64,000 bases of DNA from the IMG/VR virus record IMGVR_UViG_3300013117_000236, positions 1 to 64,000 of that record; one strand, written 5' to 3'. How positions within the stretch are numbered: position 1 is the stretch's first letter; every line of letters starts with the position of its first letter. The notes below the pieces were generated by a model. It did not search any database and was not told the DNA's origin. It was given only the letters and a program-made list of their open reading frames with translations. The DNA comes from a virus. The translations under genes and the position numbers were made by a program. This document shows positions 1 through 64,000 of the stretch, in pieces.

Positions 1-81
1 AAATGTTAATTGTCCTACTAATATAGCTACACACATCAACGCGAACAGTCCTACGATGAAATATCCTATATATCCTTTCAT
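1..81 (-). CDS. Partial small membrane protein (runs off left edge)
   Basis: First 27 codons of a leftward gene cut by the window edge. After Met-Lys-Gly the peptide is one hydrophobic stretch (about residues 4-24), so a membrane anchor or short membrane protein. The start is supported by AGGAGGG a few bases upstream and by an ATGA overlap with the stop of the preceding gene. Function unknown. Confidence 0.6.
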   Translation of the reverse strand, partial: MKGYIGYFIVGLFALMCVAILVGQLTF

Positions 82-287
82 TTTTTCCCTCCTGTCTTAA
101 TCTTCTCCAAATCTCCTGTATCCTTGAAACTAAACGACCTTCCTGTTTTACAAGCAGGGCATTTGTTTAATTCGGTAAACGTAGATAACCATCTCATCAA
201 TCCGCTCCAACAACAAAACTCATATTTGTCTATACATTCGTCTGTCTTAACTCCTTCTGATTGCCATGCTTCAATTTTTATTGTCAT
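78..287 (-). CDS. Small cysteine-rich protein, putative zinc-binding
   Basis: 69 residues with a CC pair near residue 25 and a C-x2-C pair (CPAC) near residue 43, probably one zinc site. ATG at 287 is preferred over an upstream TTG at 296 because GGTTGGAT sits before it. It overlaps both neighbours by a few bases, as expected inside a polycistronic early operon. Related in style to the many other CxxC mini-proteins of this arm. No specific function recognised. Confidence 0.6.
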   Translation of the reverse strand: MTIKIEAWQSEGVKTDECIDKYEFCCWSGLMRWLSTFTELNKCPACKTGRSFSFKDTGDLEKIKTGGKK

Positions 288-456
288 GATATCCAACCTT
301 TGATACCTTTATTACATCTATCTTATGACCAACTCTCTCAACTAATAAATCATAAAAAGCTAATCCCACACCTGTTATATCTATTGATATAGATGTTATA
401 AGTCCATCATTCGCTAATCGTTCTATAGTATTTACGTGTTCCTTTAAAGTTGTCAT
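271..456 (-). CDS. Hypothetical protein, 61 aa
   Basis: Short protein that begins with a predicted helix (MTTLKEHVNTIERLAND) followed by a beta-rich part. Its ATG overlaps the TGA of the gene upstream (ATGA), so it is probably translated by coupling. Not recognised. Confidence 0.55.
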   Translation of the reverse strand: MTTLKEHVNTIERLANDGLITSISIDITGVGLAFYDLLVERVGHKIDVIKVSKVGYHDNKN

Positions 457-584
457 TTTGACATCTCCATTATTCTTCTTTCGAATTCAGTTTTTTCTGC
501 GTTAGTAAAAATATTATAATCATATAATATTCCTAAAACCGACCTCAACATTAACTGTTCTCTACGTCTATCTTCTTTACTCAT
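453..584 (-). CDS. Hypothetical mini-protein, 43 aa
   Basis: A charged, arginine-rich, probably helical 43-residue peptide lying exactly between the Sak4-like ATPase and the next gene, with ATGA overlaps on both sides. The perfect fit into the overlap chain is the main evidence that it is real. It has no recognised domain; the position suggests an accessory to the recombination proteins, but that is inference. Confidence 0.55.
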   Translation of the reverse strand: MSKEDRRREQLMLRSVLGILYDYNIFTNAEKTEFERRIMEMSK

Positions 585-1399
585 ATCAATCCCTTAAATA
601 TCTCTTCTATGTTCCATTCACTTTTATCTGCTTCAACTTTAGCAAATTCAACTTCTTTACCTTCCATCGCCAAATTGAATTTACTTTTATCTACTTTCGC
701 TTTGAATGTTGTTATACCGTCTTTCTCTATCTTTTCGCAAACAATCCTTTGATGTATCATCTGATTTGTTTTGGCTTTGACTGCGGCGGCTTCTTCTTTC
801 ATAATAAAGTCTTCGTGACCAACATAAAATTTATGTACACCAGGTATTGACTTCATAAAGTCTAATATCTCGGTAAATAGTTTGTTCCTCTGAATCCAAT
901 ATCGCATACTTACTCCACCATCTGGTGCTAGGTTCTTATCTACTCTCATAATATACTCGCAATCTTTTAATAATGTAGACACTCCATCTAATATTATTGC
1001 AGAGTAATCTCCTGCATTATCTTTCACCTCTTTAATTAATGCTTTTATCTTTGCAATTCGTTCTCTATAATCGATATTCCCGTCTCTATCTACTTCTAAT
1101 ACAGGAACTATTGTAATCTTTTCGTTATCCTTGTGGTACTTGTAATATACTGGATAGTTACCTGCATCTAAATCAATAATAATAGTTTTCTTAGATAATT
1201 TCGCAACATAATCCATAGCTATGCCAGTCTTACCTGTTCCATCCTTCCCGATAATAAAACATACAAAAGTCGGAGCACTTTCTTTCTGTTTAATTTTTGC
1301 CTCCTCAATTAACTTTTTTGCGTTTATGCGTGGCTCTTCATTATTATTTTCCTCTGTTGGTTTAGGAACTTCCAAACCAAAATCTATTTCCTTTGCCAT
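581..1399 (-). CDS. Sak4-like RecA-fold ATPase (AAA_24 type)
   Basis: 272 residues. A charged N-terminal tail is followed by a RecA-type core with Walker A GKDGTGKT at about residues 51-58 and Walker B IILDG at about 135-139. Length and motifs fit the Sak4/AAA_24 single-strand annealing ATPases common in tailed viruses, which load or anneal ssDNA during recombination-dependent replication. It sits beside a winged-helix protein and an OB-fold ssDNA-binding candidate, the usual partners of such ATPases. A short RadA paralogue is an alternative, but the helix-hairpin-helix domain of RadA is missing. Confidence 0.8.
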   Translation of the reverse strand: MAKEIDFGLEVPKPTEENNNEEPRINAKKLIEEAKIKQKESAPTFVCFIIGKDGTGKTGIAMDYVAKLSKKTIIIDLDAGNYPVYYKYHKDNEKITIVPVLEVDRDGNIDYRERIAKIKALIKEVKDNAGDYSAIILDGVSTLLKDCEYIMRVDKNLAPDGGVSMRYWIQRNKLFTEILDFMKSIPGVHKFYVGHEDFIMKEEAAAVKAKTNQMIHQRIVCEKIEKDGITTFKAKVDKSKFNLAMEGKEVEFAKVEADKSEWNIEEIFKGLI

Positions 1400-1410
1400 A
1401 TTATCACTCC

Positions 1411-1623
1411 TTAACTTATCACATTAACTTTCTTCTTGAATATTACATACACTTTTTTCTTTATGAGAACAGTTTCTTTTCTAATCTCAAATCCCCAATC
1501 TTCAAGCTTTTTTTTAATTGTAGCATACGCCAGTCCGGTATCCTCTGAAACTCTTTTCATGGTGATACCGTCTGGGTTTTGCTCCAATATCATTCTTAAT
1601 TTTTGAAGTTTTTCTTCTACCAT
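1411..1623 (-). CDS. Winged-helix DNA-binding protein, 70 aa
   Basis: Compact helix-turn-helix protein: a helix, then PDGITMKRVSEDTGLAYATIKKKLEDWGF with the spacing of a recognition helix, then a beta wing rich in Lys and Val. Its ATG overlaps the stop of the OB-fold gene (ATGGTAG), so the two are translationally coupled. Likely a transcription regulator or a DNA-binding accessory of the recombination genes. Confidence 0.7.
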   Translation of the reverse strand: MVEEKLQKLRMILEQNPDGITMKRVSEDTGLAYATIKKKLEDWGFEIRKETVLIKKKVYVIFKKKVNVIS

Positions 1624-2654
1624 TCTGTCTCCTCGTTAGTAGAAACGGAGCGGGGATTAGGTACCAGGTTTCTAAATGTTTTAGGTACGAAAATCCCGAA
1701 CACCCCTATATTTTTTCCCCTATCTGTTACGTTTGGTTGTCCTACTATATATACTTCAGACCTTTCTGGGAATGTTATCATTTCCTCGTCTACAAAACAA
1801 ACAATAGGAGGAACAACATCTCCCTTATCATCTAGGAAATCCATAGTTGAATCTTCTATTCTAATCATTTGACTTCCCATAGATGTTGGTTGTGGGTTAA
1901 TTTCAGTTATTATTGCTTTTATAATTGCAAACCGACCCCACTCTTGATGCTTCTCACAGAATTCGTCAAACTGTGATATTGTTATTACGTTGTCTTTAAA
2001 CTTTGTTTGTAATAGGTTCTTTACTTCTTTATCTGAAAGTTCTTTTTCTACGTTAAAGTTTAACGTGCCTGCGTCATTTAGCTTTGCTAGTTCTTCTGTT
2101 GAAGATTGTAACTCTAGTGCGTTGAAGGTTAATTGTGTAAACATCGGTATCTTCACCTTTGTGTTTTCACCACGTAGTCTTAGTTGAGTAATCCTCCACT
2201 CCTCTTTTGCCTTTACGACACCAAACGCAGTTCTTTGCCAGTCTTCTTTTGGTAATAGAGTTCCTATTCTCTTTGCCATCCAATCTGGCATCTTTTCTAA
2301 TTCTTCAGGTGTTGCGTAATGTAATGGATTACCATCTTTATCTGTAATCCCTTTCTTTATTGCTTCTTCTGGATTCTCTCTGAAATACTTTTCGGCGTCT
2401 CTTCTTCTTCGTGCTACCATGTTCATTCTACCTGTAGCACCGATAATTACACCTTTCCAAGTTTGTGCGCCACTTGCTAATACTTTTCTATAAGAAGCAA
2501 CTAACTTTCTAATCGCGTACTCTTTCTTGTATTCATCAGAAGCTTCCATCTTTTCCATTTCTTTGTAATATCCTTCAAGCTCCTTTTGTAGTTGTTCCTT
2601 TGTCTTTGCTGTCTTTGTCATTATCTTTTCTAGTATCTGTTGCTGGTCTTTCAT
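1617..2654 (-). CDS. Putative OB-fold ssDNA-binding (RPA-like) protein
   Basis: 345 residues. The N-terminal third is charged and helical; the C-terminal part, from about residue 235, is beta-rich with the alternating pattern of an OB fold (IIKAIITEINPQP, then MIRIEDSTMDF, PPIVCFVDE, VYIVGQPNV). Directly upstream of a winged-helix protein and a Sak4-like ATPase, this fits a viral single-strand-binding protein. ATG at 2654 is chosen because AAGGAGGAGGAT lies just before it, even though this makes an 80-base overlap with the preceding gene. The function is inferred from fold pattern and context. Confidence 0.6.
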   Translation of the reverse strand: MKDQQQILEKIMTKTAKTKEQLQKELEGYYKEMEKMEASDEYKKEYAIRKLVASYRKVLASGAQTWKGVIIGATGRMNMVARRRRDAEKYFRENPEEAIKKGITDKDGNPLHYATPEELEKMPDWMAKRIGTLLPKEDWQRTAFGVVKAKEEWRITQLRLRGENTKVKIPMFTQLTFNALELQSSTEELAKLNDAGTLNFNVEKELSDKEVKNLLQTKFKDNVITISQFDEFCEKHQEWGRFAIIKAIITEINPQPTSMGSQMIRIEDSTMDFLDDKGDVVPPIVCFVDEEMITFPERSEVYIVGQPNVTDRGKNIGVFGIFVPKTFRNLVPNPRSVSTNEETEW

Positions 2655-2829
2655 TTTTATCCTCCTCCTTTTCTTTTGTAACCTCTTTTTCTACTATTTC
2701 TTGAATAGTTACTATCATAGTATCTTCAATTACTTTGAATTTACCTGTTTTGGTTAGCGCTTCTCCTATTTTCGCGAAAAGCGTCCTATCTCCTCCACAA
2801 TGTCCTTTATCTATTTGTACATATGACAT
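2575..2829 (-). CDS. Hypothetical protein with charged tail, 84 aa
   Basis: The N-terminal half is globular (one Cys, one His; ends in a short beta-helix unit); the last 35 residues are almost purely Lys, Glu, Asp and Thr and so disordered. Its 3' end overlaps the 5' end of the OB-fold gene by 80 bases in another frame. Both starts have good ribosome sites, so the overlap seems genuine. Function unknown. Confidence 0.55.
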   Translation of the reverse strand: MSYVQIDKGHCGGDRTLFAKIGEALTKTGKFKVIEDTMIVTIQEIVEKEVTKEKEEDKNERPATDTRKDNDKDSKDKGTTTKGA

Positions 2830-3120
2830 TTAATCAACCTCCTTTTTCCCCTTCTTTATCTTCTTCTCTGGTGTAATCATTACACTAATATATGTTAGCA
2901 TACATTTCGTGCTACAGAAATGTTTATCTCTATTGAGCCGTATCGTTGCTCTTTCCTCTTTAGTATTGAATATTTTAATATTAATATCGTGAATATAACA
3001 CCAACCAATGTCATAAGGATATTTAAATGATGTACTACCATAACCTTCGTTTATAGGTTCTATTATTGGACTCTTCTTCTCACATTCGTCACATTTAAAT
3101 CGTGTTAATGTTTCTTTCAT
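2830..3120 (-). CDS. Zinc-finger protein, 96 aa
   Basis: Two cysteine pairs: CDEC at residues 10-13 and HFCSTKC at about 68-73, a treble-clef-like arrangement, with a central beta-rich segment and a Lys-rich tail. Stop and next ATG abut the 84-aa gene. Typical of small viral zinc proteins that bind nucleic acid or host factors; no specific role can be read. Confidence 0.6.
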   Translation of the reverse strand: MKETLTRFKCDECEKKSPIIEPINEGYGSTSFKYPYDIGWCYIHDINIKIFNTKEERATIRLNRDKHFCSTKCMLTYISVMITPEKKIKKGKKEVD

Positions 3121-3165
3121 GCTTTCACCACGCCTTCATTTTAAATTTATATTATTATATTTATT

Positions 3166-3744
3166 TTAAGTTTTTATAAACGTTTTGGAGCTTTTTAAAT
3201 CTAAATTGTATTTTCTCTGGCAAATTGGGCAATCATTACACCAATGCCAACTATAAATTGGTTCAAGATTAAAGAACTTCCTAACATAATTTGCCTTGCG
3301 TGTCATTATTGCGGGTCGGCGCATTAACCTAATTCTTTCTTCTTTGGGGAATTTATACATGTAAACTCTAAATGCCTGTTCTATAGATAATTTATCATTC
3401 TTAAAAAATACTACTTGTCTTTTAACATTAGGCACACCTTTAATAGTTTTAACTTTAGGTACTGCTATACGTTTTATTATACCCTTAATTCTTGAGTAAT
3501 CTCTCTGTATCTTTAATTTCTCTAGTTTTGTGTAATCTTTTAAAAATACTACTTTCTTTTCTTCAATCTCTTTTTTTAGAAATTCATTATTTTGGCGACC
3601 GCGTTTCCACTTTGAGTCTAAACCTAATCTCTTTCTAATATTGCATATAACAACCTGATTCGTTCCTATTGCAACTGCTATTTGGCCATCGTTTAAACCT
3701 TGTTCCCAGAGTTCTTTAATCTTCTTCCAGTCTAATCTTTTCAT
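3166..3744 (-). CDS. HTH DNA-binding protein with C-terminal CxxC
   Basis: 192 residues. N-terminal helix-turn-helix: LDWKKIKELWEQGLNDGQIA followed by GTNQVVICNIRKRLGL resembles Trp-repressor/sigma-region-4-like HTHs. The middle is strongly basic, and near the C-terminus HWCNDCPICQR supplies three cysteines for zinc. Probably a DNA-binding regulator or a remnant of a homing-endonuclease-associated HTH; no nuclease motif is visible. Overlaps the next upstream gene by 29 bases. Confidence 0.6.
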   Translation of the reverse strand: MKRLDWKKIKELWEQGLNDGQIAVAIGTNQVVICNIRKRLGLDSKWKRGRQNNEFLKKEIEEKKVVFLKDYTKLEKLKIQRDYSRIKGIIKRIAVPKVKTIKGVPNVKRQVVFFKNDKLSIEQAFRVYMYKFPKEERIRLMRRPAIMTRKANYVRKFFNLEPIYSWHWCNDCPICQRKYNLDLKSSKTFIKT

Positions 3745-3934
3745 AGTAACATCTCAAGTCTTCTTTGTTAAAGTAATTACAAGGAATTTCCATCTTATAT
3801 TTAAATACTTTTCCACAATATAATTTACCTTCATAATCGAAATTGTCTCTTCCGTCACAATGAATAGTCTCATACCTTAATCTTCTAATTTTCAAGTTTC
3901 TCATAATGTTAAATCCATTATCTCTTCTATTCAT
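3716..3934 (-). CDS. Zinc-ribbon-like small protein, 72 aa
   Basis: Four spaced cysteines (residues about 26, 40, 52 and 62) in a basic protein suggest one zinc site. ATG at 3934 overlaps the TGA of the preceding gene. Function unknown; part of the zinc mini-protein array. Confidence 0.55.
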   Translation of the reverse strand: MNRRDNGFNIMRNLKIRRLRYETIHCDGRDNFDYEGKLYCGKVFKYKMEIPCNYFNKEDLRCYYEKIRLEED

Positions 3935-4167
3935 AGTTTCTCCTCCAGCAGGGCTCTTATCAGTTTATTAAACTCTTCTACAAATCTTTTCTCTCTCGCC
4001 CTCAGCTTTTCAAACTGGCGGGTGATTGCCGTGCACGCCTTTGTGTGACCATTAACTTTAATCCATCTTTTTGAGAATGTGCCTTTTCCTTGACAAACAC
4101 AAAGCTCCCTCTTCAGGTCTTCTTCAACCCGAAACGCTACGCTTTTTCGGTCTTTTTCTTCTTTCAT
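3931..4167 (-). CDS. Hypothetical basic helical protein, about 78 aa
   Basis: Charged, mostly helical protein with two closely spaced cysteines (CVC) near residue 24 and a further Cys near 45. The ATG at 4167 is preferred to an upstream TTG at 4179. Not recognised. Confidence 0.5.
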   Translation of the reverse strand: MKEEKDRKSVAFRVEEDLKRELCVCQGKGTFSKRWIKVNGHTKACTAITRQFEKLRAREKRFVEEFNKLIRALLEEKL

Positions 4168-4212
4168 TTTACCCCACAAATTTTAGTGATTTTCATAACT
4201 TACTCTCAATTT

Positions 4213-4521
4213 TTACCCCACTTTATGCACCACCCCGTGCTTTTTGCAGTATTGACCTCTTGGAACAGGGCAGGACTTGTATTTACGCTCCTTTAGGAAC
4301 TTTCTTAATTTTTCAATTATTTCAATCGTGGTGTTTTCACAGCATTCCTTATTGTCCTTTCCTTTTGTCCAGATTTCATTCAACATCTTCTCCATCCTTT
4401 TCTCAAAGTCATCTATTGCGAGGTCTATTTGCTCATTAAACTCTGAAACAGCTCCTCCAGTCATATCTTTTAAAATTTCAAACCCAATCTCCTTCAGTCT
4501 CTTCCTTAATTCAGTGGTCAT
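4213..4521 (-). CDS. Hypothetical helical protein with C-terminal CxxC/CxxH
   Basis: 102 residues from the ATG at 4521, which overlaps the upstream stop (TTATGA). A long amphipathic helical region is followed near the C-terminus by CPVPRGQYCKKHG, a possible zinc knuckle. An in-frame start at 4575 is less likely because it would overlap the preceding gene by 58 bases. Function unknown. Confidence 0.55.
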   Translation of the reverse strand: MTTELRKRLKEIGFEILKDMTGGAVSEFNEQIDLAIDDFEKRMEKMLNEIWTKGKDNKECCENTTIEIIEKLRKFLKERKYKSCPVPRGQYCKKHGVVHKVG

Positions 4522-4700
4522 AACTTCAATTCCCTTTTCTTTAATTCCCAAACTTTGTCTTTTTTCAAGTGCCAAATAACTTTCTCAATCCTGTCTCTTG
4601 ATTCAATAAGCAAATCCCTAAGAGTTGTATCTCCAATCTCCATAATGCTTTTTTCAAGATGTGATTTAACTACTGAAAGCCTGTTTTCAATTTCTTTCAT
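4518..4700 (-). CDS. Hypothetical helical protein, 60 aa
   Basis: Entirely helical and charged, with heptad-like spacing of Leu and Ile, probably a small coiled coil. A GGGGGATGT ribosome site precedes the ATG. Coupled by ATGA to the next gene. Not recognised. Confidence 0.5.
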   Translation of the reverse strand: MKEIENRLSVVKSHLEKSIMEIGDTTLRDLLIESRDRIEKVIWHLKKDKVWELKKRELKL

Positions 4701-4712
4701 ACATCCCCCTTT

Positions 4713-4871
4713 TTATTTTTCATGCTTCTCCTTTTTAATCAACATCCCAATCACTATCGCCTCTGGAATTTTCTTAACCACTTGTTTTGTTGTAATATCA
4801 CAGCCGTCACATTCTCTCGGAAATTCAAAGGGTAAATCCGACAGTGTTTTCCAGCACCAGTCACATTTCAT
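4713..4871 (-). CDS. Zinc-ribbon mini-protein, 52 aa
   Basis: A short gene found by reading the gap between neighbours. It encodes 52 residues with two C-x2-C pairs, CDWC at residues 3-6 and CDGC at about 21-24, a classic zinc ribbon, then a hydrophobic and basic tail. Its ATG overlaps the TGA of the upstream gene (ATGA). Probably a nucleic-acid or protein adaptor; function unknown. Confidence 0.6.
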   Translation of the reverse strand: MKCDWCWKTLSDLPFEFPRECDGCDITTKQVVKKIPEAIVIGMLIKKEKHEK

Positions 4872-5209
4872 AACTCCCTCTCCCTCAAAGTTTTTATTCT
4901 ATCCCTTAACTTCTTGGCGTATTTGAGCCAGGTTTTGAAACTGCCACTGTAAAATGACCCTTCGACGCTCATTTTTTGCCAATAAATGTGGCAACCATTT
5001 TCATAACAGTTCTTTTTTAGAGGGCAGTTTTCAGAGTCCGTAAGAACCTCACAAAGAGCGCAGGTCATACTATCCCAATATATTGGATTGGGAATTCTCC
5101 CCCCCTTTTCTGCCCACTCAACAAGTCTATTGTATTTATCCAAAGTTATTTTTAGTGGTGTTTCTTTTTTTAACCTTCTCAACATTTCTGTTCTTGACAT
5201 TAGTTTCAT
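4868..5209 (-). CDS. Cysteine-rich protein, 113 aa
   Basis: A basic helical N-terminus, then a cysteine cluster (CALC near residue 50, then CPLKKNC and GCHIYW) that could hold one or two zinc ions or an Fe-S cluster, then a basic helical C-terminus. ATGA overlaps at both ends place it inside the operon. Not recognised. Confidence 0.55.
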   Translation of the reverse strand: MKLMSRTEMLRRLKKETPLKITLDKYNRLVEWAEKGGRIPNPIYWDSMTCALCEVLTDSENCPLKKNCYENGCHIYWQKMSVEGSFYSGSFKTWLKYAKKLRDRIKTLREREL

Positions 5210-5352
5210 GGTTTCACCCTTTCAAACAACTTTCTCTGACCATGTTCTGGAAAGAAAGCTCTATAACCACACACTTTACAGATTGGTGCTTCTGGGTCAT
5301 ACCGCTTGTTTTTGCGACATCTTTCATGGCTTCTTAATTTTCCTTGACTCAT
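5206..5352 (-). CDS. Zinc-finger mini-protein, 48 aa
   Basis: Found by reading the gap: 48 residues with CKVCGYRAFFPEH (C-x2-C, then H) plus an upstream His/Cys pair, consistent with a single zinc site. Overlaps both neighbours by ATGA. Not recognised. Confidence 0.6.
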   Translation of the reverse strand: MSQGKLRSHERCRKNKRYDPEAPICKVCGYRAFFPEHGQRKLFERVKP

Positions 5353-5528
5353 CTTCCCCTCCCAACATGGCTGATAAACTCCACATTATAGTCGTTTATT
5401 TTAGGGATTCTATTACAAAGATAATAAGCGCATTCGTCTTTTATTTCACCAACGAATTCCAAGTTATATTTATCCTCTAACCTATATGGGTCTTCTCCTT
5501 TCAGCCTAACTCTTATTAAGTTTTTCAT
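5349..5528 (-). CDS. Hypothetical mini-protein, 59 aa
   Basis: Open frame filling the gap exactly, with ATGA overlaps at both ends and ATG at 5528. A beta-rich start (MKNLIRVRLKG) is followed by a segment with two cysteines. No domain recognised; the tight coupling is the main evidence. Confidence 0.55.
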   Translation of the reverse strand: MKNLIRVRLKGEDPYRLEDKYNLEFVGEIKDECAYYLCNRIPKINDYNVEFISHVGRGR

Positions 5529-5710
5529 TCTTTATCCCTCAATTTCTCACCGCAAAACGGGCAAATATCAAATAGTTTCTTTGGAAAGTCCCCATGTCTT
5601 CCGCAATGTTTCCTCCAGCTTTCTTCCACTTTAATTGTTTTGGACATGAAAGGCACTTTTCCTGATTTCACATCATTTATTTCCTTTTTGGAAAACAATT
5701 TTATTTTCAT
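5525..5710 (-). CDS. Zinc-ribbon protein, 61 aa
   Basis: C-terminal CPFCGEKL and an upstream HCGRHG give a C-x2-C plus Cys/His zinc-ribbon pattern. The ATG at 5710 is chosen over a GTG at 5719 because GTGATT just before it matches the ribosome site of neighbouring genes. Function unknown. Confidence 0.6.
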   Translation of the reverse strand: MKIKLFSKKEINDVKSGKVPFMSKTIKVEESWRKHCGRHGDFPKKLFDICPFCGEKLRDKE

Positions 5711-5719
5711 ATCAATCAC

Positions 5720-5827
5720 TTAACACATCCCAAATATTATTAGCCACGAATGTATTAGTATGCCTGACGTTAATAGTGCCCACACGAATATTATCATCCA
5801 TAACCATAATGGTATTTCTTTGACCAT
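5720..5827 (-). CDS. Single-span membrane mini-protein, 35 aa
   Basis: A 35-residue peptide that is almost one transmembrane helix rich in Trp, Ile and Leu (MVKEIPLWLWMIIFVWALL start). GTGATTAAAT precedes the ATG. It sits between the SNF2 helicase and the zinc-protein operon. Possibly a host-membrane effector; function unknown. Confidence 0.5.
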   Translation of the reverse strand: MVKEIPLWLWMIIFVWALLTSGILIHSWLIIFGMC

Positions 5828-5883
5828 ATTTAATCACTCAATTCTATAAATCTGCACTTAGGTAATTTATATTTTTTTTCATA

Positions 5884-7500
5884 TTAATCACTCAATATAA
5901 AGTTCATTAGTTGTTTACGTAAGTCAAACGCAACTACTTTTTCAAATAGGTCGCTTTTACCTTTCATAACATCAAATATATATGATTCTAACCCATCTGA
6001 AATTAAATTAATAACCATAACTTCTTTCTTCTGGTCTAATCTATATACTCTATCCATGCGCTGTTTTAATACTGCATGATTCCATGGGATGTCAAAGTTA
6101 ATTACAACGTTTGCAAATGGCATATTAACACCATATGCATATGCATCTGTAGCAACTAAATACTTATGTTTTTCTTTGAATGATTTAATTACTTCTTCTT
6201 TATTAGTATCACCAGTACCTAGTATCGCGGCATCTCCTAATTCAGCTCTAATTATCTTTGCCATCCTCTTGAATCGTGTAAATATAACTGTCTTACTACC
6301 ATTAACTTCATTCAAGATGGAACGTAATTCCGTCATTTTCGCTGATGATGATTTAATATTCTCTTTATTTATTCCTGCCAAACTTCTCGCGGTAGATAGT
6401 TTAATCAAGTCTGTAGAGTTTTCTACCATAGGTAATAGTACATACTCTGTAATAGTAGTTCCAGTTCCCTCTCTCTTTATTTTTTCTTTAAGAATATATC
6501 TTATTTTCTCTCCTAATGCCTTTTGTGATGGTGTCCTCTCTATAATTCTATCATATATAATACGCTTTGGCATGTTAGTAACATCATCTCTCTTTCTTCT
6601 AATACCAATTCTCATAAGCTTGTTCATAAACACATCTACGTTCTTATATCGGTTTAATGACTTGAAACCAAAATTACTTGTAAACACACAATAATCATTA
6701 TAAAAATCATATTTAGTCATCCATTCGGGATGTATAATATTGGCGATAGTGTATGCATCTATTAATTTGTTCTCTACTGGAGTCCCTGTCAAACCTAATA
6801 TGTATCGGGGAATGAGTCTCTTTATTCGTTGAGTTCTCTTCGCTTTTGGATTCTTCACTTTACTCGCCTCATCTATAATAAATAACTGGTATCTCGTGAG
6901 CCTATAAATGTTTAAAAAGTCTGGTAATAGTTGTTCGTAATTGATAATATAAACTTTCTTCTTTTCATTATATTGTTCTTTTCGTTGATATTGTTGCCCT
7001 TGTACTATAATTGTATTTTTTAATAGGTGGGGATAGAACTTCTTTATTTCATCTTTCCATTGCCATTTAATTGATTGTGGACAACAAATTACAAAGTGGT
7101 CAATGTCTCCCTTTTTCAGACGATAGTCTGCAATAGCTAATGATTCTACTGTCTTACCTAATCCCATTTCGTCAGCGATAAGTAGGTTACCATTAATTAT
7201 TGCTTTCGCGAAACATTCCCTCTGAAACTTCTTTAGAAATGGATACATTTGGTGTGATTCTTTTAATAAGAAATTATACATCTCTTGTTGGTCTCGAGTC
7301 ATAGCTTGTAACTGCTGTTTTAAACCCTCTATATTAAAACCCCAAGTTTCTAATTTAGATATTGCATCCTCTGAAACAGGAACATACCAACTTTTGTCAA
7401 TAGTGTCCCATCTATTGTTCTTAATTTGTCTAACTCGGTAAATTATTTTCGGGTCATCTACTTTAATTTGGATGTTACCCCTATAAACTCTTGCTTTCAT
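5884..7500 (-). CDS. SNF2-family DNA helicase/translocase
   Basis: 538 residues. An N-terminal HARP-like substrate module (KNNRWDTIDKSWYVPV, about residues 28-42) precedes a complete SF2 core: Walker A DEMGLGKT at about 110-117, DEAS at 210-213, TGTPVEN at 238-244, and motif VI QRMDRVYRLDQ near 490. ATP-dependent duplex translocases of this kind remodel forks or displace proteins and are frequent in tailed viruses. No nuclease domain is attached. The next leftward gene starts after a 56-base gap. Confidence 0.92.
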   Translation of the reverse strand: MKARVYRGNIQIKVDDPKIIYRVRQIKNNRWDTIDKSWYVPVSEDAISKLETWGFNIEGLKQQLQAMTRDQQEMYNFLLKESHQMYPFLKKFQRECFAKAIINGNLLIADEMGLGKTVESLAIADYRLKKGDIDHFVICCPQSIKWQWKDEIKKFYPHLLKNTIIVQGQQYQRKEQYNEKKKVYIINYEQLLPDFLNIYRLTRYQLFIIDEASKVKNPKAKRTQRIKRLIPRYILGLTGTPVENKLIDAYTIANIIHPEWMTKYDFYNDYCVFTSNFGFKSLNRYKNVDVFMNKLMRIGIRRKRDDVTNMPKRIIYDRIIERTPSQKALGEKIRYILKEKIKREGTGTTITEYVLLPMVENSTDLIKLSTARSLAGINKENIKSSSAKMTELRSILNEVNGSKTVIFTRFKRMAKIIRAELGDAAILGTGDTNKEEVIKSFKEKHKYLVATDAYAYGVNMPFANVVINFDIPWNHAVLKQRMDRVYRLDQKKEVMVINLISDGLESYIFDVMKGKSDLFEKVVAFDLRKQLMNFILSD

Positions 7501-7688
7501 TTAAATCTCCTAACCACTTCATTATAGCAAATTATAGCAGAAATTTTACGCATGAAATCGCCGATACAATTAATAACAAACGATTCATTTTTCTGAGTGA
7601 GTTTACTCATAGAAATTGCAGAACTTAATGGATAAGCTTTTAATAATATAGCATTAATAGCAAATTTCTTTAGTTTCTTAATTTTCAT
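7497..7688 (-). CDS. Hypothetical protein, 63 aa
   Basis: Basic small protein whose stop overlaps the ATG of the SNF2 gene (ATGA), so the two are probably coupled. The ATG at 7688 is preferred to a GTG at 7706 because the extension is coded by a short GC-rich patch unlike its surroundings. No domain recognised. Confidence 0.5.
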   Translation of the reverse strand: MKIKKLKKFAINAILLKAYPLSSAISMSKLTQKNESFVINCIGDFMRKISAIICYNEVVRRFK

Positions 7689-7766
7689 ATTGACCGGCCG
7701 CAACACATTTCTAACTAACCTACTGAGGTGTAGGACTATGACAAGATATGTGTGGTGTTACAACCT

Positions 7767-7922
7767 TTAGTCATCTTTCTTTACTAATCTTTTCGCGCGG
7801 TCTAATATACTTTGATTGTGTTTTTGTGCATCTTCCATACGCTCTAATATTGAACATAATTTTAAATATATAATGAATCCTATAATGCAACTAATGATTA
7901 TAATTACTGCTGGCACATTCAT
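7767..7922 (-). CDS. Membrane-anchored small protein, 51 aa
   Basis: An N-terminal transmembrane helix (about residues 4-22, rich in Ile and Val) is followed by a charged cytoplasmic helix. ATG at 7922 overlaps the TAA of the upstream gene (TAATG). Function unknown. Confidence 0.55.
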   Translation of the reverse strand: MNVPAVIIIISCIIGFIIYLKLCSILERMEDAQKHNQSILDRAKRLVKKDD

Positions 7923-8128
7923 TAGCTCGCCTCCTCTTCTCTCAAAAGTTTATTCAAACACCTAAGATGTGCGCCATTCTTAACTTCGTACTTTGTTTTC
8001 CGTAGGAAATGACAAACAGGGCACATAGTTTGTTGTATGAAGTCTGCTTCCCGATACCAATTTGTCTTCTTTACATGTATTTCTAAAAGTCTTGTCGCTT
8101 TCTGAAGTACTGGGCTGGGACTATCCAT
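7922..8128 (-). CDS. Zinc-binding small protein, 68 aa
   Basis: CPVCHFLRK (C-x2-C-H) near residue 36 and a Cys/His near residues 54-57 suggest one zinc site. The start has an excellent GGAGGTGGAGAA ribosome site, which supports a 46-base out-of-frame overlap with the preceding gene. Function unknown. Confidence 0.6.
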   Translation of the reverse strand: MDSPSPVLQKATRLLEIHVKKTNWYREADFIQQTMCPVCHFLRKTKYEVKNGAHLRCLNKLLREEEAS

Positions 8129-8295
8129 TTCTCCACCTCCTCATCGTATATGTAAATAGTTTTTAATCTTGTAACTTTGCCCTGAATTTGTAGTTGGACT
8201 AATTCATTATATCTCTTAGGGTTCACTGCCTCTTCGTTACTACATTTAGAAGAACTTCTTCCTGCCCCTGTAACATATCTTACCTTCCTCAACAT
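8083..8295 (-). CDS. Hypothetical protein, 70 aa, first gene after a TATA promoter
   Basis: Small basic protein; the second half (YNELVQLQIQGKVTRLKTIYIY) looks like a helix plus beta hairpin, so it could be a small DNA-binding protein. AAGGAGAACGAA precedes ATG 8295, and a TATA box lies about 55 bases upstream. It leads the operon that includes the SNF2 helicase. Function unknown. Confidence 0.55.
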   Translation of the reverse strand: MLRKVRYVTGAGRSSSKCSNEEAVNPKRYNELVQLQIQGKVTRLKTIYIYDEEVEKWIVPAQYFRKRQDF

Positions 8296-8346
8296 TTCGT
8301 TCTCCTTAGTTCATTTCACTTTTTTGTTTTTATATTTAGATTGATT

Positions 8347-8355
8347 CTTTATAAA
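8347..8355 (-). promoter_or_regulatory. TATA-box promoter for the 8295 leftward operon
   Basis: On the minus strand TTTATAAAG follows a TTTAAAG stretch and lies about 55 bases before the ATG at 8295, giving an expected start near 8323 and a leader of about 28 bases that holds the ribosome site. Confidence 0.55.
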
Positions 8356-8687
8356 GCTTTAAACCGCGCGCCTGCAACATGTTAAATTTAACTTTAAATT
8401 AAAACCAGTAGCAAGCGAAACGACTAGTATCAATAAGAAATTTAATGAAAATAAGCGATGCATTAGTGCGCATCGTAATCATAATCATCATCGATAGTTT
8501 AACCTCAGAAACTCTGACCCATAATATCTAATTAGCGGGCTGCCCTCAGTTCGGTTGAGCTTGTGTTGAACTGTAATCTAAAGACAGGACCATAAGTGCT
8601 CATCTCTCAGGTGCCTGTTTAACCTTTCGCCTAATGATAATAAAGGAAATTGGGGCAATTTCGCTCCCCTAATTAATGGGTCACATT
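8356..8687. other. Non-coding stretch, relatively GC-rich, structured
   Basis: No convincing gene on either strand. It is visibly less AT-rich than its surroundings. A hairpin with stem CGATGC/GCATCG spans 8456-8475, and another GGGG/CCCC hairpin lies at 8652-8675. A 28-codon plus-strand frame from 8446 is hydrophobic but has no ribosome site. Could be an untranslated RNA or a control region; I do not recognise it and it does not fold as a tRNA by eye. Confidence 0.4.
8649..8679 (-). terminator. Hairpin after the winged-helix gene
   Basis: Stem AATTGGGG with CCCC-T-AATT around an 8-9 base loop lies immediately downstream of the stop of the leftward gene at 8688. Probably ends that short transcript; the U-tract is weak. 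Confidence 0.4.
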
Positions 8688-8990
8688 TTACTCAGCTGCT
8701 TCTTCTTTTCCTGTGTTATTTTCTGTTCTAATGAAGTATGCGGTCTTGTCCACATATCTCCTGCCAACCTTTTTGTCGCGGTATAGGTTGTTCAGTGCCT
8801 GAGTTACTTTTGTCTTTGCGTTGCTGTCAGTTAGCCTTAGTACTTCAACAACAGCCACAACGTTCATACCTTCCTCTTCGGAAAGAGCGTTGAGGACACT
8901 ACCACGGAAAGAAGGTCCGCCTTCAGGTCTCTTCTCTTCTCCTGCTTCGAACTCTTCCATAGAGATTGTATTTCTTGCTTCGTCTGCCAT
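8688..8990 (-). CDS. Winged-helix regulator, paralogue of 11101-11370
   Basis: 100 residues. An acidic N-terminal tail is followed by a wHTH core (SVLNALSEEEGMNVVAVVEV, then KTKVTQALNNLYRDKKVGRR with a hydrophobic beta wing). The recognition segment VTQALNNLYRDKK matches VTRALNNLVRHKR of the gene at 11101, so the two are paralogues. AGGAGGTGAATAA precedes the ATG. Likely a viral transcription regulator transcribed alone, with a hairpin after its stop. Confidence 0.75.
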   Translation of the reverse strand: MADEARNTISMEEFEAGEEKRPEGGPSFRGSVLNALSEEEGMNVVAVVEVLRLTDSNAKTKVTQALNNLYRDKKVGRRYVDKTAYFIRTENNTGKEEAAE

Positions 8991-9004
8991 ATTTATTCAC
9001 CTCC

Positions 9005-9158
9005 TGTAAGGTTAATCGGGTGCAAAACTTTGTATTATGATAGTTATATTTGTTTTAATAGTTTAAATATGTGTCGTTTTACGAAATGCTATTGCTTGTG
9101 CTCGGTTTTGAGTTTTGTTAGATTTTTGTCCCTTAAGAGGGGGGAATCCTCTTAAAAC
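9005..9158. other. Intergenic: promoter area of the winged-helix gene and hairpin of the gene to its right
   Basis: The minus strand holds AT-rich TATA-like sequence (CATATTTAAACTATT around 9057-9071), a plausible promoter for the gene starting at 8990. The right end holds a hairpin described separately. No reading frame of note. Confidence 0.4.
9133..9155 (-). terminator. Hairpin downstream of 9159-9404
   Basis: Perfect 8-bp stem TTAAGAGG/CCTCTTAA with a 7-base loop, three bases after the stop of the leftward gene. Placement suggests a transcript end or 3' stabiliser; a U-run is not present. Confidence 0.45.
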
Positions 9159-9404
9159 CTAATTCCCCTCTTTATCTGATTTCCTAAGGTCGTCTGCGGC
9201 ATCGATGGCCCTCTCTTCATCTGATTGTTTACTAAATTCCTTAAATTTCTCACTGGGGAATTCAGGCGATTCTACCTTATTTGGGCGATGTTCTTCACAG
9301 TAATATGTATATCCTGCACCAAGTGGGTCAGCTATTGCTACTACTGACTCTTTGTTACACTCAATACACGTTCTACCAATCTTGCTATATTCCTTCTGTG
9401 ACAT
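9159..9404 (-). CDS. Zinc-finger protein, 81 aa
   Basis: CIECNKES near residue 13 and YCEEHRP near residue 36 give C-x2-C...C-x2-H, a single zinc finger; the C-terminal half is acidic and helical. AAGGAGGAATT precedes the ATG, itself preceded by a 9-bp hairpin. Function unknown. Confidence 0.6.
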   Translation of the reverse strand: MSQKEYSKIGRTCIECNKESVVAIADPLGAGYTYYCEEHRPNKVESPEFPSEKFKEFSKQSDEERAIDAADDLRKSDKEGN

Positions 9405-9417
9405 AATTCCTCCTTAA

Positions 9418-9441
9418 CCCTAATTACTTTCATAATTAGGG
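9418..9441 (-). promoter_or_regulatory. 9-bp hairpin directly before a ribosome site
   Basis: CCCTAATTA, a six-base loop and TAATTAGGG form a perfect stem that ends next to AAGGAGG of the gene starting at 9404. It could be an operator, a leader switch, or the terminator of the gene ending at 9470. Confidence 0.4.
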
Positions 9442-9469
9442 CATCGGGAAAATCTAACAAACTCTTCCC

Positions 9470-9679
9470 CTATTTTTTAGGGGGTTTCTCCTCTTCTTCT
9501 TCTATGGGCATCGGTTTTTCTTTAGCATATGGGTCGTTTTTAATTGCTAATTCTAATGTCTTGAAGTTCTGTTTACTAATTGTTCCGTCTTCTATGATTT
9601 TCACTACTCCTGCGACCACGTCATCTTGTGATTTTGTTCTAAATCGCACCTTACATAATGGACACCAATTTCTTGCCAT
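9470..9679 (-). CDS. Zinc-knuckle small protein, 69 aa
   Basis: CPLCKVRF near the N-terminus gives a C-x2-C knuckle; the rest is helical with a Glu/Pro/Lys-rich tail. The ATG at 9679 is chosen because AGGAGGTGAAAACT precedes it. Function unknown. Confidence 0.55.
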   Translation of the reverse strand: MARNWCPLCKVRFRTKSQDDVVAGVVKIIEDGTISKQNFKTLELAIKNDPYAKEKPMPIEEEEEKPPKK

Positions 9680-9726
9680 AGTTTTCACCTCCTAACAAAT
9701 CTTTCCTAATTACAAAGGGCGCAGAA

Positions 9727-9843
9727 TTAAGCTTTCCTCCATACTTTTAGTTCGGTCTCGATTTCTTTTATTTTCTCTTTGTGGTAATTTAGAGACCATT
9801 CGAGGTCCTTAATTTTCTTTGCTTTTAGTTCTTCTTCGTTCAT
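9727..9843 (-). CDS. Helical mini-protein, 38 aa
   Basis: Found by reading the gap: 38 residues, charged and helical with coiled-coil spacing. Its ribosome site AGGAGGTGATTAACT is among the best in the window, so it is very likely translated. Function unknown. Confidence 0.55.
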   Translation of the reverse strand: MNEEELKAKKIKDLEWSLNYHKEKIKEIETELKVWRKA

Positions 9844-9845
9844 AG

Positions 9846-10040
9846 TTAATCACCTCCTTGTTCGTAAGTTTGTCTTTTGCCCATCTCTTTCCAGAGTGTT
9901 CGAGCGCCACCAATTAAAGTCTCTAATATAAAACGCTCGGACAAATCTAAAGAATGTGCTTGGTCGTCGTGGTCACGTAATTTATAAAGTTGCCCAAGGA
10001 TTTTATCAAGCACTTCCTGATTAGCTTTTGGTCTGTTCAT
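9846..10040 (-). CDS. Hypothetical protein, 64 aa
   Basis: Helical, charged protein (LDKILGQLYKLRDHDDQAHS, then a second helix). AAAGGAGGCGAAAGTT precedes the ATG. Ends three bases before the next gene. No domain recognised. Confidence 0.55.
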   Translation of the reverse strand: MNRPKANQEVLDKILGQLYKLRDHDDQAHSLDLSERFILETLIGGARTLWKEMGKRQTYEQGGD

Positions 10041-10055
10041 AACTTTCGCCTCCTT

Positions 10056-10148
10056 TTATATAAAACGACGTCCTCGGCATTCGCCACATAATACTAATTG
10101 GCCATACTCGAAGACAAGTTCGCTTCCACTACAATTCGTGCACACCAT
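10056..10148 (-). CDS. Zinc-ribbon mini-protein, 30 aa
   Basis: Thirty residues with CTNC at 3-6 and CGEC at about 21-24, a minimal zinc ribbon. GGTGAAACT precedes the ATG. First gene of a leftward operon with a leader of about 130 bases from the TATA element near 10290. Confidence 0.55.
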   Translation of the reverse strand: MVCTNCSGSELVFEYGQLVLCGECRGRRFI

Positions 10149-10277
10149 AGTTTCACCATTGTATTATTGGGGAGTTGTTAGAATCTGTCCCCTCCTGCTC
10201 AGAATCATGCCAGTTCAGTTAGAACCAGTCATCGTCCGCCCTTGTGTTCAACCAAGGACATCATTTTCCTATTAATA
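10149..10277 (-). other. Untranslated leader of the 10148 leftward operon
   Basis: About 130 bases separate the TATA element at 10278-10301 from the ATG at 10148. Inside are small inverted repeats, for example CCTTG/CAAGG around 10234-10251 and GTTC/GAAC around 10213-10224, so the leader can fold. No reading frame. No known riboswitch recognised. Confidence 0.35.
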
Positions 10278-10301
10278 ATTAACTTGATACTTTAAATACT
10301 T
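10278..10301 (-). promoter_or_regulatory. Promoter element shared with 12308-12331
   Basis: A 24-base block containing TATTTAAAGTAT on the minus strand. The same block with one mismatch lies at 12308-12331 in front of another leftward gene, which argues for a common promoter recognised by the same factors. It drives the operon that starts at 10148. Confidence 0.55.
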
Positions 10302-10375
10302 ATCGTAGTAGTTAAACATATATTTTCTACTAACTAGGTTGTAGGATAGTGCGGTAAAATTTTAGCTTTTTACCT

Positions 10376-10434
10376 CTTAAAATGCACAAAACCAAGCACC
10401 TGCGCTAGTGTTGTTTAGTTTTTTAGTATTTTAC
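10376..10434 (+). repeat. Left arm of a 59-bp inverted repeat
   Basis: The first 18 and last 21 bases match, as reverse complement, the last 18 and first 21 bases of 10655-10713 exactly; the central 20 bases differ. It begins CTTAAAATGCACAAAACC. Strong candidate element of a replication origin or recombination site. Confidence 0.8.
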
Positions 10435-10654
10435 GGCCTGTGGGTAAAAAATAGAATAAGAAAGTAAGAAAAAGAAAGAGAAAGAGAAAGTATATATATC
10501 GAGTGCATCGAAATAGGGGGGATATAATATATATTATAATAATGTGTTTATTCTTATACTTCACATACACCCCGGGCATGCATCACCCCTTCCACCTCCC
10601 CCGACACACTCGCCCATACTCTATCTATCTATTACTTATATATACCCAAAGGGG
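10435..10654. other. Spacer between inverted-repeat arms: purine tract, AT block, C-rich block
   Basis: About 220 bases with no gene. From left to right: an A/G-only tract around 10457-10490, an alternating TA stretch (10491-10500), a G-run at 10515-10520, an AT-only block to about 10545, then a C-rich stretch (10568-10612). Strand asymmetry and an AT-rich block of this kind fit an unwinding element. Confidence 0.5.
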
Positions 10655-10713
10655 GTAAAATACTAAAAAACTAAAATGCAGAGCCTCTTGCGAGCGGTTT
10701 TGTGCATTTTAAG
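10655..10713 (-). repeat. Right arm of the 59-bp inverted repeat
   Basis: Reverse complement of 10376-10434 over its outer 18 and inner 21 bases, exactly, with a diverged central 20-base box. The centre of each arm has its own sequence, as if the arms carry different recognition boxes between common ends. Confidence 0.8.
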
Positions 10714-10787
10714 ACTTAAAACGCTAAAATACATCACGGGAAAAAGAGCGCGGGATTTTTGTGAAACATAATAAAATGGGCGCCAGA

Positions 10788-10806
10788 GTTTAGTGACAAA
10801 ACTAAT
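10788..10806 (+). repeat. Dyad repeat, copy 1
   Basis: GTTTAGTGACAAAACTAAT, a 19-mer that is itself a dyad (TTAGT, six bases, ACTAA). Identical to copy 2 at 10840. Probable binding site of a dimeric protein. Confidence 0.7.
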
Positions 10807-10839
10807 AATGGGCGGGCGAACGAGGGAGTGGGCGGCCGG

Positions 10840-10858
10840 GTTTAGTGACAAAACTAAT
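10840..10858 (+). repeat. Dyad repeat, copy 2
   Basis: Identical 19-mer to the one at 10788, 52 bases away (close to five helical turns), so both could be bound on one face of the helix. Confidence 0.7.
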
Positions 10859-10866
10859 CTATGGGC

Positions 10867-10884
10867 ATTAGTGCAGGTACTAAT
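10867..10884 (+). repeat. Dyad repeat, variant with perfect arms
   Basis: ATTAGT, GCAGGT, ACTAAT: the same dyad with a different six-base spacer, 9 bases after copy 2. Conservation of the arms and not the spacer supports protein binding. Confidence 0.65.
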
Positions 10885-10975
10885 ACATGGGCGAATGTTT
10901 ATATGGGCGGGGGGGTTGATACGGTGGGTGTGATGGGCTCACAGGTCCCCGTTATAACACAAATGAAAGAAAGAA

Positions 10976-10992
10976 GGGGGGCTTTCACCCCC
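10976..10992 (-). terminator. G/C hairpin ending the 11612-10992 leftward genes
   Basis: Five G-C pairs around the loop CTTTCA, overlapping the last base of the stop codon of the 31-aa gene; on the minus strand it is followed by CTTCTTTCTTTC, a pyrimidine tract suited to termination before the origin-like repeats. Confidence 0.55.
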
Positions 10993-11087
10993 TAAATTCT
11001 AAGCAAATTCTTTATTAAAGTAATCCACTTGTTTTCTAAGTTGACTACTTCATAACCCCATATATACTCTTTTACTTTAGGTTTCAT
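10992..11087 (-). CDS. Mini-protein, 31 aa
   Basis: Thirty-one residues, basic then hydrophobic (KVKEYIWGYEVVNLENKWITL). ATAGGAGGTATAT before the ATG is a near-perfect ribosome site, so translation is likely. Follows the winged-helix gene and ends in a hairpin. Function unknown. Confidence 0.5.
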   Translation of the reverse strand: MKPKVKEYIWGYEVVNLENKWITLIKNLLRI

Positions 11088-11100
11088 ATATACCTCCTAT

Positions 11101-11370
11101 CTATATCATCAAACATATATCTCCTTTGAAATAATAGGGTATATCATTATGATATAGCCTATTCAAGCGCTTATGTCTTACGAGATTGTTTAAAGCTCTC
11201 GTTACTTTCTTTTTATTTTTTTCGTTTGTTACTTTTAAAGTCTCTATAACGTCCGTTTCTGTATATGGTGTTTTTTGTTTTATTGTTTGCTCAACAGCTC
11301 CCATAAAGGAGCTTCTTTTCTTTTTACCTTTTTTTATCAATTGCTCTAAACTAATTTTTGTTTTTGACAT
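11101..11370 (-). CDS. Winged-helix regulator, paralogue of 8688-8990
   Basis: 89 residues: a Lys-rich N-terminus, then a wHTH with VIETLKVTNEKNKKKVTRALNNLVR and a beta wing (RLYHNDIPYYFKG). The conserved VT-ALNNL-R-K- block marks it as a paralogue of the protein at 8688. It lies beside the repeat-rich control region and is a good candidate to bind the dyads there. Its 5' leader resembles that of the next gene upstream. Confidence 0.72.
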   Translation of the reverse strand: MSKTKISLEQLIKKGKKKRSSFMGAVEQTIKQKTPYTETDVIETLKVTNEKNKKKVTRALNNLVRHKRLNRLYHNDIPYYFKGDICLMI

Positions 11371-11398
11371 TTATATCACATAAGGTATATGTTTGATA
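11371..11398 (-). promoter_or_regulatory. Leader motif repeated before 11370 and 11612
   Basis: The minus strand reads ATATACCTTATGTGATATAA then ATG. The gene starting at 11612 has ATATACTTTATGTGATGTCT then ATG. The common block (ATATAC, TTATGTGAT, four bases, start) includes a GTGAT ribosome site and suggests a shared control element. Confidence 0.45.
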
Positions 11399-11423
11399 AT
11401 ATATATCATAAAATATATCTCCT

Positions 11424-11612
11424 TTAACAGCCTACGAAAAACTCTATAATCACTTTATTTGCGTATACGTTTAATATACGTATACAAATAGATTTGTTAT
11501 ACTTTTTAGATTGTAATTCACATTCGTTATATAATTCTTTCATTGAAACTTTGTTGTTAATCTCGTAAATGTTTGTGTTAATTCTTTTAAACTTTTTATT
11601 AGTTATTCTCAT
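11424..11612 (-). CDS. Hypothetical protein, 62 aa
   Basis: Basic N-terminus and a helix followed by a hydrophobic beta-rich end (RILNVYANKVIIEFFVGC). The ATG at 11612 is chosen by analogy with the leader of the neighbouring gene (GTGAT, four bases, ATG). Not recognised. Confidence 0.5.
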   Translation of the reverse strand: MRITNKKFKRINTNIYEINNKVSMKELYNECELQSKKYNKSICIRILNVYANKVIIEFFVGC

Positions 11613-11740
11613 AGACATCACATAAAGTATATTTTACGATATATATGTTAGTTGATGTTGCCTGCATCAAACGCATTCTTTTAACGCGCTCTCATTACTT
11701 TATATTATCCCGTAGTTCTTTAAATACGTTGCGGTCGGGT

Positions 11741-11760
11741 AGAGTATATAAACGTTTCGT
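11741..11760 (-). promoter_or_regulatory. Strong TATA/BRE-like promoter for the 11612 genes
   Basis: The minus strand reads ACGAAACGTTTATATACTCT: a BRE-like CGAAACG directly before TTTATATA. A start near 11720 would give a leader of about 110 bases. The element is nearly symmetric (TATATAAACG on the plus strand) and could fire rightward too. Confidence 0.5.
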
Positions 11761-11856
11761 TCATCGAAAGTATATCTTCGAACACATATCTTCGAGTTTG
11801 AGTTTGAGTAGAGGGGAAGGGAACTCAACTCACACCCAATAGTAAGTATGAGTAGA

Positions 11857-11875
11857 GTTTAGTGCCAAAACTAAT
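11857..11875 (+). repeat. Dyad repeat, distant copy
   Basis: GTTTAGTGCCAAAACTAAT, differing by one base in the spacer from the two copies near 10800. It places the same putative binding site 1 kb away, on the other side of the two early genes. Confidence 0.65.
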
Positions 11876-11950
11876 TCGTATATACTTTAATATATATATT
11901 AATATATATACCACACAATATACCCACTAAAACACATATATTCTATCATA

Positions 11951-12037
11951 TACTTTAATATATATCATAATATCCTATATACTTTAATATATATCATAAT
12001 ATCCTATATACTTTAATATATATCATATATCCTATAT
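11951..12037 (+). repeat. 29-bp tandem repeat, three units
   Basis: Units start at 11951, 11980 and 12009; the third lacks three bases. Each holds TACTTTAATATATAT, close to the TATA core TACTTTAAATA found in the 10278 and 12308 promoters. A further degenerate copy lies near 11883. There are no spacers of varied sequence, so it is not a CRISPR array. Confidence 0.75.
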
Positions 12038-12067
12038 TTTAAAAAAAAAAAATTATATTATATATAT

Positions 12068-12268
12068 TCAATCATATATTTCTAATATATAATATAATAT
12101 ATCAAATACATCTTCCCTTTTTTTATCATTCCAATTATCAACATTCATTTCACTTTCATCACAATATTCAATAAATAATTCATATAACTTTTTTAAATCA
12201 ATTTTCATATTTTTATTTTTCAATTTATTAAATATTTTTTTACATTCATTTTCCATTTCATTTTTCAT
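12068..12268 (-). CDS. Acidic helical protein, 66 aa
   Basis: Very AT-rich gene coding for a helical protein: Lys/Asn-rich first half, acidic second half ending in hydrophobic helix (VFDILYYILEIYD). AAGGAGGTGATAAA before the ATG shows it is translated. Base composition is more extreme than that of its neighbours. Function unknown; possibly a small host-takeover protein. Confidence 0.55.
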   Translation of the reverse strand: MKNEMENECKKIFNKLKNKNMKIDLKKLYELFIEYCDESEMNVDNWNDKKREDVFDILYYILEIYD

Positions 12269-12580
12269 TTTATCACCTCCTTATTATTATATTATTCTAT
12301 ATATATTATTAACTTTATACTTTAAATACTTTTATTCCTACTTAAATATATATATTAAACTATATAAATAATTAATCATTAATATTTAAACACATATTTT
12401 CAAACACATATTTTCAAACATCGATTCTGAAACATAGGTAATAGAGTATATATATACTTACAACCGGTACCTCCCTCACGAATTGTGCAATCTGAAACAC
12501 CTCGGTCACTTTCGGAACTTTCAATCTGTCACTCTGGGGATGTAAAAAATCAAACGCCCCGATGCACAGCCCATCACATA
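12269..12580. other. Divergent intergenic region
   Basis: No gene. It contains the promoter of the leftward 12268 gene, two tandem copies of AAACACATATTTTC (12388-12401 and 12402-12415) and, from about 12460, a less AT-rich segment with GATGCACAG-type short repeats. Separates the leftward and rightward gene blocks. Confidence 0.45.
12308..12331 (-). promoter_or_regulatory. Promoter element shared with 10278-10301
   Basis: A 24-base block with minus-strand TATTTAAAGTATA, one mismatch from the block at 10278. Lies about 45 bases before the ATG at 12268. Confidence 0.55.
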
Positions 12581-12582
12581 CG

Positions 12583-12591
12583 TTTATAAAG
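12583..12591 (+). promoter_or_regulatory. TATA box of the rightward early operon
   Basis: CGTTTATAAAGTTTTAAATT: a clear archaeal TATA box. Transcription should begin near 12612, leaving a leader of about 140 bases before the first start codon. Confidence 0.55.
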
Positions 12592-12611
12592 TTTTAAATT
12601 AATTATAATAA

Positions 12612-12754
12612 TACTGACGACGCACAAAATCAGCTGATGGTAAAAATTTCGCTACCACGATGGAGAAAAGCCGATACGCAAGTTGATAGGAACTCGGTAA
12701 TACCCTGACGGACATCATTTGATGTGCACGGTTGTCAGATAGTGGATTGTGGAT
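12612..12754 (+). ncRNA. Structured 5' leader or small RNA (unrecognised)
   Basis: Between the TATA box and the first gene lie about 140 bases without a frame, less AT-rich than the rest, ending in a two-tier hairpin: CTGAC (12705) pairs with GTCAG (12734), and inside it ACATCA pairs with TGATGT (12712-12725). Could be a leader switch, a small RNA or an operator. No known family recognised. Confidence 0.4.
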
Positions 12755-12970
12755 ATGGATAAGAACTTTGGTAAATACTTTTTAGTTGTTTATAGAGACG
12801 ACGAACGAGTCGTCCACCGGAAGAAACTTATTCTAGAGAGTGCCGATGATAAGTTCTTCTATTTTCATAATCCATACAAAGACATCACGGAAATACTACC
12901 CCGATTACCCGAAGTAATAGTACGGATGGAAGAATTAAGGGAGGATAATAATGGAAAGAAAAAGCATTAA
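12755..12970 (+). CDS. Hypothetical protein, 71 aa
   Basis: First gene of the rightward block. Beta-rich start (GKYFLVVYRDDERVVHRKKL) and an acidic end. Either ATG 12755 or GTG 12749 could be the start; no strong ribosome site is seen, so initiation may depend on the structured leader. Not recognised. Confidence 0.55.
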   Translation: MDKNFGKYFLVVYRDDERVVHRKKLILESADDKFFYFHNPYKDITEILPRLPEVIVRMEELREDNNGKKKH

Positions 12971-13193
12971 GTACGAAGTCATTTCTGAAGAAACACACAA
13001 GTTCGGCAAAAACAACTTTTTAGAAGTGGCACGAAAAACTGCTACGCCAGAAGGCGGCGAAACCAACAAGTTCATCAACATCGCACGTGGTTGGTTTGGG
13101 CCAGATGGTAACAAAAGGTACAAGAACACAGTAGCTATACCTGACGACGCAGACGTAAAGAAGTTCATATCAGAACAGTTATTGAAAATATAA
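12951..13193 (+). CDS. Hypothetical protein, 80 aa
   Basis: Preceded by AAGGGAGGATAATA; overlaps the previous gene by 20 bases. The sequence (EVARKTATPEGGETNKFINIARGWFGPDG) looks like a compact beta fold resembling PC4/YdbC-like small nucleic-acid-binding proteins, but the similarity is weak. Function unknown. Confidence 0.55.
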   Translation: MERKSIKYEVISEETHKFGKNNFLEVARKTATPEGGETNKFINIARGWFGPDGNKRYKNTVAIPDDADVKKFISEQLLKI

Positions 13194-13232
13194 TTTTTCC
13201 CTGTGAATTATTATAGAAGAGAGAGTGTTACT

Positions 13233-13445
13233 ATGGTAAGTAGTGTATTAGGTGGAGTATGGGCCGTAATAGGAGGGTTATGCCCTATATTATATTGGGG
13301 ATGTAAGATATTCTTTAACTTAATGGGAATATATTACATATACGCTCTCATAACAGGGGAAATGGATATGTATATTCACATAACGGGAATAATGGGATTA
13401 TTATTCCTTATTTCAACTATAAGATGGAATTTAGGAGGTAATTAA
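13233..13445 (+). CDS. Two-span membrane protein, 70 aa
   Basis: Two hydrophobic segments (about residues 5-35 and 48-62) joined by a short loop. ATG 13233 after GAGAGAGTGTTACT is preferred to GTG 13203. Probable host-membrane protein; function unknown. Confidence 0.55.
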   Translation: MVSSVLGGVWAVIGGLCPILYWGCKIFFNLMGIYYIYALITGEMDMYIHITGIMGLLFLISTIRWNLGGN

Positions 13446-13446
13446 T

Positions 13447-13695
13447 ATGACACGATATTGTTATAAACATCAGCAAAAGTTCGTAGATGGGGCCTGTCCT
13501 GAGTGCGACAAAATAGGTTCTAACTTAGATAGAAAAGGGCTAAACTTAGATAGAAAAAGTCTAACAGGTGATAAGAATGAAGTGTCCAAAGTGCGGAAAA
13601 CAAAACGTGAAGTACAATCAAAAGAGACCAAAACATCCAAAAGGGACAAAGAATTACCCGAGGAGACATTTGACACACAAATCGGGGAGAGGTGA
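13447..13695 (+). CDS. Zinc-finger protein with charged tail, 82 aa
   Basis: N-terminal CYKHQQKF...CPECDK gives a C-x2-H/C-x2-C finger; the rest is Lys/Glu-rich and probably disordered. AGGAGGTAATT precedes the ATG. The tail is coded by the same DNA as the N-terminal half of the next gene, in another frame. Confidence 0.6.
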   Translation: MTRYCYKHQQKFVDGACPECDKIGSNLDRKGLNLDRKSLTGDKNEVSKVRKTKREVQSKETKTSKRDKELPEETFDTQIGER

Positions 13696-13768
13696 CTTGG
13701 TAAAAGATTGGAAACGAACTGATTTTACAGCTACTTGCAAGGATTGTAATTGGTCAGGAGAGATATGA
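13577..13768 (+). CDS. Zinc-ribbon protein overlapping the previous gene
   Basis: 63 residues: CPKCGKQN at residues 3-6 and CKDCNW near the end form a C-x2-C/C-x2-C zinc ribbon around a basic middle. AACAGGTGATAAGA gives a strong ribosome site for ATG 13577, so the 119-base out-of-frame overlap with the preceding gene is very likely real. Possibly a DNA- or RNA-binding adaptor. Confidence 0.65.
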   Translation: MKCPKCGKQNVKYNQKRPKHPKGTKNYPRRHLTHKSGRGDLVKDWKRTDFTATCKDCNWSGEI

Positions 13769-13769
13769 T

Positions 13770-14129
13770 ATGGGAACAGATTATTACGCGAAAATTCCTG
13801 CATGGAAAACTTTATACATGTTAGGAAGAAGAGATTTCGAGGATAATGAGTTGGAAGTATTTATTGATAAATATAAGGAGTTAGAAAAAGAGATAGAGAA
13901 CTTTAATTTTGATATGTTAGAACAAAGTTATAAAGGTACTATTTCACTTACTGATTTTGCCGATTTAATTCGACTCGCAAGAAGTGTTTATTATTTAATA
14001 GATAACTACTTCCCTAAATTCATGTTTCTGAAAATACTTAAAAGAGCAAAAGTGAAATTTGAAATTATAAATGATATAACAGTAGATATTTACGAACTTG
14101 AAAGGAAAGGTTGGTTATTAGTAGATTAA
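13770..14129 (+). CDS. Hypothetical helical protein, 119 aa
   Basis: Mostly helical, soluble protein with evenly distributed charges (DKYKELEKEIENFNFDMLEQ). Starts one base after the previous stop. No motif recognised. Confidence 0.55.
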   Translation: MGTDYYAKIPAWKTLYMLGRRDFEDNELEVFIDKYKELEKEIENFNFDMLEQSYKGTISLTDFADLIRLARSVYYLIDNYFPKFMFLKILKRAKVKFEIINDITVDIYELERKGWLLVD

Positions 14130-14130
14130 T

Positions 14131-14421
14131 ATGGAAAGAACTAAAGTTACTAGAGATAAAGAGGGCAATTTAAAGAATATCGCCTTCACCGAAAAAGAGG
14201 GTCGGAATGCGTTAGTTATTTATATTGATAAGAAAACTAAAAGACCTTCTATTTTTTGGACTGTTCAACCCGAGGATGCGCCAGCGTTCGCCGCCACCTT
14301 AGAGTTTCTAATGAAGGAGTTTAAAAATAGGATTTTCCAAGATATACATGATGGTACTAAGTATCACGACGAGGAGGAATCTGCTCCGAAAAGAGATGGT
14401 AATTTAAGATATATAGGTTAG
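14131..14421 (+). CDS. Hypothetical protein, 96 aa
   Basis: Short alpha/beta protein (NALVIYIDKKTKRPSIFWTV, then a helix). It directly precedes the AAA+ ATPase and may be its partner, but there is no motif to say so. Confidence 0.55.
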   Translation: MERTKVTRDKEGNLKNIAFTEKEGRNALVIYIDKKTKRPSIFWTVQPEDAPAFAATLEFLMKEFKNRIFQDIHDGTKYHDEEESAPKRDGNLRYIG

Positions 14422-14431
14422 GTGGAGATGG

Positions 14432-15697
14432 ATGACACTGTTAGACAGTTTGTGGACCTTGTGGAAAGAATACGTAGATTATTATGTTGTAGGTAATTCG
14501 GAACTTAAAAAGATAATGTTCCATGTTTTTCTAGGTGTAGTTCTAACTACTAAAGGTTATGGCTACGCCGAAAGTGGTAAAAAGAAGAGCGTGCGTTTTC
14601 ACACTTTTATGATTCAGGATTCTGGTACAGGTAAAAGTCAGATGATGAAAGCATACCACGACCTAGTAAAAGATTACGCTGGTATTGAAATTAATAAATC
14701 ATCTCGCGCAAGAATGACAGTGAAAGATAATGAAGCTTCTTTAACAGGTAGTGTTTATAGAGACCAGAGAACAAGTAAGATAGTAAAGAGAAAAGGGATG
14801 TTACATTACTTGTACACTCTTTGTTGGGATGAAGGTAGCATTTTACTTAAACCTTCCGCGTTTATGGATATAATGACCGACGTTTTTCAGGTTGTTATGG
14901 ATGAACCAGGACGTGTTTCTAAAGGAATGAAACTCGGTAATATAGAGTATCCTACTGATGTTACTTTAGTTGCGGGTTCCTATATGTTTGACGCATTTAG
15001 AGAAACATTAATAACTAAAGGATTTCTCCAGAGAATGTTTTTATTTCATAAAGAATTCACGCCTAAAGAGAAGCGAGACATTAGAATTGGTGTTAATTTA
15101 ATGAAGTTACATACAGACCCTGAAAAAATAGAAAAAATAAAACGTGCAATTGCTGTACAAATTGATAGAATACCAACGTTAGTTGACCATATTATTAAGT
15201 TTAATCGCGAAGATGTATTAGTCTTTAATGAAGAACTAGAGAACATGTATGGAAAATTCTTTGATAGACAGTTTGGAGGCGAAAAACAACGAGTTTTAGA
15301 AACATTCTATAGTAGGATTCATATTCTGGTTGATAAAGTTGCCACCATAAAAGCGATAATAGAAGGAAAAAGTGAAGTTGACATAGAAGATTTGAAATAT
15401 GCACGTATGACATGTCAAATGCATATAGATAGTTTACTCGCTTTGTTTGAATTCCTGAAAGCTGGGAAAGTTTTAACTGTTCCTGAAGAGAGACAAAACG
15501 TAATACTTTCGCTAGTTAGGCAGAATGATGGTAAATTGATGCAAAAAGAACTGATGACAAGGTTAAAAGAAATGAAAGATGCAGGTAATTGGGATTTGGG
15601 GATGAATAAAACGCTCAAACTGATAGAAAATATGGAAAGGTCTAGTAGAGTGCACGTACAAATTTTGAAAAAAGGTGCGAAACTACTTTTTGTTTGA
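14432..15697 (+). CDS. AAA+ ATPase, MCM-like replicative helicase candidate
   Basis: 421 residues. Walker A DSGTGKS at about 63-69 followed by Q, as in MCM (GDPGTAKSQ), Walker B LCWDEG at about 130-135, a helicase-type insertion, and an arginine-finger-like GFLQRMFLF near 197-205 that parallels the SRFDL segment of MCM. The C-terminus (from about 355) looks like a winged helix, as in MCM. The N-terminal OB/zinc domain of cellular MCM is missing. Likely the viral replicative helicase; a DUF3987-type ATPase is the alternative. GGTGGAGATGG precedes the start. Confidence 0.65.
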   Translation: MTLLDSLWTLWKEYVDYYVVGNSELKKIMFHVFLGVVLTTKGYGYAESGKKKSVRFHTFMIQDSGTGKSQMMKAYHDLVKDYAGIEINKSSRARMTVKDNEASLTGSVYRDQRTSKIVKRKGMLHYLYTLCWDEGSILLKPSAFMDIMTDVFQVVMDEPGRVSKGMKLGNIEYPTDVTLVAGSYMFDAFRETLITKGFLQRMFLFHKEFTPKEKRDIRIGVNLMKLHTDPEKIEKIKRAIAVQIDRIPTLVDHIIKFNREDVLVFNEELENMYGKFFDRQFGGEKQRVLETFYSRIHILVDKVATIKAIIEGKSEVDIEDLKYARMTCQMHIDSLLALFEFLKAGKVLTVPEERQNVILSLVRQNDGKLMQKELMTRLKEMKDAGNWDLGMNKTLKLIENMERSSRVHVQILKKGAKLLFV

Positions 15698-15731
15698 ATT
15701 TTCTTTAATTTCGGTTAACTTTTTAAACACG

Positions 15732-15740
15732 TATATAAAT
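15732..15740 (+). promoter_or_regulatory. TATA box of the packaging/head operon, leaderless start
   Basis: TATATAAAT centred about 30 bases before ATG 15766, with A-rich sequence (AAACACG) upstream as a BRE. The expected start falls within a few bases of the ATG, and no ribosome site is present, so the first mRNA is probably leaderless. Confidence 0.7.
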
Positions 15741-15765
15741 ATTAACGGCTAATATAATAATCACT

Positions 15766-16479
15766 ATGCTCAAATTTGAAGAGGATAGACTTAGTTGGGA
15801 TTATAATATCCCACGAAGTGTGATTTTTGAATTTGTAAACTATAATAATTGTCCAATATGTCAACATGAGGAGATAAGAGAATGGACAGCACCTTATATT
15901 GTTGCCTTAGTTCCTTTTGATAGAGTTTGTTATTTATTAAAGAAATATTTCGATTACGTTACTACACCTGAAATTGTTTCCAATCACCAAAAACATATAA
16001 GGGTAAAATTTATGCCAAAAGAAGAGATTGTAGCAGAAGCAATAAATCAGTTAAAGACAATCGAGTCTGATGTATCACAACAGATTGACGAGAAGAAAGT
16101 TATTGAGAGTGCTATAAGAGGACTTTTTGCCCGAAAGATACAGTTAGAAATGGAGGCGAATTACGGTAGAGAGTACATGGGTGTAATTAATAGTCTTAAC
16201 AAGTGGGTTGAATTGAAGTCAAGGTTAAAGGGAGACATAAAAACCGAAGATTCTGTCTCACTTGTTGATGTAATTAAAAATTTAGCTAGGGGGAATAATG
16301 AATCCAATGTTTCACCAACACCAGAACAACGTGTTACCCGGTCAAGAGTTATTACCAGAGATGGAACGAAAGAAAGTATCGAGTACTTTGTTAGAGGATA
16401 TCCGGAAAGTAGACATATGCCAAGTAATAAACTCGATATTCCGAATAAGGAACAACCAGGGAAAATTAATAGACTATAA
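15766..16479 (+). CDS. Putative small terminase subunit / TerL partner
   Basis: 237 residues. C29-x2-C32 and a downstream His pattern at the N-terminus, a middle resembling an HTH (FDYVTTPEIVSNHQKHIRVK) and a helical C-terminus with a charged tail. Position directly before, and overlapping by 182 bases, the large terminase, and its role as first gene of the packaging operon, make a DNA-recognising small terminase the best guess. There is no sequence proof. Confidence 0.55.
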   Translation: MLKFEEDRLSWDYNIPRSVIFEFVNYNNCPICQHEEIREWTAPYIVALVPFDRVCYLLKKYFDYVTTPEIVSNHQKHIRVKFMPKEEIVAEAINQLKTIESDVSQQIDEKKVIESAIRGLFARKIQLEMEANYGREYMGVINSLNKWVELKSRLKGDIKTEDSVSLVDVIKNLARGNNESNVSPTPEQRVTRSRVITRDGTKESIEYFVRGYPESRHMPSNKLDIPNKEQPGKINRL

Positions 16480-17965
16480 GGTTATTGAACCTCATCAAAA
16501 GATATTAAGAACCGGGTTACTGGGTGACCAGAGTGCGTTGTATAGGATAATAAATAAAGGTAGACAAGGAGGTTTCTCTTTCTTACTTAATGTAGAATGT
16601 TTAATGATTGCTCAATTAATGCCCAATACTAATCAATTTTATGTTGCTACTAAAGAAGACCTCGCCGAAGATTGGTTAAAAAAGAGTGATAAGTTAGCTC
16701 GTGATGCGCGCCTCTTTCCTAATGGTGAACCAGTAATTGATATGGATTATGTAAAGTCAAAAAATTTAATGAAATATATAAAACATTTCCCTAATAAGTT
16801 TAAGAAACAAGTTGAACACTCATTTATAATTGGTTGTGCTGCATCACCTTCTGGTACTCAAGGAATGACAGGGATTAATATTGTTTTAGATGAGTTTGCT
16901 AGAATGAATAAAACTAAAACGTTACAGAAAGATTTATTTAACGCAATTAGATACTTTATTTCTCAGGGTGGGCAGATGACTATACAATCTGTACCTTTAG
17001 TGAGGTCGGATTGGTTTTGGAAACTTTATGATAATGCTCCAAAGTACATGTTGTCACCATATTATTGCCCAATAATTGAAAATTGGGAAGAAATTGATTT
17101 AAATAAAGATTTAAGAAATCAAAAACTTAAAATACCTTATTGGTGGACTGATATTAATGAGTTAGAACAGATTAGGAGAGCAGATTTAGATTCATTTAAA
17201 CAAGAGGTTTTGGGAATTCCTGCGGATATACTGTATAGATTCATACCTCCTGAATTATGGTTATCATGTATTGATAGTACATATAAATTTAGAAATGATA
17301 ATCAGGGTTTTTATAGGATTGGTGTTGATATTGGACAGAAGAGAGATACAACAGTAGCTACTGTTGGTGAAATTATTGGTGACCACATTTGGGAACGTTA
17401 TATTTATGAGTCACAAAAACCATATAATGAACAAATACCAGAATTAATACAATTATGCGAGTGGTTTAAGCCAATAGAACTTAGGATTGATAATACTGGT
17501 GTTGGTGTTCCAATTTCTGACGCGTTAGAAGGTACTCCAGGAATGCCACCAATAAAGAGGATTGAATTTGCTTCTTATATTGAGTTGGAAAAGAAGAAAA
17601 CTAGAATGCCAACTTATTTGTCAGAGTGTTTCAAGAATATGTTATTAAATAAACAATATCATGCAGTAGAGAATTCAACTGCGACACAGCATGTATTGAG
17701 AGTTGAGAAGATTGTTACTGATGCTAATGTTATAAGATTTACAGGTAAAAAAGGTAATCAAAGAGATGACCATTATTGGAGTAAGGCGATTTTAGCAGCA
17801 AGTTTTGATATGTTAAATAGAGGAGCTGTATTTTCTGTACCTAAAGAGAAAACGTTTACTTCGAAGGGGGATAAACGTAGAGCTACGGGAGTACAGAAAC
17901 TAAAATCAAATGCGATAAATCAATCGTTTAGGGAAAATAGAGGAGGTAGTTATTTAGCATGGTAG
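16298..17965 (+). CDS. terL: Large terminase subunit (TerL)
   Basis: 555 residues. ATPase domain: Walker-A-like NKGRQGG at about 86-92, Walker B INIVLDEF at about 193-200. RNase-H nuclease domain: GVDIGQKRD with D344 and D350, LRIDNTGVG with D398, and RDDHYW near 505. It cuts and pumps viral DNA into proheads through the portal. AGGGGGAATA precedes ATG 16298; an internal ATG at 16361 would remove only 21 residues and lacks a ribosome site. The stop overlaps the portal start. Confidence 0.93.
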   Translation: MNPMFHQHQNNVLPGQELLPEMERKKVSSTLLEDIRKVDICQVINSIFRIRNNQGKLIDYKVIEPHQKILRTGLLGDQSALYRIINKGRQGGFSFLLNVECLMIAQLMPNTNQFYVATKEDLAEDWLKKSDKLARDARLFPNGEPVIDMDYVKSKNLMKYIKHFPNKFKKQVEHSFIIGCAASPSGTQGMTGINIVLDEFARMNKTKTLQKDLFNAIRYFISQGGQMTIQSVPLVRSDWFWKLYDNAPKYMLSPYYCPIIENWEEIDLNKDLRNQKLKIPYWWTDINELEQIRRADLDSFKQEVLGIPADILYRFIPPELWLSCIDSTYKFRNDNQGFYRIGVDIGQKRDTTVATVGEIIGDHIWERYIYESQKPYNEQIPELIQLCEWFKPIELRIDNTGVGVPISDALEGTPGMPPIKRIEFASYIELEKKKTRMPTYLSECFKNMLLNKQYHAVENSTATQHVLRVEKIVTDANVIRFTGKKGNQRDDHYWSKAILAASFDMLNRGAVFSVPKEKTFTSKGDKRRATGVQKLKSNAINQSFRENRGGSYLAW

Positions 17966-19557
17966 AAGAAAAAGGAAAATCGGGAGAGGAAGTAAAGATA
18001 GAGAGAAGAGAGGAATTAGAGGCTAAAATACAGAGTTACATAAAAGATACCACAAGTATGCCTATTCAGGTATTTGGAGCACATGCAGGTTCATCTGTTA
18101 GTGCGGCAGTAGAAGAAGCAACTGCAGGAGCTACTCCTCCTGAAGAATTTGCAGATATTAATGTAGATGATAGAGCAGTAAAAGTAGTTATAGATAGAGG
18201 AGATACAGGTTGTGAGTGGGCTTATGAGAACGATGTTGCAGTTTATAACAATTTACAAAGATTAACTAATACATTTAATAACGGTTATGAAGTTGTAATA
18301 ACTGATAGAGAAATGGAAGATAATAGAGCCGCAAAGAGAGCGAAGGAATACTTAGAATTGAAAAAAGAGGAATTAGAGTTACAGAAGAAAACAGATGTAC
18401 TAATAATAAATAAAGGAATTTTTGGATTTGGAATATTAAAGAAAAGAGTTAATAATGGTAATGAAATAATAGGTTTGGTTCCTTTAGATTGTCACGAGGA
18501 TAGGTGTGTACCAATCATAAATTCAATGACAGGTGAGTTAGGAGGAGAAACAGGTTTAGGATTAGACCCTAATAATGAAAAAGCAGAAGTTGCTTTAATA
18601 CAGAAAGGTAAAGTTGCAAAGTATGACGCAGAAGGTAATATAAGTTATACAGACAAACCTTTTTACTTTGCAAAAGAGGAGATTATTGCACTTCCAGGTA
18701 ATGAGAGAGGAAAGTTTAAAGGGATATCTGCTGTACGAAGAGTACTTAGGTTAGTTGAAATTAAGAAGACACTTGAAAATGTTGTAGAATTTATTGTACG
18801 AAGATATGGTCCACAAATTTGGATAATTGTAGGTAATAAAGATTACAATTTATCTAATACAAGAATACCGGAAGGCTATTTGAGAGATTCAGATGGTAAC
18901 CCTATTGATTTAGATATTGCTAGAAAAAATTATAAGAATGCAATATTTAAAGATATAGAAGATGGAATACAAAAATGGGTAGAAGGAGAAACAATGTTGC
19001 AAATTGCGGAATATGGAATTGAACCTGTAATGAAAGCACCACAAACTAATTTGTTCCAATATTCAAGATATATAGACCTATTTGCAGATTATATTAAAGT
19101 TGGAATATTTGGTTTAGATGTTGCAGGTAGAATTGATGTTACTTCTGCAATAATGCAGGATAGATTGTATAGAGACCTAAAAGACCGTGCAAGGAGAGAA
19201 AGAGCTCACATTGAAAATCTATTACATAGAACGTTAACAATACCTTTACTCAAAAGTAAGGGATTTTCAGATAAGGTAATTAATGTTGTTAGATATCAAT
19301 TTTTACCATTAGATAAAACAGACTTTAAAGAAGATGCAGAAATGGAAAGGTCAAGAAGCATGACAGTTAAAAATTATATGGACGCAGGTGTAAAAGTTCC
19401 TAAATATTTGCAAGAGAGATGGGGACTTAAAATTGAAATGAATGAAGGAAGCGGAATGAACGGAGATAATAATGAGCCACCACAAACGCCACCTGAGAAT
19501 CAAGAGACGCAGACTCCGCCGCAAGAGGGTTCTCCTAGGAGGGAGAGAAGAAGATGA
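17959..19557 (+). CDS. Portal protein
   Basis: 532 residues, the usual portal length, placed right after TerL. The central part has the beta-rich clip/wing and long stem helices (for example IKKTLENVVEFIVRRYGPQIWI), and the C-terminus is a disordered Pro/Glu/Asn tail ending in Arg residues. Forms the dodecameric ring through which DNA enters and to which neck proteins attach. Overlaps the preceding stop by 7 bases. Confidence 0.85.
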   Translation: MVEEKGKSGEEVKIERREELEAKIQSYIKDTTSMPIQVFGAHAGSSVSAAVEEATAGATPPEEFADINVDDRAVKVVIDRGDTGCEWAYENDVAVYNNLQRLTNTFNNGYEVVITDREMEDNRAAKRAKEYLELKKEELELQKKTDVLIINKGIFGFGILKKRVNNGNEIIGLVPLDCHEDRCVPIINSMTGELGGETGLGLDPNNEKAEVALIQKGKVAKYDAEGNISYTDKPFYFAKEEIIALPGNERGKFKGISAVRRVLRLVEIKKTLENVVEFIVRRYGPQIWIIVGNKDYNLSNTRIPEGYLRDSDGNPIDLDIARKNYKNAIFKDIEDGIQKWVEGETMLQIAEYGIEPVMKAPQTNLFQYSRYIDLFADYIKVGIFGLDVAGRIDVTSAIMQDRLYRDLKDRARRERAHIENLLHRTLTIPLLKSKGFSDKVINVVRYQFLPLDKTDFKEDAEMERSRSMTVKNYMDAGVKVPKYLQERWGLKIEMNEGSGMNGDNNEPPQTPPENQETQTPPQEGSPRRERRR

Positions 19558-19811
19558 ACATTTACGGAGGACCAGCAGCGGGGGTAGCACTAGGTAAATT
19601 TCAACAATTACAAGGGAGCGATTTTAGTGGTAGTGATGGAGATTCAAATAGAACAGTTACTCTAACGAATACTCCTTTAACTTCTGGGACTGCCCTCATT
19701 TATATTAATGGAAGACTTATACATAAAACACAAGAATATTCTATAAGTGGTAGTGTTTTAACTATAATAGGTGCTTTATATGATAACTCATATATAGATG
19801 TGTGGTACTAA
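19554..19811 (+). CDS. Small beta-rich structural candidate, 85 aa
   Basis: Beta-strand-rich sequence (RTVTLTNTPLTSGTALIYIN, then GSVLTIIGALYDNSYIDVWY) like an immunoglobulin-type domain or head-fibre tip. ATGA overlap with the portal gene. Structural role inferred from place and fold. Confidence 0.55.
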   Translation: MNIYGGPAAGVALGKFQQLQGSDFSGSDGDSNRTVTLTNTPLTSGTALIYINGRLIHKTQEYSISGSVLTIIGALYDNSYIDVWY

Positions 19812-20686
19812 TGAAATTATTATTATCTATTATAATATCAATATTAATGTTTATGGGAAGTGTGCAAGCGTTAGATTTTGACCCTAGAGGTAATATTATT
19901 GGTAGACATACTTGGAAAATAATTAATTTTACGGAAATAGATGCGGAGGACGCGAATTTCAACGGGACTACTAATATGAGTACAGGGTACGTTAATATTT
20001 TAGGGATAAACTACACCTCACCCCAGCATCCTTTACAAGTAAGGGGAATAATGGCGAGTGGGACATCAGATACTACATATGGTGAAATAAGGGCTTATGG
20101 TAACGGGCCAAGCTCTAACATAGGAGGAAGGAATTTGTTGTACACAGCAGCTAACTATGATACTGTTGTAAATTATTACTTAATTAGGGCATGGCAGGAC
20201 ACATTAAGAATAGGACGGGAAACTAATTCGGATTTAGTTTTAGACGAGTCAGGAAACATAGCAATAGCAAATGACCTTAATGTGAGCAATAACGTGAATG
20301 TGAGTGAAAATATTACAGCCCAGTTTCATGTTGGAGCTTTAGACACTGGAACTATTCAAATTATAGATGACATAGATAAAGACCATATAGAGGGAGATGT
20401 AAATACTTTTGTAGATGTGGCAGGAGATAATTGGGAAGGTAACATGACTATGGGGACTAACAAATCTATAAGCATAGGGAATCAAACAAGCTGGGGTGAC
20501 CAAATTTGGTTTGATATGGTTACGGCAGTTAAGATGTTTGTCGGACAATTAGCTGTTTTAGGAAACCTGACTTTGAGCGAAGAAATGACGCATCTGGACA
20601 ACAAAAGAGAATACTGGGGCACTGATTTGGATTGTTGGGATGTATACAACTCAACCCATTTAATAAGGAAGTGTGCGCCATTATGA
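19811..20686 (+). CDS. Secreted, sequon-rich fibre-like protein
   Basis: 291 residues from the ATG overlapping the previous stop (TAATG). N-terminal signal peptide (MKLLLSIIISILMFMGSVQA), then a beta-rich, repetitive domain with about a dozen N-x-S/T sequons and phrases such as NVSNNVNVSENIT typical of archaeal surface fibres. It should be exported and N-glycosylated by the host. Odd for a tailed virus, whose particles assemble in the cytoplasm: perhaps it decorates the host envelope or blocks superinfection. Confidence 0.7.
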   Translation: MKLLLSIIISILMFMGSVQALDFDPRGNIIGRHTWKIINFTEIDAEDANFNGTTNMSTGYVNILGINYTSPQHPLQVRGIMASGTSDTTYGEIRAYGNGPSSNIGGRNLLYTAANYDTVVNYYLIRAWQDTLRIGRETNSDLVLDESGNIAIANDLNVSNNVNVSENITAQFHVGALDTGTIQIIDDIDKDHIEGDVNTFVDVAGDNWEGNMTMGTNKSISIGNQTSWGDQIWFDMVTAVKMFVGQLAVLGNLTLSEEMTHLDNKREYWGTDLDCWDVYNSTHLIRKCAPL

Positions 20687-21588
20687 AAAAAATATTGTTT
20701 GTCCTTGCACTAATAGTATTTATGAATTTTTCAGTTTCAGGAAGCTCGGCAGATTTGGTTAAGATAACGAACTTTACTTGGGATGGAAGCCTTGAGGAGC
20801 AGACAACAATACCACCAAGTTATATAAGAAATGACAATATAGACGATATTGAACTCGGTTCTTTTGGTTTGAATAGAGTTCCACAAAGCCAAGACATTAA
20901 CCACAGAATAGACTTTGATATTAATTTAACACCTTTTGACCAGTTGGGTGATTTGGAAGGTCTTGATATTGAAAGGATAAAATTTCACATTTACATAATA
21001 CAGAACGCCTCTTCAGATTCAGACATTCTAAGGCTGAGAATCAGTCACATGGAACAGAACTCAACCCAGTATCCTGATGTGCCGCAGATAGGAAACTTTT
21101 TATTCTGGAACGACACAGCCAACGGAACATTATATCATCAAAGTAACATATTCGGAATTAATGACACTGGTATAAATTTAACTCTTACAAATGCGGGAAG
21201 CGATTATATTGAAGCTAAACTTAAAGCAGGAGACTTTTTTCCATCATTAGGATTTTCATTATCACAAGAAAATAGACCAAGACAGACAGACTGGACAAAG
21301 ATGCTTATAGGGGCTTCAACGAACTCAAACCAAACGAGAGTTCCTGTCGTTTGGATTGATTATAATCTTGACCCATGTTATCCTTCTAAAATTGGAACTT
21401 GGTTTATAAATCAGACCTGTAATATAACAACAGATAGGGACAATACAGGCTACCTGCTTCATGTCGGGAGCAATGGAAACGTTAATATTGAAGGTGACGG
21501 CAGGGTTCATACTTCAGAAGAACAGTGGGATAGAGGAAGCGTGCTAAGTATTAGTCATGGAGGAGAGTACGCATTGATAAGGAGTTAA
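20683..21588 (+). CDS. Secreted, sequon-rich surface protein
   Basis: 301 residues beginning with a signal peptide (MKKILFVLALIVFMNFSVSG). The mature part is beta-rich with about ten N-x-S/T sites and four cysteines towards the C-terminus. ATG 20683 overlaps the stop of the previous gene, so both secreted proteins are coupled. Function unknown; same questions as for its neighbour. Confidence 0.65.
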   Translation: MKKILFVLALIVFMNFSVSGSSADLVKITNFTWDGSLEEQTTIPPSYIRNDNIDDIELGSFGLNRVPQSQDINHRIDFDINLTPFDQLGDLEGLDIERIKFHIYIIQNASSDSDILRLRISHMEQNSTQYPDVPQIGNFLFWNDTANGTLYHQSNIFGINDTGINLTLTNAGSDYIEAKLKAGDFFPSLGFSLSQENRPRQTDWTKMLIGASTNSNQTRVPVVWIDYNLDPCYPSKIGTWFINQTCNITTDRDNTGYLLHVGSNGNVNIEGDGRVHTSEEQWDRGSVLSISHGGEYALIRS

Positions 21589-21589
21589 T

Positions 21590-21949
21590 ATGGAATATAA
21601 AACAATAGCAGGGATATTGACCGTTTTGATTCTAACTAATCTCGGAACTATGTATGTAATAGAAGATGATGGGTTTAAAAACTGTTCTGGGAACTGGAAA
21701 TTCAATAAATACACAGGACAATATGACTGCGAAAGTCGAGGAATAAGTGAATGGTGTTTTAAAGTGAGTGGAGACGACCCGTTAGAAGGATATAGGTGTT
21801 ACCTCGGAAAAGTTACCGATAACATGGAATATGTGAAAATTATAGGGAATAATTGTGAATATATATGCCCACTTATAGACGGAGAATTGAAATCATATAC
21901 TTTATGTAAGTGTGGAAACAGAGAAACATATGCAGGAGAATTGATATAA
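21590..21949 (+). CDS. Membrane-anchored cysteine-rich protein, 119 aa
   Basis: One N-terminal transmembrane segment (about residues 5-22), then an extracytoplasmic domain with about ten cysteines, probably disulphide-bonded, and one sequon. Third member of the exported set. Function unknown. Confidence 0.6.
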   Translation: MEYKTIAGILTVLILTNLGTMYVIEDDGFKNCSGNWKFNKYTGQYDCESRGISEWCFKVSGDDPLEGYRCYLGKVTDNMEYVKIIGNNCEYICPLIDGELKSYTLCKCGNRETYAGELI

Positions 21950-22227
21950 TGGTGAAATTAGACGAAGTGAGTATGGAAATAGGAAAATTAAAATCGTCAG
22001 TTAAAAGTATTATTAAACACATGGACGGGCATCATATTGCGGCAATGAAAAGATTTGATAAAGTAGATTTACATTTTGAAAAACTAAATAATACTGTAAT
22101 AAAAAATGAAAATAGAATAAAACATTTAGAAAATAGTAGATGGACATTGAAAAAAGCTTCTTTAACGATAGGAGTTATTGCTACCATTGTAGGGATATTA
22201 ACATCTATTATTATAATAATAAGGTGA
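21949..22227 (+). CDS. Coiled-coil protein with C-terminal membrane span (XhlA-like)
   Basis: 92 residues: an N-terminal coiled coil (VSMEIGKLKSSVKSIIKHMD and on) and one C-terminal transmembrane helix (SLTIGVIATIVGILTSIIIII). The layout matches the XhlA/haemolysin-associated family found with phage holins. ATG 21949 overlaps the TAA of the previous gene. Could act in membrane disruption at lysis, or anchor the neighbouring secreted proteins. Confidence 0.55.
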   Translation: MVKLDEVSMEIGKLKSSVKSIIKHMDGHHIAAMKRFDKVDLHFEKLNNTVIKNENRIKHLENSRWTLKKASLTIGVIATIVGILTSIIIIIR

Positions 22228-22231
22228 TATA

Positions 22232-22873
22232 ATGCAAGTTGAACAAGGAAATCCTGCGATATTATTCGCTCATTTCCTGAAGCAAAGTGGAGAAGAAGCA
22301 ACGATTAGTGGAACACCTACTATAACAATTCGTCACTATCAACATACTACAAGTAGTTTAGATACAGATGTTAGTGCACAAGATATGACACTAATTAGTG
22401 GTTCACTTTATTATTATAAATGGGCTTATACTACAATAGTAAAGTCCCAATATGCCGCAACATTTGCTGCAACATATAATACTGGTGAGAGTGTGACTGG
22501 TACTAAAACATTTGCTTTGATGAGTAGTAAGATAATTGGTGCTGTAGTTGGTACATGGACACATGATGAAAAAGATAAAGTTTTAAAGTTAATGCAACAG
22601 ATTTTAAGTTTAATAAGGGACAGGAAAAGTTTAGAAGCATTACAAAGTAATTTAGATATGTTAGTAAAAGATAATAAGTTGCAAGCAGTTGGCGATAAAA
22701 ATAGAGCTAGTGAGATGATAAATGATATTAATAATGAATTTAATGTTGTTAAAGAGGAATTAAATTCTCTAAGAGAGAAAGTTGATTTACAGGCAAAAAT
22801 GTTAACCAAAATGGCCGACCCGAAAATATTGGAGGAGATTTTAAATGACAAAACTAAAGGAAATGGTAGCTGA
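22232..22873 (+). CDS. Structural protein: beta domain plus coiled coil, 213 aa
   Basis: N-terminal beta sandwich (residues 1-100; TPTITIRHYQHTTSSLDTDV) resembling baseplate upper-protein or head-fibre domains, then long helices with coiled-coil spacing. Probably a virion or fibre component. Overlaps the next gene by 29 bases. Confidence 0.5.
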   Translation: MQVEQGNPAILFAHFLKQSGEEATISGTPTITIRHYQHTTSSLDTDVSAQDMTLISGSLYYYKWAYTTIVKSQYAATFAATYNTGESVTGTKTFALMSSKIIGAVVGTWTHDEKDKVLKLMQQILSLIRDRKSLEALQSNLDMLVKDNKLQAVGDKNRASEMINDINNEFNVVKEELNSLREKVDLQAKMLTKMADPKILEEILNDKTKGNGS

Positions 22874-23207
22874 AGAGTATACAAGAAAAATGAGACAATT
22901 AGAAAGTTCAATTAAAGAAAGAAAGTCTCTACTTGGGATATTAAGTACTACTATAATTGAAAAAGAAGAAGTTGTTACTAGTTTAGAAGGTAAGATTAAA
23001 GAGTTAAATGACGAAGTTAATATTTTACAAGAGAGAAGAGATAATGCTCTTAAAGGAATGATGGAAGAGATTAATACACCTGTTAATGTTCCTAAATCAC
23101 AATCTACTAATCAACCAAAAGAACCAGCTTCAGATAATTATGACCAAATTATAGTTTACGATGATAAAAAATTATCAAAGAGAAGAAAAGGTAGATTAGG
23201 GAGTTAG
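22845..23207 (+). CDS. Coiled-coil protein, 120 aa
   Basis: Almost entirely coiled coil up to residue 70, then a Pro/Ser linker and a basic end (KKLSKRRKGRLGS). Likely an oligomeric structural or scaffolding accessory. Confidence 0.5.
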   Translation: MTKLKEMVAEEYTRKMRQLESSIKERKSLLGILSTTIIEKEEVVTSLEGKIKELNDEVNILQERRDNALKGMMEEINTPVNVPKSQSTNQPKEPASDNYDQIIVYDDKKLSKRRKGRLGS

Positions 23208-23208
23208 A

Positions 23209-23673
23209 ATGCCAGGTGGATTTAGAATACAAATGAGAGCATATGATTCGAAAGTAATAAGCGGAATAAGAAATTTTAAAATTAGACAGTTAAAAAAGAG
23301 TAGGCTAGCAGTTATGACTTATGTAAGAGAATTCATGAGAGAGGCAAAAAGGAATGCTCCAGTTATGACAGGAAGGCTTAGAGATAGTATAGGAAATCCA
23401 TCAAAGGAAGGAATATTAAGAATATCTCCTAAAGGATTATCTGCTCAAGTAGGAACTGCAGTACCATATTCTACTATAATAGAAATGGGTGCTACTAAAG
23501 AATGGGTAATAGCTGCAAAAAAAATGAAGTATTTGAGATTTTCTGGTGCAACAGGTGGTCAGTATATATTTAGCAAGAGAGTTAAACATCCTCCTATTAA
23601 AGGGAAACACTTTATGTTACGAGCATCTAAAGTTGCAATACAAAAAGTAAGGACGAAATATGCGATGTTATGA
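23209..23673 (+). CDS. HK97 gp10-like neck/tail-completion protein
   Basis: 154 residues with the family signature around RNAPVMTGRLRDSI (residues 48-61) and VPYSTIIEMGATK (about 86-98), then a basic beta-rich end. HK97-gp10-like proteins join head and tail. In most viruses this gene sits after the connector genes; here it precedes the protease and capsid genes. Confidence 0.75.
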   Translation: MPGGFRIQMRAYDSKVISGIRNFKIRQLKKSRLAVMTYVREFMREAKRNAPVMTGRLRDSIGNPSKEGILRISPKGLSAQVGTAVPYSTIIEMGATKEWVIAAKKMKYLRFSGATGGQYIFSKRVKHPPIKGKHFMLRASKVAIQKVRTKYAML

Positions 23674-23846
23674 TTAAAAAAATTACGTTATTTGGTAAAT
23701 TAAGAGCAGATAGTAATGGTTGTTTAAGTGTAGCAATACCGAAAGATATATCAGTGAAAATGGATAGAAATGCCAAATATGAAATTACAGTGACAAAGAT
23801 AGAGAGATTTGAAGCTAAGTATGGGAGGGTAGTTATAATACCCTAA
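23670..23846 (+). CDS. Small beta protein, SpoVT/AbrB-like pattern, 58 aa
   Basis: Found by reading the gap. The ATG overlaps the previous stop (TTATGA). The sequence LRADSNGCLSVAIPKDISV, then a basic beta strand, resembles the swapped-hairpin AbrB/SpoVT fold, so a small DNA-binding protein is possible; the match is weak. Confidence 0.45.
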   Translation: MIKKITLFGKLRADSNGCLSVAIPKDISVKMDRNAKYEITVTKIERFEAKYGRVVIIP

Positions 23847-23875
23847 TCGGGGGTTTCATTTAACTAATTAATCAA

Positions 23876-23886
23876 TTTATATAAGG
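23876..23886 (+). promoter_or_regulatory. TATA promoter of the protease/capsid operon
   Basis: TTTATATAAGG about 50 bases before the start at 23927; expected transcription start near 23908, leaving a short leader with AGGAGGTAAATGAAT. A dedicated promoter for the most abundant virion genes is sensible. Confidence 0.6.
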
Positions 23887-23926
23887 GTACTTATTTAATA
23901 TAATGATAATTAGGAGGTAAATGAAT

Positions 23927-25042
23927 ATGGAATTCAAACCTAAAGATTTGGAATTTACTTATGGAACTAGAATGAAGGTAGAAACAGTAGAAGCAAAAGG
24001 TAAAAGAAAGGTATTTTTAGGTACAACGTTCATGGACAATAGTATAAACAAGAATGGTTGGAGATTACCTCAAGAAGAATTAGATAATATAGCAAAACAA
24101 GTAAATGGCAATCCTCTAAAGATTGCGCATTCTAAAAGTGATTGGGACATACTGGGTACAGGTGTAGAAGGTAGAGTAGATGGTAATACAATTAAAGCAA
24201 GAGATGAAGTTACCGACCCAGATGCAATATCGAAATTCGAGTCTGGTACTTGGAACGAGAAAAATATGGGAATTAGTCCAAGAGTTAGATTCGAGAGCAT
24301 AGCATGTTCTATATGTGGTGAAAAAGTTAGTGCTGCGAATAGACCAATTGAAACACATAGACATAAAATGAATCAGAAATACGATAATGAGAAGTGTTTT
24401 TATGACGTTATGGGTGCAAAACTAATTGAAAGGTCTCTCACTTCAGAACCTGCTTATAGACCTACCGCAGGGAATATTGACTCAGTTACTTTAAGTGCGA
24501 GTTTACAGAGGTTTGTTAATAATTCAAAAACGGAGGAAAAAAATATGTCTGGTGAAAGCAACAAAAATAGTCTAGAAGCCGTATTGTCAGAAAAAGATAA
24601 TAGAATCGAGCAGTTAGCTGCAGAAAACGCTACTAAGATTAAAACAATTGAAGACCTTGAAGCTTCTGTTAAAGAACTTAAGAAACTTGAGCCTCTAAAA
24701 GAGAAACATGAAAAACTTGAGGCAGAGCTCAAAGAAAAGAAAGAGAAACTAGGTGAGTTCGTACAGGCAAAGAGAAAGGCAGAGCTTAGTGAAGTAATAA
24801 AAGACGAAGAAGTTATTGCAGAAACTCTAAAGAAAGAATTAACTGATGAAGAATTTGAGGCAGAAGTAAAGAGAATCAAGAAAATAATGACTGTAAGTGC
24901 AAATGCGCCAGCAGATAAAGGTACGATATCAGCCGAAAAGAAAACGGAGAAACATAAAGGACTAGAAGCAAAATTTGGAACTGAGATGTTCGGTGGTAAC
25001 TACCAAGAATTAATAGGAGAAAAGAAGGAGGGGGATAAATAA
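23927..25042 (+). CDS. Prohead protease fused to scaffold domain
   Basis: 371 residues. N-terminal S78/U35-type protease: H68 in KIAHSK and S170 in LIERSLTSEPAYRP are the likely catalytic His and Ser. Inserted between them is a zinc-like set (C127, C130, H144, H146, C157). From about residue 205 the protein is a long charged coiled coil, the scaffold or delta domain. Cleaves scaffold and capsid N-termini during maturation. ATG 23927 is preferred to 23921 for ribosome-site spacing. Confidence 0.75.
   Translation: MEFKPKDLEFTYGTRMKVETVEAKGKRKVFLGTTFMDNSINKNGWRLPQEELDNIAKQVNGNPLKIAHSKSDWDILGTGVEGRVDGNTIKARDEVTDPDAISKFESGTWNEKNMGISPRVRFESIACSICGEKVSAANRPIETHRHKMNQKYDNEKCFYDVMGAKLIERSLTSEPAYRPTAGNIDSVTLSASLQRFVNNSKTEEKNMSGESNKNSLEAVLSEKDNRIEQLAAENATKIKTIEDLEASVKELKKLEPLKEKHEKLEAELKEKKEKLGEFVQAKRKAELSEVIKDEEVIAETLKKELTDEEFEAEVKRIKKIMTVSANAPADKGTISAEKKTEKHKGLEAKFGTEMFGGNYQELIGEKKEGDK
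24545..25042 (+). CDS. Nested in-frame scaffold protein (internal start)
   Basis: ATG 24545 is in frame with the protease gene (codon 209 of the longer frame from 23921) and preceded by CGGAGG eight bases upstream, an unusually good ribosome site inside a gene. It would give a separate 165-residue coiled-coil scaffold, the arrangement of lambda Nu3 within C. Not proven, but the site is hard to explain otherwise. Confidence 0.65.
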   Translation: MSGESNKNSLEAVLSEKDNRIEQLAAENATKIKTIEDLEASVKELKKLEPLKEKHEKLEAELKEKKEKLGEFVQAKRKAELSEVIKDEEVIAETLKKELTDEEFEAEVKRIKKIMTVSANAPADKGTISAEKKTEKHKGLEAKFGTEMFGGNYQELIGEKKEGDK

Positions 25043-25043
25043 T

Positions 25044-25517
25044 ATGTCAGAAGGACTTGTTTATTACCCTGGAGAAATAAAAGACTTTAAGACCGAATCT
25101 GCTGCAGATGGAGCACTTGAGAGACCAGGAATGGTTCTAAAAGTTGATAACACGACTGTAACTGACCCTAGGGTTGGTAAGATTAATGCCTCAGGAGATA
25201 CGCCTATGGGTATTGCTACGGAAGGTACATATAACCAGGACGAATCAATGTTGAGGTCCGGAGTTGGTGTAGGTGTTGTAACAGAAGGTACAGCGATGGT
25301 TGCAGTAGAAGCAGCAACATACAGAGTAGGAGACATAATTGTTTGCGCTGATACCTCAGATGGATATGGAAGGTCAACACCTTCTGGTGGATGTGCAATA
25401 ATTGGAATTGCTGAAGAATATAAAGTTATTGCTACAGGAGATTACACCGATAAATCGGACCAGATCGCAGTTAGACTCCTAATAGGACCCGCAAGTATTG
25501 GAGGCGTCGCTGCGTAG
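25044..25517 (+). CDS. Head decoration-like protein, 157 aa
   Basis: Gly/Ala/Val-rich beta protein (GVGVVTEGTAMVAVEAATYRVG) with the pattern of DUF2190-type capsid cement/decoration proteins, placed between the protease and the major capsid gene as expected. Confidence 0.7.
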   Translation: MSEGLVYYPGEIKDFKTESAADGALERPGMVLKVDNTTVTDPRVGKINASGDTPMGIATEGTYNQDESMLRSGVGVGVVTEGTAMVAVEAATYRVGDIIVCADTSDGYGRSTPSGGCAIIGIAEEYKVIATGDYTDKSDQIAVRLLIGPASIGGVAA

Positions 25518-25527
25518 GAGGTAAATT

Positions 25528-26421
25528 ATGCCTGATTATGGACAACAGATGGTGGAAACGGCAATTAGGAAAGATTTAATACGAAAAATAATTTATCACA
25601 ATGCAAACCTAATATCTGTAGGTACAAAAGTCGTCCCTACAACTATGGTAGATACACTTGCAATTAAGTTTGACTACCCTAGTGAAATGACAGCAAAATA
25701 TCCAGTTGGTGATACAGCAGTAGCAAAGAGAGAGACAATTAATTGGAGTGAATTTAAAGTAGACCTTCAGAAAGCACAGGTTCACTACATGATAACAGAC
25801 TCTGCAAAACTAAGAGCACTGCAAGGAACTCAGAATGCAATAATGGCGAGAAGAGCAGCAGAAGCGTTAGCAAAAGTAAAAGATGACGACATCCTAAGTG
25901 TTGTACACGGAGGAGCAGGAGAATCAGTAGCTGCAAGTGGTCAATGGAATGCAGCAGCAACAGATATAGAGTCAGATATAGTTACTGCATGGGCGAAGAT
26001 TCTAGAAACCAGCAATGTTAATGAACAGGAACTTTTGAGAGCAATTACACTTGTAGTTCCCGTTGATGCATTTGCTAGAGTTAATCAACTAACCCTCATT
26101 GGTAACGTACAGCAAACACTAAAACATTATCTTAAGACTGCTTACGGTGTAAGTATGTGGCCTACACGAAGCACGAAACTTGGTACATCTACATCAACAA
26201 ATGCACTGATGTTCGTTCCAGGAGCTTTAACTGCACAGCACGGTGTCCTAAGTCCAGCAGCTGCCGCAAGTGCGCAGGTACCACTAGTAGAAAGAGAAAG
26301 AATAATGGGTAGTGGTTGGGACTACTTAATATCACAATGGTTTAAGACAGTAGTTATTGACGATGGTAGTACAGCTGGTCAAACAGACAGAATATGTAAG
26401 ATTACCAATGTAATCACGTAA
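25528..26421 (+). CDS. Major capsid protein, HK97 fold
   Basis: 297 residues; position after protease and decoration genes, length, and the alpha/beta pattern with a long spine-like helix (AIMARRAAEALAKVKDDDIL) fit an HK97-type capsid protein. AGGAGGTAAATT gives strong translation. Codons are less AT-biased than in neighbours, as expected for a highly expressed gene. Confidence 0.8.
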   Translation: MPDYGQQMVETAIRKDLIRKIIYHNANLISVGTKVVPTTMVDTLAIKFDYPSEMTAKYPVGDTAVAKRETINWSEFKVDLQKAQVHYMITDSAKLRALQGTQNAIMARRAAEALAKVKDDDILSVVHGGAGESVAASGQWNAAATDIESDIVTAWAKILETSNVNEQELLRAITLVVPVDAFARVNQLTLIGNVQQTLKHYLKTAYGVSMWPTRSTKLGTSTSTNALMFVPGALTAQHGVLSPAAAASAQVPLVERERIMGSGWDYLISQWFKTVVIDDGSTAGQTDRICKITNVIT

Positions 26422-26455
26422 GTGATTGTGTTGTGTAATTTACAGGAGGTATACC

Positions 26456-26737
26456 ATGTTTGATTTAGTACAACAGATAAACAGGACAAGAACAGCAGCA
26501 ACCGGTGCCGGAGTACAGATTTTAATGGGCTCGGGAACAACTAATACGGCCGTGTCGTACGTACAACCATTTAAATCTGGTTCAGAAGTTATGGTTGTGC
26601 ATTCTCTCGCCGCAAGCGGAGATGCAACATGGTCTCACCGATACCTAATTTCTGGCGACCATGGTTACCACGCTGTTTTGGCTTCAGGAAATAACGCATA
26701 CTATTGGATTGCAGTTGGACCTAAAGTAACACAATAG
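26456..26737 (+). CDS. Small capsid-associated protein, 93 aa
   Basis: Beta-rich small protein with a helix at the N-terminus (MFDLVQQINRTRTAA). ATG 26456 follows ACAGGAGGTATACC. Codon use resembles the capsid gene, so a high-copy virion protein such as a minor capsid or cement protein is likely. Confidence 0.55.
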   Translation: MFDLVQQINRTRTAATGAGVQILMGSGTTNTAVSYVQPFKSGSEVMVVHSLAASGDATWSHRYLISGDHGYHAVLASGNNAYYWIAVGPKVTQ

Positions 26738-26768
26738 TTTCCTAATGCATAATAATTTCCCTTTAAAT

Positions 26769-26792
26769 GGATACATTTGTTTTTTGGTATCC
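26769..26792 (+). terminator. Hairpin between capsid and connector genes
   Basis: GGATAC and GTATCC enclose a T-rich loop. Placed 30 bases after a stop and followed by a TATA-like GATTATAATTTAAG, it may terminate capsid transcripts and separate them from a weaker promoter. Confidence 0.45.
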
Positions 26793-26819
26793 GATTATAA
26801 TTTAAGTAGGTGATAGTAT

Positions 26820-27194
26820 ATGGTACAACCAGCATTTGTAACCGCAAGAAGAATTCAAGAAAAATTAACTACAGATAGTAGTGGAGATGGTAGTGCAACC
26901 ATTGATGTATCCGGAGAACTAAGAATGGTTAAAATGTATTGTAGTACAACTGGTGCTTATTGTAGTGTTGTTGAGTTAGTTCAAGGAGAAAGTTTAACTC
27001 TTTCAGGAGATACATTAGCTGAGGGAATTATTACTGCTAATTCAACAATAAGACCGTATGTTAATAAAGTAGATGTTACTGGTTCAAGTTTAGGAGATAC
27101 AACTGTTACTTCGCCAGTAATAGATTTAGTAAAAGTTACTGTAGCATCAGGTGGTGACACGAAAGCTGCGAACTTTTACCTTTACATGGTTTAG
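26820..27194 (+). CDS. Virion protein candidate, 124 aa
   Basis: Beta-strand-rich, Ser/Thr/Gly-rich protein (LTTDSSGDGSATIDVSGELR) typical of head fibre or decoration proteins. TAGGTGATAGTAT precedes the start. Function inferred from place and composition. Confidence 0.5.
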   Translation: MVQPAFVTARRIQEKLTTDSSGDGSATIDVSGELRMVKMYCSTTGAYCSVVELVQGESLTLSGDTLAEGIITANSTIRPYVNKVDVTGSSLGDTTVTSPVIDLVKVTVASGGDTKAANFYLYMV

Positions 27195-27200
27195 GTAAAT

Positions 27201-27629
27201 ATGGCTAACTACATAACTGCATTGCAATTTACAGAAACTACTGGTATAACAGCAAATGAAGTAGAAGCTACTGGTTCTGAGTCTGTTATTCGTGATGCTA
27301 GAATTACTGAAGCTCAAAAAGAGTTTGAGAGAGATGTTCAGAAAACTTTTGATGGTACAGAAGATGATTATGCACTAGCTCAGCGAGCAATAGCATTTTT
27401 AACAGCTCATTTATTTAGGTTACGAAAAATTGAACTAATACCTACTTCAGCTGAAGGCGTTCAAAATGTTTCTTCTCCTTTCCTATCAGAATATAGGAGA
27501 TTGAAAGGATTGATTCATAAAGGAAAATCCGTTGAGACCACACCAGTATTTGGTGGTGGATTTAAAGTTTCTACTTCAGAGGACTTACCAGATAAATACC
27601 AGAGGCCTGGTTTTGTTGAACCAGATTAA
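27201..27629 (+). CDS. Head-tail connector (adaptor) protein, 142 aa
   Basis: Helical core (ESVIRDARITEAQKEFERDV, then ALAQRAIAFLTAHLFRLRK) matches gp6/Ad1-type connector proteins that dock under the portal. Located just after the capsid genes, as in other tailed viruses. Confidence 0.65.
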   Translation: MANYITALQFTETTGITANEVEATGSESVIRDARITEAQKEFERDVQKTFDGTEDDYALAQRAIAFLTAHLFRLRKIELIPTSAEGVQNVSSPFLSEYRRLKGLIHKGKSVETTPVFGGGFKVSTSEDLPDKYQRPGFVEPD

Positions 27630-27666
27630 TCTCCAATTTGGGAGATAAAGTGCAAGGAGGCACAAT

Positions 27667-28125
27667 ATGACAATATACACTATCAAGAAAGGCGTTAGAG
27701 ATGACTTGAGAAGTAATATAACTGACCCTCTAGATAGAAAGAGTACAGAGGGTGGTCAGTGGGTTCATATAGGCGATTTATCTAATGTAGGAAAGACGCC
27801 AGTAATTTATATTGAAGATGTTGTTTCTCCCGACCAAGTTAATTTTATTGGTGGTAGTCAAGCGAATTTTTGGGCACTTGATGTTCACATTGTTGGAAGT
27901 GACTCAGATAGAGGAATTTCTCCAATTGATGGAGGAACTGTAATAGTTACAGATTCTGATAAAATAAGGAATGATTTAGTACAGGCAACTAAAAATAGAC
28001 TACTAGCCGCAAGAGTTTCTATAACAGGTGCTTCTACTATAACATTTGAAAGAGTTTTAGGTACGTTCAGAATACCTAATAATAAAAGGTCTACTACTAT
28101 GAGATATATTGCTCAGAGTGAATAA
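27667..28125 (+). CDS. Tail terminator/neck protein candidate, 152 aa
   Basis: N-terminal helix (TIKKGVRDDLRSNI), then beta strands with a conserved-looking LDVHIVGSD and a helix (DKIRNDLVQATKNRLL), the pattern of tail-terminator proteins of the gpU/gp17 type. Last structural gene before the glycan cargo. Confidence 0.55.
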   Translation: MTIYTIKKGVRDDLRSNITDPLDRKSTEGGQWVHIGDLSNVGKTPVIYIEDVVSPDQVNFIGGSQANFWALDVHIVGSDSDRGISPIDGGTVIVTDSDKIRNDLVQATKNRLLAARVSITGASTITFERVLGTFRIPNNKRSTTMRYIAQSE

Positions 28126-28126
28126 T

Positions 28127-29416
28127 ATGGCTAAAAGGATATTGTTCGTTACGGATGGGATATTTACACCATCAGGATTTGGTAATGTAGCGAAAAATAT
28201 AATTGAAAATCTTTGCATTTCCAAAGTACCTAATGATTTCGAGATTGCGCATTTATCTTGGCAATATACTGGTAACACAATGGATTATTATCCAAAAGGA
28301 TGGGAGAAACCATTAAAGTTATATCCTGTTAATAATCACCGTTTTGGACAAGATGTAATTGGTTATGTTTTAGGTGATTTCAAACCTGATATTGTTTTAA
28401 CTATTGCTGATTTGTGGATGACTAATTATTTTGCTAACCCAGATATTCAGAAAGTGCTAAAAGAAGGTAATATTAAGTGGTATTGGTACTTACCTTTAGA
28501 TAGTAATTGTTTACCACCAATGTTTAAATCTCAAGTAACTGCGGCAGATAAGATAATTGCCATGTCTGATGCAGGTAGCTCTGTATTAAAGAAAGAGGGA
28601 ATAAAACATGAGTTAATACATCATGGAGTTAATACAGAAGTATTTAAACCATTAGAAGGTATAACAAAGAAAGAGTTAAGAGCCAAAAAAGGTCATCATG
28701 TTAATAGGTTCATAATTGGTTGTGTTAATAGGAATCAAGATAGGAAACAGTTACCAAGGTTAGTTAGAGCATTTTCATTATTCCAAAAGAAAAATGATAA
28801 GAAAGATGTGTTTTTACATTTACATATGGACCCTATGGACCCTGCTAATTTGTCTCAGGATTTTAATGGGAGAAAGTTTCCACATACAATTCAGGCAATT
28901 ATGAGTTATAATGTTAGAGATTATGTAGGGTTTAGTTCAGATGTAAAGTCATATTGTAATGGAACAACTATTGAGGGAATGGCTGATGTGTATAATGTTT
29001 TTGATATTCATGCAAGTTCAACAAGTGGAGAAGGTTTTGGATTATCTACTCTTGAATCAATCGCGTGTGGGGTTCCTAATGTGATTACAGACTTCACAAG
29101 TTCCCGTGAACTTGTAGAAGGGCATGGTGAGCTTGTAAAGGTAAAAACTTACATCTTTGGAACATTTGGTACTGATAGAGCAATAATAGATGAAGAACAC
29201 ATGGTAGAAATATTTGAAAAGCTCTATGATGATTGGAAGCATGGAGGTAAGTTATTAAAAGAATACAGTGATAAAGGTTTAAAACATAGCGAAACATATA
29301 ATTGGACAAGAAACATAGTTCCTCAGTGGAAAGAACTATTTGAAAATGAGGAAAATAAGAAAGTGATAAGGTCAAAAAAGGCAGTGCCTCAAGCTGCTGT
29401 AGAAATTAGACTTTAA
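28127..29416 (+). CDS. Glycosyltransferase family 4
   Basis: 429 residues, GT-B fold. N-terminal FVTDGIFTPSGFGNVAKN, C-terminal domain with HASSTSGEGFGLSTLESIACGVPNVI containing the E-x7-E signature that binds the sugar nucleotide. First gene of the cargo region, with its ATG overlapping the preceding stop (TAATATGG). Retaining sugar transferase; acceptor unknown. Confidence 0.85.
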   Translation: MAKRILFVTDGIFTPSGFGNVAKNIIENLCISKVPNDFEIAHLSWQYTGNTMDYYPKGWEKPLKLYPVNNHRFGQDVIGYVLGDFKPDIVLTIADLWMTNYFANPDIQKVLKEGNIKWYWYLPLDSNCLPPMFKSQVTAADKIIAMSDAGSSVLKKEGIKHELIHHGVNTEVFKPLEGITKKELRAKKGHHVNRFIIGCVNRNQDRKQLPRLVRAFSLFQKKNDKKDVFLHLHMDPMDPANLSQDFNGRKFPHTIQAIMSYNVRDYVGFSSDVKSYCNGTTIEGMADVYNVFDIHASSTSGEGFGLSTLESIACGVPNVITDFTSSRELVEGHGELVKVKTYIFGTFGTDRAIIDEEHMVEIFEKLYDDWKHGGKLLKEYSDKGLKHSETYNWTRNIVPQWKELFENEENKKVIRSKKAVPQAAVEIRL

Positions 29417-29460
29417 CACACTTTTAAATTTAAAAAATAAATATAATAAAGAGGTGAAAT

Positions 29461-29811
29461 ATGCCGTTTGCAGGATTTAAAGACTTTGATGATTGTGTAA
29501 CAAAACAAATGGATAAGGGAAATAGTAGAGAAGCTGCATCTAGAATTTGTGGTGCAATAAAACGTCGTGTTGAAGGTAGTATTATTGATGAGAGTTTGCA
29601 AGCACAATTTAATGAACAACTTTTTGGAGGACAAAACTCAGTTCCTTTGAGTATTGATGGGTCATGTCCTGAAGGATATAAAAAAGTTGGGAATAGGTGT
29701 GCAAAAATAAATGATGATAAATCGGAACAACAAAGTAACATGGGCGGTGGTACAATAATGAATCAGAAGAGAGGAGACTTTAAAATGTTATCACCATCCG
29801 ATAGGCCCTAG
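29461..29811 (+). CDS. Hypothetical protein, 116 aa
   Basis: The N-terminus FAGFKDFDDCVTKQMDKGN resembles a short motif seen at the ends of some phage portal or protease proteins, followed by RICGAIKRRVEG. The rest is low complexity. Possibly a displaced virion accessory. AGAGGTGAAAT precedes the start. Confidence 0.45.
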   Translation: MPFAGFKDFDDCVTKQMDKGNSREAASRICGAIKRRVEGSIIDESLQAQFNEQLFGGQNSVPLSIDGSCPEGYKKVGNRCAKINDDKSEQQSNMGGGTIMNQKRGDFKMLSPSDRP

Positions 29812-29818
29812 GTGTAAA

Positions 29819-30571
29819 ATGAGAAAAAGATATGCGGATAACAGTTTTAACTGGCAAAATGATAAGGATGTAGTATTTATGCAAATGTTACATAATTTAT
29901 ATACTGTGATGAGAAAAGAAATTAATCCACAAAAAAATGATATGTTATTAGATGTAGGATGTGGACGAGGTAATTTTGTGCCTTATAGTAATGATTCATC
30001 ATATCATGGAATTGATATATCTAATAATAATATTGAACATTGTAAAAGAAATCATAAGGAGAAAAATTTTGAAGTTATGGATTGTTGTGATATGAACTAT
30101 GAAGATAACGTTTTTGATAAAGTAATATGCTCTGAGGTTTTAGAACATATGAATTATGAGGAAATTCATCGAACACTATTTGAGTTAAGCAGAGTAGTTA
30201 AATCTGGTGGAAAAATAATTATAACTGTACCAAATTTATATTATTTATGGGGTATTTTACCGTGGAGTTTTAAACCTATAAAGAGGAGATTGAAAATAAG
30301 GGATTTGATAAAAGGTATTAAGAATGGTTGTGCATACGAAGAGTACACACATCCCCACATGAGGTTTAAACCATCATATTGGAAAAAGATATTGCAAGAG
30401 TACTTTGTTGTAGAAGGTTATACAACAAGTTTTTGGTTTAATAATAGAGCAATACATGAATTTACACCAAATATGCAAAGATTAATACACAATTTTAGTT
30501 GGAAAGGTAATCACATGTTTGGTAATAATATTATAGCTGTGTTAAAAAATAATAAGGGTGCATCTGCATGA
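29819..30571 (+). CDS. SAM-dependent methyltransferase
   Basis: 250 residues, class I fold: motif I LLDVGCGRGNF (about residues 42-52), motif II HGIDIS, and SEVLEHM further on, as in UbiE/COQ5-like and glycan-modifying methyltransferases. No DNA-binding part, so likely acts on sugars or small molecules in this cluster. Confidence 0.8.
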   Translation: MRKRYADNSFNWQNDKDVVFMQMLHNLYTVMRKEINPQKNDMLLDVGCGRGNFVPYSNDSSYHGIDISNNNIEHCKRNHKEKNFEVMDCCDMNYEDNVFDKVICSEVLEHMNYEEIHRTLFELSRVVKSGGKIIITVPNLYYLWGILPWSFKPIKRRLKIRDLIKGIKNGCAYEEYTHPHMRFKPSYWKKILQEYFVVEGYTTSFWFNNRAIHEFTPNMQRLIHNFSWKGNHMFGNNIIAVLKNNKGASA

Positions 30572-31263
30572 GTGTAAGTATAGCATGTCTAATATATAAA
30601 AATATAAAGTACTTAGAATTTGTAAAGAATATGGTTGAAACATATACACCTAATAGTAAGTATTGTGAATTCTTTTTTGTAGCTAATGACCCAACAGATG
30701 AGGTAGTTAAATATTTACAAGATAATGAAATACCACATTATATATATAGAAATAAAGACCATAAAGAATATTATATTAATAGAGTTTATAGGGCATGGAA
30801 CTTTGCGGTTGAAAAAGCAAAAGGTGATATTGTTGTGTTAGTTAATAGTGATATGGCGTTTAGTGAAGGTTGGTTAGAAGGATTAATTAATCACGTTAAG
30901 CCTGATAATGTAATTTCATCAAGATTAGTTGAATCAGGTAAAATGCCATCTGGTCGTCATGGTATATCTAAGGATTTTGGAAAAGGTCCTGATGAGTTCA
31001 AGAACGAGGAATTTCAGAAGTATGCGCAAGAAATTAGTATTAAAAGTAGATTAGAACCAGGAGGGTTGTATTCTCCTATTTGTTGTTATAGAAAAACATT
31101 TTTGGAGAATGGTGGATATCCTCATGGTAATATTATGATTAATGGTATAATAGTACCAGGTGATATGTTATTTTGGGCAATAATGAGAACAAAAGGGATA
31201 TTACATTACACATCATTTGAGTCAATTGTATATCATATCCAGACAGGAGAGCAAGATGAATAA
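30568..31263 (+). CDS. Glycosyltransferase family 2-like
   Basis: 231 residues, GT-A fold: VSIACLIYKN start and GDIVVLVNSDMAFS holding the D-x-D-like NSDM metal/nucleotide site near residue 92. ATGA overlap with the methyltransferase. Sugar and acceptor unknown. Confidence 0.75.
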   Translation: MSVSIACLIYKNIKYLEFVKNMVETYTPNSKYCEFFFVANDPTDEVVKYLQDNEIPHYIYRNKDHKEYYINRVYRAWNFAVEKAKGDIVVLVNSDMAFSEGWLEGLINHVKPDNVISSRLVESGKMPSGRHGISKDFGKGPDEFKNEEFQKYAQEISIKSRLEPGGLYSPICCYRKTFLENGGYPHGNIMINGIIVPGDMLFWAIMRTKGILHYTSFESIVYHIQTGEQDE

Positions 31264-31759
31264 AATTAGAGTTTGTCCAAAATGTAAAATTGAGAAACCA
31301 TTAGATAAAAAACACTTTCAAATGGTTTATGGTAAATATAAATATGAGTGTAAGATTTGTAAGAGTAATTATATGAGATTATATCATGCTGAAAATCAAG
31401 ATAAAATGATGGAGAGTTGGAATAAATGGTATCAGAATAATAAAGATAAGGTATATAAGAATTTAATTAATGCTAATGCTAGAAGAATAGAGGTTTATGA
31501 CCAACTAACAGATAAAGATATTAGAGAAATTTTTTTGAAATATAATCATAGATATATATATTGTGGTGATACTAGAAAATTAACAATTGACCATTTAACT
31601 CCTCTAACACGTAAAGGACCTAATGTTAAAGAAAATTTAGCTATTGCTTGTGGACCTTGTAATAGTTCAAAGAGAAATAAAACTTACGATGAGTATGTTG
31701 AGTGGTTAAATGAGAGAAATATAGAACCTTTTAATCCTGTAATGGAGGTGAAAAAATGA
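31256..31759 (+). CDS. HNH homing endonuclease
   Basis: 167 residues starting at ATG 31256, inside the end of the glycosyltransferase gene. N-terminal zinc knuckles (CPKC, CKIC), an NUMOD-like basic linker, then the HNH core LTIDHLTPLTRKGP...ENLAIACGPCNSSKRNK. The usual first CxxC of the HNH is YIYC here, so one zinc ligand is lost or replaced. A free-standing mobile gene inserted between two glycan genes. Confidence 0.82.
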   Translation: MNKIRVCPKCKIEKPLDKKHFQMVYGKYKYECKICKSNYMRLYHAENQDKMMESWNKWYQNNKDKVYKNLINANARRIEVYDQLTDKDIREIFLKYNHRYIYCGDTRKLTIDHLTPLTRKGPNVKENLAIACGPCNSSKRNKTYDEYVEWLNERNIEPFNPVMEVKK

Positions 31760-32874
31760 AAGCATTAGTAGTTGGTGGTGTAAGACCTGATTGGATTAAT
31801 TTGAGTATATTACTAAAAGAATTTGAAAAGAAGGGTATTGATTATATTTTAGCTCATACAGGTCAACATTATAATTACTTTCTCACGAAAGTATTTTTTG
31901 AAGAGTTAGGTATACCCGAACCAAAATACTTTATGAAAATTGGAAGTGGTACACCAGGGTACCAAGATGGTAAATTACTAGAAAAGATTGATACAATAAT
32001 AAGGAAAGAAAAACCAGATATTGCAATATCTTTTTCTGATGCTAATCCTAGTTTATTTGCTACTATCGCAAGTAAACATCACGTTAAAGTAGCACACGTT
32101 GAAGCTGGGATGAGAAGTAATGATTGGAGAATGCCAGAGGAGAAAAATAGGAGAATTATTGATTCAATTTCAGATATGTTCTTTGTTCCTACAGGAGAAG
32201 CGATGAGTAATTTAAGAAATGAGGGAGTAGATGTTAAGAAAGTATATATAGTAGGTAAATTAATAGTTGAAGCGATAAATAAATATAAAGATAAAATTGG
32301 AAGTTCTAATATCATGAAAGAGTATGGTATAACGAAAAGAAAATTTATACTTTCTACAGTTCATAGACCAGAAAATGTTAATAGTAAAAAAAATATGAAA
32401 AATATTATTGAAGCTTTGAATGAATTGCAATATCATTATAATATGCCTATAATTGCATTATGGCACCCTAGAACTCAAAAAATGGTTGCTAAATATAAAT
32501 TGAAACCGAAATTTGAGATTAGAGACCCTATTGGGTTTTTTGACTTTGTTAATTTGCAAATGAATACACGGTGCACAATTGGTGATAGTGGAGGAATTGA
32601 AGAGCAAGCATGTTGGTTGGGTACTCCTTGTGTAACACTAAGAATATCTACTGAAAGACCTGAAACAATTTCTGCTGGTGCTAATGTTGTTATTTGTCAT
32701 AGAGATGGATTAATACAAAAAGAAGCAATAATGAGTTGGTTTGATAGAGTAAAAGATAGAACTAGAGAGGATATTAAAAATCCATATGTATTAGGTGCGG
32801 CAAGTGCGATAACAGATATTTTACTTGAAAAAGAAGAATGGATTAAAAAACCAAAGGTGTGGTGGGATGAATAA
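31756..32874 (+). CDS. wecB: UDP-N-acetylglucosamine 2-epimerase (WecB-like)
   Basis: 372 residues, GT-B-like fold. LAHTGQHYNYFLTKVFFEELG, VAHVEAGMRSNDWRMPEEKNRR, FILSTVHRPENV and IGDSGGIEEQACWLGTPCVTLR are hallmark segments of hydrolysing/non-hydrolysing UDP-GlcNAc 2-epimerases. Makes UDP-ManNAc for glycan synthesis. Placed after the HNH gene with an ATGA overlap, GGAGGTGAAAAA before the start. Confidence 0.88.
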   Translation: MKALVVGGVRPDWINLSILLKEFEKKGIDYILAHTGQHYNYFLTKVFFEELGIPEPKYFMKIGSGTPGYQDGKLLEKIDTIIRKEKPDIAISFSDANPSLFATIASKHHVKVAHVEAGMRSNDWRMPEEKNRRIIDSISDMFFVPTGEAMSNLRNEGVDVKKVYIVGKLIVEAINKYKDKIGSSNIMKEYGITKRKFILSTVHRPENVNSKKNMKNIIEALNELQYHYNMPIIALWHPRTQKMVAKYKLKPKFEIRDPIGFFDFVNLQMNTRCTIGDSGGIEEQACWLGTPCVTLRISTERPETISAGANVVICHRDGLIQKEAIMSWFDRVKDRTREDIKNPYVLGAASAITDILLEKEEWIKKPKVWWDE

Positions 32875-33298
32875 AGAAATAGCAATATCTTCATTTAAGA
32901 AATATATACATATTGATGATAGAGGTTCAATTAAGCAATTAACAGACGACGGAGTTCCTTTCAAAATAAAGAGAATATATCTTGTAAAACCGCTAAAAGG
33001 AATAGTTAGAGCTTTCCATGGTCATAAGAAAGAATATAAAGCATTTTATGTTTTGAAAGGTGTTGTAAAATTTAATGTTGTAGATATAGAAACAGATAGA
33101 TTAGTATATAGTAAAACATTGTCAAATAACGAAACTTTATATGTTCCTCCTGGGCTTTATAACGGTTTTGTTGCATTAACAGACAATGCGGAAATATTAG
33201 GATTTTCAAGTTTCACAGTTGAAGAAAGTAAAAAAGACGATTTTAGGAAGCCATTTGATTTTATTGGTAAAGATATATGGGAGAGTAAGTCAAGATGA
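32867..33298 (+). CDS. Cupin sugar epimerase/isomerase (WxcM/RmlC-like)
   Basis: 143 residues, single cupin domain: GIVRAFHGHKKEYKAFYVLKG and LYVPPGLYNGFVALTD match the WxcM-like/FdtA group of 3,4-ketoisomerases and RmlC-type epimerases of dTDP sugars. Works on nucleotide-linked keto sugars, probably with the reductases that follow. Confidence 0.75.
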   Translation: MNKEIAISSFKKYIHIDDRGSIKQLTDDGVPFKIKRIYLVKPLKGIVRAFHGHKKEYKAFYVLKGVVKFNVVDIETDRLVYSKTLSNNETLYVPPGLYNGFVALTDNAEILGFSSFTVEESKKDDFRKPFDFIGKDIWESKSR

Positions 33299-34254
33299 AA
33301 GTATTAGTATTAGGTGGTAATGGATATTTAGGTAATGTACTATGTCCGAAACTTTATGATGCAGGTCATGAAGTAACTTCAATTGATTTGAATTGGTTTG
33401 GGGATTATTTACCTAAAACAATAAATAGTATAGTGGGAGATATAAGAGACGAGAAACTAATGAAGAAAGAAATAATAAACGCGGATGCTGTAATACATTT
33501 AGCGGCTGTTGTAGGACCGGGAATGTGTGATGTTATGCCAAAAACCGCACAAGAAGTAAATTATGACGCATTTAAGAATATAGTGCCATTAGTAAAGGAA
33601 CATAAGAAAAAATATCTATATACATCAACTTGTAGTGTTTATGGTTTCGATGAAGAAAGGTTCTTAGGTGAAGACTCAACTGGGATATTCCCAGTATCAC
33701 ATTATGGAATAGTAAAGGCAAAAGCTGAAAAAATAATAACTGACCAGTTACCAGATGCTACAGTATTTAGATTAGGTACACTGTACGGATATTCCCCAAG
33801 AATGAGATATGATTTAGTTACAAATATATTTATCGCTCAAGGATTAAATAAAAAAACTATAACAGTACATGGTGGTGAGCAGTGGAGACCGATGGTATGT
33901 GTAGAAGATGTTGCAAATGCGTTTGTCTGGTCTTTAGATAGAGACGTATCAGGACTTTATAATGTAATATATAATAATTACACGATAAAACTACTCGCAG
34001 AAATACTATCAGCAAAGTTTGATGTACCATATACTGTTGACCCAACAAAGTCTGACGTAAGAAGTACATTTGCCAAAGGTAATAAGTTGAGAGTAAAAGG
34101 ATTCACCCCAAAGTATGGTCCTTTGCATGTAATTGACAAGATAAGAGAAAGTGGAACATGGAAAGACTTTGATAAGATTCTCTCTTATAGCAATATTAAA
34201 ATTGCTAATAGTATAAGGTATAGATATGAAAAAGGAGAGGTTGTAGTACAATGA
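33295..34254 (+). CDS. NAD-dependent sugar-nucleotide epimerase/dehydratase
   Basis: 319 residues, extended SDR: GGNGYLG near residue 8-14 binds NAD, STCSVYG and the YGIVKAK motif supply the catalytic Ser/Tyr/Lys. Family members epimerise or dehydrate UDP/dTDP/GDP sugars. ATGA overlaps on both sides indicate coupled expression with the cupin and the next SDR. Confidence 0.85.
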   Translation: MKVLVLGGNGYLGNVLCPKLYDAGHEVTSIDLNWFGDYLPKTINSIVGDIRDEKLMKKEIINADAVIHLAAVVGPGMCDVMPKTAQEVNYDAFKNIVPLVKEHKKKYLYTSTCSVYGFDEERFLGEDSTGIFPVSHYGIVKAKAEKIITDQLPDATVFRLGTLYGYSPRMRYDLVTNIFIAQGLNKKTITVHGGEQWRPMVCVEDVANAFVWSLDRDVSGLYNVIYNNYTIKLLAEILSAKFDVPYTVDPTKSDVRSTFAKGNKLRVKGFTPKYGPLHVIDKIRESGTWKDFDKILSYSNIKIANSIRYRYEKGEVVVQ

Positions 34255-35009
34255 AAGTACCAACTGTATTAATAACAGGTGCAAGTGGTAAATTGGGTAA
34301 AGAAGTAGCTAAACTATTTATTACTCCTTTAACACCTAGTCATAGTGTGTTACCAATAGATGACCCAATAAAAGTAGATGAATATATACAAAGAGAAAAA
34401 CCAGACATAGTAATCCATCTTGCCGCGGCAGTTAGTCCACCTAAGTGTGAAAAGAATAGAGATAATACTTGGAGAACTAATGTAGACGGTACTAGGAATC
34501 TAATAGAGGCGTGCAAAGATTATGTACCAAATTGTTATTTTATTTATATGAGTACTCCTTGCGAATTTGGTGGAGGAAATGAATATCCAAAAGGAGAATA
34601 TGATATGTATTTCCCTGATAATTATTATGGTTTTACAAAGTTGATTAGTTCAATGTTAGTACTTGAAAGTAAATTAAAATCATTAGTGATAAGGGGTAAT
34701 TTCGTACCTAAAGTAAAGTGGCCTTACCCAAAAGCATTTGTAGATAGAAAGAGTAATTATCTTTTTGCTCACCAATTAGCAAAAGGAATTAAAGAGGTAA
34801 TAGATACAGAAATAGAAGGAGTAATACATATAACTGGTAACAAAATATTAACTATGCATGAATTGGCACTTAAGTGTCCTGATTCAAAAAACGTTCAACA
34901 TTATACATTAGCAGAGTACTATAAAGAAAATCCAGGTGCTTGTAAACTAACAAAGAATATGATACTTGCTAATAATAGATGGAAAAGTTATAATATTGAC
35001 GAGGATTAA
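34251..35009 (+). CDS. RmlD-like sugar-nucleotide reductase (SDR)
   Basis: 252 residues: ITGASGKLGKEVAKLF at the N-terminus, PDIVIHLAAAVSPPKCE and MSTPCEFGG...YYGFTKL (Tyr and Lys of the SDR site). Resembles RmlD, which reduces dTDP-4-keto-rhamnose, so with the cupin and epimerase it may complete a deoxysugar route; the nucleotidyltransferase and 4,6-dehydratase of rhamnose synthesis are not identified. Confidence 0.75.
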   Translation: MKVPTVLITGASGKLGKEVAKLFITPLTPSHSVLPIDDPIKVDEYIQREKPDIVIHLAAAVSPPKCEKNRDNTWRTNVDGTRNLIEACKDYVPNCYFIYMSTPCEFGGGNEYPKGEYDMYFPDNYYGFTKLISSMLVLESKLKSLVIRGNFVPKVKWPYPKAFVDRKSNYLFAHQLAKGIKEVIDTEIEGVIHITGNKILTMHELALKCPDSKNVQHYTLAEYYKENPGACKLTKNMILANNRWKSYNIDED

Positions 35010-35726
35010 ATGAAAAGATGTAGTGTATTTACAATATGTAGTGAAGCGTTGGATATGTTAAAATATTCAACTAATATGGCAATTAATAGAGCAGGTACTG
35101 ATAATTTTGATTTTATAGTTATACTATTTGATGCATCTGATGCAGTTAAAAGATGGTCACGTGAAAAGGGTTTAAGATGTTTTGAATATCACACTAAAAA
35201 AGATTTAAGTTTCATGGCTAATCTAAGAAATTGTTTTAATGAAGGTTTTATGAGAGGTTTTATGATGAATGAGTATACTGTTCCTATTAATACTGATAAT
35301 TTATTTTATAATAATTGGTTGGTTAATTTAATGAAATATACTGAACAGAATAGGATTGTGAATTGTAAGTTAATCGAGCCAGGTACAGTTCCAACAATAC
35401 ATACATCTAAAAACTTTGGTGAACCAACTGAAGAAAAATTTGATTTGGAGGAATTTGATGCTTATTGTAAACACATTTACCAAGACAAATTAATACATGA
35501 GAAAGATTATGGGAGAAGGTGCGATGCTACTCCATATATTTTACATAAAAATACTTTTGCGAAATTCGGTCCTTGGGAATTAGAACCTATAAATGGAGTA
35601 CCTCCTGATGTATTGTTCTTTGATAGGTGTAAAGCGGGGGGTATAGATAATATGAAAAGTTTAGGAGCTATTTCATATCATCATGGAGGCGTAGAGATAA
35701 GGAGAAAGAGAGGTTTTTATGGTTAA
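35010..35726 (+). CDS. Glycosyltransferase-like protein (GT2-related), 238 aa
   Basis: Alpha/beta protein with NTDNLFYNNW in place of a D-x-D motif and ELEPINGVPPDVLFFDRCK towards the C-terminus, parallel to the GT2 protein at 30568. Probable sugar transferase of degenerate motif set. Confidence 0.55.
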   Translation: MKRCSVFTICSEALDMLKYSTNMAINRAGTDNFDFIVILFDASDAVKRWSREKGLRCFEYHTKKDLSFMANLRNCFNEGFMRGFMMNEYTVPINTDNLFYNNWLVNLMKYTEQNRIVNCKLIEPGTVPTIHTSKNFGEPTEEKFDLEEFDAYCKHIYQDKLIHEKDYGRRCDATPYILHKNTFAKFGPWELEPINGVPPDVLFFDRCKAGGIDNMKSLGAISYHHGGVEIRRKRGFYG

Positions 35727-35967
35727 TACGGAAACAATAGGAGAATTAATAGATAAGTTAAGTATAGTGAATATTAAAATGTCAAGATGGAACCATCGTA
35801 AAATAGAATTACATAATAAGAAGAAACTTGTTCCTGAAGAAAAGGATGAGTTGATAAGTATTGATAAACAAATAATGGTTACTAATGAAATGAGAGTTGC
35901 TCTAAAGAATAAAATTAATGAGTTTTTTGGGCAAACGAAAGAGGAGAGAACTTATGAGCACAAATGA
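35719..35967 (+). CDS. Small helical protein of glycan clusters, 82 aa
   Basis: Begins ETIGELIDKLSIVNIKMSRW, a pattern seen in small helical proteins that accompany lipopolysaccharide-type clusters (IGEL-DKL-I--IK). No catalytic motif; possibly a subunit or regulator. Overlaps both neighbours. Confidence 0.5.
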   Translation: MVNTETIGELIDKLSIVNIKMSRWNHRKIELHNKKKLVPEEKDELISIDKQIMVTNEMRVALKNKINEFFGQTKEERTYEHK

Positions 35968-36721
35968 TATGATAAGTGTAATAATGCCATATTGGAGATA
36001 TAATGGTAAGAGTATAAAATACATGAAAGAGGCATTAGATAGTTTAGCTAATCAAACTTACAAGAATTTTGAACTTAGATTGTGTTTAGATTGCCCAGAT
36101 TTAGATACTATTACAGAAGTTCGTAAGTTAATACAGAATTATGATTTTAAAACATACTTCTCCGTTAGAGATAGTCACAAACCTAGTATCTCACTAACTA
36201 GAAATGCAATAATCCCTTCCGCTGAAGGAGATTGGATTGCCTTTTTAGATGCGGATAATATATGGCATAAGGACTGGTTAGCACAAATGATAGATAGCGC
36301 GAGGAAGGTATATCCTGATGCCACATATTCAAGGGCGGCGCCTGATTTTAGAACTCTGTCCGAGGGAGAAGCTCAGTTAAAAATGTTTGAGAAATATGAT
36401 AAAGCATTTGAAGTTATTGATGAGAATCATTTTACATACTATTTAAATTGTCCTGCAAACCCGTTATTTGGGGCAGTAATGTTACATAAAGACCACATAG
36501 AGAAAATTGGTTTATTTAATGCCGAGTTAGAAATTTATGAGACGAGTTTGATGATGGCAAAGTTATTTTTGAACTTTAAAGTTCACTTTGTTAAGAAAGC
36601 ATTTCTGTTTACTAGAATATGGGAAGGGGCAATATCTACTAGGGGAGGAAATCAGAAATTAGTAGACTTTAAAAAGCTATTTCAAGACAAGGCAAGATTA
36701 TATAAGGAGAGTTTGAAATGA
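35954..36721 (+). CDS. Glycosyltransferase family 2
   Basis: 255 residues from ATG 35954. Classic GT-A start ISVIMPYWRYNGKSIKYMKE, D-x-D-like FLDADNIW near residue 92, and a C-terminal helical part. Polymerising or decorating transferase of unknown specificity. Confidence 0.82.
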   Translation: MSTNDMISVIMPYWRYNGKSIKYMKEALDSLANQTYKNFELRLCLDCPDLDTITEVRKLIQNYDFKTYFSVRDSHKPSISLTRNAIIPSAEGDWIAFLDADNIWHKDWLAQMIDSARKVYPDATYSRAAPDFRTLSEGEAQLKMFEKYDKAFEVIDENHFTYYLNCPANPLFGAVMLHKDHIEKIGLFNAELEIYETSLMMAKLFLNFKVHFVKKAFLFTRIWEGAISTRGGNQKLVDFKKLFQDKARLYKESLK

Positions 36722-37482
36722 GTTATCCAACATCAGTATGGATGGAAACAACGAATATTTGTAATTATAGATGTATGTTTTGTCCACGAGAATTAATAAA
36801 AAAAACACAGAAAATTATGAGCTTAGAAGAGTTCAAAGTTATTGCAGATAAGTTAAAAGAAGCGGGAATAACTATTGGATGTATGAGTGGGTATGGTGAA
36901 CCGTTACTAGACCCAACATTGTATGATAAATATAAGTATGGTAGAGAGATTGGAGTATTTAGAGGTATAGTAGGGATAAATACTAATGGTTCATTACTAA
37001 CGAGAGATAAGTGGGATACTATATTAGAAAATTCTGATTTTTTAACAATATCATGTGTTAATACTCATGATGACTATAGATTACTAACAGGTTATAGTTG
37101 GACGATTTTTTATAAGAAAGTTACCGAATTTATTATTGAGAGAAACATTAAAAAACCAGAATTCGTAATTAATATTGGATGTAATAAAGTAGAAGGACAT
37201 GATTTAGATAAAGTTAATAAGGCATTTAGAGGATATAATGTTAATATTATAGGTGACCCCGGTATTAAATGGACAAATAGCATAAAAGGACCAACATATT
37301 GTGATATGGAAGATGGGCACATGACAATATTAGTTGATGGTACTTGTACAAATTGTTGCTTTGATTTTAATGGTGAAAATTCGTTTGGTAACATACTAAC
37401 AGATTCAGTTGAGCAGATAAAGGAAAACTTCACAAAAAAGAAAGACTTTCCATTATGTAAGAGGTGTGATTATGTCGGCTAG
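36718..37482 (+). CDS. Radical SAM protein with SPASM-like C-terminus
   Basis: 254 residues. CNYRCMFC (C-x3-C-x2-C) near residues 14-21 binds the SAM-cleaving 4Fe-4S cluster; GYGEPLLDP follows. The C-terminal CTNCCFDF...FGNI...CKRCD pattern resembles the SPASM/twitch auxiliary cluster. Radical SAM enzymes in glycan clusters modify sugars (dehydration, epimerisation, C-C bonds); the substrate is unknown. Unusual in a viral cargo. Confidence 0.82.
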   Translation: MSYPTSVWMETTNICNYRCMFCPRELIKKTQKIMSLEEFKVIADKLKEAGITIGCMSGYGEPLLDPTLYDKYKYGREIGVFRGIVGINTNGSLLTRDKWDTILENSDFLTISCVNTHDDYRLLTGYSWTIFYKKVTEFIIERNIKKPEFVINIGCNKVEGHDLDKVNKAFRGYNVNIIGDPGIKWTNSIKGPTYCDMEDGHMTILVDGTCTNCCFDFNGENSFGNILTDSVEQIKENFTKKKDFPLCKRCDYVG

Positions 37483-38662
37483 AGGTATGAGAGTATTCGT
37501 TATAGGAGTACCAAGGTCAGGAACAACTGTAATGTTAGAAGCAATATCTCGATACCCAGGATTTAAATTTTATAATCAGAAACTTGAACATTACCCAACT
37601 TCACCTGAGGTAGATGCGATTATTAATAGTGGAGTAAATGTTGTAATGAAATTGCCCGGAATGTGTTTTGATTTTCCAAAACATTATAGAATGTTTCCAG
37701 AAGCAAAATGGATATTAATGACGAGAGAATTGGAAGGTTTAAAAAAGTCTTATGAAAAGTTTAGTAAGTTTAGAACATTGAAAAACATAACTGTAAAAGG
37801 AATGATTGACCCAGAACAGGTAAGGGAGAAGTATATGGCAATGATTAGTGAGTATGGTAATTATGATAATTGTATGATTGTTTCACTTGAAGATTTTCAA
37901 AATAGTAGTGTGGTTGTGATGATTGATGTACTTAAATTCTTAGGACTAGAATATAAAATAGATGTAATGAACTTCGTAGATAAGTATGTCGCGAAAGTTG
38001 CGCCAAAAGATTATCCTCTCACTGCAAGGTCATTTGAACGCGATAATGGAGAGTATATGGAGTTTGAACAAATGGGAGAAGTAGAGGCCCAAAACTTTAT
38101 GAAAACAAAAGAAGACCAAGAAATAAGGGGAATAATGAGGGAACATGTTAGTGGAATAGGTGGTATGGTATTAGATGCTGGTTGTGGTAGAGGTATTGAT
38201 AGTCAAAGATATCATCATACAAGATATGTTGGTATGGATATATCTCAACCTTTAATTAGTATAGCAATGAAGAATAATCCAGAACATAATTATGAAGTAG
38301 AAGATTTGAGAAGAATACCACATGAAAATAATGAGTTTGATAATGTAATATGTTTGTCTGTATTTGAACAACTCCATTCAGAAGACGATGCTATATTAGT
38401 GTTTAAAGAGTTAATTAGAGTATGTAATAAACAGTTATTAATTGGATGGTATGCACAACCACGAGAAATAACTAAAAGCGAAATTAATATTGTAAAAGCT
38501 GATGATGTAAATAGAAAAGTATTTCAAAATATATATAGTAATAAAAGATTTAATGAAGTGATAACAAAAGTTGGTGCTAAACTTGAAGTAATTAATATAG
38601 ATGAGACATGGGTACTATGGAAGATAAATTTAGAAGGGATTAACAAGGAGGCGAAAAAATGA
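37472..38662 (+). CDS. Fused sulfotransferase and SAM methyltransferase
   Basis: 396 residues. N-terminal half: VPRSGTT at 13-19 is the 5'-phosphosulfate-binding loop of PAPS-dependent sulfotransferases, with WILMTRELEG as the 3'-phosphate-binding region. C-terminal half: VLDAGCGRG (about 233-241) and YVGMDIS are class I methyltransferase motifs. One polypeptide could sulfate and methylate the same glycan. Start 37472 (ATG) rather than GTG 37466. An APS kinase lies 1.4 kb downstream. Confidence 0.78.
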   Translation: MSARGMRVFVIGVPRSGTTVMLEAISRYPGFKFYNQKLEHYPTSPEVDAIINSGVNVVMKLPGMCFDFPKHYRMFPEAKWILMTRELEGLKKSYEKFSKFRTLKNITVKGMIDPEQVREKYMAMISEYGNYDNCMIVSLEDFQNSSVVVMIDVLKFLGLEYKIDVMNFVDKYVAKVAPKDYPLTARSFERDNGEYMEFEQMGEVEAQNFMKTKEDQEIRGIMREHVSGIGGMVLDAGCGRGIDSQRYHHTRYVGMDISQPLISIAMKNNPEHNYEVEDLRRIPHENNEFDNVICLSVFEQLHSEDDAILVFKELIRVCNKQLLIGWYAQPREITKSEINIVKADDVNRKVFQNIYSNKRFNEVITKVGAKLEVINIDETWVLWKINLEGINKEAKK

Positions 38663-39207
38663 AGTATCCTTATAAAGAATTTTTTAGAGGAGTATATGAA
38701 AATATGAATAACTTAATAACTAAAGATGATGTTGTAGTCGAAGTAGGATGTAGGGATGACAGGTGTGTAATTAGTAATAGAATGTTTAATTGCAAGAAAT
38801 TTATTGGAATTGATAAGGACGATAAGAGAGTATTAAGTGGTATGGAGTTTATAATTATGGATGCTGTAACTGAGGAGTTGCCAAAGTGTGACATAATGAT
38901 TACAACTGCATTGATTCAACATTACCCAAAAGAAGACTTACACAAAATTATGAAAAATTTATCAATTAATACAAGAAAATACTTAATGTTAACTTGTCCT
39001 AATAGAGAAGTTCAACCAAAAGTATATGGAGACCACAAGTACCATCCTACTATAGGGGAGATAGTAGGAGAGTTAAGTAAGATAGGATTTAAAAGGGAAG
39101 TAGTTTACTATCATAGAGATTATATAAATAAAGAGTTTAAACCAACGGGAGAATTTATAATGGTTGAAAAGGGAGCATTTACAATAGTTGCAAGGAGGAG
39201 AGTATGA
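38659..39207 (+). CDS. SAM-dependent methyltransferase, small
   Basis: 182 residues: VVVEVGCRDDRCVISN as motif I (G-C-R-D in place of G-x-G), FIGIDKDDKR as motif II, ALIQHYPKEDL. A short class I methyltransferase; ATGA overlap with the fusion gene before it. Confidence 0.7.
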   Translation: MKYPYKEFFRGVYENMNNLITKDDVVVEVGCRDDRCVISNRMFNCKKFIGIDKDDKRVLSGMEFIIMDAVTEELPKCDIMITTALIQHYPKEDLHKIMKNLSINTRKYLMLTCPNREVQPKVYGDHKYHPTIGEIVGELSKIGFKREVVYYHRDYINKEFKPTGEFIMVEKGAFTIVARRRV

Positions 39208-39800
39208 TATATGAAGACTTTTATCCGATAACTGATGAGTTGGCTTTAATAACATCTGGTGAAGATTACGAACATTTACAGTGGCTAAAAATAGTTACTT
39301 ATAAAGTAGGTTCGGATAGTAAGGTAATAATTACTAATGATGTAGCGTTTAAGAAAGGTACACATATTAGATTGGGAAATATATATAATGGAAAGATAGT
39401 TTATAGTGATAATAATGTGATAGAACCATTCAATATTAAAGGAGAACAGCCCTTTATGACTAATAGAGGAGTATTATATACCAATGATGGAGGAATATAT
39501 GAAAAAACATTTTCAGGTATTACAATAAAAGTTATACCAGATATAAATAATGTGAAAATAATAGACTTATGGGGAGATATTAAAGAATTAGGTAATCCTT
39601 GTGAACATGATGGGTGGATTTACTTCGAGGCAAGGAAAGAACCTGCGCCTATGGGTTGGCAAATTTGGAAATTTAATATTAAAACTAGTGAAAGGAAGTT
39701 AGTAAGAGAATATGGTGCTAATCCTTATGTGTTTCGAGGAAAGTTATACTTTAGCAAATGGGATGGAAAGAAATTTGAAACATTAGTGGAGGAACTATGA
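39204..39800 (+). CDS. Beta-rich protein, propeller-like, 198 aa
   Basis: Repeated four-stranded units with motifs such as RLGNIYNGKIVYSDNNV and PYVFRGKLYFSKWDGKKF suggest beta-propeller blades. Overlaps neighbours in the glycan operon. May bind or process sugars; no catalytic residue is identified. Confidence 0.5.
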   Translation: MIYEDFYPITDELALITSGEDYEHLQWLKIVTYKVGSDSKVIITNDVAFKKGTHIRLGNIYNGKIVYSDNNVIEPFNIKGEQPFMTNRGVLYTNDGGIYEKTFSGITIKVIPDINNVKIIDLWGDIKELGNPCEHDGWIYFEARKEPAPMGWQIWKFNIKTSERKLVREYGANPYVFRGKLYFSKWDGKKFETLVEEL

Positions 39801-40126
39801 AATATTCATTATTCATCGGTAGATGGCAACCCTTTCATGAAGGTCATAAGAAAATGATACAAAAAGTAATAGATGAAGGAAAGAAACCTCTTATAGCGAT
39901 AAGGAATACTCCTATTAATAAAGATAATCCATATACTTTGACAGAGAGAGTAAGAATGATTGAAAAAGAATTTCCAGAAAACGTTAAAATAGTAATTATA
40001 CAAGATATAGAAGAAATATGTTATGGAAGAGATGTAGGATATAAAATCAGGGAAATAAAACTCGACGAGGAAACTGAGAAAATATCAGGGACGGGGATTA
40101 GAAATGATAACGTGGATAACAGGTAA
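39797..40126 (+). CDS. HIGH-type nucleotidyltransferase, compact
   Basis: 109 residues: FIGRWQPFHEGHKKMIQKVI with the H-x-G-H nucleotide-binding motif at about 14-17 and ISGTGIR near the end. This is the cytidylyltransferase/NMN-adenylyltransferase/ATP-sulfurylase fold at minimal size. Next to an APS kinase, an adenylyl transfer to sulfate is conceivable; nicotinamide or sugar-phosphate substrates are alternatives. Confidence 0.7.
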   Translation: MKYSLFIGRWQPFHEGHKKMIQKVIDEGKKPLIAIRNTPINKDNPYTLTERVRMIEKEFPENVKIVIIQDIEEICYGRDVGYKIREIKLDEETEKISGTGIRNDNVDNR

Positions 40127-40439
40127 TAGTGGAGCAGGTAAAACAAGATTAGCGAAATCATTACAGGCAAAATACGGTGGAGTAATACTCGATGGTGAAG
40201 ATATGAGAAGATGTTGGGACGACGTTAGATTTACAAAAGATGATAGATGGAAACATAATATAAGAATTGCACAACTTGCCAAAATAATTGATAATCAGGG
40301 AATTGATGTTATAGTAGCTACAATTTGTCCTTACAAAGAATTAAGAGATAGGATTAAAATGATAATAAATTGTAGATTTATATACCTTGATGGTGGTAAG
40401 CCGTCAAGTAAGGAGTATCCGTATGAATTGGTTGGGTAA
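40104..40439 (+). CDS. Adenylylsulfate kinase-like P-loop protein (CysC-like)
   Basis: 111 residues, shorter than typical CysC (about 180-200). GNSGAGKT at 7-14 and LDGEDMRR at about 29-36 match the P-loop and the LDGD-x-R segment of APS kinase, which makes PAPS from APS and ATP. C-terminal DGGKPSSKEYPYE resembles the CysC end (SPYE-type). With the sulfotransferase nearby this is a coherent sulfate-donor set; the shortened middle could mean another small-molecule kinase. Confidence 0.7.
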   Translation: MITWITGNSGAGKTRLAKSLQAKYGGVILDGEDMRRCWDDVRFTKDDRWKHNIRIAQLAKIIDNQGIDVIVATICPYKELRDRIKMIINCRFIYLDGGKPSSKEYPYELVG

Positions 40440-40950
40440 TGTAGTTAGTAAACATATAGAACCTGGTGATACTATATTGGATTTAGGATGTGGAGTGATG
40501 GGCGCAACGTTAGACACATTAGAATGGAATAATAATTATCCTAATAGATTAAATAATGTGATAGTTGGTGTTGATATGTATGTCCCTTATTTGAAAAGGA
40601 TTAAAGATTTAAAAAATATAATTGCATTACGTCTTAACATAAAGGACTTAAGTATATTTATGGACAAAAGTTTTGATGTTGTTATGGGATTAGATGTTGT
40701 TGAACACGTAAGGGAACCAATCGCATATGAATTAATAAGGGAAATGGAACGTATAGCACGAAAAAAAGTAATAATTTATACTCCTATAGAATTTAAAGAA
40801 CAAGATAAACTAAATGCCTGGGAATTGGGTGTTAATGAGTATCAAAGACATTTCTGTCACATTCCTCCTTACTGGTTTGAAAATAACGGGTATAAGGTTA
40901 CATTTCCGAAACCAGACGAGAATACATTAGCGGTAAAGGTGATTAAATGA
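40423..40950 (+). CDS. SAM-dependent methyltransferase
   Basis: 175 residues from ATG 40423. TILDLGCGVMGATLD (motif I), VGVDMYVPY (motif II), FDVVMGLDVVEHV (motif IV). Free-standing class I methyltransferase, probably acting on glycans or metabolites of this cluster. Confidence 0.75.
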   Translation: MNWLGNVVSKHIEPGDTILDLGCGVMGATLDTLEWNNNYPNRLNNVIVGVDMYVPYLKRIKDLKNIIALRLNIKDLSIFMDKSFDVVMGLDVVEHVREPIAYELIREMERIARKKVIIYTPIEFKEQDKLNAWELGVNEYQRHFCHIPPYWFENNGYKVTFPKPDENTLAVKVIK

Positions 40951-41011
40951 AAGAGTTACGAGTAATAATAGCATAGAAGCGGAAGGAGAATTTTAATAAT
41001 TAGAGGATAAT

Positions 41012-41710
41012 ATGAGAGTATCAGCAATAATAATGTCTTATAATTCAGAGAAGTTCATAAGGGAATCTATACAAAGTGTACAGACACAAAGTATAAAACC
41101 TTACGAGATAATCGTAATTGATGACGGGTCAACTGACAATACTTTAAAGATTGCAAATGAGATGGGAATTAAGAAAGTTCATTCACAAAAACATACAGGA
41201 AGTATTGGTCAAGTTAGACAAAAAGGAGTTGATATGGCTACAGGAGATTATGTAACATTTTTAGCTGCAGATGACGTTTGGCATAAGAGTTTCCTGAAAA
41301 GAATAACAACTGATTGGTTACAAGGTACTATAGCATATTGTAACTATTTTAGATGTGACGAGAATCTGAATAAATTATTAGAGTATGTTGGTCCTATACC
41401 TACTGTAAGTAATATATTGGATTACGCGGAGAGACCTGACATGTTTATTAATTTTAGTTCAATACTAATTCCAATGGAAGTATTCGATGAAGTAAAATTT
41501 GATAATAGAGCGAGAGTAGGTGAAGATTTAATATTTGTACTAGAATGCTTGTTACATAAGTGGAGATTTACTAATGTTAAACATTCAATGACATTTTATA
41601 GAGTACATCCAGACCAAAGGACCACTGATTGGACAGAGGATGAAAGAAAATATTTGATGAATAAAGTAGGAGTGCTAACTCAGCAAATTAAAAAGGAGGT
41701 AATATTATGA
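41012..41710 (+). CDS. Glycosyltransferase family 2
   Basis: 232 residues: SAIIMSYNSEKFIRESIQSV, EIIVIDDGSTDNT, FLAADDVWHKS with the metal-binding acidic pair. Complete GT-A domain, preceded by TTAGAGGATAAT. Specificity unknown. Confidence 0.85.
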   Translation: MRVSAIIMSYNSEKFIRESIQSVQTQSIKPYEIIVIDDGSTDNTLKIANEMGIKKVHSQKHTGSIGQVRQKGVDMATGDYVTFLAADDVWHKSFLKRITTDWLQGTIAYCNYFRCDENLNKLLEYVGPIPTVSNILDYAERPDMFINFSSILIPMEVFDEVKFDNRARVGEDLIFVLECLLHKWRFTNVKHSMTFYRVHPDQRTTDWTEDERKYLMNKVGVLTQQIKKEVIL

Positions 41711-41982
41711 ATATGATAACAATTTTGCAAGAGGCAATAAAACACATAGGTAATTGTAAATACAAAGAAGCTACCCAAGTTTTGGAGTTTGCCCTAGAGA
41801 AGTTACAAACAACACAAGTAGTCGAAGAAGTTAAAGAAAAACCATATGAGAGACTTTCCAAAACAGACCTTATAAATTTGAGTAGAGAAGAACAAATAAA
41901 GCTCATAAAGAATTGGGGTGGAATTACAATACCAAAGACCGAAAAAGATAGAGTAAAGTTACTATTAAAATTGCAGGGATAG
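41707..41982 (+). CDS. Hypothetical helical protein, 91 aa
   Basis: Two helical parts joined by an acidic linker: a TPR-like helix pair (ILQEAIKHIGNCKYKEATQVLEFALEKL) and a SAP-like C-terminus (LSKTDLINLSREEQIKLIKNWG). Lies between two glycosyltransferases. Function unknown. Confidence 0.5.
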   Translation: MNMITILQEAIKHIGNCKYKEATQVLEFALEKLQTTQVVEEVKEKPYERLSKTDLINLSREEQIKLIKNWGGITIPKTEKDRVKLLLKLQG

Positions 41983-41983
41983 A

Positions 41984-42724
41984 ATGAAAATAGTTGGTTT
42001 GGTACAATTTTATAATGAAGGAGCAAATGGTAATTTGGAGAGGTGTATGAAGAGCTTAAAAAGTTTTTGCGAAGATATTGTATGTTATGATGATGGTAGC
42101 ACAGATAATAGTTTAGACGTTGCTAAACAGTTTACAGATAACATCATAATAAACAAGAAAAGAGATTGGAGAAATGAGTTATCTCATAAAAACGCGATGT
42201 TACAAATGGCTCTTAAATTGAAACCTGATTGGTTATTTTGGTTAGATGCGGATGAAGAGGTGGCTGCTGACGCAGATATCAAAATGCAGGCGATGGCAGG
42301 TGAACAATTAAATGTAGATGGTTGGGCATTTAATGAAGTTAATTTGTGGAAGAGTAACACATGGTATAGAGTTGATACGGAGTTTGGTAATGGATGGTTT
42401 GTGCGATTATGGAGGAATAATGGTAAATTGAATTACACCATTAGAGAGGGGTTACACTTAACGCCATTTCCTAATGGGTTAAATAAGTTGGCACAGAGTG
42501 AAATGAAAGTAATACATTATGGATTTAATACCGTTGAAAAGATAGTTGATAAGTATAAAGAATATTTAAAACACGATTTAACACACGCGTATTTGAATAG
42601 GATAATTAATGAGGGTCAACTAATAGTTAGACCAGTAAAGAAGGAGTGGTTTAGTAATGATTTCAACTATGAGAACAGGCCAGAGCCGATGGAGATGTTA
42701 GTATGGATGCGATTAATAGGTTAG
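41984..42724 (+). CDS. Glycosyltransferase family 2 (WaaE-like)
   Basis: 246 residues: VQFYNEGANGNLERCMKSLK, IVCYDDGSTDNS, LFWLDADEEV (D-x-D-E-E as in WaaE/KdtX-type glucosyltransferases) and a C-terminal helical part. One base after the previous stop. Confidence 0.82.
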   Translation: MKIVGLVQFYNEGANGNLERCMKSLKSFCEDIVCYDDGSTDNSLDVAKQFTDNIIINKKRDWRNELSHKNAMLQMALKLKPDWLFWLDADEEVAADADIKMQAMAGEQLNVDGWAFNEVNLWKSNTWYRVDTEFGNGWFVRLWRNNGKLNYTIREGLHLTPFPNGLNKLAQSEMKVIHYGFNTVEKIVDKYKEYLKHDLTHAYLNRIINEGQLIVRPVKKEWFSNDFNYENRPEPMEMLVWMRLIG

Positions 42725-42915
42725 TAAGAAAGTTAAGAAAAGTAGGAAATTTAACAAATAGGCTATATTTAACTAAAGATATCCATCAAATTCTGCAATT
42801 TCGGCTGATTTACTCAAGGGTACGAGTAGAACATTTGATTACAAATGTGTCTTACAGCTTTATAAATTATATCGCTAATAATAACATTATAAAAGAATTT
42901 AAAGGAGAGTTATGA
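42703..42915 (+). CDS. Hypothetical basic protein, 70 aa (uncertain)
   Basis: Basic and mostly helical; overlaps the previous gene by 22 bases and the next start by ATGA. A weak GGAGATGTTAGT lies before the ATG. Fits the overlap chain, but composition is unremarkable and the gene could be spurious. Confidence 0.4.
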   Translation: MDAINRLVRKLRKVGNLTNRLYLTKDIHQILQFRLIYSRVRVEHLITNVSYSFINYIANNNIIKEFKGEL

Positions 42916-44441
42916 CTGAAAAACAACCATTAATAAGTGTGATAATGCCAGTATATAATCAGAAGAAAGAATACTTAAAGAAAGCAATATTTTCTGTATT
43001 AGACCAAACATTTAGAAACTTAGAATTAATAATAGTTGATGATGGTAGTGATAAGCTAGTTAAGTTAGAAGACTACCTTTTACCGAGTAATATAGAGAGT
43101 AGAAATGTTAAGTTAATTAGAAAAGAAAATGGTGGTGTTGCTTCTGCACTTAACGCTGGTATTAATGCCATGAAAGGTCAATGGTTTGCTTGGTTATCAA
43201 GTGATGATATATGGACACCAGATAAGTTACATAAACAAGTAGATTATAAATTAAAGAACCCAGATGCAAAGGTAATATACTCTGATTGGGAGTATATTGA
43301 TGAAAATGGTAATCACATGAAGTATGAAACTGAACCTATATTTAAAAACTTAGAAGAAGTACAGTTTCACCTTTGTCATAAGTTTTTTGGGTGTGGGTCA
43401 ACTATTATGATTCAAAAAGAAGTGTTTGATAAAGTTGGTAAATTTAATGAAGAGTATAGGTCACACGAAGATTATGAAATGTGGTTTAGGATTGCTAAAG
43501 AGTATATGTTTCACAAAGTTCCTCTAGTACTAATGCAGTATAGAGAACATGGTAAAGCATTAAGATATACAGCTAATGCTATAGGGGGAACATTTAATAA
43601 AGTGAGAGAAGATGGGAGGAAATTATTGGATTATTATGGTAAATTAGATAAAGTAAGTATTGTAATTGCCGCATATAACGTTGAAAACACAATTTGTGGT
43701 TGTTTAGATATAGTATTAAATACTAGGGGAGTTGATGAAGTGTTTGTAATTGATGATGCAAGTACTGATAATACAAGAAAGATATTAGATGGATTCTCCC
43801 ATCCAAATTTAATAATCATAAATAATGCAAAGAATATGGGGAGAGCAATAACCCGAAATAAGGGATTAAAGAAAGCAAAAAATCATCTAATTGCTACAAT
43901 TGATGGTGACATTATTCCAGACTTTAATTGGTTAGCAATTTTGAAAAAGAAGATGGAAAATATGTGGTTAGATGTTTGTGGAGGTTCAGTAAGGTGGAAA
44001 TCTGTAAGTGGAGGTTACTGGACGGATTATTATGATTTTTATCAAACTCAAGTTGCAAAAAGAAGTATTGGTACATGTTTAACATTATTTAAGAGAAGTG
44101 CGTTAGAAAGTGTTGGATTCCTAGATGAAGCATTAACAAGTGGTGAAGATAGTGAAATGATGTTTAGAATGCAACAAAAAGGATTTCAATTTTACAAGAT
44201 TCATGATTTACTAGGAACACATATAGAAGAAAGAAATTTGTTTGATGTAATAAAGAGACATTATGAATACGGAGTAGATAGGGCAATAATGGTTAAAAAA
44301 CACCCAGATAAAGTGAAAGGACAATTTAACGAGAACGAAACTCAACATAATCCTGCAGAAATTGTAAATATATTACAAGAATTATTAAAATTAATAGGTA
44401 CGTTAGGATTTAGAGAGGAATATTTAAAAGATGGGAGATAG
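42912..44441 (+). CDS. Double-domain glycosyltransferase (GT2-GT2)
   Basis: 509 residues with two complete GT-A domains. Domain 1 (about 8-230): ISVIMPVYNQKKEYLKKAI, IIVDDGSD, SSDDIW. Domain 2 (about 245-480): VSIVIAAYNVENTICGCLD, VFVIDDASTDNT, TIDGDIIPD. Bi-functional enzymes of this type polymerise alternating sugars or add two sugars in sequence. Last glycan gene of the cargo. Confidence 0.85.
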   Translation: MTEKQPLISVIMPVYNQKKEYLKKAIFSVLDQTFRNLELIIVDDGSDKLVKLEDYLLPSNIESRNVKLIRKENGGVASALNAGINAMKGQWFAWLSSDDIWTPDKLHKQVDYKLKNPDAKVIYSDWEYIDENGNHMKYETEPIFKNLEEVQFHLCHKFFGCGSTIMIQKEVFDKVGKFNEEYRSHEDYEMWFRIAKEYMFHKVPLVLMQYREHGKALRYTANAIGGTFNKVREDGRKLLDYYGKLDKVSIVIAAYNVENTICGCLDIVLNTRGVDEVFVIDDASTDNTRKILDGFSHPNLIIINNAKNMGRAITRNKGLKKAKNHLIATIDGDIIPDFNWLAILKKKMENMWLDVCGGSVRWKSVSGGYWTDYYDFYQTQVAKRSIGTCLTLFKRSALESVGFLDEALTSGEDSEMMFRMQQKGFQFYKIHDLLGTHIEERNLFDVIKRHYEYGVDRAIMVKKHPDKVKGQFNENETQHNPAEIVNILQELLKLIGTLGFREEYLKDGR

Positions 44442-44442
44442 T

Positions 44443-44928
44443 ATGGATTTAAATTGGTTACTAGGATTTATTGAAGGTGAAGGGAGTTTTGTAGTAACTA
44501 TACACAAACAGTATGGACACAAATGGGGAATTTGTACCCAACCAAAGTTTACAATTTGTTTGGGTAGATGGGATTTAGAAACATTAGAAGAAATACAAAC
44601 TTTTTTACTTGAAGACTATAATATTGAATCAAGAATAGAACATAGAAATAGAGATAATAATAATCAATTAGTAATAAATAAAGTAGAAAGTTGTTTCAAT
44701 TTAATTCCATTACTTAATAACTTAGAATGGCATACAAATAAAAGAAGAGACTATAATATTTGGAGTTATATAGTAGGAATGGTATTGAGAAAAGAACATA
44801 AGACAAAAGATGGATTGTTAAAAATATTCCTACTTAGAGAAGAAATGAACAAAAATACAAATAGACGCAACACACAAGGAAAAAACGATGTACTTAGAGA
44901 AGAAATATTAAAAATTGGAGGTGATTAA
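44443..44928 (+). CDS. LAGLIDADG homing endonuclease, single motif
   Basis: 161 residues from ATG 44443, which overlaps the previous stop (TAGTATG). LNWLLGFIEGEGSFVV is the LAGLIDADG helix with its acidic catalytic residue (GEG), followed by the beta-sheet DNA-binding part. One motif means it acts as a homodimer. It is free-standing at the junction between the glycan cargo and the tail genes. Confidence 0.85.
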   Translation: MDLNWLLGFIEGEGSFVVTIHKQYGHKWGICTQPKFTICLGRWDLETLEEIQTFLLEDYNIESRIEHRNRDNNNQLVINKVESCFNLIPLLNNLEWHTNKRRDYNIWSYIVGMVLRKEHKTKDGLLKIFLLREEMNKNTNRRNTQGKNDVLREEILKIGGD

Positions 44929-44929
44929 T

Positions 44930-45310
44930 GTGACAGTAGTAACAGGAATTGTTGCTGACATTATTGTAAGTGGAGACTCAATTGCAGGTACTGATGAGGG
45001 AGGAATGGAAGCATCTATTACAACCGGAAAAGAACTAGAAAGATTCTTACCAGTAGGTACAGACCAATTTGAACTAATACGAGGAATGAAGGTTGTTAAT
45101 GGAACTGCTAGAGCTGCTTGGATGACAGGTGGTACACTTTTCCAAACCTTGCTTGACAGTGATTTGACATTTGAAGTTACAATTCAACTTACAGGTGATG
45201 TTGGAATAACTGCTAGTGGATGTAAAGTTGTTGACATTACAAGAAGAGTAGCACCAGGTACAGAAGTTATGACAGAAGAAATGACATTCTCTGGCCAGAA
45301 TTGGTATTAA
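44930..45310 (+). CDS. Major tail tube protein candidate
   Basis: 126 residues from a GTG start directly after GGAGGTGATTAAT (the preceding stop lies inside this site). Beta-rich with a single helix, like small tail tube proteins. First gene of the tail module, before the frameshifted chaperones and tape measure, where the tube gene is expected. No sheath gene accompanies it, so a non-contractile tail is implied. Confidence 0.65.
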   Translation: MTVVTGIVADIIVSGDSIAGTDEGGMEASITTGKELERFLPVGTDQFELIRGMKVVNGTARAAWMTGGTLFQTLLDSDLTFEVTIQLTGDVGITASGCKVVDITRRVAPGTEVMTEEMTFSGQNWY

Positions 45311-45323
45311 ATGAGGTGATGAC

Positions 45324-45788
45324 ATGGGTTATTTAGAAAAAGAATTTATCCTTCATGAGAGAAATGAAAAGGGTAAATTAATACCTATAGATTATCCTAT
45401 ACCAGAATTAAATAATGAAACAGTTAGGGTAATTCCACTAACAAGAGGAGCGCTTTTATCTTTCGCCGAAAAAAGAAAAGCAGCTATAAATAAGAGAATT
45501 CAAGAACTTCAAGGAATGGCTAAAGATAAGGGAAAAGATAAGGAAGTTATTGCGCCTCTTAGTGTAGATGAGAGAGAAGTTACAGAAGACCTAATAATAA
45601 AACACGTTATACAGCCAAAGTTTACAAAAGAAGAATTAAAAAGTGCAAAACTAGTTTCTGTAATAGACAAAAAAACAGGTGAAAAGTATTATAAAGATTT
45701 GTTAATAATACTAATGGACGCAATTTATGCAGTTAGTGGTTTAGAAATTGATATAGAAAATGAAGAAGAAAAAATAAAAAAAAACTAG
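45324..45788 (+). CDS. Tail assembly chaperone, upstream frame (G-like)
   Basis: 154 residues. Located between tube and tape measure genes. Ends in an acidic then Lys-rich tail read through a slippery A-run, ending KIKKN then TAG. Role: coats and folds the tape measure protein during tail assembly, as gpG of lambda. Identity rests on place, size and the frameshift site. Confidence 0.7.
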   Translation: MGYLEKEFILHERNEKGKLIPIDYPIPELNNETVRVIPLTRGALLSFAEKRKAAINKRIQELQGMAKDKGKDKEVIAPLSVDEREVTEDLIIKHVIQPKFTKEELKSAKLVSVIDKKTGEKYYKDLLIILMDAIYAVSGLEIDIENEEEKIKKN

Positions 45789-45985
45789 GATTGTTAACTA
45801 AAGTGAAGGATATAGAAGGAAAATTAACCCTTCATTACTTCTTGCACGAAAGAGGATATAATTGTTTCACGATACCTCTTTTAACATATAAAGAAATAAG
45901 ACAATTACTAGATGGACATAAAATATTGCACACACCAACAATTCAACAAAGAACAAAAGAATTATCTATGGAAAAGAAAAGGTGA
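45764..45985 (+). CDS. Tail chaperone, downstream frame (T-like), made by -1 frameshift
   Basis: This frame is open from 45764 to 45985 but has no good start: the first candidate is TTG 45791, without a ribosome site. Read as a -1 continuation after 45785 it adds about 67 residues (LGLLTKVKDIEGKL onward) to the upstream chaperone. It matches the GT fusion layout of long-tailed phages. Confidence 0.7.
   Translation, partial: RRKNKKKLGLLTKVKDIEGKLTLHYFLHERGYNCFTIPLLTYKEIRQLLDGHKILHTPTIQQRTKELSMEKKR
45779..45785 (+). promoter_or_regulatory. Slippery heptamer A AAA AAC for -1 frameshifting
   Basis: In the zero frame the codons are AAA AAA AAC TAG; the heptamer A-AAA-AAC is a canonical X-XXY-YYZ site placed right before the stop codon. 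After a -1 slip reading continues CTA GGA TTG into the downstream chaperone frame. Confidence 0.75.
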
Positions 45986-45990
45986 TAATT

Positions 45991-48489
45991 ATGGCACAAG
46001 TAAAAGGTGACCAGTATATCATGGAGATGATGATTAGAGGCCAAGAACAAGTAGCTACATCTATAGACAAGATGTCTAGGTCAGTTTCACGAATGACTTC
46101 TAGAATTAATAAGATGGGTACATCAGTTTCTAAAGATACTGCAAAAGTAAGAGGTAATATTACTTCAATGTCTTCCGCAGTTGTTGGCGCTACCGGTTCA
46201 TTCTCCGCACTAGTTAAAACAGGTGCTATAATGAGTATTGGATGGCAAGCAATTAATGGAGTATTAACAGCAGTTACTCAAGGAATGAAAGATTTAGTTA
46301 TGGGTGGAGTAGAACTAGAAGCCGCTATGATAGCCATAGAAACTGTAACAAAATCAACAGGTAGAAGTTATGGAGAAGTAATGCAACTCATGTCAAAACA
46401 TACAGATGCTTTCTTAACAAAAACGGCTTTGGCACCTGGAATGCTAAGATTACTTTCAACGTCTTTAACAACTAACCAAATTGATAAGTTTATACAGGCA
46501 GTTAAAGATGGTTCTACAGCAATGGGTTATCAAGCTAATGAACAGCTACCTTTACTAGCAAGAGGTTTCAAACAGCTAACTGCTAATATTCTAGATAACA
46601 TTGGTGTTACCGTTAATCTTAATAGATTAAGGAGACAATCAAGTAAAGAATTAGGAATAGCAGCAAATTTGCTTAGTGAAACTCAGTTGCACCAACAGCT
46701 ATATAATCAGATAATACAACAAACAGAAAAATTTCAGGGTTTGTATAATCAACAACTAGAAACAGCTAAGGGAGCAATGAATTCAGTTAGTGCTGCATGG
46801 GTATCATTAACTGAGGCTGTTGGTAATACTGAAGCGATAAAGGCAGCATCCACAGGAACAGCTGAATTAATTAGTGGTTTAGAAGATACAATTATAATAA
46901 TTTCAGAAAGAATAAAAGTACAAGGTGAGTTAAAGGATGCAGAGAGAGATTTAGCTAAACAGGAAGAAGAATTATCGAATGAGACAGAAGCTATGGGTGA
47001 AGCAGGTAGAAAAACAAGGGAAGATATTAGTAATATGTTAAATGAAATGTCTAGAGGAGAAGGAATATTAAGTACTTTTGCTTCAAATCTTCTCCATAAT
47101 GCAGATGTAATAGACCAATATATTAATGTTGCCATTCAAGAATTTAAACAAAATCTCGCAGAAGCAGGAATTGAACAAGGCAGAACGACTGACCAGATTT
47201 TAAAATTTGCTCATAGCGAAGAAGCAATTATTGCTACGATGAAAGATTATGTTAGTACTTTAGCATTTGCTAATTTAACAGGAGAAGATTTTAAAAGAGT
47301 ACAAAGTGAAAATGAAATGGCTTTAAAGACACTATCAATGCAAACTGGTAAAAGTATAGAAGAGTTAATAAATTTAGGTTTTGCTGCAATTCAAGCAGAC
47401 CAAGCAGAAAAAGGTTTTGGTGATACAGTTGATGTTGTTGAATTTAGTTTACAAAATATGAATAATAGAATTAGCGAATTATTAGATAATTATGGTAAAT
47501 TAAGTCCTGAAGTTGCAGGGTTAGTGAAACAATTAGAGGAAGAGACAGAATTGAGAGATGAATTACAACACCTAATTACAGATGAAGGGGTAAATATTGA
47601 AAATCTAACAGATATGATTAAAGCAGAAAATAAGGCAATGAGACAGAATAGGATACAGTTAAGAGAAACATCAAAAGAGTTAAAAATTTGGACAGATAAG
47701 CAAAGAGAAGCACAACAGGCAGTTGATGATTTGCAAAGACAATTAGAAAAGAAATTAAAGGTATTAATGCCAGAATTGTATCCTGAAGCAACTGAAGAGA
47801 AATTAGTAAATGTACAAAAAGAAAAAGAGTCATTATATAATCAAAAAATAAAAATTGAACAGACATTAAAAGAAACTACATCTGTTAAGAAGTATAATGA
47901 ACTCCTTGCAGAAGCACAGGGTTTACAAACTCAGTTAGAAAAGTTACAAAAAGAAGAAGTAGAGCTAACAGAACAATTAACTAAAGAGGTAGATGACCTT
48001 AAAAATTCGTTAGCGAAACAAAATGCAGAGTTATCTAATGCAACATCGCATGTTAATAGTTTAACTTCTGAACAAGAAAAATTGAGAAGTTTAATTGAAA
48101 AATCAACTGATAATGTTGGATTATGGAACGAGCAATTAAGTGATGCTAGAGAGAAAGTTAAAGAATGGACAGAACAATTAACACCATTAACCGAACAAGG
48201 TGGAATACTTGACGAATTAAGGAGTAAATTAGAAGAAGCACTAACAAAGTGGAAAGAGTTTGCTGATGCAGATGATATATCAAAAACAATAACAATATTT
48301 GAAAATAAAGTATTTAAAGGTGGTAGTGGTGGTTTGGGTGGAGATGAAGATGTTCCTGGAAGTACAATATTTAATAATCAAACATTTAGTATTAGAATAG
48401 GTTCAGTTCACGCAGGAACTCCACAAATGCAAGAGAAGTTTTTCCAAAACCTGAGAAGTACAATAGGAGCGAGAACAGGAGGTTTATAA
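45991..48489 (+). CDS. Tape measure protein
   Basis: 832 residues, the longest gene. N-terminal Met/Ser-rich helices, a hydrophobic segment around residues 65-105 (SIGWQAINGVLTAVTQGMK), long coiled coils (about 520-750), and a beta C-terminus. Directly follows the frameshifted chaperones. Sets tail length: at about 0.15 nm per residue it predicts a tail near 120 nm. ATG 45991 follows AAAGGTGATAATT. Confidence 0.88.
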   Translation: MAQVKGDQYIMEMMIRGQEQVATSIDKMSRSVSRMTSRINKMGTSVSKDTAKVRGNITSMSSAVVGATGSFSALVKTGAIMSIGWQAINGVLTAVTQGMKDLVMGGVELEAAMIAIETVTKSTGRSYGEVMQLMSKHTDAFLTKTALAPGMLRLLSTSLTTNQIDKFIQAVKDGSTAMGYQANEQLPLLARGFKQLTANILDNIGVTVNLNRLRRQSSKELGIAANLLSETQLHQQLYNQIIQQTEKFQGLYNQQLETAKGAMNSVSAAWVSLTEAVGNTEAIKAASTGTAELISGLEDTIIIISERIKVQGELKDAERDLAKQEEELSNETEAMGEAGRKTREDISNMLNEMSRGEGILSTFASNLLHNADVIDQYINVAIQEFKQNLAEAGIEQGRTTDQILKFAHSEEAIIATMKDYVSTLAFANLTGEDFKRVQSENEMALKTLSMQTGKSIEELINLGFAAIQADQAEKGFGDTVDVVEFSLQNMNNRISELLDNYGKLSPEVAGLVKQLEEETELRDELQHLITDEGVNIENLTDMIKAENKAMRQNRIQLRETSKELKIWTDKQREAQQAVDDLQRQLEKKLKVLMPELYPEATEEKLVNVQKEKESLYNQKIKIEQTLKETTSVKKYNELLAEAQGLQTQLEKLQKEEVELTEQLTKEVDDLKNSLAKQNAELSNATSHVNSLTSEQEKLRSLIEKSTDNVGLWNEQLSDAREKVKEWTEQLTPLTEQGGILDELRSKLEEALTKWKEFADADDISKTITIFENKVFKGGSGGLGGDEDVPGSTIFNNQTFSIRIGSVHAGTPQMQEKFFQNLRSTIGARTGGL

Positions 48490-48490
48490 T

Positions 48491-48862
48491 ATGCCGAATA
48501 TAGTATTGAAAAGTGAGGACCAAGTATCTACTATATATACATTTACAAAAGTTTGGTTAGGTCCAGAAATACCTAATCAAAGATGGGTAGAACATCAAGT
48601 TGGAGGTAAAACAGGTGGAATAGTCCATTTTACTGGAACTGATAATTCAGAGTTTTTAATGAGGGCACTAATCTCAAGTCATGCTGATGTTGAAACTTTA
48701 AAAAATGAAGTGTTAGCAGGTAATATAAGGTACTTAGACGCGAGTGCTTATGATGATAATGTAAGTGGTAAAGTTTATATAGTAGAATTTTCACCACGAA
48801 AAGTAAAAGGTGACCACGAAAATTATATAGTTGATATAACATTTAGGAGATATAACAATTAA
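48491..48862 (+). CDS. Distal tail/baseplate protein candidate, 123 aa
   Basis: Beta-rich protein (VSTIYTFTKVWLGPEIPNQR, then GKVYIVEFSPRKVKG). Immediately after the tape measure gene, where distal tail or tail-tip proteins usually lie. Role from position only. Confidence 0.55.
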   Translation: MPNIVLKSEDQVSTIYTFTKVWLGPEIPNQRWVEHQVGGKTGGIVHFTGTDNSEFLMRALISSHADVETLKNEVLAGNIRYLDASAYDDNVSGKVYIVEFSPRKVKGDHENYIVDITFRRYNN

Positions 48863-48863
48863 T

Positions 48864-51236
48864 ATGGCTTCCAAACGAATCTATGGTACTACTGTGAAAA
48901 AATGGGCGAAAAAGGTAGGTATGGTAGGGATACCCCTAGGAGTTTTAATATACGTATTCCTTGCCGTAAACGGATTTATTATAATTACCGGATATTCTGG
49001 AGACGTAACGTGCGCAGGAACTATAGAAGAACCATGTTATGCTTATATTAATTTCACACCAGTTATTGACGTATTCATATATCCTACAAACGATTCTACG
49101 TGGGTATTTAATGCCGAACCTACTGTAAGAGAGTTACAACTACATAGAACTTGGGGGAAAGGATGGAGAGAAATTAAGTTTGACCAAAAATGTAAGGGGA
49201 CTTGGTGTGGTAAACCGTATAGCGATACTAGACCTACTGCTGAATATATTTACGCATTTAGAGCAGGAAGGAACTATTCTATAAGATTTACTGCTTACAA
49301 AAACAAAATTACGGACACTGTTAAGTGGGGATTTGGAATAGTAGACCCGACATGGTTAGGTTATACATCAGATGATTTCTTTGTTGAACTTATTGATAAT
49401 AAAGTATTAGGTCCAACAAGCGGAGAAGCGATGTTCAAAATTACCAATCCTTCAACGTTTAGTATTAATACTGATTTAGATATTTTAATTGAATCTGTAT
49501 TAGGAGCATCAGAAATAACGAAGTTATTAATTTATGAAACTGAAATAATTATAAAAAACATAACTACAAGTTTTAGAGTATCAGATAATACAGGATGTTT
49601 TACAATTAAAGAAATTGTCATTAATAATAAAACACAGGAAAAAATTAACAAGTCATACGGTTGTGAAACGTATCATATTGAAAATAAATATCATTTGGAA
49701 ACAATATATGAATATGAAGAAATATTTGGCAATATCACTTTAAAACCAAAAGAATCTAAAATATATACTATTAGAGGTTACTGGAATGCTAAATTAGGTG
49801 ATAATAGTAGAGAGTGGATTCCAAAAATTATTGTCGCAGGGACAAAAATAAAACAGAATAAGTGGGCATGGTGGAATGCTAATTGGGGAAACAGAAGACA
49901 AATAAATGTTACTAATAATAATTGTTCTTATGCTTTACCGACAAATTACTCTATTAATATTACATTAAATACAACTGGAGATAATTTTATGATTAATGGT
50001 AGTGACGTAAGGATAGTATTTAATAATGATACAGAACTTGATAGAGTTAATAGGACATTATTTAATACTGTAAATACTGATATATGGTTTGCAACAGTAG
50101 AAGAAATTCCTGCTTGTACTTCTGATTTAAGATATGAAGTATTTTATAACTTCTCCACAGCAGGTGCTCCACCGAATAATGGAAGTAAAGTATTTCTTTC
50201 CTACACTGATTTTGATGATGGAACATTAGGAGAAGATTTATATGTCAATGCTTCTAACTTTGAAGCTGGTTCTGGTATTTCCTTCTTAAATAATACATTA
50301 GGTGTTTTGTTGGTTTCAAGTGGAGGTGTAGCATCTCATTACACATTATACAGTAATGTGTCATACGGAGAAACTTATCCAAATAATTCTCTTATGGAGA
50401 TTAGAATGAATTTTAGTAAAACTGACGCTGTGGGTTCTAATTTTAAATTCGGGTTTAATAATGGAGCGGGTGGAACCGAAATTAATGCTACATATATTAG
50501 GTCTGATTATAATGCAAACCCAAAGTTTAGAATTACAAGTTATAGCAGTGGAAATTTAACTACTGTTGCACTATCTAATCCTCCCCCTCCCGCTAATGGT
50601 ATATGGTATAAATATCAATTGATACGGAATAATACTGGTTGTTTCAGTATTGATGATGTTGTATTAGATTGTGTTGATGAAAATGTGTCACAAGCAGATA
50701 TGGAGTTTTTCATTCAATATGAAGCAGGAATTTCAGGTAAAACAACACAATCAAGTATTGACCATATTCTCATCAGAAAATATTTACATCCCATACCTAC
50801 CACATCTTTAGGTGATGAAGAGATAGGTAGAGTTGATACTAACTTTACAGCATGGAATGGAACTCATTGGGAAGACCCATATATTTATTTCCCTACATAT
50901 TATTGTAATATAAATGAGTCAAACTGTACTTCAACAGTATATAATGCTAGTAGGGGTGATTATAGGATAATTAATAATGGTACTGAAGTTGAAGGTAATA
51001 CAATACAGATGAAATTAAATGAATCTTTAGTAGGTTCAGACTTAGAGTATACATGTGGTAACCAGAGTAATTTAAGCGCGGAAACGTTCTTTCAGATTAA
51101 TTTAACTAATACATATTTGACAGTACATAATGGAACTATTGCAGTTGGTGATAGTGTTGATATATGGTGTTGGTTAAATGTAGGAACTACACCGAAGTTT
51201 GACAAATATATTGAAGTATTTGCCAATATTGTATAG
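48864..51236 (+). CDS. Membrane-anchored sequon-rich giant surface protein (DUF2341-like)
   Basis: 790 residues. A basic N-terminus and one signal-anchor helix (about 18-43) are followed by a beta-rich ectodomain with over 30 N-x-S/T sequons, paired cysteines, and near residue 332 WWNANWGNRRQINVTNN, the start of a DUF2341-type domain seen in archaeal surface proteins. Being inside the tail operon suggests a receptor-binding or tail-tip role, but the membrane anchor argues for display on the infected cell. One of the strangest genes here. Confidence 0.72.
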   Translation: MASKRIYGTTVKKWAKKVGMVGIPLGVLIYVFLAVNGFIIITGYSGDVTCAGTIEEPCYAYINFTPVIDVFIYPTNDSTWVFNAEPTVRELQLHRTWGKGWREIKFDQKCKGTWCGKPYSDTRPTAEYIYAFRAGRNYSIRFTAYKNKITDTVKWGFGIVDPTWLGYTSDDFFVELIDNKVLGPTSGEAMFKITNPSTFSINTDLDILIESVLGASEITKLLIYETEIIIKNITTSFRVSDNTGCFTIKEIVINNKTQEKINKSYGCETYHIENKYHLETIYEYEEIFGNITLKPKESKIYTIRGYWNAKLGDNSREWIPKIIVAGTKIKQNKWAWWNANWGNRRQINVTNNNCSYALPTNYSINITLNTTGDNFMINGSDVRIVFNNDTELDRVNRTLFNTVNTDIWFATVEEIPACTSDLRYEVFYNFSTAGAPPNNGSKVFLSYTDFDDGTLGEDLYVNASNFEAGSGISFLNNTLGVLLVSSGGVASHYTLYSNVSYGETYPNNSLMEIRMNFSKTDAVGSNFKFGFNNGAGGTEINATYIRSDYNANPKFRITSYSSGNLTTVALSNPPPPANGIWYKYQLIRNNTGCFSIDDVVLDCVDENVSQADMEFFIQYEAGISGKTTQSSIDHILIRKYLHPIPTTSLGDEEIGRVDTNFTAWNGTHWEDPYIYFPTYYCNINESNCTSTVYNASRGDYRIINNGTEVEGNTIQMKLNESLVGSDLEYTCGNQSNLSAETFFQINLTNTYLTVHNGTIAVGDSVDIWCWLNVGTTPKFDKYIEVFANIV

Positions 51237-51244
51237 GAGGTAAT

Positions 51245-52795
51245 ATGCCAGAAAGTAGAGGAAGAGTACATTTTGTAGTGAGGCGAGCGCATGAACCAAG
51301 GTTTAAGGTAGAGATTAATCATGCAGGAGAAGGTCTTATAGATGTTAGTAGCTATGTACTTGACGAAGCAAACTTTACTAAAAGTACCACTGAGATGGTA
51401 GGGACAGGTAATATGACATTAGATAAAGATGTATTAAATGCGATAACTGATTTAAATTCAAACGATGAAATAAAAATTCACCTAAATTATACAAACCCAG
51501 ATGAACACGTATTTACAGGAATAATAGAAAACATAGGGCAACAAGGTGACAAAATTAGTTTTGATTTTGCTGATTACGGGAAATTAGTAGTTCAAAGAAC
51601 ATATACAGGAGTATTTAGAGAAGATTCAGCTACAGGTAATTTAATTGACATAGTGAAAACAATATTAACAGTTAGATTTCCTGAGTTAACATATAATGAT
51701 ACTACCTTACCAACTACAACTGATGAGTTCTTTAGATATGCTGTACAAAATACACCATGTAACGAAATATTCGATTATATTGCTGGGATACTTAATAGAC
51801 AGTGGTGGATTGATAAAGATAAGATATTTCATATGGAGAATAGAGAATTTGTAGACTCAGAACAAACAATTACTGTAGGTGTTAATGTAATAGGTAATTT
51901 GTTAATTGCTACTGATGTTAGTCGATGGGCGAATTATGTTATAGTTGATGGGAGGACATTTTTAGTAGGATTCCAAGATGGATTTTCGGGCGATGGTGTT
52001 ACCACAGAATTTACTCTATCGGCAATACCTTTTGATATAGAAGTAAAAGTAGGTGCTACAGGTTCGGAAGTATATATGACAGGTAGTTTTGTTGGTGCTG
52101 AAGGTTATACTGCTGTAGATTACACCATAGACCAATTAGATAAAACAATAACATTCCAAATTGCCGCACCAGCAAGTGGTGATAATATTTTGGTTGATTA
52201 TAGATATATGGTAAAAGTTCACGAAGAATTACCTGATGATGCTTCGATAGGAGAATTTAGGAGAGTCGAAAAGTATTTACCATTAGGTGCAGTTGAGAGT
52301 CAATCAGATGCACTTACTATTGCTCAAAATTATTTAACACTATATTCAAAACCATTAAAGATTTATACAGCACGTGTACCAGGGTCAATAAGTATTGACA
52401 TTGGTAAGAAAGTAACTCTTGTTGATTCAGGAAATAGTATAAATAAGTTAGTTAATATAGTAGGTATAACACACAACTTTGGAACTAATGGTTGGACAAC
52501 AGATGTACAAATGGTTGATTTCCCTGCAGAATTTCCAGATATGTATGCAGACCTGATTGCAAGAGTTAGAAGATTAGAGGAACTTGATAAGATTAGTGGT
52601 TTATACATATTGAATTATTTATCTTATGGGAGTAGAATTGATATTGGTATTGTAGCAAATGTATATACTCAAGCAATTAATAATTCATTTGTATTAGACC
52701 ATACAAATAATGGATTACTTGGTAGTGGTGGGAGTCCACAACCAATATTAGGAGATAATAGAGGAGCAGAAACGTTAATAGTGGAGGATTTGTAA
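51245..52795 (+). CDS. Baseplate hub / tail protein (gp27- or Dit/Tal-like)
   Basis: 516 residues. The start (FKVEINHAGEGLIDVSSYVLD, then MTLDKDVLNAITDLNSNDEIKI) and the later PGSISIDIGKKVTLVD fit the hub-type tail protein family that caps the tail tube (late control D/gp27-like barrels). AGGAGGTAAT precedes the ATG. Confidence 0.65.
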   Translation: MPESRGRVHFVVRRAHEPRFKVEINHAGEGLIDVSSYVLDEANFTKSTTEMVGTGNMTLDKDVLNAITDLNSNDEIKIHLNYTNPDEHVFTGIIENIGQQGDKISFDFADYGKLVVQRTYTGVFREDSATGNLIDIVKTILTVRFPELTYNDTTLPTTTDEFFRYAVQNTPCNEIFDYIAGILNRQWWIDKDKIFHMENREFVDSEQTITVGVNVIGNLLIATDVSRWANYVIVDGRTFLVGFQDGFSGDGVTTEFTLSAIPFDIEVKVGATGSEVYMTGSFVGAEGYTAVDYTIDQLDKTITFQIAAPASGDNILVDYRYMVKVHEELPDDASIGEFRRVEKYLPLGAVESQSDALTIAQNYLTLYSKPLKIYTARVPGSISIDIGKKVTLVDSGNSINKLVNIVGITHNFGTNGWTTDVQMVDFPAEFPDMYADLIARVRRLEELDKISGLYILNYLSYGSRIDIGIVANVYTQAINNSFVLDHTNNGLLGSGGSPQPILGDNRGAETLIVEDL

Positions 52796-52796
52796 T

Positions 52797-53195
52797 ATGG
52801 TAATAAAAGTAACTGATATTTTAACTAACCTATTAGCTACTCATTTAGAGTCTAAGAATCAATACTTTTGTGTAGGAACAGGTGATGTTGCAACAAGTGG
52901 CGACCAATCGGATTTGAATTATCCAATTGCAATAGATTCAGGTGACCCTACAAATAGAAATAAAGTTATTGAAAGTGGTACCATCAATGCTAACATGGTT
53001 GTATTGACATATAGATTAGCTTCAACGGAACCATCTGGAATACCTGTAACACTTAATGAAATAGGAACATTTAATGCACAAACAGATAGTGATGATTTGA
53101 ATTCAAGATATGTACTACCGACAGGTCAAACAAAAGATAATTTAAGTGAGTGGGTAATAAGGGCTACCGCAACAATAATTGAAAGCGGTACTTAG
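52797..53195 (+). CDS. Tail tip accessory protein, 132 aa
   Basis: Beta-rich; its layout (VGTGDVATSGDQSDLNYPI, IESGTINANMVVLTYRL, IPVTLNEIGTF) resembles baseplate/tail-fibre joining proteins. Precedes the collar-type proteins. Role from context. Confidence 0.5.
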   Translation: MVIKVTDILTNLLATHLESKNQYFCVGTGDVATSGDQSDLNYPIAIDSGDPTNRNKVIESGTINANMVVLTYRLASTEPSGIPVTLNEIGTFNAQTDSDDLNSRYVLPTGQTKDNLSEWVIRATATIIESGT

Positions 53196-53204
53196 GAGTA
53201 AAGT

Positions 53205-53627
53205 ATGGCATTCGGAAAATGGAATGTAACAGGGGACCTTACGTGGGTTGATAGTGAAATATTGTTTTCATCAGAATTGAATGATACTTTAGATGAGGCG
53301 ATACAACCAGTAGGAAGTATTATGGCTTGGGCTAAGAGTTTTACTGGAGTACCTAATTTACCTATTGGTTGGGTAGAGTGCGATGGTAGTACTTTAAGTG
53401 ATAGTGATAGTCCTTTAGATGGAGAAACTCTACCTGATTTAAATGGAGATAATAGATTCCTTAGAGGAGATAGTACAAGCGGAACAACAGGTGGAGCTGG
53501 TTCGCATACGCATGGTAATCCTGTTAGTTCATCAATCTATGGACATGATGGTTCTAATCAACAACACGCATCCTCTTCTAATTTACCGGTGTACTATGAG
53601 ATTGTTTGGATTATAAGGATTAAGTAA
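53205..53627 (+). CDS. Tail collar-type tip protein, copy 1
   Basis: 140 residues. Shared plan: AFGKWN start, helix-forming DLN/ELND segment, IGWVECDGSTLSD (collar motif G-W-x-E-C-D-G-S), PDLNGDNRFLRGDST and SHTHG, and a YYEIVWIIRIK end. Likely trimeric fibre tip that binds the host surface. Confidence 0.72.
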   Translation: MAFGKWNVTGDLTWVDSEILFSSELNDTLDEAIQPVGSIMAWAKSFTGVPNLPIGWVECDGSTLSDSDSPLDGETLPDLNGDNRFLRGDSTSGTTGGAGSHTHGNPVSSSIYGHDGSNQQHASSSNLPVYYEIVWIIRIK

Positions 53628-53628
53628 T

Positions 53629-54048
53629 ATGGCTTTCGGAAAATGGAATACTAGCGGAGAAACGACATGGACAGATGACGACGTGTTAATGGCTACTGAT
53701 TTAAATGATACGTTTGATGGGACAATTCCACCGATAGGTTCTATTATGGGATGGACGAAGTCATTTGGTGGTGTTCCTCAAACTATACCTACTGGGTGGA
53801 TGGAATGTGATGGTTCTACGATTGATGATGCTGACTCGCCTATGGATAATACCACAGTACCGGATTTAACAGGTGGTCAATTAACTAGAGGTAATTCAAC
53901 AAGTGGAGGAACAGGTGGTGGTGATACGCATACGCACGGAGTACAAGCAGGTGGTGGTTATGGTCACAATGGAAATAGTAGAATACATAGTACCGAAAAT
54001 AGCGTTCCACCATACTATGAAGTTGTTTGGATTATAAGATTTAAGTGA
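53629..54048 (+). CDS. Tail collar-type tip protein, copy 2
   Basis: 139 residues, paralogue of the previous gene: AFGKWNTSG, TGWMECDGSTIDD, PDLTGGQLTRGNST, THTHG, YYEVVWIIRFK. Differences cluster between the conserved blocks, near the C-terminal tip, as expected for receptor-contact diversity. Confidence 0.72.
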   Translation: MAFGKWNTSGETTWTDDDVLMATDLNDTFDGTIPPIGSIMGWTKSFGGVPQTIPTGWMECDGSTIDDADSPMDNTTVPDLTGGQLTRGNSTSGGTGGGDTHTHGVQAGGGYGHNGNSRIHSTENSVPPYYEVVWIIRFK

Positions 54049-54052
54049 TATT

Positions 54053-54466
54053 ATGGCATTTGGTAAATTTAGTAGCGGTGAATTAGATTGGAAGAAAGGA
54101 GGAGTGTTAACTGCAAGTGATTTGAATCAAATAGCAAAAGTTATTCCACCGATAGGAGGAATAATTCCTTGGCTTAAAACACTAACAGGCGTTCCTCAAA
54201 CACTTCCTGCAGGATATGCTGAGTGTGATGGTTCAGCTATTAGTGATGGTGATAGCCCTTTAGATGGTGAAACTTTACCAGACCTAAATGGGAATAATAA
54301 TTTTCTTAGGGGCGAAACTACTAGTGGAGGTACTGGAGGAGCATCTACGCATACACATGGAGTAACTGCAGGAGGAGTTTATGCTCATTCTGGTAGTATG
54401 CCTCATACTACTGATAGTCATGAACCTACATACTATGATGTTGTATATATTATGAGAATAAAATAA
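54053..54466 (+). CDS. Tail collar-type tip protein, copy 3
   Basis: 137 residues, third paralogue: AFGKFSSG, AGYAECDGSAISD, PDLNGNNNFLRGETT, THTHG, YYDVVYIMRIK. Three tandem copies in one operon could form hetero-trimers or serve alternative hosts. Confidence 0.72.
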   Translation: MAFGKFSSGELDWKKGGVLTASDLNQIAKVIPPIGGIIPWLKTLTGVPQTLPAGYAECDGSAISDGDSPLDGETLPDLNGNNNFLRGETTSGGTGGASTHTHGVTAGGVYAHSGSMPHTTDSHEPTYYDVVYIMRIK

Positions 54467-54479
54467 TGGAGGTAAAAAT

Positions 54480-54713
54480 ATGGTAGAAGCAATAATAACT
54501 TCAGATAAAACATTTGGTGATAATAGAGAAATAGCCTTTAAAGTTACTGCTAAAGGAGAGGAAGTTTACTCTTCATTCATCATAGGGAAAGACACACAAG
54601 ATGAAAAGATAAAACTAGAAGTTAAAAAAATATCAAAAGAAATAATAGGCAAAGCGAATAAGACTAATACTACTAATAACAACTTAACTAACACCAAAGT
54701 TAACGTAGATTAA
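54480..54713 (+). CDS. Hypothetical protein, 77 aa
   Basis: Beta hairpins followed by a helix and a low-complexity Asn/Thr/Lys tail. ATGGAGGTAAAAAT before the ATG. May be a chaperone of the tip proteins (small gene directly after fibres), but this is only positional. Confidence 0.5.
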   Translation: MVEAIITSDKTFGDNREIAFKVTAKGEEVYSSFIIGKDTQDEKIKLEVKKISKEIIGKANKTNTTNNNLTNTKVNVD

Positions 54714-54737
54714 AATTTAAAAAAGGAGGGTTAAAAT

Positions 54738-55016
54738 ATGGATGCAATGATAATAGTACCATTCCTGTTAGCAATAGGAAGAGCTATTAACGGAGCTGCA
54801 AAAGCATGGAAGAATATGGGACCAGAATTTGAAATGAATTGGATTAGATTCATTGGCAGTATAGTAATCCTTTTAGTAATTGCTCTTGTAGCACAGTTTG
54901 GAATGGCAACTCTAGGTATGGTCGACACTTTAATGTTAATACTCGGCCAAATAGGATTTGGATGGATAGGTACTAACATAATTGAAGACGTAATTCAGGG
55001 TAAGAACGGAGAATGA
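54738..55016 (+). CDS. Holin-like membrane protein, 92 aa
   Basis: Two to three hydrophobic segments (about 2-18, 36-57, 60-84) with short charged ends, AAAAGGAGGGTTAAAAT before the ATG, last gene of the rightward block. Size, position at the end of the late operon and topology fit a holin or other egress protein. No lysin is encoded nearby. Confidence 0.55.
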   Translation: MDAMIIVPFLLAIGRAINGAAKAWKNMGPEFEMNWIRFIGSIVILLVIALVAQFGMATLGMVDTLMLILGQIGFGWIGTNIIEDVIQGKNGE

Positions 55017-55026
55017 TTATAATTTA

Positions 55027-55056
55027 CACTAAAAATCCATTTCCCTTTTTTTAGTG
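55027..55056 (+). terminator. Terminator between convergent gene blocks
   Basis: CACTAAAAA pairs with TTTTTAGTG and is followed by GGGGTATTTTTTATTG, a T-rich tail. It ends the long rightward late transcript. Confidence 0.6.
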
Positions 55057-55210
55057 GGGGTATTTTTTATTGATTTTCAATGCCCTCTACTGTTTTTTGT
55101 TCATAGTTAATTGTATATTATCTATAGTATTATTTATTGTAGATACTAGATATTTAAAGAGTTTAAAGAATTGTATGGATGTAAAGCAAATACCCTACCT
55201 GCTTCTAGAA
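55057..55210. other. Convergent intergenic space
   Basis: About 150 AT-rich bases after the terminator and before the stop of the leftward XPF-type nuclease. No gene, repeat or promoter of note seen. Confidence 0.5.
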
Positions 55211-55894
55211 TTATCCACTATCTTCTTTTGTTTGGTTGATGTTGAGTAATTCCTGCGTGATTGCGCGTCCAATCCCCTTGATTATAGGGAAGTTCTCAAT
55301 AGTTATAGGTTCTTTATTACTTTTATTAATTACCATTAAGTCTAACTTACTTTTTATTGCTTCGGCTCTACCCTGACTTATTTTTGGTATGCACATAAAC
55401 ATTGTCATTTTAACGTCTTCTATCGTCATCTTTGACCTTATTGTCATCAAGTCAGTATCTAATATGGTAGGCGCTTTACCTTCTTTCGCTTTCTCAACTA
55501 TTTTACCTACTAACTTAATTAGTTGGGTATCATTATCTACTTGCGCCATCTTTACATTGTATTTCACTAGTAGTGAGGATAATAATCCTACTTGATGGTT
55601 TACTGTCCATCCTCTCATGTGTGGATTAAAATATAATTCTTTAAACGACCCACTAATTAGTAAATAATTATTTGGGTAATTTTCTTGCATTTGTAATAGT
55701 TGTTTCTGTAACCTTTTAGTTCTTACCGACATAACCAAATCTTGAATTGTCTTTCTCTCTATACAAATATCTTTATAGACAAAATCACCTATTGGTAATG
55801 CTTCTTTTGTATGTTCTATCCCTTCCCTTTTCAGCATGTTAAATATTCTTGGGGTTTCTCTGGTATCTACCTTTAATGTATATTCATGTTCCAT
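55211..55894 (-). CDS. ERCC4/XPF-type structure-specific nuclease
   Basis: 227 residues: N-terminal ERCC4 nuclease with VDTRE (residues 9-13), IGDF, and the catalytic ERK-x3-D (IERKTIQDL at about 50-58), and a C-terminal helix-hairpin-helix (FPIIKGIGRAITQELL). Cuts branched DNA, as Mus81/Hef or XPF do, without the helicase domain. Last gene of the leftward replication operon. Confidence 0.88.
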   Translation of the reverse strand: MEHEYTLKVDTRETPRIFNMLKREGIEHTKEALPIGDFVYKDICIERKTIQDLVMSVRTKRLQKQLLQMQENYPNNYLLISGSFKELYFNPHMRGWTVNHQVGLLSSLLVKYNVKMAQVDNDTQLIKLVGKIVEKAKEGKAPTILDTDLMTIRSKMTIEDVKMTMFMCIPKISQGRAEAIKSKLDLMVINKSNKEPITIENFPIIKGIGRAITQELLNINQTKEDSG

Positions 55895-55898
55895 AATA

Positions 55899-56870
55899 TC
55901 ATTTATAAAACTTAAATTCCTTATCTTTTTTTGTTATAGGGTAACCTTCCCTTATCAAAAATTCCCAACGTGGGAAAAACAAGTCACCTCTTCCATAAAT
56001 GTAATGAAATTGCCTTTCATCAACAAGAGAGTGTTGGAACTTTTCGGGGCTCCAGTATTTTTTACAATACTCAATACAAAGTGGTAATGGAAAACCGGCT
56101 TCTCTAAACGCTAATATTGTGTAATACCTATCCCTCCACCCGCATCGCTTAGCCATTAGCATAGTAGTTATTAATGGTGGTAGTTTATCTATCAAGAACT
56201 TAAAATCTATATCTTTTGGTCCTGTAGGAGTAGTTAACAAACCTAATTCTAATATATCTATTTCTGGGTTATTAATATAACTTTTTAAATCTATTAAAAA
56301 CCCTTTATCTATTACTTGTTTAAAACTTTGTGATTGGGCAATATCTTCTATTTTTTTCAAGCTCAACTCATTAAGTTCAAAATCTGAAATAGGGATACAG
56401 AATCTTCTTCTATATGGTTTAATATTAAATGTATTTGGTATACGAGTAATTCTTCTCACATCTCCAATAACATGTTGGTCAACATCTTCCTTCTTTAAAC
56501 CTGCTTTACTTATTAAATCTAATTGTGCGTTACGTAATGCTGTTTTAGGATGTTGTGGCACTATTGTAGTATCAACAAAAACATATACATGAAATCCTCC
56601 ACCACTAAATAATACTACATGTTCCAATCCATTTTTTACTAGTAACTCATGGAATTGTCTGGTCTTTTCTAATGCTTTCGGTCCGTCAAAATCAAAGAAT
56701 AACTTATCAATACGAGGATTTTCGCTGCAATTATAAACACTTATGTAACAATCTATTTTACCATTGTACTTGTTGATGAGATAATATAACTCATCTCTAT
56801 TTCTTACAAGTACTCTCTTCCTACCAAATTCCCTCGGAAAGTCAGGGAACAATGTATCAATCAGATTCAT
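55899..56870 (-). CDS. Archaeo-eukaryotic primase with PriL-like C-terminus
   Basis: 323 residues. Catalytic AEP domain: LFFDFDG (D-x-D, about 57-63), VLFSGGGFHVYVF (about 86-98), and DVRRITRIPNT (about 140-150). The C-terminal part (LPPLITTMLMAKRCGWRDRY, then FPLPLCIEYC, then FHYIYGRGDLFFP) looks like the PriL Fe-S domain, but several ligand cysteines are absent. Synthesises primers for the family B polymerase encoded nearby. Confidence 0.85.
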   Translation of the reverse strand: MNLIDTLFPDFPREFGRKRVLVRNRDELYYLINKYNGKIDCYISVYNCSENPRIDKLFFDFDGPKALEKTRQFHELLVKNGLEHVVLFSGGGFHVYVFVDTTIVPQHPKTALRNAQLDLISKAGLKKEDVDQHVIGDVRRITRIPNTFNIKPYRRRFCIPISDFELNELSLKKIEDIAQSQSFKQVIDKGFLIDLKSYINNPEIDILELGLLTTPTGPKDIDFKFLIDKLPPLITTMLMAKRCGWRDRYYTILAFREAGFPLPLCIEYCKKYWSPEKFQHSLVDERQFHYIYGRGDLFFPRWEFLIREGYPITKKDKEFKFYK

Positions 56871-57036
56871 TTTCTACCACCTGTGTAAATAGTGCTAATA
56901 ATATCCAAAAGATTGCATATAGTATTGCTACTGTTTGGTGAGTTGCATATTCTGATACAAACTCCGCTATACACATTTGGTATATTGCACAAAGGACGAA
57001 AATTGCTGATGCGATTTCTCGTAAACCTACCTTCAT
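56857..57036 (-). CDS. Two-span membrane mini-protein, 59 aa
   Basis: Found by reading the gap: two hydrophobic helices (about 9-27 and 36-53). AAGAGGTGATAAT gives a strong ribosome site and the stop overlaps the primase start. Possibly tethers replication proteins to the membrane; that is speculation. Confidence 0.55.
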   Translation of the reverse strand: MKVGLREIASAIFVLCAIYQMCIAEFVSEYATHQTVAILYAIFWILLALFTQVVENESD

Positions 57037-57040
57037 ATTA

Positions 57041-57214
57041 TCACCTCTTTACTTTTTTAATTGTTATTTCTATTTTATCGTCATTTTCTAGATTTAGAGT
57101 TCTAGCTATCTTCCCCTTATTAGAAACCCATAACTCTCCTTGAATTCTTCCAAATTCAAAATTTATTTTATTCCATTGTATTTTAGTTCGGGCACTAAAA
57201 GTTACGCTTGTCAT
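57041..57214 (-). CDS. Small beta protein, 57 aa
   Basis: Found by reading the gap. Beta-rich with GELWVSNKGKIARTLNLEND, similar in layout to AbrB/SpoVT or translin-like small DNA-binding proteins, but the match is weak. ATGA overlap with the Cas4-like gene. Confidence 0.5.
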   Translation of the reverse strand: MTSVTFSARTKIQWNKINFEFGRIQGELWVSNKGKIARTLNLENDDKIEITIKKVKR

Positions 57215-57948
57215 TTTCTCACCTCCTCTAGTAAATGTTTCTCCCAGTCTCCTTTATTGTTTTCGTGACACAATTTCTTTACATTTTGTGGACACCAGAA
57301 ACAGTTCTTTGGTTTAATAGGAAAATATTCCATAGTAATACTCTTTTTAACTTGTTTTACTATACCTAACATCTTGTTAATATGTTCTTCAGTAATATCT
57401 ATCGATAGAATCTTACCTGTTTTTACAGCTATGATTCCTACTTTAGGTATAGGTTTCTTGAACGCTTCTCTAAATAAATAAGCATATACTGTCATCTCAA
57501 ATAAGTGTTTCTTAATTCCCTGAACTGTTCCTGTTTTATAATCATAAATATGGTAACGACCTTCTTTTGGCTCGTAATCAACTCTATCAATTATACCGCT
57601 CAAAGGACCAATCTTTAACTTTACTTCTTTATGTTTTGGTCTATAATGATGGCGCGGTAACCTGTTAAACCTTTCTGTTTCAATCTTTATAAAATTATCC
57701 ATCCAATCTTTATGGGCTCTCCAACTAATATCAGTCATTAAACTCTTTAAAGTGTTTTCAAAGTTTTTTGGTTGCATTGTTCCATAATCTAATCTATTAA
57801 AAAACTTCTCTGCTATATCGTGGAACCACGTACCTGCTTGCATGGCGGGGCTTGTAAACGGAACATCATTCAATTGTACGAGTTTATATTGTTGTGGACA
57901 ATTGCAATATTGCAATATTCTACTCTTACTTAGTTTTGGCACTTCCAT
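57211..57948 (-). CDS. Cas4/RecB-like PD-(D/E)XK nuclease with Fe-S cysteines
   Basis: 245 residues: N-terminal QYCNCPQQYKL, nuclease core with GIIDRVDYEP and YDYKTGT (D...D-x-K), then QMTVYAYL-like LFEMTVYAYLF, and a C-terminal FWCPQNVKKLC. Four cysteines (15, 17, about 218 and 226) could hold the Fe-S cluster of Cas4/AddB nucleases. No Cas1 or Cas2 is nearby, so a replication or recombination exonuclease is more likely than CRISPR adaptation. Overlaps the polymerase gene by 23 bases. Confidence 0.85.
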   Translation of the reverse strand: MEVPKLSKSRILQYCNCPQQYKLVQLNDVPFTSPAMQAGTWFHDIAEKFFNRLDYGTMQPKNFENTLKSLMTDISWRAHKDWMDNFIKIETERFNRLPRHHYRPKHKEVKLKIGPLSGIIDRVDYEPKEGRYHIYDYKTGTVQGIKKHLFEMTVYAYLFREAFKKPIPKVGIIAVKTGKILSIDITEEHINKMLGIVKQVKKSITMEYFPIKPKNCFWCPQNVKKLCHENNKGDWEKHLLEEVRK

Positions 57949-60145
57949 GCTTAAACCACTTCCCTAAATCTTGTGTTTTAGAAATCCAACCCATAGCATC
58001 ATAAACTTTATCTAATTTATTTGTGAAAGTTAATTGCTCCATCTTTTCCCAATTAACATCTAAACCTTCTGGCACTTTCTGGGTAAAACAAATAACATTT
58101 GTTGAGGGTTTCCCTTTAACTCCTTTAACGTAAATCATTTTAATCTTATCACCAGCAAATATTCGTTCGCCTAAATATTTATTAGCATACTCTGCACCGC
58201 GTACGTGCGCCTGCTTTACTTTATAATCTTCAAACTTTGACTTAATTCCTTTTGGTATCGCTATTTGGTCTAGTGGTATCTTTTGGAACTCTTTCTTCCT
58301 TTCTGCGACAAATCCCTCTATGTCCTTCTTCTTCTTTCCGTCTAATAATAAGTTAAATAACTCTTGTTGAAACTTTTGTCCGAAAGGATTAAAATCACTT
58401 CTAATTGCTTCAAATCCCGTAATATCTAATGTAGGTTCTTTTTTTTCACCGTCAACCCAAACCAACCTACCAGCATACCTCTTCTTTGCGTTTGTTTCTA
58501 AAAATTTTATGTAAACTTTCTCTGCCCTATTCAAAAGGTATTTATTCTCTTTACACCCGAACTGCTTAACAAATTCAGTATAACTATCGTTTACTACCTT
58601 CTCTAACTTGGCTCTTATTTCTAGTATTTCTTCTAAATTTTCCTTGTTAGTTCTTATTATACAAGAATCAGTATCCGCGTAAATGACTTTCAAATCTGGT
58701 GAGTAATCTTCTATAACTTGCTTTGTCCATTTTATACACTCTCTACCTATCCAAGTTATACTTTTCGCTATGTCAGGGTTAAATAACCTGAAGTTTGGAT
58801 ATGCTGTAGCGCCATAGACTGCATTAATAACAAACTTCATCGCGAACTGAAAGGCGTATAACGACTTATACTCAATAGAACCATATTCAGTTTGCCTCAT
58901 CTTTTTCTTTACTTTATCTCTCTCGTTAATTAGGTATTCAATCATACTAGGTATAAGACCTTCGGGTTCGCTCTTAAAGCTAATTCCGTTACCAAGTTTG
59001 AGGTCCCCTTCTTTGCTAATAGTTTCAGTGCTCATATTAAATTGTAATATAATAGAAGGATATAGTGACTTCAAATCCATAACCATAACTCCTTTGTGTA
59101 CTCCTGGTTTTGTTGTAAGAACGAAACCACCCTCAAATTTTTCTCTTTTACCGTAAGTACGAGTAGGTAAAATCTCTCCTCTTTCTTTTGCTTTACGTAA
59201 TAAAAGTACGTCATTAAGCATGCTAAATTCAAATGTATATTTCCACACACTACCACATAATAAACGCAGGGTATTATAAAAGTCAATCAGCATTTTCTTT
59301 TTGTCAATTAAAACACATAACTCAACATCGTGTCTATTATATTCAATTAACGTATCTAAGTTCTCCCACAAATCACGAAGGTATGGTTTCCCCTTGTCCA
59401 AACCTAATTCTTTCTTTGCTACGTAATCTAAACTATTATACGTTGAGCTATATAATTTCTTATACGCTCTCAACAAATCAAATACTATTCTACCTTTTAC
59501 AACAATATCAAAATATCTACCCTGCATCCTTTCTTGTATTGCTGTATAATTTTCACGACTTAGTTTATTAGGATTGAGATTTAATACTCTAAATCTATTA
59601 ATAATATACTTCATATCAAATCTATCAACTGCCCATCCAGTAAATACATCGGGGTCAGTTTCATTTATAAACTTAGTAAACTTTTCTAACATTCTTATTT
59701 CACTATTAAAAAAAAATGTTGAGTGATTGGAACTCTTCTCTGTTTTAGGTATAACATCTTCGCGCCAAACAAAAGTAACATACTTCTTTAAAAAATTATC
59801 ATAACAAGTAACACTCATAATTGGTTCGGGTGTCGTATCAACATCTAAACAGGCGTTAGCAGTTTCAATATCTAAATAACAAATTCGAAGTGGTTCTTTC
59901 TTCATTGGTATTGGTATTTTATCAATTAAATAACGTTGTGGGTAGGGGATATCACTCTCATACGTTTTAGGATACATTCTTCGTCTATGTTGTACATCTG
60001 AAGGAGTAAATACTTCTATTCTTTCCCTCTTATCATTGTAAAAATATGGCTTAAACGAATTGTCAGTTTCAACATACAATTTCCCATTTTTATCTCTTCC
60101 ATATATTTTAATTCCTGCCCTTCCAACTTGTTCAATTATATTCAT
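57926..60145 (-). CDS. polB: Family B DNA polymerase
   Basis: 739 residues, all motifs intact: Exo I DIE at 92-94, Exo II around 167-177 (VFTGWAVDRFD), Exo III YNRHD at 269-273, Pol A DLKSLYPSII at 357-366, Pol B KFVINAVYG at 437-445, Pol C YADTDS at 489-494. A proofreading replicative polymerase of archaeal/viral protein-independent priming type, with a primase in the same operon. No intein interrupts it. Confidence 0.96.
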   Translation of the reverse strand: MNIIEQVGRAGIKIYGRDKNGKLYVETDNSFKPYFYNDKRERIEVFTPSDVQHRRRMYPKTYESDIPYPQRYLIDKIPIPMKKEPLRICYLDIETANACLDVDTTPEPIMSVTCYDNFLKKYVTFVWREDVIPKTEKSSNHSTFFFNSEIRMLEKFTKFINETDPDVFTGWAVDRFDMKYIINRFRVLNLNPNKLSRENYTAIQERMQGRYFDIVVKGRIVFDLLRAYKKLYSSTYNSLDYVAKKELGLDKGKPYLRDLWENLDTLIEYNRHDVELCVLIDKKKMLIDFYNTLRLLCGSVWKYTFEFSMLNDVLLLRKAKERGEILPTRTYGKREKFEGGFVLTTKPGVHKGVMVMDLKSLYPSIILQFNMSTETISKEGDLKLGNGISFKSEPEGLIPSMIEYLINERDKVKKKMRQTEYGSIEYKSLYAFQFAMKFVINAVYGATAYPNFRLFNPDIAKSITWIGRECIKWTKQVIEDYSPDLKVIYADTDSCIIRTNKENLEEILEIRAKLEKVVNDSYTEFVKQFGCKENKYLLNRAEKVYIKFLETNAKKRYAGRLVWVDGEKKEPTLDITGFEAIRSDFNPFGQKFQQELFNLLLDGKKKKDIEGFVAERKKEFQKIPLDQIAIPKGIKSKFEDYKVKQAHVRGAEYANKYLGERIFAGDKIKMIYVKGVKGKPSTNVICFTQKVPEGLDVNWEKMEQLTFTNKLDKVYDAMGWISKTQDLGKWFKHGSAKTK

Positions 60146-60600
60146 ACCTTTTTACCAATAAATACTTTAGGCGGTACACAAAGCTCTTTTTCTATTTTAA
60201 AATATTTCTCATTTCTATAAAACATTTTTCTAGCAGTTTGATTTGTAACTTTTTTGGTGCGTACAATTTCTCTTAATAATTCTATTAATAATAACTTTCT
60301 ACCATTTAAAATTTCCTTAATCTCATTAACACTTATTTTCTTTTGAAAGTGTTTACTTAAATGTTTACCGTTATTACTAAATAATTCTAAATTTTTAATT
60401 CTATTATCATTTCTAACACTATTTTTATGATGTACTCTTTCATTAGGTTTTAAATATCTACCTAATTTTTCTTCCATAACTAATCTATGTTCAAAAACAT
60501 AAAATTTATTATGGTGGGCAAAAGGATGTTCGGGTTTATATATCAATATGTATCCATCCCTATTAACAAATCTTCCTCCCTTCCAGTTACCTTTTCTCAT
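60142..60600 (-). CDS. HNH homing endonuclease
   Basis: 152 residues of the HNH_3 type: EHRLVMEEKLGRYL, HHKNSVRNDNRIKNLELFSN, followed by basic helices. Its stop overlaps the polymerase start (ATGA). HNH genes beside polymerase genes are a common pattern in phages, where they spread between related viruses. Confidence 0.85.
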   Translation of the reverse strand: MRKGNWKGGRFVNRDGYILIYKPEHPFAHHNKFYVFEHRLVMEEKLGRYLKPNERVHHKNSVRNDNRIKNLELFSNNGKHLSKHFQKKISVNEIKEILNGRKLLLIELLREIVRTKKVTNQTARKMFYRNEKYFKIEKELCVPPKVFIGKKV

Positions 60601-60784
60601 TCAATCTCTCCTTTAATCTCTGTATCTTAGTGAATAATAAAAATGACCATGCACAAATATCTAGGATTTCTTCTTCTACTTCGTCCTCGAGGTCTCTGTC
60701 CATAAAGGTATCTTTACCGTATTCAAGCTCCCCGATTTCTAACCTTTTGTTAATTCTTTCTGTAAACTCTTTTGATAGTTTCAT
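60587..60784 (-). CDS. MazG-like small protein candidate, 65 aa
   Basis: Helical; EVEEEILDICAWSFLLF resembles the E-x3-E...E-x2-D metal motif of MazG/dUTPase-like nucleotide pyrophosphohydrolases as seen in small phage proteins. Overlaps folE by ATGA. If right, it may clean up the nucleotide pool during modified-DNA synthesis. Confidence 0.5.
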   Translation of the reverse strand: MKLSKEFTERINKRLEIGELEYGKDTFMDRDLEDEVEEEILDICAWSFLLFTKIQRLKERLNEKR

Positions 60785-61380
60785 AATTTTATCAACTTGA
60801 AAAATTCGTTCTTTGGACTTTTACCTTTTGGTTCTTTTAGGAATACACCTTTTACTGCACTAGTTACAAAATCGCCTTCGTCGCCTTGTAGTTCTGCGCA
60901 CATATGTCTCGCCTTTATAGTTACTACTACTCCAAGTGGTTTTACGTTATCATTTATCCATTCTGTAATTTGTTTTGTCATTCTCTCTTGTATTTGTAAT
61001 CTAGCAGCGTAATATTGTACAACCTTATCTATTTTGTTCATTCCTAATATTTTCTTATCTGGGATAATACCTACATGCGCTTCACCAAAAAAAGGTACTA
61101 TGTGATGTTCACAGAATGACCAGAACTTTACCTTCCTGATTAATAGTTCATTATACTCATCATCATTATCAAAAACAGTTATGGGGATTATATTTTTACC
61201 GAATTCACTATTTCTTGTGGTCTCATTCATAATTTGTAACTTATTTCTATAACTGTAAAAACATTTTTTATATAACCTCGCAACTCGTTCCGGTGTACAA
61301 TCTATTCCCTCACGTTCAGTATCTTCTCCTATCTCTTGTAAAATTGTAAGTATTGCGCTCTCAACATTTTTTTCAATCAT
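60781..61380 (-). CDS. folE: GTP cyclohydrolase I (FolE)
   Basis: 199 residues: FWSFCEHHIVPFFGEAHVG with zinc ligands C90 and H93, ILGMNKIDKVVQYYAARLQIQERMTKQI, and the third ligand C161 in RHMCAEL. Converts GTP to dihydroneopterin triphosphate, the first step towards preQ0. In the same leftward operon as queD, queE, queC and dpdA. Confidence 0.93.
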   Translation of the reverse strand: MIEKNVESAILTILQEIGEDTEREGIDCTPERVARLYKKCFYSYRNKLQIMNETTRNSEFGKNIIPITVFDNDDEYNELLIRKVKFWSFCEHHIVPFFGEAHVGIIPDKKILGMNKIDKVVQYYAARLQIQERMTKQITEWINDNVKPLGVVVTIKARHMCAELQGDEGDFVTSAVKGVFLKEPKGKSPKNEFFKLIKL

Positions 61381-62107
61381 TTAATACCTCCTTAATCCAT
61401 CTTACATTCCAATAAATCGCTAATTTTTGTTCTTCTGTAATTTCACTTATATTAAAATAATCTTTTGGTCGTTTTACGTTATCTGGAGTTGTACCCATTA
61501 GTTTTCCGAATAAACCTAATTTAAATGGCATTGTGCTATCAATTGATGTTATATAAGGTTTATTTAACTCAGATAAATTTTCCCAATTATCTAACGCTAA
61601 TAAGTGTATATTTTTCTTAATAACGAAACTAGATTCGATTAACTTTAACAACTCAGTTCTCGGTATATTTGTGTACTGTTCTAACATGTGGTCTGGTATT
61701 GCTATTGTATTCACTCTATGCATTTCGTTTAATATGCTAAACGCTTCTACGAACTTACCAATATTTTTCGCTAATGGTATTACCATTATTTTTAAATCCT
61801 TTGGTACTACTGAGAGCATATCTTTCAATTCTTTTGTAAATTGTTTATCACCATAATAAAAAGTGTCAGGTAATACTATATAATGTGCACCAATTAATTT
61901 CGCTTTCTCAACTAATTCTGGTACTTTAGCTGCTTCTAATCTTTCAAAATATCCATTATCTAAAATTTTTAATCCTTCTAATTTTTTCCATTCTTCTGTA
62001 TACTTATTACCATCTTCAATTAAATGAGCTACAGCTAGATGTCTATCACTACACCAAAAGTATTTATCGTTCACAAATGCTGTTGGAAGTATATTAACGA
62101 ATTGCAT
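61373..62107 (-). CDS. dpdA: DpdA-like DNA 7-deazaguanine transglycosylase
   Basis: 244 residues, TIM-barrel TGT relative: LKILDNGYFE (about 46-55), IVLPDTFYYG, LAIPDH-type IAIPDHMLEQY, and IHLLALDNWE...YITSIDSTMPFKLGLFG, which parallels the viral DpdA signature with the catalytic Asp in SIDS. Would exchange guanine in viral DNA for preQ0. ATG 62107 is two bases after the queC stop. Confidence 0.78.
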   Translation of the reverse strand: MQFVNILPTAFVNDKYFWCSDRHLAVAHLIEDGNKYTEEWKKLEGLKILDNGYFERLEAAKVPELVEKAKLIGAHYIVLPDTFYYGDKQFTKELKDMLSVVPKDLKIMVIPLAKNIGKFVEAFSILNEMHRVNTIAIPDHMLEQYTNIPRTELLKLIESSFVIKKNIHLLALDNWENLSELNKPYITSIDSTMPFKLGLFGKLMGTTPDNVKRPKDYFNISEITEEQKLAIYWNVRWIKEVLND

Positions 62108-62108
62108 A

Positions 62109-63167
62109 TTAATCAACTAAAGGGTCTTTCATTTCAGCTTTTTGAAAAGCTTCTATACGTTCAACACAAGCTCCGCACTTCATACAGGGATTTACTTTCC
62201 CTTTATAGCAAGTATGTGTTAAACTATAATCTACATTTAACTTTTTTCCAAGAATTGCTATGTCTCCCTTATCCATTTTCAAAAATGGTGCAATAACTTC
62301 AATTCCATCTTGTACAATAGTATATTTTTTATCTCCTTTACCATGATTTTTACCTGGTATTTTTTCAAAAAAGTATTGATGTTCTTCATACCATTTTCTA
62401 AATTGTTCTTGTCTTTTTTCTAATTTAATACTATCTTTCATTAAATCAATAAATAATCTACAATCATGTCCAAATAGTTTGTAGGCAAACATTTCTTTTC
62501 CAGATTTCTTATGAATACCTTTTGAATGTACGCACCCCCTATTAAAAAAGAACTTTTTTATTTCTTCTAATATTACTCTATCATTTTGTGTAAATAATAC
62601 TATTGGCCAGAATTCTCTATCTTTTTCTTTTGTAGTATGTCTCGAATCTTGACCTAAAGTACCTTCACATTCCCAAAAAGCTCTAACAAATTCCGGTGTT
62701 AAAGTTCCTCTTTCTGCATTTGATGATTGGTCAAATACAGTATTATTAAATCCATCTAGAAATCTCTTTCTACAATCCCAATATATTTCGTGGTCTCCTG
62801 AATGAGCCCCATAAAAAATCTTTGTAATTTTCATTCCTCTAGCAAATGCAGATACTACACTTAACATTAACATATTTCGCATTGGAACAACTGTTTGGTT
62901 CATTGTAGATGATGTATAATGTCCTTCTGGAACTTCCCAATTTTCTCTTGTTAATGATGATGGTGATACCAAATTTATTACTTTTAAATCTATAATAAAG
63001 TGTTGAACACCTAATTTTTTACACGTTTTTTTCGCACATTCAATTTCTCTCTTATGTTTCTGTCCGTAATTGAAGCTAATAGCGTAAGGACTATATCCTT
63101 TATCCAATACATAATATAAAAGTGTCGTTGAATCCATCCCACCCGACAAAACAACTACTGCTTTCAT
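62109..63167 (-). CDS. queC: QueC (7-cyano-7-deazaguanine synthase) interrupted by a LAGLIDADG domain
   Basis: 352 residues against about 220-235 for normal QueC. N-part: SGGMDSTT at 8-15, NYGQKH, VPMRNMLML, GAHSGDHEIYWDCRKRF (to about 136). C-part: GIEVIAPFLKMDKGDIAILG and the zinc set C320, C328, C331, C334. Between, about residues 146-280, is a foreign domain: LTPEFVRAFWECEGTL followed by FTQNDRVILEEIKKFF and YKLFGHDCRLFIDLM, a LAGLIDADG endonuclease layout. The reading frame is uninterrupted. ATG 63167 follows AAAGGAGTGTAAAT. Confidence 0.88.
   Translation of the reverse strand: MKAVVVLSGGMDSTTLLYYVLDKGYSPYAISFNYGQKHKREIECAKKTCKKLGVQHFIIDLKVINLVSPSSLTRENWEVPEGHYTSSTMNQTVVPMRNMLMLSVVSAFARGMKITKIFYGAHSGDHEIYWDCRKRFLDGFNNTVFDQSSNAERGTLTPEFVRAFWECEGTLGQDSRHTTKEKDREFWPIVLFTQNDRVILEEIKKFFFNRGCVHSKGIHKKSGKEMFAYKLFGHDCRLFIDLMKDSIKLEKRQEQFRKWYEEHQYFFEKIPGKNHGKGDKKYTIVQDGIEVIAPFLKMDKGDIAILGKKLNVDYSLTHTCYKGKVNPCMKCGACVERIEAFQKAEMKDPLVD
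62320..62732 (-). mobile_element. In-frame LAGLIDADG insertion inside queC (approximate limits)
   Basis: Codes about residues 146-282 of QueC. The domain keeps the acidic residue of the LAGLIDADG helix (ECEGT). It lacks intein ends (no N-terminal Cys/Ser block A and no His-Asn block G), so it is a bare endonuclease domain or the ORF of an intron read in frame. Confidence 0.72.
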
Positions 63168-63169
63168 AT

Positions 63170-63883
63170 TTACACTCCTTTCATATTCCCCCATAATAAT
63201 ACTTGTAATTGTGGTAATACTTTCAGATCTTTTATCTGTGATAATAATTCATCGTTCTTAATTGTGTCTATTAATTTAGCATAACTCTTTAATAAGTAAT
63301 GCAAACTATTAGGTGCACCTGGTGCTGGATTAAGTGTTTGAACTACAAATTTCTCATCGGGGTAACTCTTACATAACATCTTGAGAAACTCTAAATCCTT
63401 TTCATCACCAACAACAACCTTAATTTCTCTATCAGTAATTAATGGATTATTTATAAATCTATTAAATACATCATCATTAAATTTCATTCCTGAACTCGGT
63501 GGTTTCGGTGATAATGTTAAATAATCTACTTCACTAAACCAATCCTTAAATATACTCCCTTGTGTTTCTACTAAAATAAAATAATTAAACGAGTGTAAAT
63601 AAATAATTAACTCACCTAATTCGTGTATTGCAGGGTTACCTCCACTAAATACTACACTATTACATCCTAAACTTCCTAGAGCATCTCCTATTGCTTGCTT
63701 ATTCATCTCTTTCCATTCCTTACCAAATTTTTTCTCATCTCGCGCATATTGTGTGTCACACCATTTACAATTAAAATCACAACCGGCGAATCGCACAAAT
63801 GAAACTAGTTCTCCAATATTGTACCCTTCACCTTGAATTGTCGGTCCGAATATCTCTACAATCTTGAATAGTTTTTCTTTCAT
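63170..63883 (-). CDS. queE: QueE (7-carboxy-7-deazaguanine synthase), radical SAM
   Basis: 237 residues: EIFGPTIQGEGYNIGELVSFVRFAGCDFNCKWCD with cluster cysteines C35, C39, C42 (C-x3-C-x2-C), VVFSGGNPAIH, and a C-terminal LSPKPPSSGM. Ring contraction of carboxytetrahydropterin to CDG. ATG 63883 is chosen over 63925 since homologues start at this point and it overlaps the queD stop (ATGA). Confidence 0.92.
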   Translation of the reverse strand: MKEKLFKIVEIFGPTIQGEGYNIGELVSFVRFAGCDFNCKWCDTQYARDEKKFGKEWKEMNKQAIGDALGSLGCNSVVFSGGNPAIHELGELIIYLHSFNYFILVETQGSIFKDWFSEVDYLTLSPKPPSSGMKFNDDVFNRFINNPLITDREIKVVVGDEKDLEFLKMLCKSYPDEKFVVQTLNPAPGAPNSLHYLLKSYAKLIDTIKNDELLSQIKDLKVLPQLQVLLWGNMKGV

Positions 63884-64000
63884 GCTAAATGCCCCGTATC
63901 CGCATATGAGTTCTCTGTTTCCCAAACTTTAACTCTTATTCCCATTATTATCGTTTTAACATCTGCTAATTCTTTTACTATATCTCTAATTTTGAACGCT
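63880..64000 (-). CDS. queD: QueD C-terminus (6-carboxytetrahydropterin synthase), partial
   Basis: The last 40 residues of a leftward gene cut by the right edge: VKELADVKTIIMGIRVKVWETENSYAD. The V-VWET-x-NSYA end is the C-terminal signature of QueD/PTPS proteins, holding the pterin-binding Glu. It completes the preQ0 pathway with folE, queE and queC. ATGA overlap with queE. Confidence 0.7.
   Translation of the reverse strand, partial: AFKIRDIVKELADVKTIIMGIRVKVWETENSYADTGHLA

Follow-up and report, generated by a model that had tools for sequence, protein, structure and literature searches.

Which function may be served by a long inverted repeat in noncoding DNA of a virus possessing its own replication genes? 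The window, i.e., the whole stretch of 64,000 nucleotides analyzed here, is part of a virus record of 68,546 bp. Both ends of this record share 119 identical bases, hence the genome was treated as a circular map of 68,427 bp (68.4 kb). It encodes PolB, an RFC small subunit, an MCM-like ATPase and TerL, and the window is best read as DNA of an uncultured tailed virus of archaeal type. Self-encoded replisomes are found in many archaeal tailed viruses. Among the matches listed, the annotated PolB proteins nearest to that of the virus include those of Halorubrum tailed viruses (Hafunaviridae, approximately 28% identity) and of T4-like phages. Relatives more than approximately 30% identical were detected neither in IMG/VR nor in GTDB by searches with PolB (for the PolB profile, among the matches listed), TerL, the MCM-like ATPase and a capsid-region protein, and searches with peptides or arm DNA revealed no close relatives among 2.9 million viral contigs and 84,980 genomes.

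Apart from the replication genes, genes for FolE, QueC, QueE and QueD are present (window 60781-63925 and L004:3880-4290). The virus is therefore likely to make preQ0, which is possibly used for modifying its DNA. A 247-aa protein encoded amid these genes (61373-62116) matched no family; that it is a base-exchange enzyme is a guess. QueC (62109-63194) comprises 361 aa; its matches to the QueC profile fall into two stretches apart from each other, as if the protein contained an in-frame insert of ~120 aa. A free-standing LAGLIDADG endonuclease-like ORF (L004:5016-5528) overlaps the RFC small subunit gene at its end. Glycosyltransferase-like genes (28109-29416 and 42912-44441) lie within the rightward cluster.

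Anatomy and significance of the inverted repeat

The two 59-bp arms (10376-10434 and 10655-10713), each consisting of 18, 20 and 21 bp, and the 220-bp spacer are located exactly where the preliminary description had placed them (Table 1). The same applies to the spacer composition, with a purine run (10466-10490), a TA block (~10521-10545) and a C-rich tract (~10570-10615), the left half being purine-rich and the right half pyrimidine-rich. By contrast, the full element is larger than the 59-bp arms suggested. Under loose gap costs, similarity spans all of 10359-10730 (61.7%, E=5e-31), giving a quasi-palindrome with abrupt outer ends.

Table 1. Features of the inverted repeat and of the DNA surrounding it (positions in the window).
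Feature	Position	Strand	Remarks
Promoter-like 63-bp sequence	10270..10332	-	AAGTATTTAAAGTA box at 10288-10301; 78% repeated at 12300-12362
Whole quasi-palindromic element	10359..10730		372 bp, axis 10544.5; outer ends ATTTTAGC / GCTAAAAT
Left arm, outer perfect block	10376..10393		CTTAAAATGCACAAAACC, 18 bp
Left arm, centre	10394..10413		6/20 matching
Left arm, inner perfect block	10414..10434		TTTAGTTTTTTAGTATTTTAC, 21 bp
Spacer	10435..10654		220 bp; purine-rich left half, TA block, C-rich right half
Right arm, inner perfect block	10655..10675		
Right arm, centre	10676..10695		
Right arm, outer perfect block	10696..10713		
Five TGGGCG	10777..10909	+	within 133 bp, at 10777, 10809, 10829, 10888, 10904
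Three TTAGTN6ACTAA palindromes	10789..10883		at 10790, 10842, 10868; two are the identical 18-mer TTTAGTGACAAAACTAAT
GC-rich hairpin followed by a T-rich stretch	10966..10992	-	likely terminator of the right-hand leftward operon
Winged-helix-like DNA-binding protein, 89 aa	11101..11370	-	paralog of 8688-8990
Three 29-bp tandem repeats	11948..12037		TATACTTTAATATATATCATAATATCC..., 98% matches; within the least stable genomic DNA

The inverted repeat is real, an imperfect palindrome far beyond chance. Its best 59-pair window matches in 45/59 positions, which makes it the best inverted repeat of the 68.4-kb genome; the next place reached 37/59, and the best inverted repeats of 12 simulated Markov genomes only 35-37/59. 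A blastn comparison of the region with its own genome returned arms of 88 bp (E=2.7e-14). The scanned parts of HRTV-25 and HRTV-27, which are distant viruses, contained no long quasi-palindrome comparable to it (best 35-36/59), and these two together with the other scanned loci, distant and partly incomplete, did not yield an equally strong inverted repeat either (maximum 38/59). Comparing the arms with each other, matches amount to 18/18 in the outer block and 21/21 in the inner block, while the centre is near chance. This partition is highly significant (39/39 versus 6/20, Fisher P=3e-9), as is the clustering of mismatches (14/20 in one 20-bp window, P ~1e-5 by shuffling). The mosaic of blocks and centre is not the product of random decay.

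Since the two arms agree in no more than 77% of their positions, a chimeric inversion introduced by assembly was rejected. Two readings at the RNA level were also discarded. The arm mismatches were not enriched for G-U pairs, which speaks against a selected RNA hairpin, and separate hairpins in each arm, which would account for the differing centres, gave z-scores of only -1.5 to 0.6. Rfam yielded just one sub-threshold chance match for the region.

The surrounding candidate control region

The element is situated in a gene-free area of ~840 bp (10149-10991), the largest defensible one, as had been claimed. Larger gaps listed by a mechanical gene caller (59157 and 11088; 0.95-0.99 kb) are covered by PolB and by ORFs 11101-11370 and 11424-11621. 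To the left, the area borders on a small leftward CxxC ORF starting at 10148. Since further leftward ORFs follow on the right-hand side (11101-11370, 11424-11621 and 12068-12268), the division between leftward and rightward genes, close to which the element was thought to lie, is in fact 2 kb away (~12.3-12.75 kb). The element sits inside a leftward gene cluster, with a likely terminator on one side and a putative leftward promoter on the other. Copies of the 63-bp promoter-like sequence with its TTTAAATA box were identified at 9041-9103 (only 60% alike), 10270-10332 and 12300-12362, every one of them upstream of a leftward gene group. The left-hand operon should be served by the box at 10288, a second copy of which is found at 12318.

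On its right, the element is followed by two clustered motifs. TGGGCG was observed five times within 133 bp, compared to 0.19 occurrences expected in 850 bp, and TTAGTN6ACTAA three times, compared to 0.003 expected, with another copy at 11859. The corresponding 18-bp dyad TTTAGTGnCAAAACTAAT is found at 10789, 10841 and 11858 (11858-11875) and as a variant at 10868; no other site of the genome resembles it with fewer than three mismatches. A fifth TTAGTN6ACTAA at 57183, outside the control region and near a leftward ORF start, is likely due to chance. The 8-mer AAAACTAA, which makes up half of the palindromes next to the element, is also contained in both inner blocks. This hints at a common binding protein for the inner blocks and the 18-bp palindromes; the evidence is weak, because the arms copy one another. 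Two small winged-helix-like paralogs sharing 33% identity are encoded on either side of the element, one of 100 aa (8688-8990) and one of 89 aa (11101-11370). The structural model was of moderate confidence (pLDDT 65), its best structural match (E 0.15) is presumably the Hop2 winged helix, and the Pfam match to TBPIP/Hop2 (E 0.00095) was below the Pfam cut-off.

On the circular map, the cumulative GC skew is flat from 10.0 to 11.75 kb and reaches its minimum at 12,658. As the skew tracks gene direction, it is not able to single out the inverted repeat. The minimum is 2 kb from the element and is located beside the 29-bp repeats and the genomic DNA that melts most easily. Of the 100-bp windows, 2.2% are weaker than the spacer, and of the 25-bp windows, 0.13% are weaker than its TA block; the weakest windows of the genome lie at 11.88-12.39 kb. 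Skew minimum, 29-bp repeats and least stable DNA are thus found 1.2-2 kb to the right of the inverted repeat, and the iteron/AT-rich array at 11.9-12.4 kb is a better candidate for a conventional origin core or unwinding site than the inverted repeat.

Possible functions of the element

The element is most likely a protein-binding cis element that helps to start genome replication or to switch on genes, and not an inversion switch. Tentatively, we favour a bound element of the viral replication/early-transcription control region (10.15-12.75 kb), which would probably be part of the origin. Perfect blocks on both sides of a differing centre of constant length are the pattern expected of paired binding sites and argue for this reading. 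Further points in favour are that the strongest inverted repeat of the genome is noncoding, flanked by terminator and promoter, adjoined by dyads and TGGGCG boxes and situated in the region where the skew turns, and that the virus encodes PolB, the RFC small subunit and the MCM-like ATPase. The origin function suggested in the preliminary description is possible, as the element belongs to a 2.6-kb control region in which the skew flattens and then turns and repeats are nearby; skew minimum, iterons and weakest DNA, however, are elsewhere. The spacer is not the DNA easiest to melt, no match to orc1/cdc6 (TIGR02928) was obtained in the virus, and ORB or mini-ORB motifs in the region showed no convincing match (at least three mismatches). 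A host Orc1/Cdc6 protein could act on the virus.

It is conceivable that each arm offers two binding blocks of 18 and 21 bp, separated by 20 bp (approximately two helical turns), and that both arms are arranged mirror-wise about the asymmetric and partly easily melted spacer. A virus-encoded initiator or regulator may bind all four blocks, perhaps with a bridge between the arms, and might assemble a DNA-opening complex for replication near the leftward promoter at 10288. Opening would take place either in the TA block of the spacer or, at a distance of 1.2 kb, in the AT-rich array of 29-bp repeats. No experimentally mapped origin of an archaeal tailed virus was encountered in the literature searched. 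With a defined 2.6-kb candidate control region, comprising the quasi-palindrome, the 18-bp dyads and the 29-bp iterons, origin mapping and the search for an initiator would become testable.

Somewhat less likely, and ranking second, is a purely transcriptional function without any role in replication. In this case, the element would be an operator or enhancer pair situated upstream of the early leftward promoter (10288), to which the winged-helix paralogs or another viral regulator of this type would bind. The element would then belong to an ordinary viral control region. Its end is only ~60 bp upstream of the promoter-like box, the adjoining clustered 18-bp dyads are typical of dimeric regulators, and the element is flanked by genes for small winged-helix proteins. 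The intergenic promoter repeats and the complex bidirectional promoter region of HF2 provide an analogy (PMC8707807). On the other hand, a symmetric structure of 372 bp is large for this role, and nothing of this kind accompanies the promoter copy at 12318, which indicates that the element is dispensable for that promoter class.

Returning to the favoured binding element, a more far-reaching version seems improbable, namely a new Orc-independent type of archaeal-virus origin whose virus-encoded initiator would bridge the two-block mirror arms and which would fire together with the separate 29-bp iteron/AT-rich array.

There is a slim chance that the locus is a relic, either of an old inverted duplication or of a decayed miniature inverted-repeat transposon. 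An element which is quasi-palindromic throughout, ends abruptly, carries terminal inverted repeats and contains no convincing ORF would fit this origin, but the mismatches are strongly clustered rather than scattered and the flanks (...GCGGTAAA / ACATCACG...) show no target-site duplication at the ends. Moreover, the element exists as one copy in its own genome and the inner 21-mer was absent from all 84,980 genomes and from the viral contigs searched. The sole match in the search with arm DNA was one outer-block 18-mer in an unrelated bacterial prophage-like contig, which lacks the inner block. Equally hard to credit, if not more so, is a role in packaging (e.g., as a pac-like site of the terminase), in genome segregation or in another nucleoprotein complex. 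A G-rich repeat cluster next to paired inverted boxes would suit any large nucleoprotein complex, and the terminal repeat of the assembly points to a genome that is circular or permuted, but the gene for the large terminase subunit lies 5.7 kb from the element. A site-specific inversion switch flipping the 220-bp spacer, earlier proposed with the two centres as recognition cores, is very unlikely in spite of the asymmetric spacer between inverted arms, since both sites need the same crossover core while the centres do not match each other (in principle, the core could be inside the perfect blocks instead), and the genome gave no match to tyrosine (Phage_integrase) or serine (Resolvase) recombinases, the two families searched. 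A recombinase supplied by the host could conceivably act instead.

Comparison with known systems

Origins composed of iterons and an AT-rich region occur in plasmids and phages. The control region of the virus has 29-bp tandem repeats in very unstable DNA in common with them. Unlike in these origins, no known Rep protein was identified and the iterons are 1.2 kb away from the inverted repeat. In halovirus HF2, promoters are located within intergenic repeats, and repeated boxes occur in a promoter region that is complex and bidirectional (PMC8707807). In both archaeal tailed viruses, AT-rich promoter sequences as well as boxes recur in intergenic DNA, and the 63-bp promoter-like repeats recall the 58-bp class I repeats of HF2 in kind, not in sequence (PMC8707807). 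The HF2 repeats are, however, mainly direct (PMC8707807), which separates them from the inverted element.

In oriC1 of Sulfolobus (ORB2-DUE-ORB3), inverted boxes flank an AT-rich unwinding element and both boxes are required (PMC12141716). The viral element differs from oriC1 by the lack of an ORB sequence and of an Orc1/Cdc6 gene in the virus, by two blocks per arm and by a compositionally asymmetric spacer of 220 bp, whereas the dissected oriC1 segment measures 130 bp (PMC12141716). What the two have in common are a noncoding location and inverted boxes that flank an AT-rich segment (PMC12141716), and it is this arrangement which, together with the block pattern of the arms, argues for a binding element.

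Follow-up and report, generated by a model that had tools for sequence, protein, structure and literature searches.

Two very small proteins encoded by adjacent, overlapping genes of a virus probably form a sulfate-activation module, in which a nucleotidyltransferase (NT) acts as a compact ATP sulfurylase of a new kind and its partner (KIN) as an APS kinase, together giving PAPS, the universal donor of sulfate in cells, to sulfotransferases. We put the probability of this reading at roughly three in four. It rests on gene linkage and fusion, on the APS-kinase fold of KIN, on PAPS-binding residues in the sulfotransferase, and on the lack of a known ATP sulfurylase in most carriers.

NT, a protein of about 105 residues in the HIGH superfamily, would move AMP from ATP onto inorganic sulfate, yielding APS and PPi. 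KIN would then phosphorylate the 3'-OH of APS to give PAPS, a step that would pull the unfavourable reaction of NT forward, and the PAPS would be used by the adjacent sulfotransferase. The methyltransferase fused to this sulfotransferase, as well as the neighbouring methyltransferases, may act on the same acceptor, for which a sugar produced by the glycan genes around the pair is the probable candidate. We infer three points: that NT uses sulfate as its acceptor, that R36 and R78 bind it, and what the sulfated product is. The proposed chemistry is that of Sat-CysC and PAPSS, where an adenylyltransferase is coupled to an APS kinase; NT differs in having only about 105 aa and no further domains, in scoring below the cut-off of the Sat model PF01747 (12 bits against 24.3), and in lacking the QxRN motif before HxxH, which binds sulfate in Sat and in whose place NT has GRWQPFHEGH.

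The window is the whole stretch of viral DNA analysed, 64,000 nucleotides long (positions 1 to 64,000 of IMG/VR record IMGVR_UViG_3300013117_000236). Its open reading frames from 37466 to 40950 form a single overlapping series, as follows.

37466..38662, plus strand: fusion of a sulfotransferase (residues ~9-200; Sulfotransfer_3, PF13469, 38.8 bits, cut-off 27) with a class I SAM methyltransferase (~230-325; Methyltransf_25, PF13649, 50 bits over residues 235-322, cut-off 27)
38659..39207, plus strand: small methyltransferase-like protein (phrog_3382 methyltransferase, E 2e-6)
39204..39800, plus strand: 198-aa protein, in the same operon with 4-bp overlaps
39797..40126, plus strand: NT, 109-aa HIGH nucleotidyltransferase (CTP_transf_like, PF01467, 40.9 bits, cut-off 21; model pLDDT 93.3)
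40104..40439, plus strand: KIN, 111-aa predicted compact APS kinase (APS_kinase, PF01583, 59.2 bits, cut-off 21.1; fold match 7yq0)
40423..40950, plus strand: methyltransferase after KIN (PF08241, 31.8 bits; ATG at 40423)

The fusion, NT and KIN thus lie where the earlier note had placed them, in a common overlapping operon, and both of its descriptions hold: a PRSGTT sulfotransferase loop joined to a class I methyltransferase, and a very small HIGH nucleotidyltransferase with a 111-residue CysC-like protein in overlapping frames (a 23-base overlap). The fusion frame (398 aa) opens with a GTG at 37466; the start used earlier is the in-frame ATG at 37472. The next gene shares 4 bp with the end of the fusion frame, and its product matches NF041081 under the cut-off (E 4.5e-7), while the 198-aa protein has no match in Pfam, PHROG or NCBIfam. 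The ATG at 40423 is preceded by AGGAG, with an alternative TTG start of the same frame at 40387. The pair is surrounded by a glycan gene island of epimerases and glycosyltransferases.

By its sequence, the first domain of the fusion fits a PAPS-dependent sulfotransferase of the PF13469 family. In addition to the family score, the 5'-PSB loop PRSGTT occupies residues 16-21, and R87 and S95, eight apart within TRELEGLKKS, correspond to the arginine/serine pair that binds the PAPS 3'-phosphate in sulfotransferases. An absence of PAPS-binding residues, which the earlier note would have counted against itself, was therefore not found. The whole fusion protein had no relatives among the viral contigs or isolate phages searched, so the sulfotransferase-methyltransferase architecture is unmatched within those sets.

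KIN is best read as a compact APS kinase, an activity predicted from family score and fold. It carries the P-loop GNSGAGKT and the motifs DGE..R, FTKDDR..N and CPYK, and its predicted model (pLDDT 92.2) superimposes on 110 of 111 residues with the Archaeoglobus APS kinase 7yq0 (Z 15.7, 1.7 A). It also aligns with the APSK domains of 1m8p, 2gks and 1x6v, and the next family by fold is gluconate kinase (Z 12.6). Sequence, fold and motifs all bear out the CysC-like assignment made earlier. With adenylyl-sulfate kinases (PF01583, 7yq0), KIN shares the fold, the P-loop, and the DGD-type and F..DR..N motifs; it differs from them in its C-terminal lid region, where the alignment shows about 35 residues of typical APS kinases shortened to under 10. 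Its score with the full-length equivalog TIGR00455 is 62.4 bits, below the cut-off of 138.7.

The affinities of NT are of another sort. By sequence and fold it is nearest to NMN and phosphopantetheine adenylyltransferases rather than to known ATP sulfurylases; the best 50 fold matches listed are all PPAT or NMNAT, with no ATP sulfurylase among them. The closest comparison is with the archaeal NMNAT 1f9a (31% identity over 106 residues, Z 10.5). The earlier note had held that a best structural match to NMN or sugar-phosphate enzymes, with conserved substrate residues, would speak against its proposal. The match to PPAT and NMNAT does go against it; the substrate residues do not, since the stretch of about 34 residues that leads from the KDI strand to the SGTxIR motif in 1f9a, and that in NMNAT carries the NMN-binding Trp and Asn, is reduced in the alignment to 9 residues in NT. 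NT shares the fold and the HIGH and SxTxIR motifs with NadM (1f9a/1ej2) and PPAT (CoaD), here as GRWQPFHEGH and SGTGIR (97-102). Instead of their acceptor-binding segment it has R36 and YGRDVG (76-81), and conservation analysis found R36 and YGRxVG to be near-invariant and particular to the NT family.

These relationships raise the question of NAD salvage, with NT as an NMN-type (NadM/NadR-like) adenylyltransferase and KIN as its nucleoside kinase partner, in the manner of the fused NadR, itself a HIGH domain joined to a P-loop kinase. The fused NT/KIN form has a NADAR-domain gene as its neighbour in Stenotrophomonas phages, which would suit such a role. We nonetheless regard it as unlikely: the acceptor segment is all but gone from NT, the score with the NadM equivalog TIGR01527 is 42.5 bits against a cut-off of 181.2, KIN matches APS kinase and not ribosylnicotinamide kinase, and the linkage to sulfotransferases would be left unexplained.

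NT and KIN are conserved families, beyond what chance would give, with confident models and relatives of both in at least 580 virus stretches; relatives of the NT profile occur in at least 119 genome stretches. The dereplicated set comprises 78 loci and spans viruses, candidate-phyla bacteria, archaea and SAR11. In 66 of these, NT and KIN are either fused (26 loci) or no more than 300 bp apart, and in seven NT stands without a detected KIN. The search for the same pair in other genomes, proposed earlier, thus found it to recur in viruses and cells. The set is not peculiar to this virus: the pair is widespread among viruses, and in its fused form it already constitutes a phage family, PHROG 10255. 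That family is a single chain with the kinase N-terminal and NT C-terminal, and the window proteins match its two halves; in the window, by contrast, they are separate genes with NT first, and PHROG names no function beyond 'kinase'. The fusion is carried by the isolate phages Bhz60 (Stenotrophomonas) and AhaSv (Xanthomonas), and one is also present at L110. Literature searches on virus PAPS modules returned nothing on the NT/KIN pair.

Some related loci pair NT with a canonical APS kinase of full length (L059, 227 bits; L067, 144 bits; L125, 140 bits, an APSK-NT fusion). Because its partner can be a full-length APS kinase, NT occupies the place that Sat or CysN holds in Sat-CysC and CysN-CysC fusions. 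This bears on the idea that KIN is a true APS kinase acting on host APS while NT does something else, such as sulfated-product handling or regulation. Clear APS-specific homology is indeed confined to KIN, and Sat or CysN is present in five of the 39 cellular carriers: Sat scored over the cut-off in three and CysN in two (counted over the cut-off only, as related GTPases gave noise below it). Neither was found in the other 34, many of these genomes being incomplete, so that in most carriers no other APS source is seen. As NT is in addition a conserved partner, often fused, even to full-length APS kinases, we give this idea little credence.

The two-protein route to PAPS that the earlier note envisaged gains support from the recurrent linkage of NT and KIN with sulfotransferases, and on the whole the reading given in that note is largely borne out. 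A PF13469 match lies within 2.5 kb of NT in 43 of the 48 virus records that have such matches. In dereplicated records longer than about 8 kb, with sulfotransferases defined by Pfam matches alone, this holds for 17 of 22, where 5.2 would be expected (P 1.4e-8). The neighbours include Sulfotransfer_2 at three loci (L039, L076, L107) and Sulfotransfer_4 in the isolate phage of L020; PAPS is the shared need of these families. In some loci, chiefly L005, L006, L013 and the archaeal L129, no sulfotransferase was detected near the pair.

Linkage of this kind might merely reflect viral glycan-modification islands, with NT and KIN as a sugar-phosphate nucleotidyltransferase and a sugar kinase, and in the window the pair does sit among epimerases and glycosyltransferases. 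The cupin and epimerase genes of the window had no relatives that could serve as a control set, and glycosyltransferase-2 from the same set of records took their place: it occurs in 7 of 27 sulfotransferase-bearing records, and just two of the 27 have it no farther than 2.5 kb from NT. Many virus records, in contrast, hold a sulfotransferase-KIN-NT trio, and KIN is closer to APS kinase than to sugar kinases (Z 15.7 against 12.6). Sugar activation is thus very improbable.

We consider it equally improbable that the product of NT and KIN is a different 3'-phosphorylated nucleotide conjugate, as in the Campylobacter phosphoramidate pathway, in which a cytidylyltransferase acts first and a CysC homologue then phosphorylates CDP-phosphoramidate. 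Some CysC homologues are known to act on altered substrates, and methyltransferases adjoin NT and KIN here as they do the Campylobacter genes. However, neither a glutamine kinase nor an amidohydrolase partner was seen in the cassette, the adjoining sulfotransferases of several families require PAPS rather than phosphoramidate, and NT is of the HIGH type, whereas the Campylobacter cytidylyltransferase has a different fold.

Among candidate-phyla bacteria, PF13469 is present in 8 of 15 carriers against 31 of 334 genomes in one such class (P 4e-5). Across that class, full-length NT is too rare (2 of 334 genomes) for a usable test of NT-sulfotransferase co-occurrence; a further 29 genomes gave weak matches, mostly to the N-terminal NMNAT-like part. 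The co-occurrence is weak in SAR11 (P 0.037), where NT/KIN pairs do not adjoin a sulfotransferase. SAR11 is listed with cysC and cysQ, while sat and cysH are absent and cysD and cysN rare (PMC5069961).

It seems fairly likely that NT represents an ATP sulfurylase class of its own, new and exceptionally small (about 105 residues), which derives from the NMNAT/PPAT branch of the HIGH superfamily and, with an APS kinase as partner, provides PAPS to viruses, candidate-phyla bacteria, some archaea and most SAR11. Such a class would explain why SAR11 retains cysC, cysQ and sulfotransferases although it has no known enzyme for sulfate activation, as the NT/KIN module would supply cysC with its substrate; a gap would thereby be filled in some of the ocean's most abundant bacteria. 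Phage sulfotransferases are on record, with a role that has been called unclear (PMC10580990). If the module is a portable source of PAPS, hosts unable to activate sulfate would gain that ability from viruses, which could sulfate molecules of the host or of the virion. The annotations of hundreds of genes now labelled 'nucleotidyltransferase', 'kinase' or 'cysC' would then be corrected, and enzymology would gain a tiny two-protein PAPS maker.

The genes concerned form one overlapping series on the + strand of the window, whose parent IMG/VR virus record has 68,546 bases:

37466-38662, +, sulfotransferase-methyltransferase fusion
38659-39207, +, methyltransferase
39204-39800, +, operon-internal 198-aa protein, without a match in Pfam, PHROGs or NCBIfam
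39797-40126, +, NT, the HIGH nucleotidyltransferase
40104-40439, +, KIN, the CysC-like protein
from ATG 40423, +, methyltransferase after KIN

The operon is embedded in a glycan-gene island containing epimerases, glycosyltransferases and a radical SAM/SPASM protein, with a tape-measure gene further on. The radical SAM/SPASM gene (36718-37482) immediately precedes the fusion, with a 17-bp overlap, and its product may act in the same modification pathway. Between the island and the tail genes is a free-standing homing-endonuclease-like ORF (44431-44928), with weak PHROG HNH matches and a start that is LAGLIDADG-like by eye.

The sulfotransferase part of the fusion keeps the 5'-phosphosulfate loop PRSGTT and has an R/S pair spaced by eight residues; a normal SAM motif (DAGCGRG at 237) is present in the methyltransferase part. 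Among viruses, no relative of the fusion as a whole was found.

KIN matches the APS kinase family PF01583 at 59.2 bits (cut-off 21.1). Its predicted model (pLDDT 92.2) aligns with Archaeoglobus APS kinase over 110 of 111 residues (1.7 A, Z 15.7), and every one of the best 28 fold entries is an APS kinase or a bifunctional protein that includes an APS-kinase domain; gluconate kinase comes next at Z 12.6. The ATP and APS motifs are retained (GNSGAGKT, DGE..R, F..DR..N, CPY); the C-terminal lid is not.

NT has a CTP_transf_like match (40.9 bits), and its predicted model (pLDDT 93.3) resembles phosphopantetheine adenylyltransferases over 108 residues (Z 11.4, 2.9 A) and archaeal NMNAT over 106 residues (Z 10.5, 2.5 A; 31% identity). 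In a profile alignment, MjNMNAT pairs with NT residues 5-73 and 83-106, between which NT has 9 residues and MjNMNAT 34; loss of this acceptor segment would fit a small acceptor, such as sulfate. Across the 78 rows of the family alignment, H17, P45, G77, R78, G81 and R102 do not vary, and R36, where MjNMNAT lacks an Arg, is retained in 74 rows. The tests run did not place NT in known ATP-sulfurylase families.

NT and KIN are closely linked. Each of the 16 virus loci found in a single-protein search has KIN next to NT or fused with it, and a profile search found at least 580 NT relatives in virus contigs and at least 119 in genomes. The genomes include those of candidate-phyla bacteria, two archaea (one Diapherotrites, one of marine group III), a Thermoanaerobaculia bacterium and many SAR11. 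Dereplicated at 90% identity, the NT loci number 78, and in 66 of them KIN is fused to NT (26 loci) or within 300 bp. Gene order is clade-dependent, NT-KIN in the window's relatives and KIN-NT in marine viruses and SAR11; therefore, the linkage has been retained through rearrangement. Full-length APS kinases also partner NT at three loci (L059, 227 bits; L067, 144; L125, 140), in L125 as a direct APSK-NT fusion.

Some loci are arranged differently. In L059 (7042-7986), the APS kinase adjoining NT carries a fused HAD-hydrolase-like domain that may be a phosphatase for PAP or PAPS. At two further loci, L037 (7094-7765) and L042 (7804-8469), NT has M for R36, a C-terminal extension that is MazG-like by eye and a sulfotransferase overlapping upstream; KIN was not found within either locus, and the arrangement is perhaps a different means of pulling the reaction. 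In the marine group III archaeon (L129, 8434-10339), KIN-NT follows SAM-synthetase-like and adenosylhomocysteinase-like genes, which may connect the pair with SAM metabolism; Q replaces R36, and no sulfotransferase was found near the pair.

Sulfotransferases were counted among virus records by the Pfam Sulfotransfer_3 model only, which matches 49 of 78 records with NT or KIN, the window's included. Leaving that record out, the nearest match lies within 2.5 kb of the module in 43 of 48. Among 22 dereplicated records larger than about 8 kb, 17 have a sulfotransferase within 2.5 kb, where uniform placement would give 5.2 (P = 1.4e-8). The sulfotransferase-KIN-NT trio recurs in marine viruses, and three other loci have Sulfotransfer_2 neighbours (L039, 59.7 bits; L107, 25.0; L076, 34.8). 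As a control, glycosyltransferase-2 occurs in 7 of 27 sulfotransferase-bearing records, within 2.5 kb of NT in 2; thus, the sulfotransferase linkage is not simply glycan-island clustering. Cultured phages carry a kinase-NT fusion with Sulfotransfer_4-like and NADAR genes upstream (Stenotrophomonas phage Bhz60, L020, 4561-6324); the Sulfotransfer_4 match is 26.2 bits in Bhz60 (cut-off 22.8), and its Xanthomonas phage AhaSv homologue is under the cut-off.

Among 39 cellular genomes with the pair, which may be incomplete, Sat was found in 3, CysN over the cut-off in 2 and neither in 34. Sulfotransfer_3 occurs in 8 of 15 candidate-phyla carriers, drawn from several classes, versus 31 of the 334 genomes in a single class. 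In 197 Pelagibacterales genomes, NT (151) and sulfotransferase (156) co-occur only weakly (P = 0.037). A Pelagibacter proteome study reported cysC in 5/7 and cysQ in 7/7 of the genomes compared; cysD and cysN were rare, cysH was absent, and sat is stated to be missing (PMC5069961). We infer that the cysC of that study is KIN.

The best account is that NT and KIN form a compact PAPS-forming module, NT being a new ATP sulfurylase and KIN an APS kinase. The genomic evidence says that NT would work like an ATP sulfurylase, although the tests run place it outside the known families, and the association of NT, KIN and sulfotransferases makes the earlier note's proposal, PAPS formation by a HIGH nucleotidyltransferase and an APS kinase, a good one. 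Of the novelty that the note saw in a viral route, a widespread and unrecognised enzyme family accounts for more than this virus does. In cellular carriers, in most of which neither Sat nor CysN was found, the module would fill that gap.

Follow-up and report, generated by a model that had tools for sequence, protein, structure and literature searches.

We identified a LAGLIDADG insert within the queC gene of a virus that also encodes the other enzymes of preQ0 synthesis and a candidate enzyme for placing preQ0 in DNA. On our best reading of the sequences, this insert is the new part of the system: it would be a variant of the in-frame homing inserts lately described as unspliced, located at a site that an archaeal-type virus shares with a bacterial-type phage. 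The preQ0/DpdA pathway itself is not new in kind, and its DpdA candidate is divergent. The explanation we favour, and regard as moderately probable, is that the viral DNA-modification pathway is a normal one and that its QueC harbours a homing endonuclease, in frame and unspliced.

The preQ0 gene cluster and its viral setting

The window, the whole stretch of DNA that was analysed, covers bases 1-64000 of a 68,546-base virus record. The set of folE, queD, queE and queC claimed in the original prediction was confirmed on the minus strand at the positions listed in Table 1. FolE, QueE and QueC exceed their curated NCBIfam cut-offs and QueD exceeds the Pfam cut-off. The queD gene is partial in the window because the window ends within it; extending the sequence to the right, as had been proposed, showed it to be complete in the record. 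With FolE, QueD, QueE and QueC all encoded, a complete GTP-to-preQ0 pathway is supported at the level of predicted proteins, in line with the earlier expectation that the virus would make the preQ0 precursor from GTP itself.

Table 1. Positions of the preQ0 genes, the QueC insert and neighbouring genes (window numbering, which is also that of the record)
Feature	Position	Strand	Basis or remark
family B DNA polymerase	57926-60145	minus	
HNH endonuclease ORF	60142-60600	minus	
65-aa ORF	60587-60784	minus	adjacency to folE conserved in relative L187; phmmer 3.6e-16 to L187:7147-7425
folE, GTP cyclohydrolase I, 199 aa	60781-61380	minus	NF006826 165.7 bits (cut-off 162); PF01227 2.5e-49
divergent dpdA candidate (DNA-guanine transglycosylase), 244 aa, ATG start	61373-62107	minus	weak profile matches, D/H/D residues, preQ0-cluster context
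queC frame, 352 aa including insert	62109-63167	minus	TIGR00364 188.3 bits (cut-off 150.3), in two stretches; PF06508 1e-58
in-frame LAGLIDADG insert, 137 codons	62307-62717	minus	alignment with insert-free QueC; ends uncertain by ~3 codons
queE, radical SAM 7-carboxy-7-deazaguanine synthase, 237 aa	63170-63883	minus	TIGR03365 221 bits (cut-off 206)
queD, 136 aa	63880-64290 in the record (3' part, 63880-64000, in the window)	minus	PF01242 2.9e-29; PHROG QueD-like 7.6e-27

These genes had been described as an overlapping operon after the polymerase. Overlaps are indeed present at three junctions (queD/queE, 4 nt; dpdA/folE, 8 nt; folE/65-aa ORF, 4 nt), but at the queE/queC and queC/dpdA junctions we found gaps of 1-2 nt and no overlap. 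The order of transcription on the minus strand is queD-queE-queC-dpdA-folE-65aa-HNH-polB, which places the polymerase gene downstream of the preQ0 cluster. Family searches with the 65-aa ORF beside folE returned no match.

Other genes of the record specify an RFC-type clamp loader, an Xpf-like nuclease and a Cas4-like nuclease, together with a primase whose archaeo-eukaryotic matches are weak. Among named relatives of the polymerase, the closest coverage was seen for Halorubrum tailed viruses 25 and 27. An alignment scan of genome contigs placed the top cellular matches of the polymerase on contigs assigned by binning to Methanomicrobiales and other Euryarchaeota, whereas a polB-only scan of genome contigs found nothing. 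The virus is likely an archaeal tailed virus, and from these matches we infer a host that is possibly a methanogen. Other homing-type ORFs are present in the same viral genome.

The expected product in viral DNA is dPreQ0, because QueF was not found in the 68.5-kb record, which is possibly incomplete; the sole PF14489 match was to FolE, whose fold is related. QueF is encoded on a relative contig, L005. The QueC of the window has no N-terminal Gat extension, in agreement with the earlier statement that Gat-QueC is not present. As to the claim that guanine would be replaced by preQ0 or derivatives, the pathway and a probable inserting enzyme are encoded, but the replacement in known viruses is partial, affecting ~0.02% to 30% of guanines and not all of them (PMC6884629).

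The DpdA candidate

The weakest gene assignment of the cluster is that of DpdA. The best match of the 244-aa protein was PADLOC DpdA (1.3e-4), and the NCBIfam DpdA model aligned to the same stretch with 17 bits (E 0.002) against a cut-off of 200 bits. A match to DpdA HMMs had been named as the point on which the assignment would stand or fall; matches were obtained, but they are weak and no curated DpdA cut-off was passed, and the assignment therefore rests on weak profile matches, conserved residues and gene context. The TGT domain (PF01702) had no match anywhere in the 68.5-kb record.

When a profile of the 14-member family of this protein was compared with the whole PDB, the top match was DpdA 7ui4 (E 0.023), covering the HLLG...SIDS region, and the weak DpdA-model matches converge on the catalytic His/Asp region of the protein. 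Residues D43, N44, E48, P73, D74, H161, L163 and D183 are invariant across the candidate family, members of which are found in preQ0 clusters of Bacillus phage BSTP12, Weizmannia phage Youna2 and the viral contigs L187 and L253. Profile comparison of the family with Dp-1/Seurat-type phage DpdA using clean sets gave a weak result (16.6%). An earlier comparison with phage DpdA that gave 97% was discarded because its second set included the L253 protein, which belongs to the candidate family itself. Profiles, residues and context together make it likely that the 244-aa protein functions as DpdA, and the family it belongs to would be one that is barely visible to current models.

The LAGLIDADG insert in QueC

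The QueC of the window has 352 aa compared with the usual ~215 aa, and QueC models from Pfam, PHROGs and NCBIfam align to it as two separate stretches. Alignment with insert-free relatives places the insert between FLDGFNNTVFDQSSN and GIEVIAPF. It occupies a variable loop flanked by the helix that follows the DCR motif and the strand that precedes the AP/TP motif. The P-loop and the C-terminal Cys motif are intact despite the insert. By codon-position composition the insert is coding, and its frame is open, compared with 0 of 20,000 shuffles. The LAGLIDADG motif starts at codon 156 and there are no in-frame start codons between codons 112 and 226, so the LAGLIDADG domain is expected to be made as a fusion with QueC. 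The insert is absent from the first reading of this DNA.

The insert matched PHROG 5046 at 6e-5, and a second, clear LAGLIDADG ORF of the record matches PHROG 5046 too. PF14528 gave E 0.009 against the insert in the record scan, which falls below the Pfam cut-off. In the motif, VRAFWECEG, the acidic catalytic residue is kept and Ala occupies motif position 3 in place of the glycine of LAGLIDADG. A joint profile of this insert and that of L253 matched solved LAGLIDADG enzymes in the PDB at 7.5e-12. We therefore assign the insert, from its sequence, as a LAGLIDADG endonuclease domain, an identity that leans on the L253 homologue. Used alone as query, the window insert found nothing convincing in viral contigs or named phages, nor in 392 genomes from the phylum of a Methanoculleus contig's genome. 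Matches of the insert to PRORP and Cas12a were rejected as chance. Single-motif LAGLIDADG enzymes work as dimers, and QueC is also a dimer.

The second case, L253 (IMGVR_UViG_3300017613_001793, 58.9 kb), was found only by a QueC-profile scan. LAGLIDADG_1 matches its QueC at 2.9e-11 between two QueC stretches, at the same site as in the window. The QueC parts of L253 are 69% identical to the insert-free QueC of Cellulophaga phage phiSM, which makes L253 a bacterial-type phage. Between the window and L253 the exteins are 34% identical and the inserts 26% identical; the two inserts align with a z of 16.2 (0 of 300 shuffles), compared with 1.4-1.9 for the window insert and the other LAGLIDADGs tested. 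We surveyed 127 QueC ORFs in the fetched loci by a domain-gap measure (the count includes three ORFs that represent the QueC of the window or its copies, as well as duplicates of some contigs). A large insert was present only in the window and L253, the next largest gap being 26 residues. The insert is absent from a near relative of each host, namely L187 (syntenic with the window) and phiSM (for L253), and QueCs 56-60% identical to that of the window are likewise insert-free.

To examine splicing, we searched for known elements. No intein or Hint family was matched at E up to 1 in the QueC of the window or of L253, and an intein was rejected in the absence of a Hint domain. A group I/II intron was rejected as well: Rfam searches of the two genes gave no intron family at E up to 10, although divergent introns can escape Rfam. 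For an archaeal bulge-helix-bulge intron, scored with strict 3-nt bulges and a 4-bp helix, the best in-frame candidate at the junctions fell below the shuffle mean and was equalled by 160 of 200 shuffles; as the signal was not above shuffles, this reading was also rejected. The insert thus has the features of the unspliced in-frame homing type: a lone in-frame endonuclease, no splicing element found, sporadic occurrence and a fixed site. The simplest reading is that one long protein is made, with the endonuclease in a loop of QueC.

The insert might instead be an unrecognised intron (a divergent group I intron or one with a relaxed archaeal motif) or an unknown protein-splicing element, in which case a ~215-aa QueC would be made. 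Introns or inteins are the usual carriers of LAGLIDADG enzymes, the QueC motifs are intact on either side of the insert, and the inserts of the window and L253 are both whole codon numbers long; we nevertheless think splicing unlikely, given the negative intron, bulge-helix-bulge and intein searches and a frame that is open throughout in both viruses. Furthermore, the LAGLIDADG domain fills nearly the entire insert, leaving little space for a ribozyme or Hint domain. We give a similarly low probability to the view that the insert has destroyed QueC, such that the fusion is inactive and the virus uses host preQ0 or has stopped modifying its DNA. Here, 137 inserted residues could disturb folding and relatives of the hosts encode their own QueC, but the P-loop, DCR and Cys motifs are kept, the TIGR00364 cut-off is passed and the frame is open on either side of the insert. 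In addition, loop length at this position varies elsewhere, in the QueC of the contigs L023 and L314, and the same insert is tolerated by a second virus, L253. A third view, in which QueC has domesticated the domain to serve DNA modification and the domain is not a mobile element, seems very improbable: a homologous domain does occupy the same site in two distant viruses, with inserts about as diverged as the exteins, as long co-residence would give, but its occurrence is sporadic (no other examined QueC ORF has it, including L187 and the close relatives above), the QueC substrate is a free base and not DNA, and the genome carries further homing-type ORFs.

In the explanation we favour, an unspliced homing endonuclease within a working pathway, FolE, QueD, QueE and QueC would convert GTP to preQ0, and the DpdA-type transglycosylase would most likely swap guanine for preQ0 in viral DNA, which would then be shielded against restriction. 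QueC and the ~137-residue LAGLIDADG domain would be made as a single chain, with the domain retained in the mature protein. In a mixed infection the predicted nuclease would cut queC alleles that lack the insert, at the position where it is itself inserted, and repair of the cut queC would copy the insert in, allowing it to spread. The insert may be maintained because it is tolerated in the loop and leaves QueC active. The QueC-LAGLIDADG fusion is a small, clean test case for whether a homing endonuclease can reside inside an enzyme without splicing, a question raised only recently; QueC activity is easily assayed in E. coli and the same insert site occurs in two very distant viruses. If the explanation is true, overlong viral modification genes may conceal more such elements.

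Comparison with known systems

Viral preQ0/DpdA modification has been described for phages 9g, CAjan, Dp-1, nt-1 and Rosebush and for Halovirus HVTV-1 (PMC6884629, PMC8651126). Like these systems, the window is from a tailed virus and combines FolE-QueD-QueE-QueC with a DpdA candidate, the cluster lying close to DNA replication genes. Its DpdA candidate is very divergent from DpdA of the Dp-1/Seurat type. DpdA is missing from HVTV-1, which has the pathway, and the pathway is missing from HRTV-29, which has DpdA (PMC6884629, PMC8651126), whereas the window virus has both the pathway and a DpdA candidate, bringing the whole preQ0 route and a candidate inserting enzyme together in an archaeal-type virus. 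Also unlike known viral preQ0 systems, the QueC of the window bears a LAGLIDADG insert. A search of open-licence PMC papers for QueC together with LAGLIDADG turned up fungal genome papers only, a result that does not by itself prove novelty.

The closest known case is provided by the actinophage DNA methylases Taj_79 and Akhila_67, which are reported to carry a lone LAGLIDADG in frame and without an intein or intron (PMC9957025, PMC11855218). As in the window, a single-motif LAGLIDADG (~139 aa) lies in frame within a viral DNA-modification gene; here, in contrast, the host gene is queC, and its two carriers are a virus of archaeal type and a phage of bacterial type. Among named phages, the L253 insert mostly matched this lone LAGLIDADG in DNA methylases of actinophages (Akhila_67, Taj_79 and others, E ~1e-3). 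Direct comparison of Taj_79 with the window insert gave a z of 1.9, which is not significant, and the two are linked only through L253 (z 15.7). One could go further and propose that a family of unspliced in-frame LAGLIDADG domains specialises in viral DNA-modification enzymes, has crossed between archaeal and bacterial viruses at one conserved queC site and is bifunctional, helping to modify the virus's own DNA while cutting the matching gene of competitors; we consider this extension speculative and rather unlikely.

Two further systems share the in-frame arrangement. The ShiLan domain likewise interrupts a viral modification gene in frame, without stop codons and without being spliced (PMC11855218). 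Its endonuclease is an HNH enzyme in another frame, whereas that of the window is a LAGLIDADG in the host gene's own frame (PMC11855218). In the fungal mitochondrial rps3-LAGLIDADG fusions of the I-OnuI type, a host protein gene also carries an endonuclease as an in-frame fusion (PMC7902536). Those fusions involve enzymes of ~300 aa and a mitochondrial gene (PMC7902536), while in the window the domain has a single motif and lies within a metabolic enzyme encoded by the virus.

Synteny with a related contig

The related viral contig L187 (IMGVR_UViG_3300047195_000664) is syntenic with the record, sharing PCNA-like, RFC, queD, queC, dpdA, folE, polB, cas4-like and primase genes. Its queC lacks the insert, and its queE is located elsewhere on the same contig.

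Endonuclease ORFs

The HNH_3 endonuclease ORF is flanked by the 65-aa ORF and polB, whereas the corresponding place in L187 is without an HNH_3 ORF. Beyond the window end, a stand-alone LAGLIDADG_3 ORF lies between an RFC-type gene and a 157-aa ORF; L187 has no LAGLIDADG ORF at the matching position. A third LAGLIDADG ORF has a glycosyltransferase gene on one side and an ORF of the tail region on the other.

Sugar-related genes and helicase

Sugar-related genes follow in series across window 31756-44441, in what looks like a viral glycan cluster. The window also holds a helicase of SNF2 type.

Features by window position, unless marked as record
Feature	Position	Match
SNF2-type helicase	5884-7500	2.6e-33
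UDP-GlcNAc 2-epimerase	31756-32874	
Sulfotransferase + methyltransferase fusion	37466-38662	
Glycosyltransferase	41984-42724	
Glycosyltransferase	42912-44441	
LAGLIDADG ORF	44431-44928	LAGLIDADG_1, 4.7e-17
Endonuclease ORF	60142-60600	HNH_3, 8.5e-10
LAGLIDADG ORF	record 65016-65528 (L003:3016-3528)	LAGLIDADG_3, 1.1e-8
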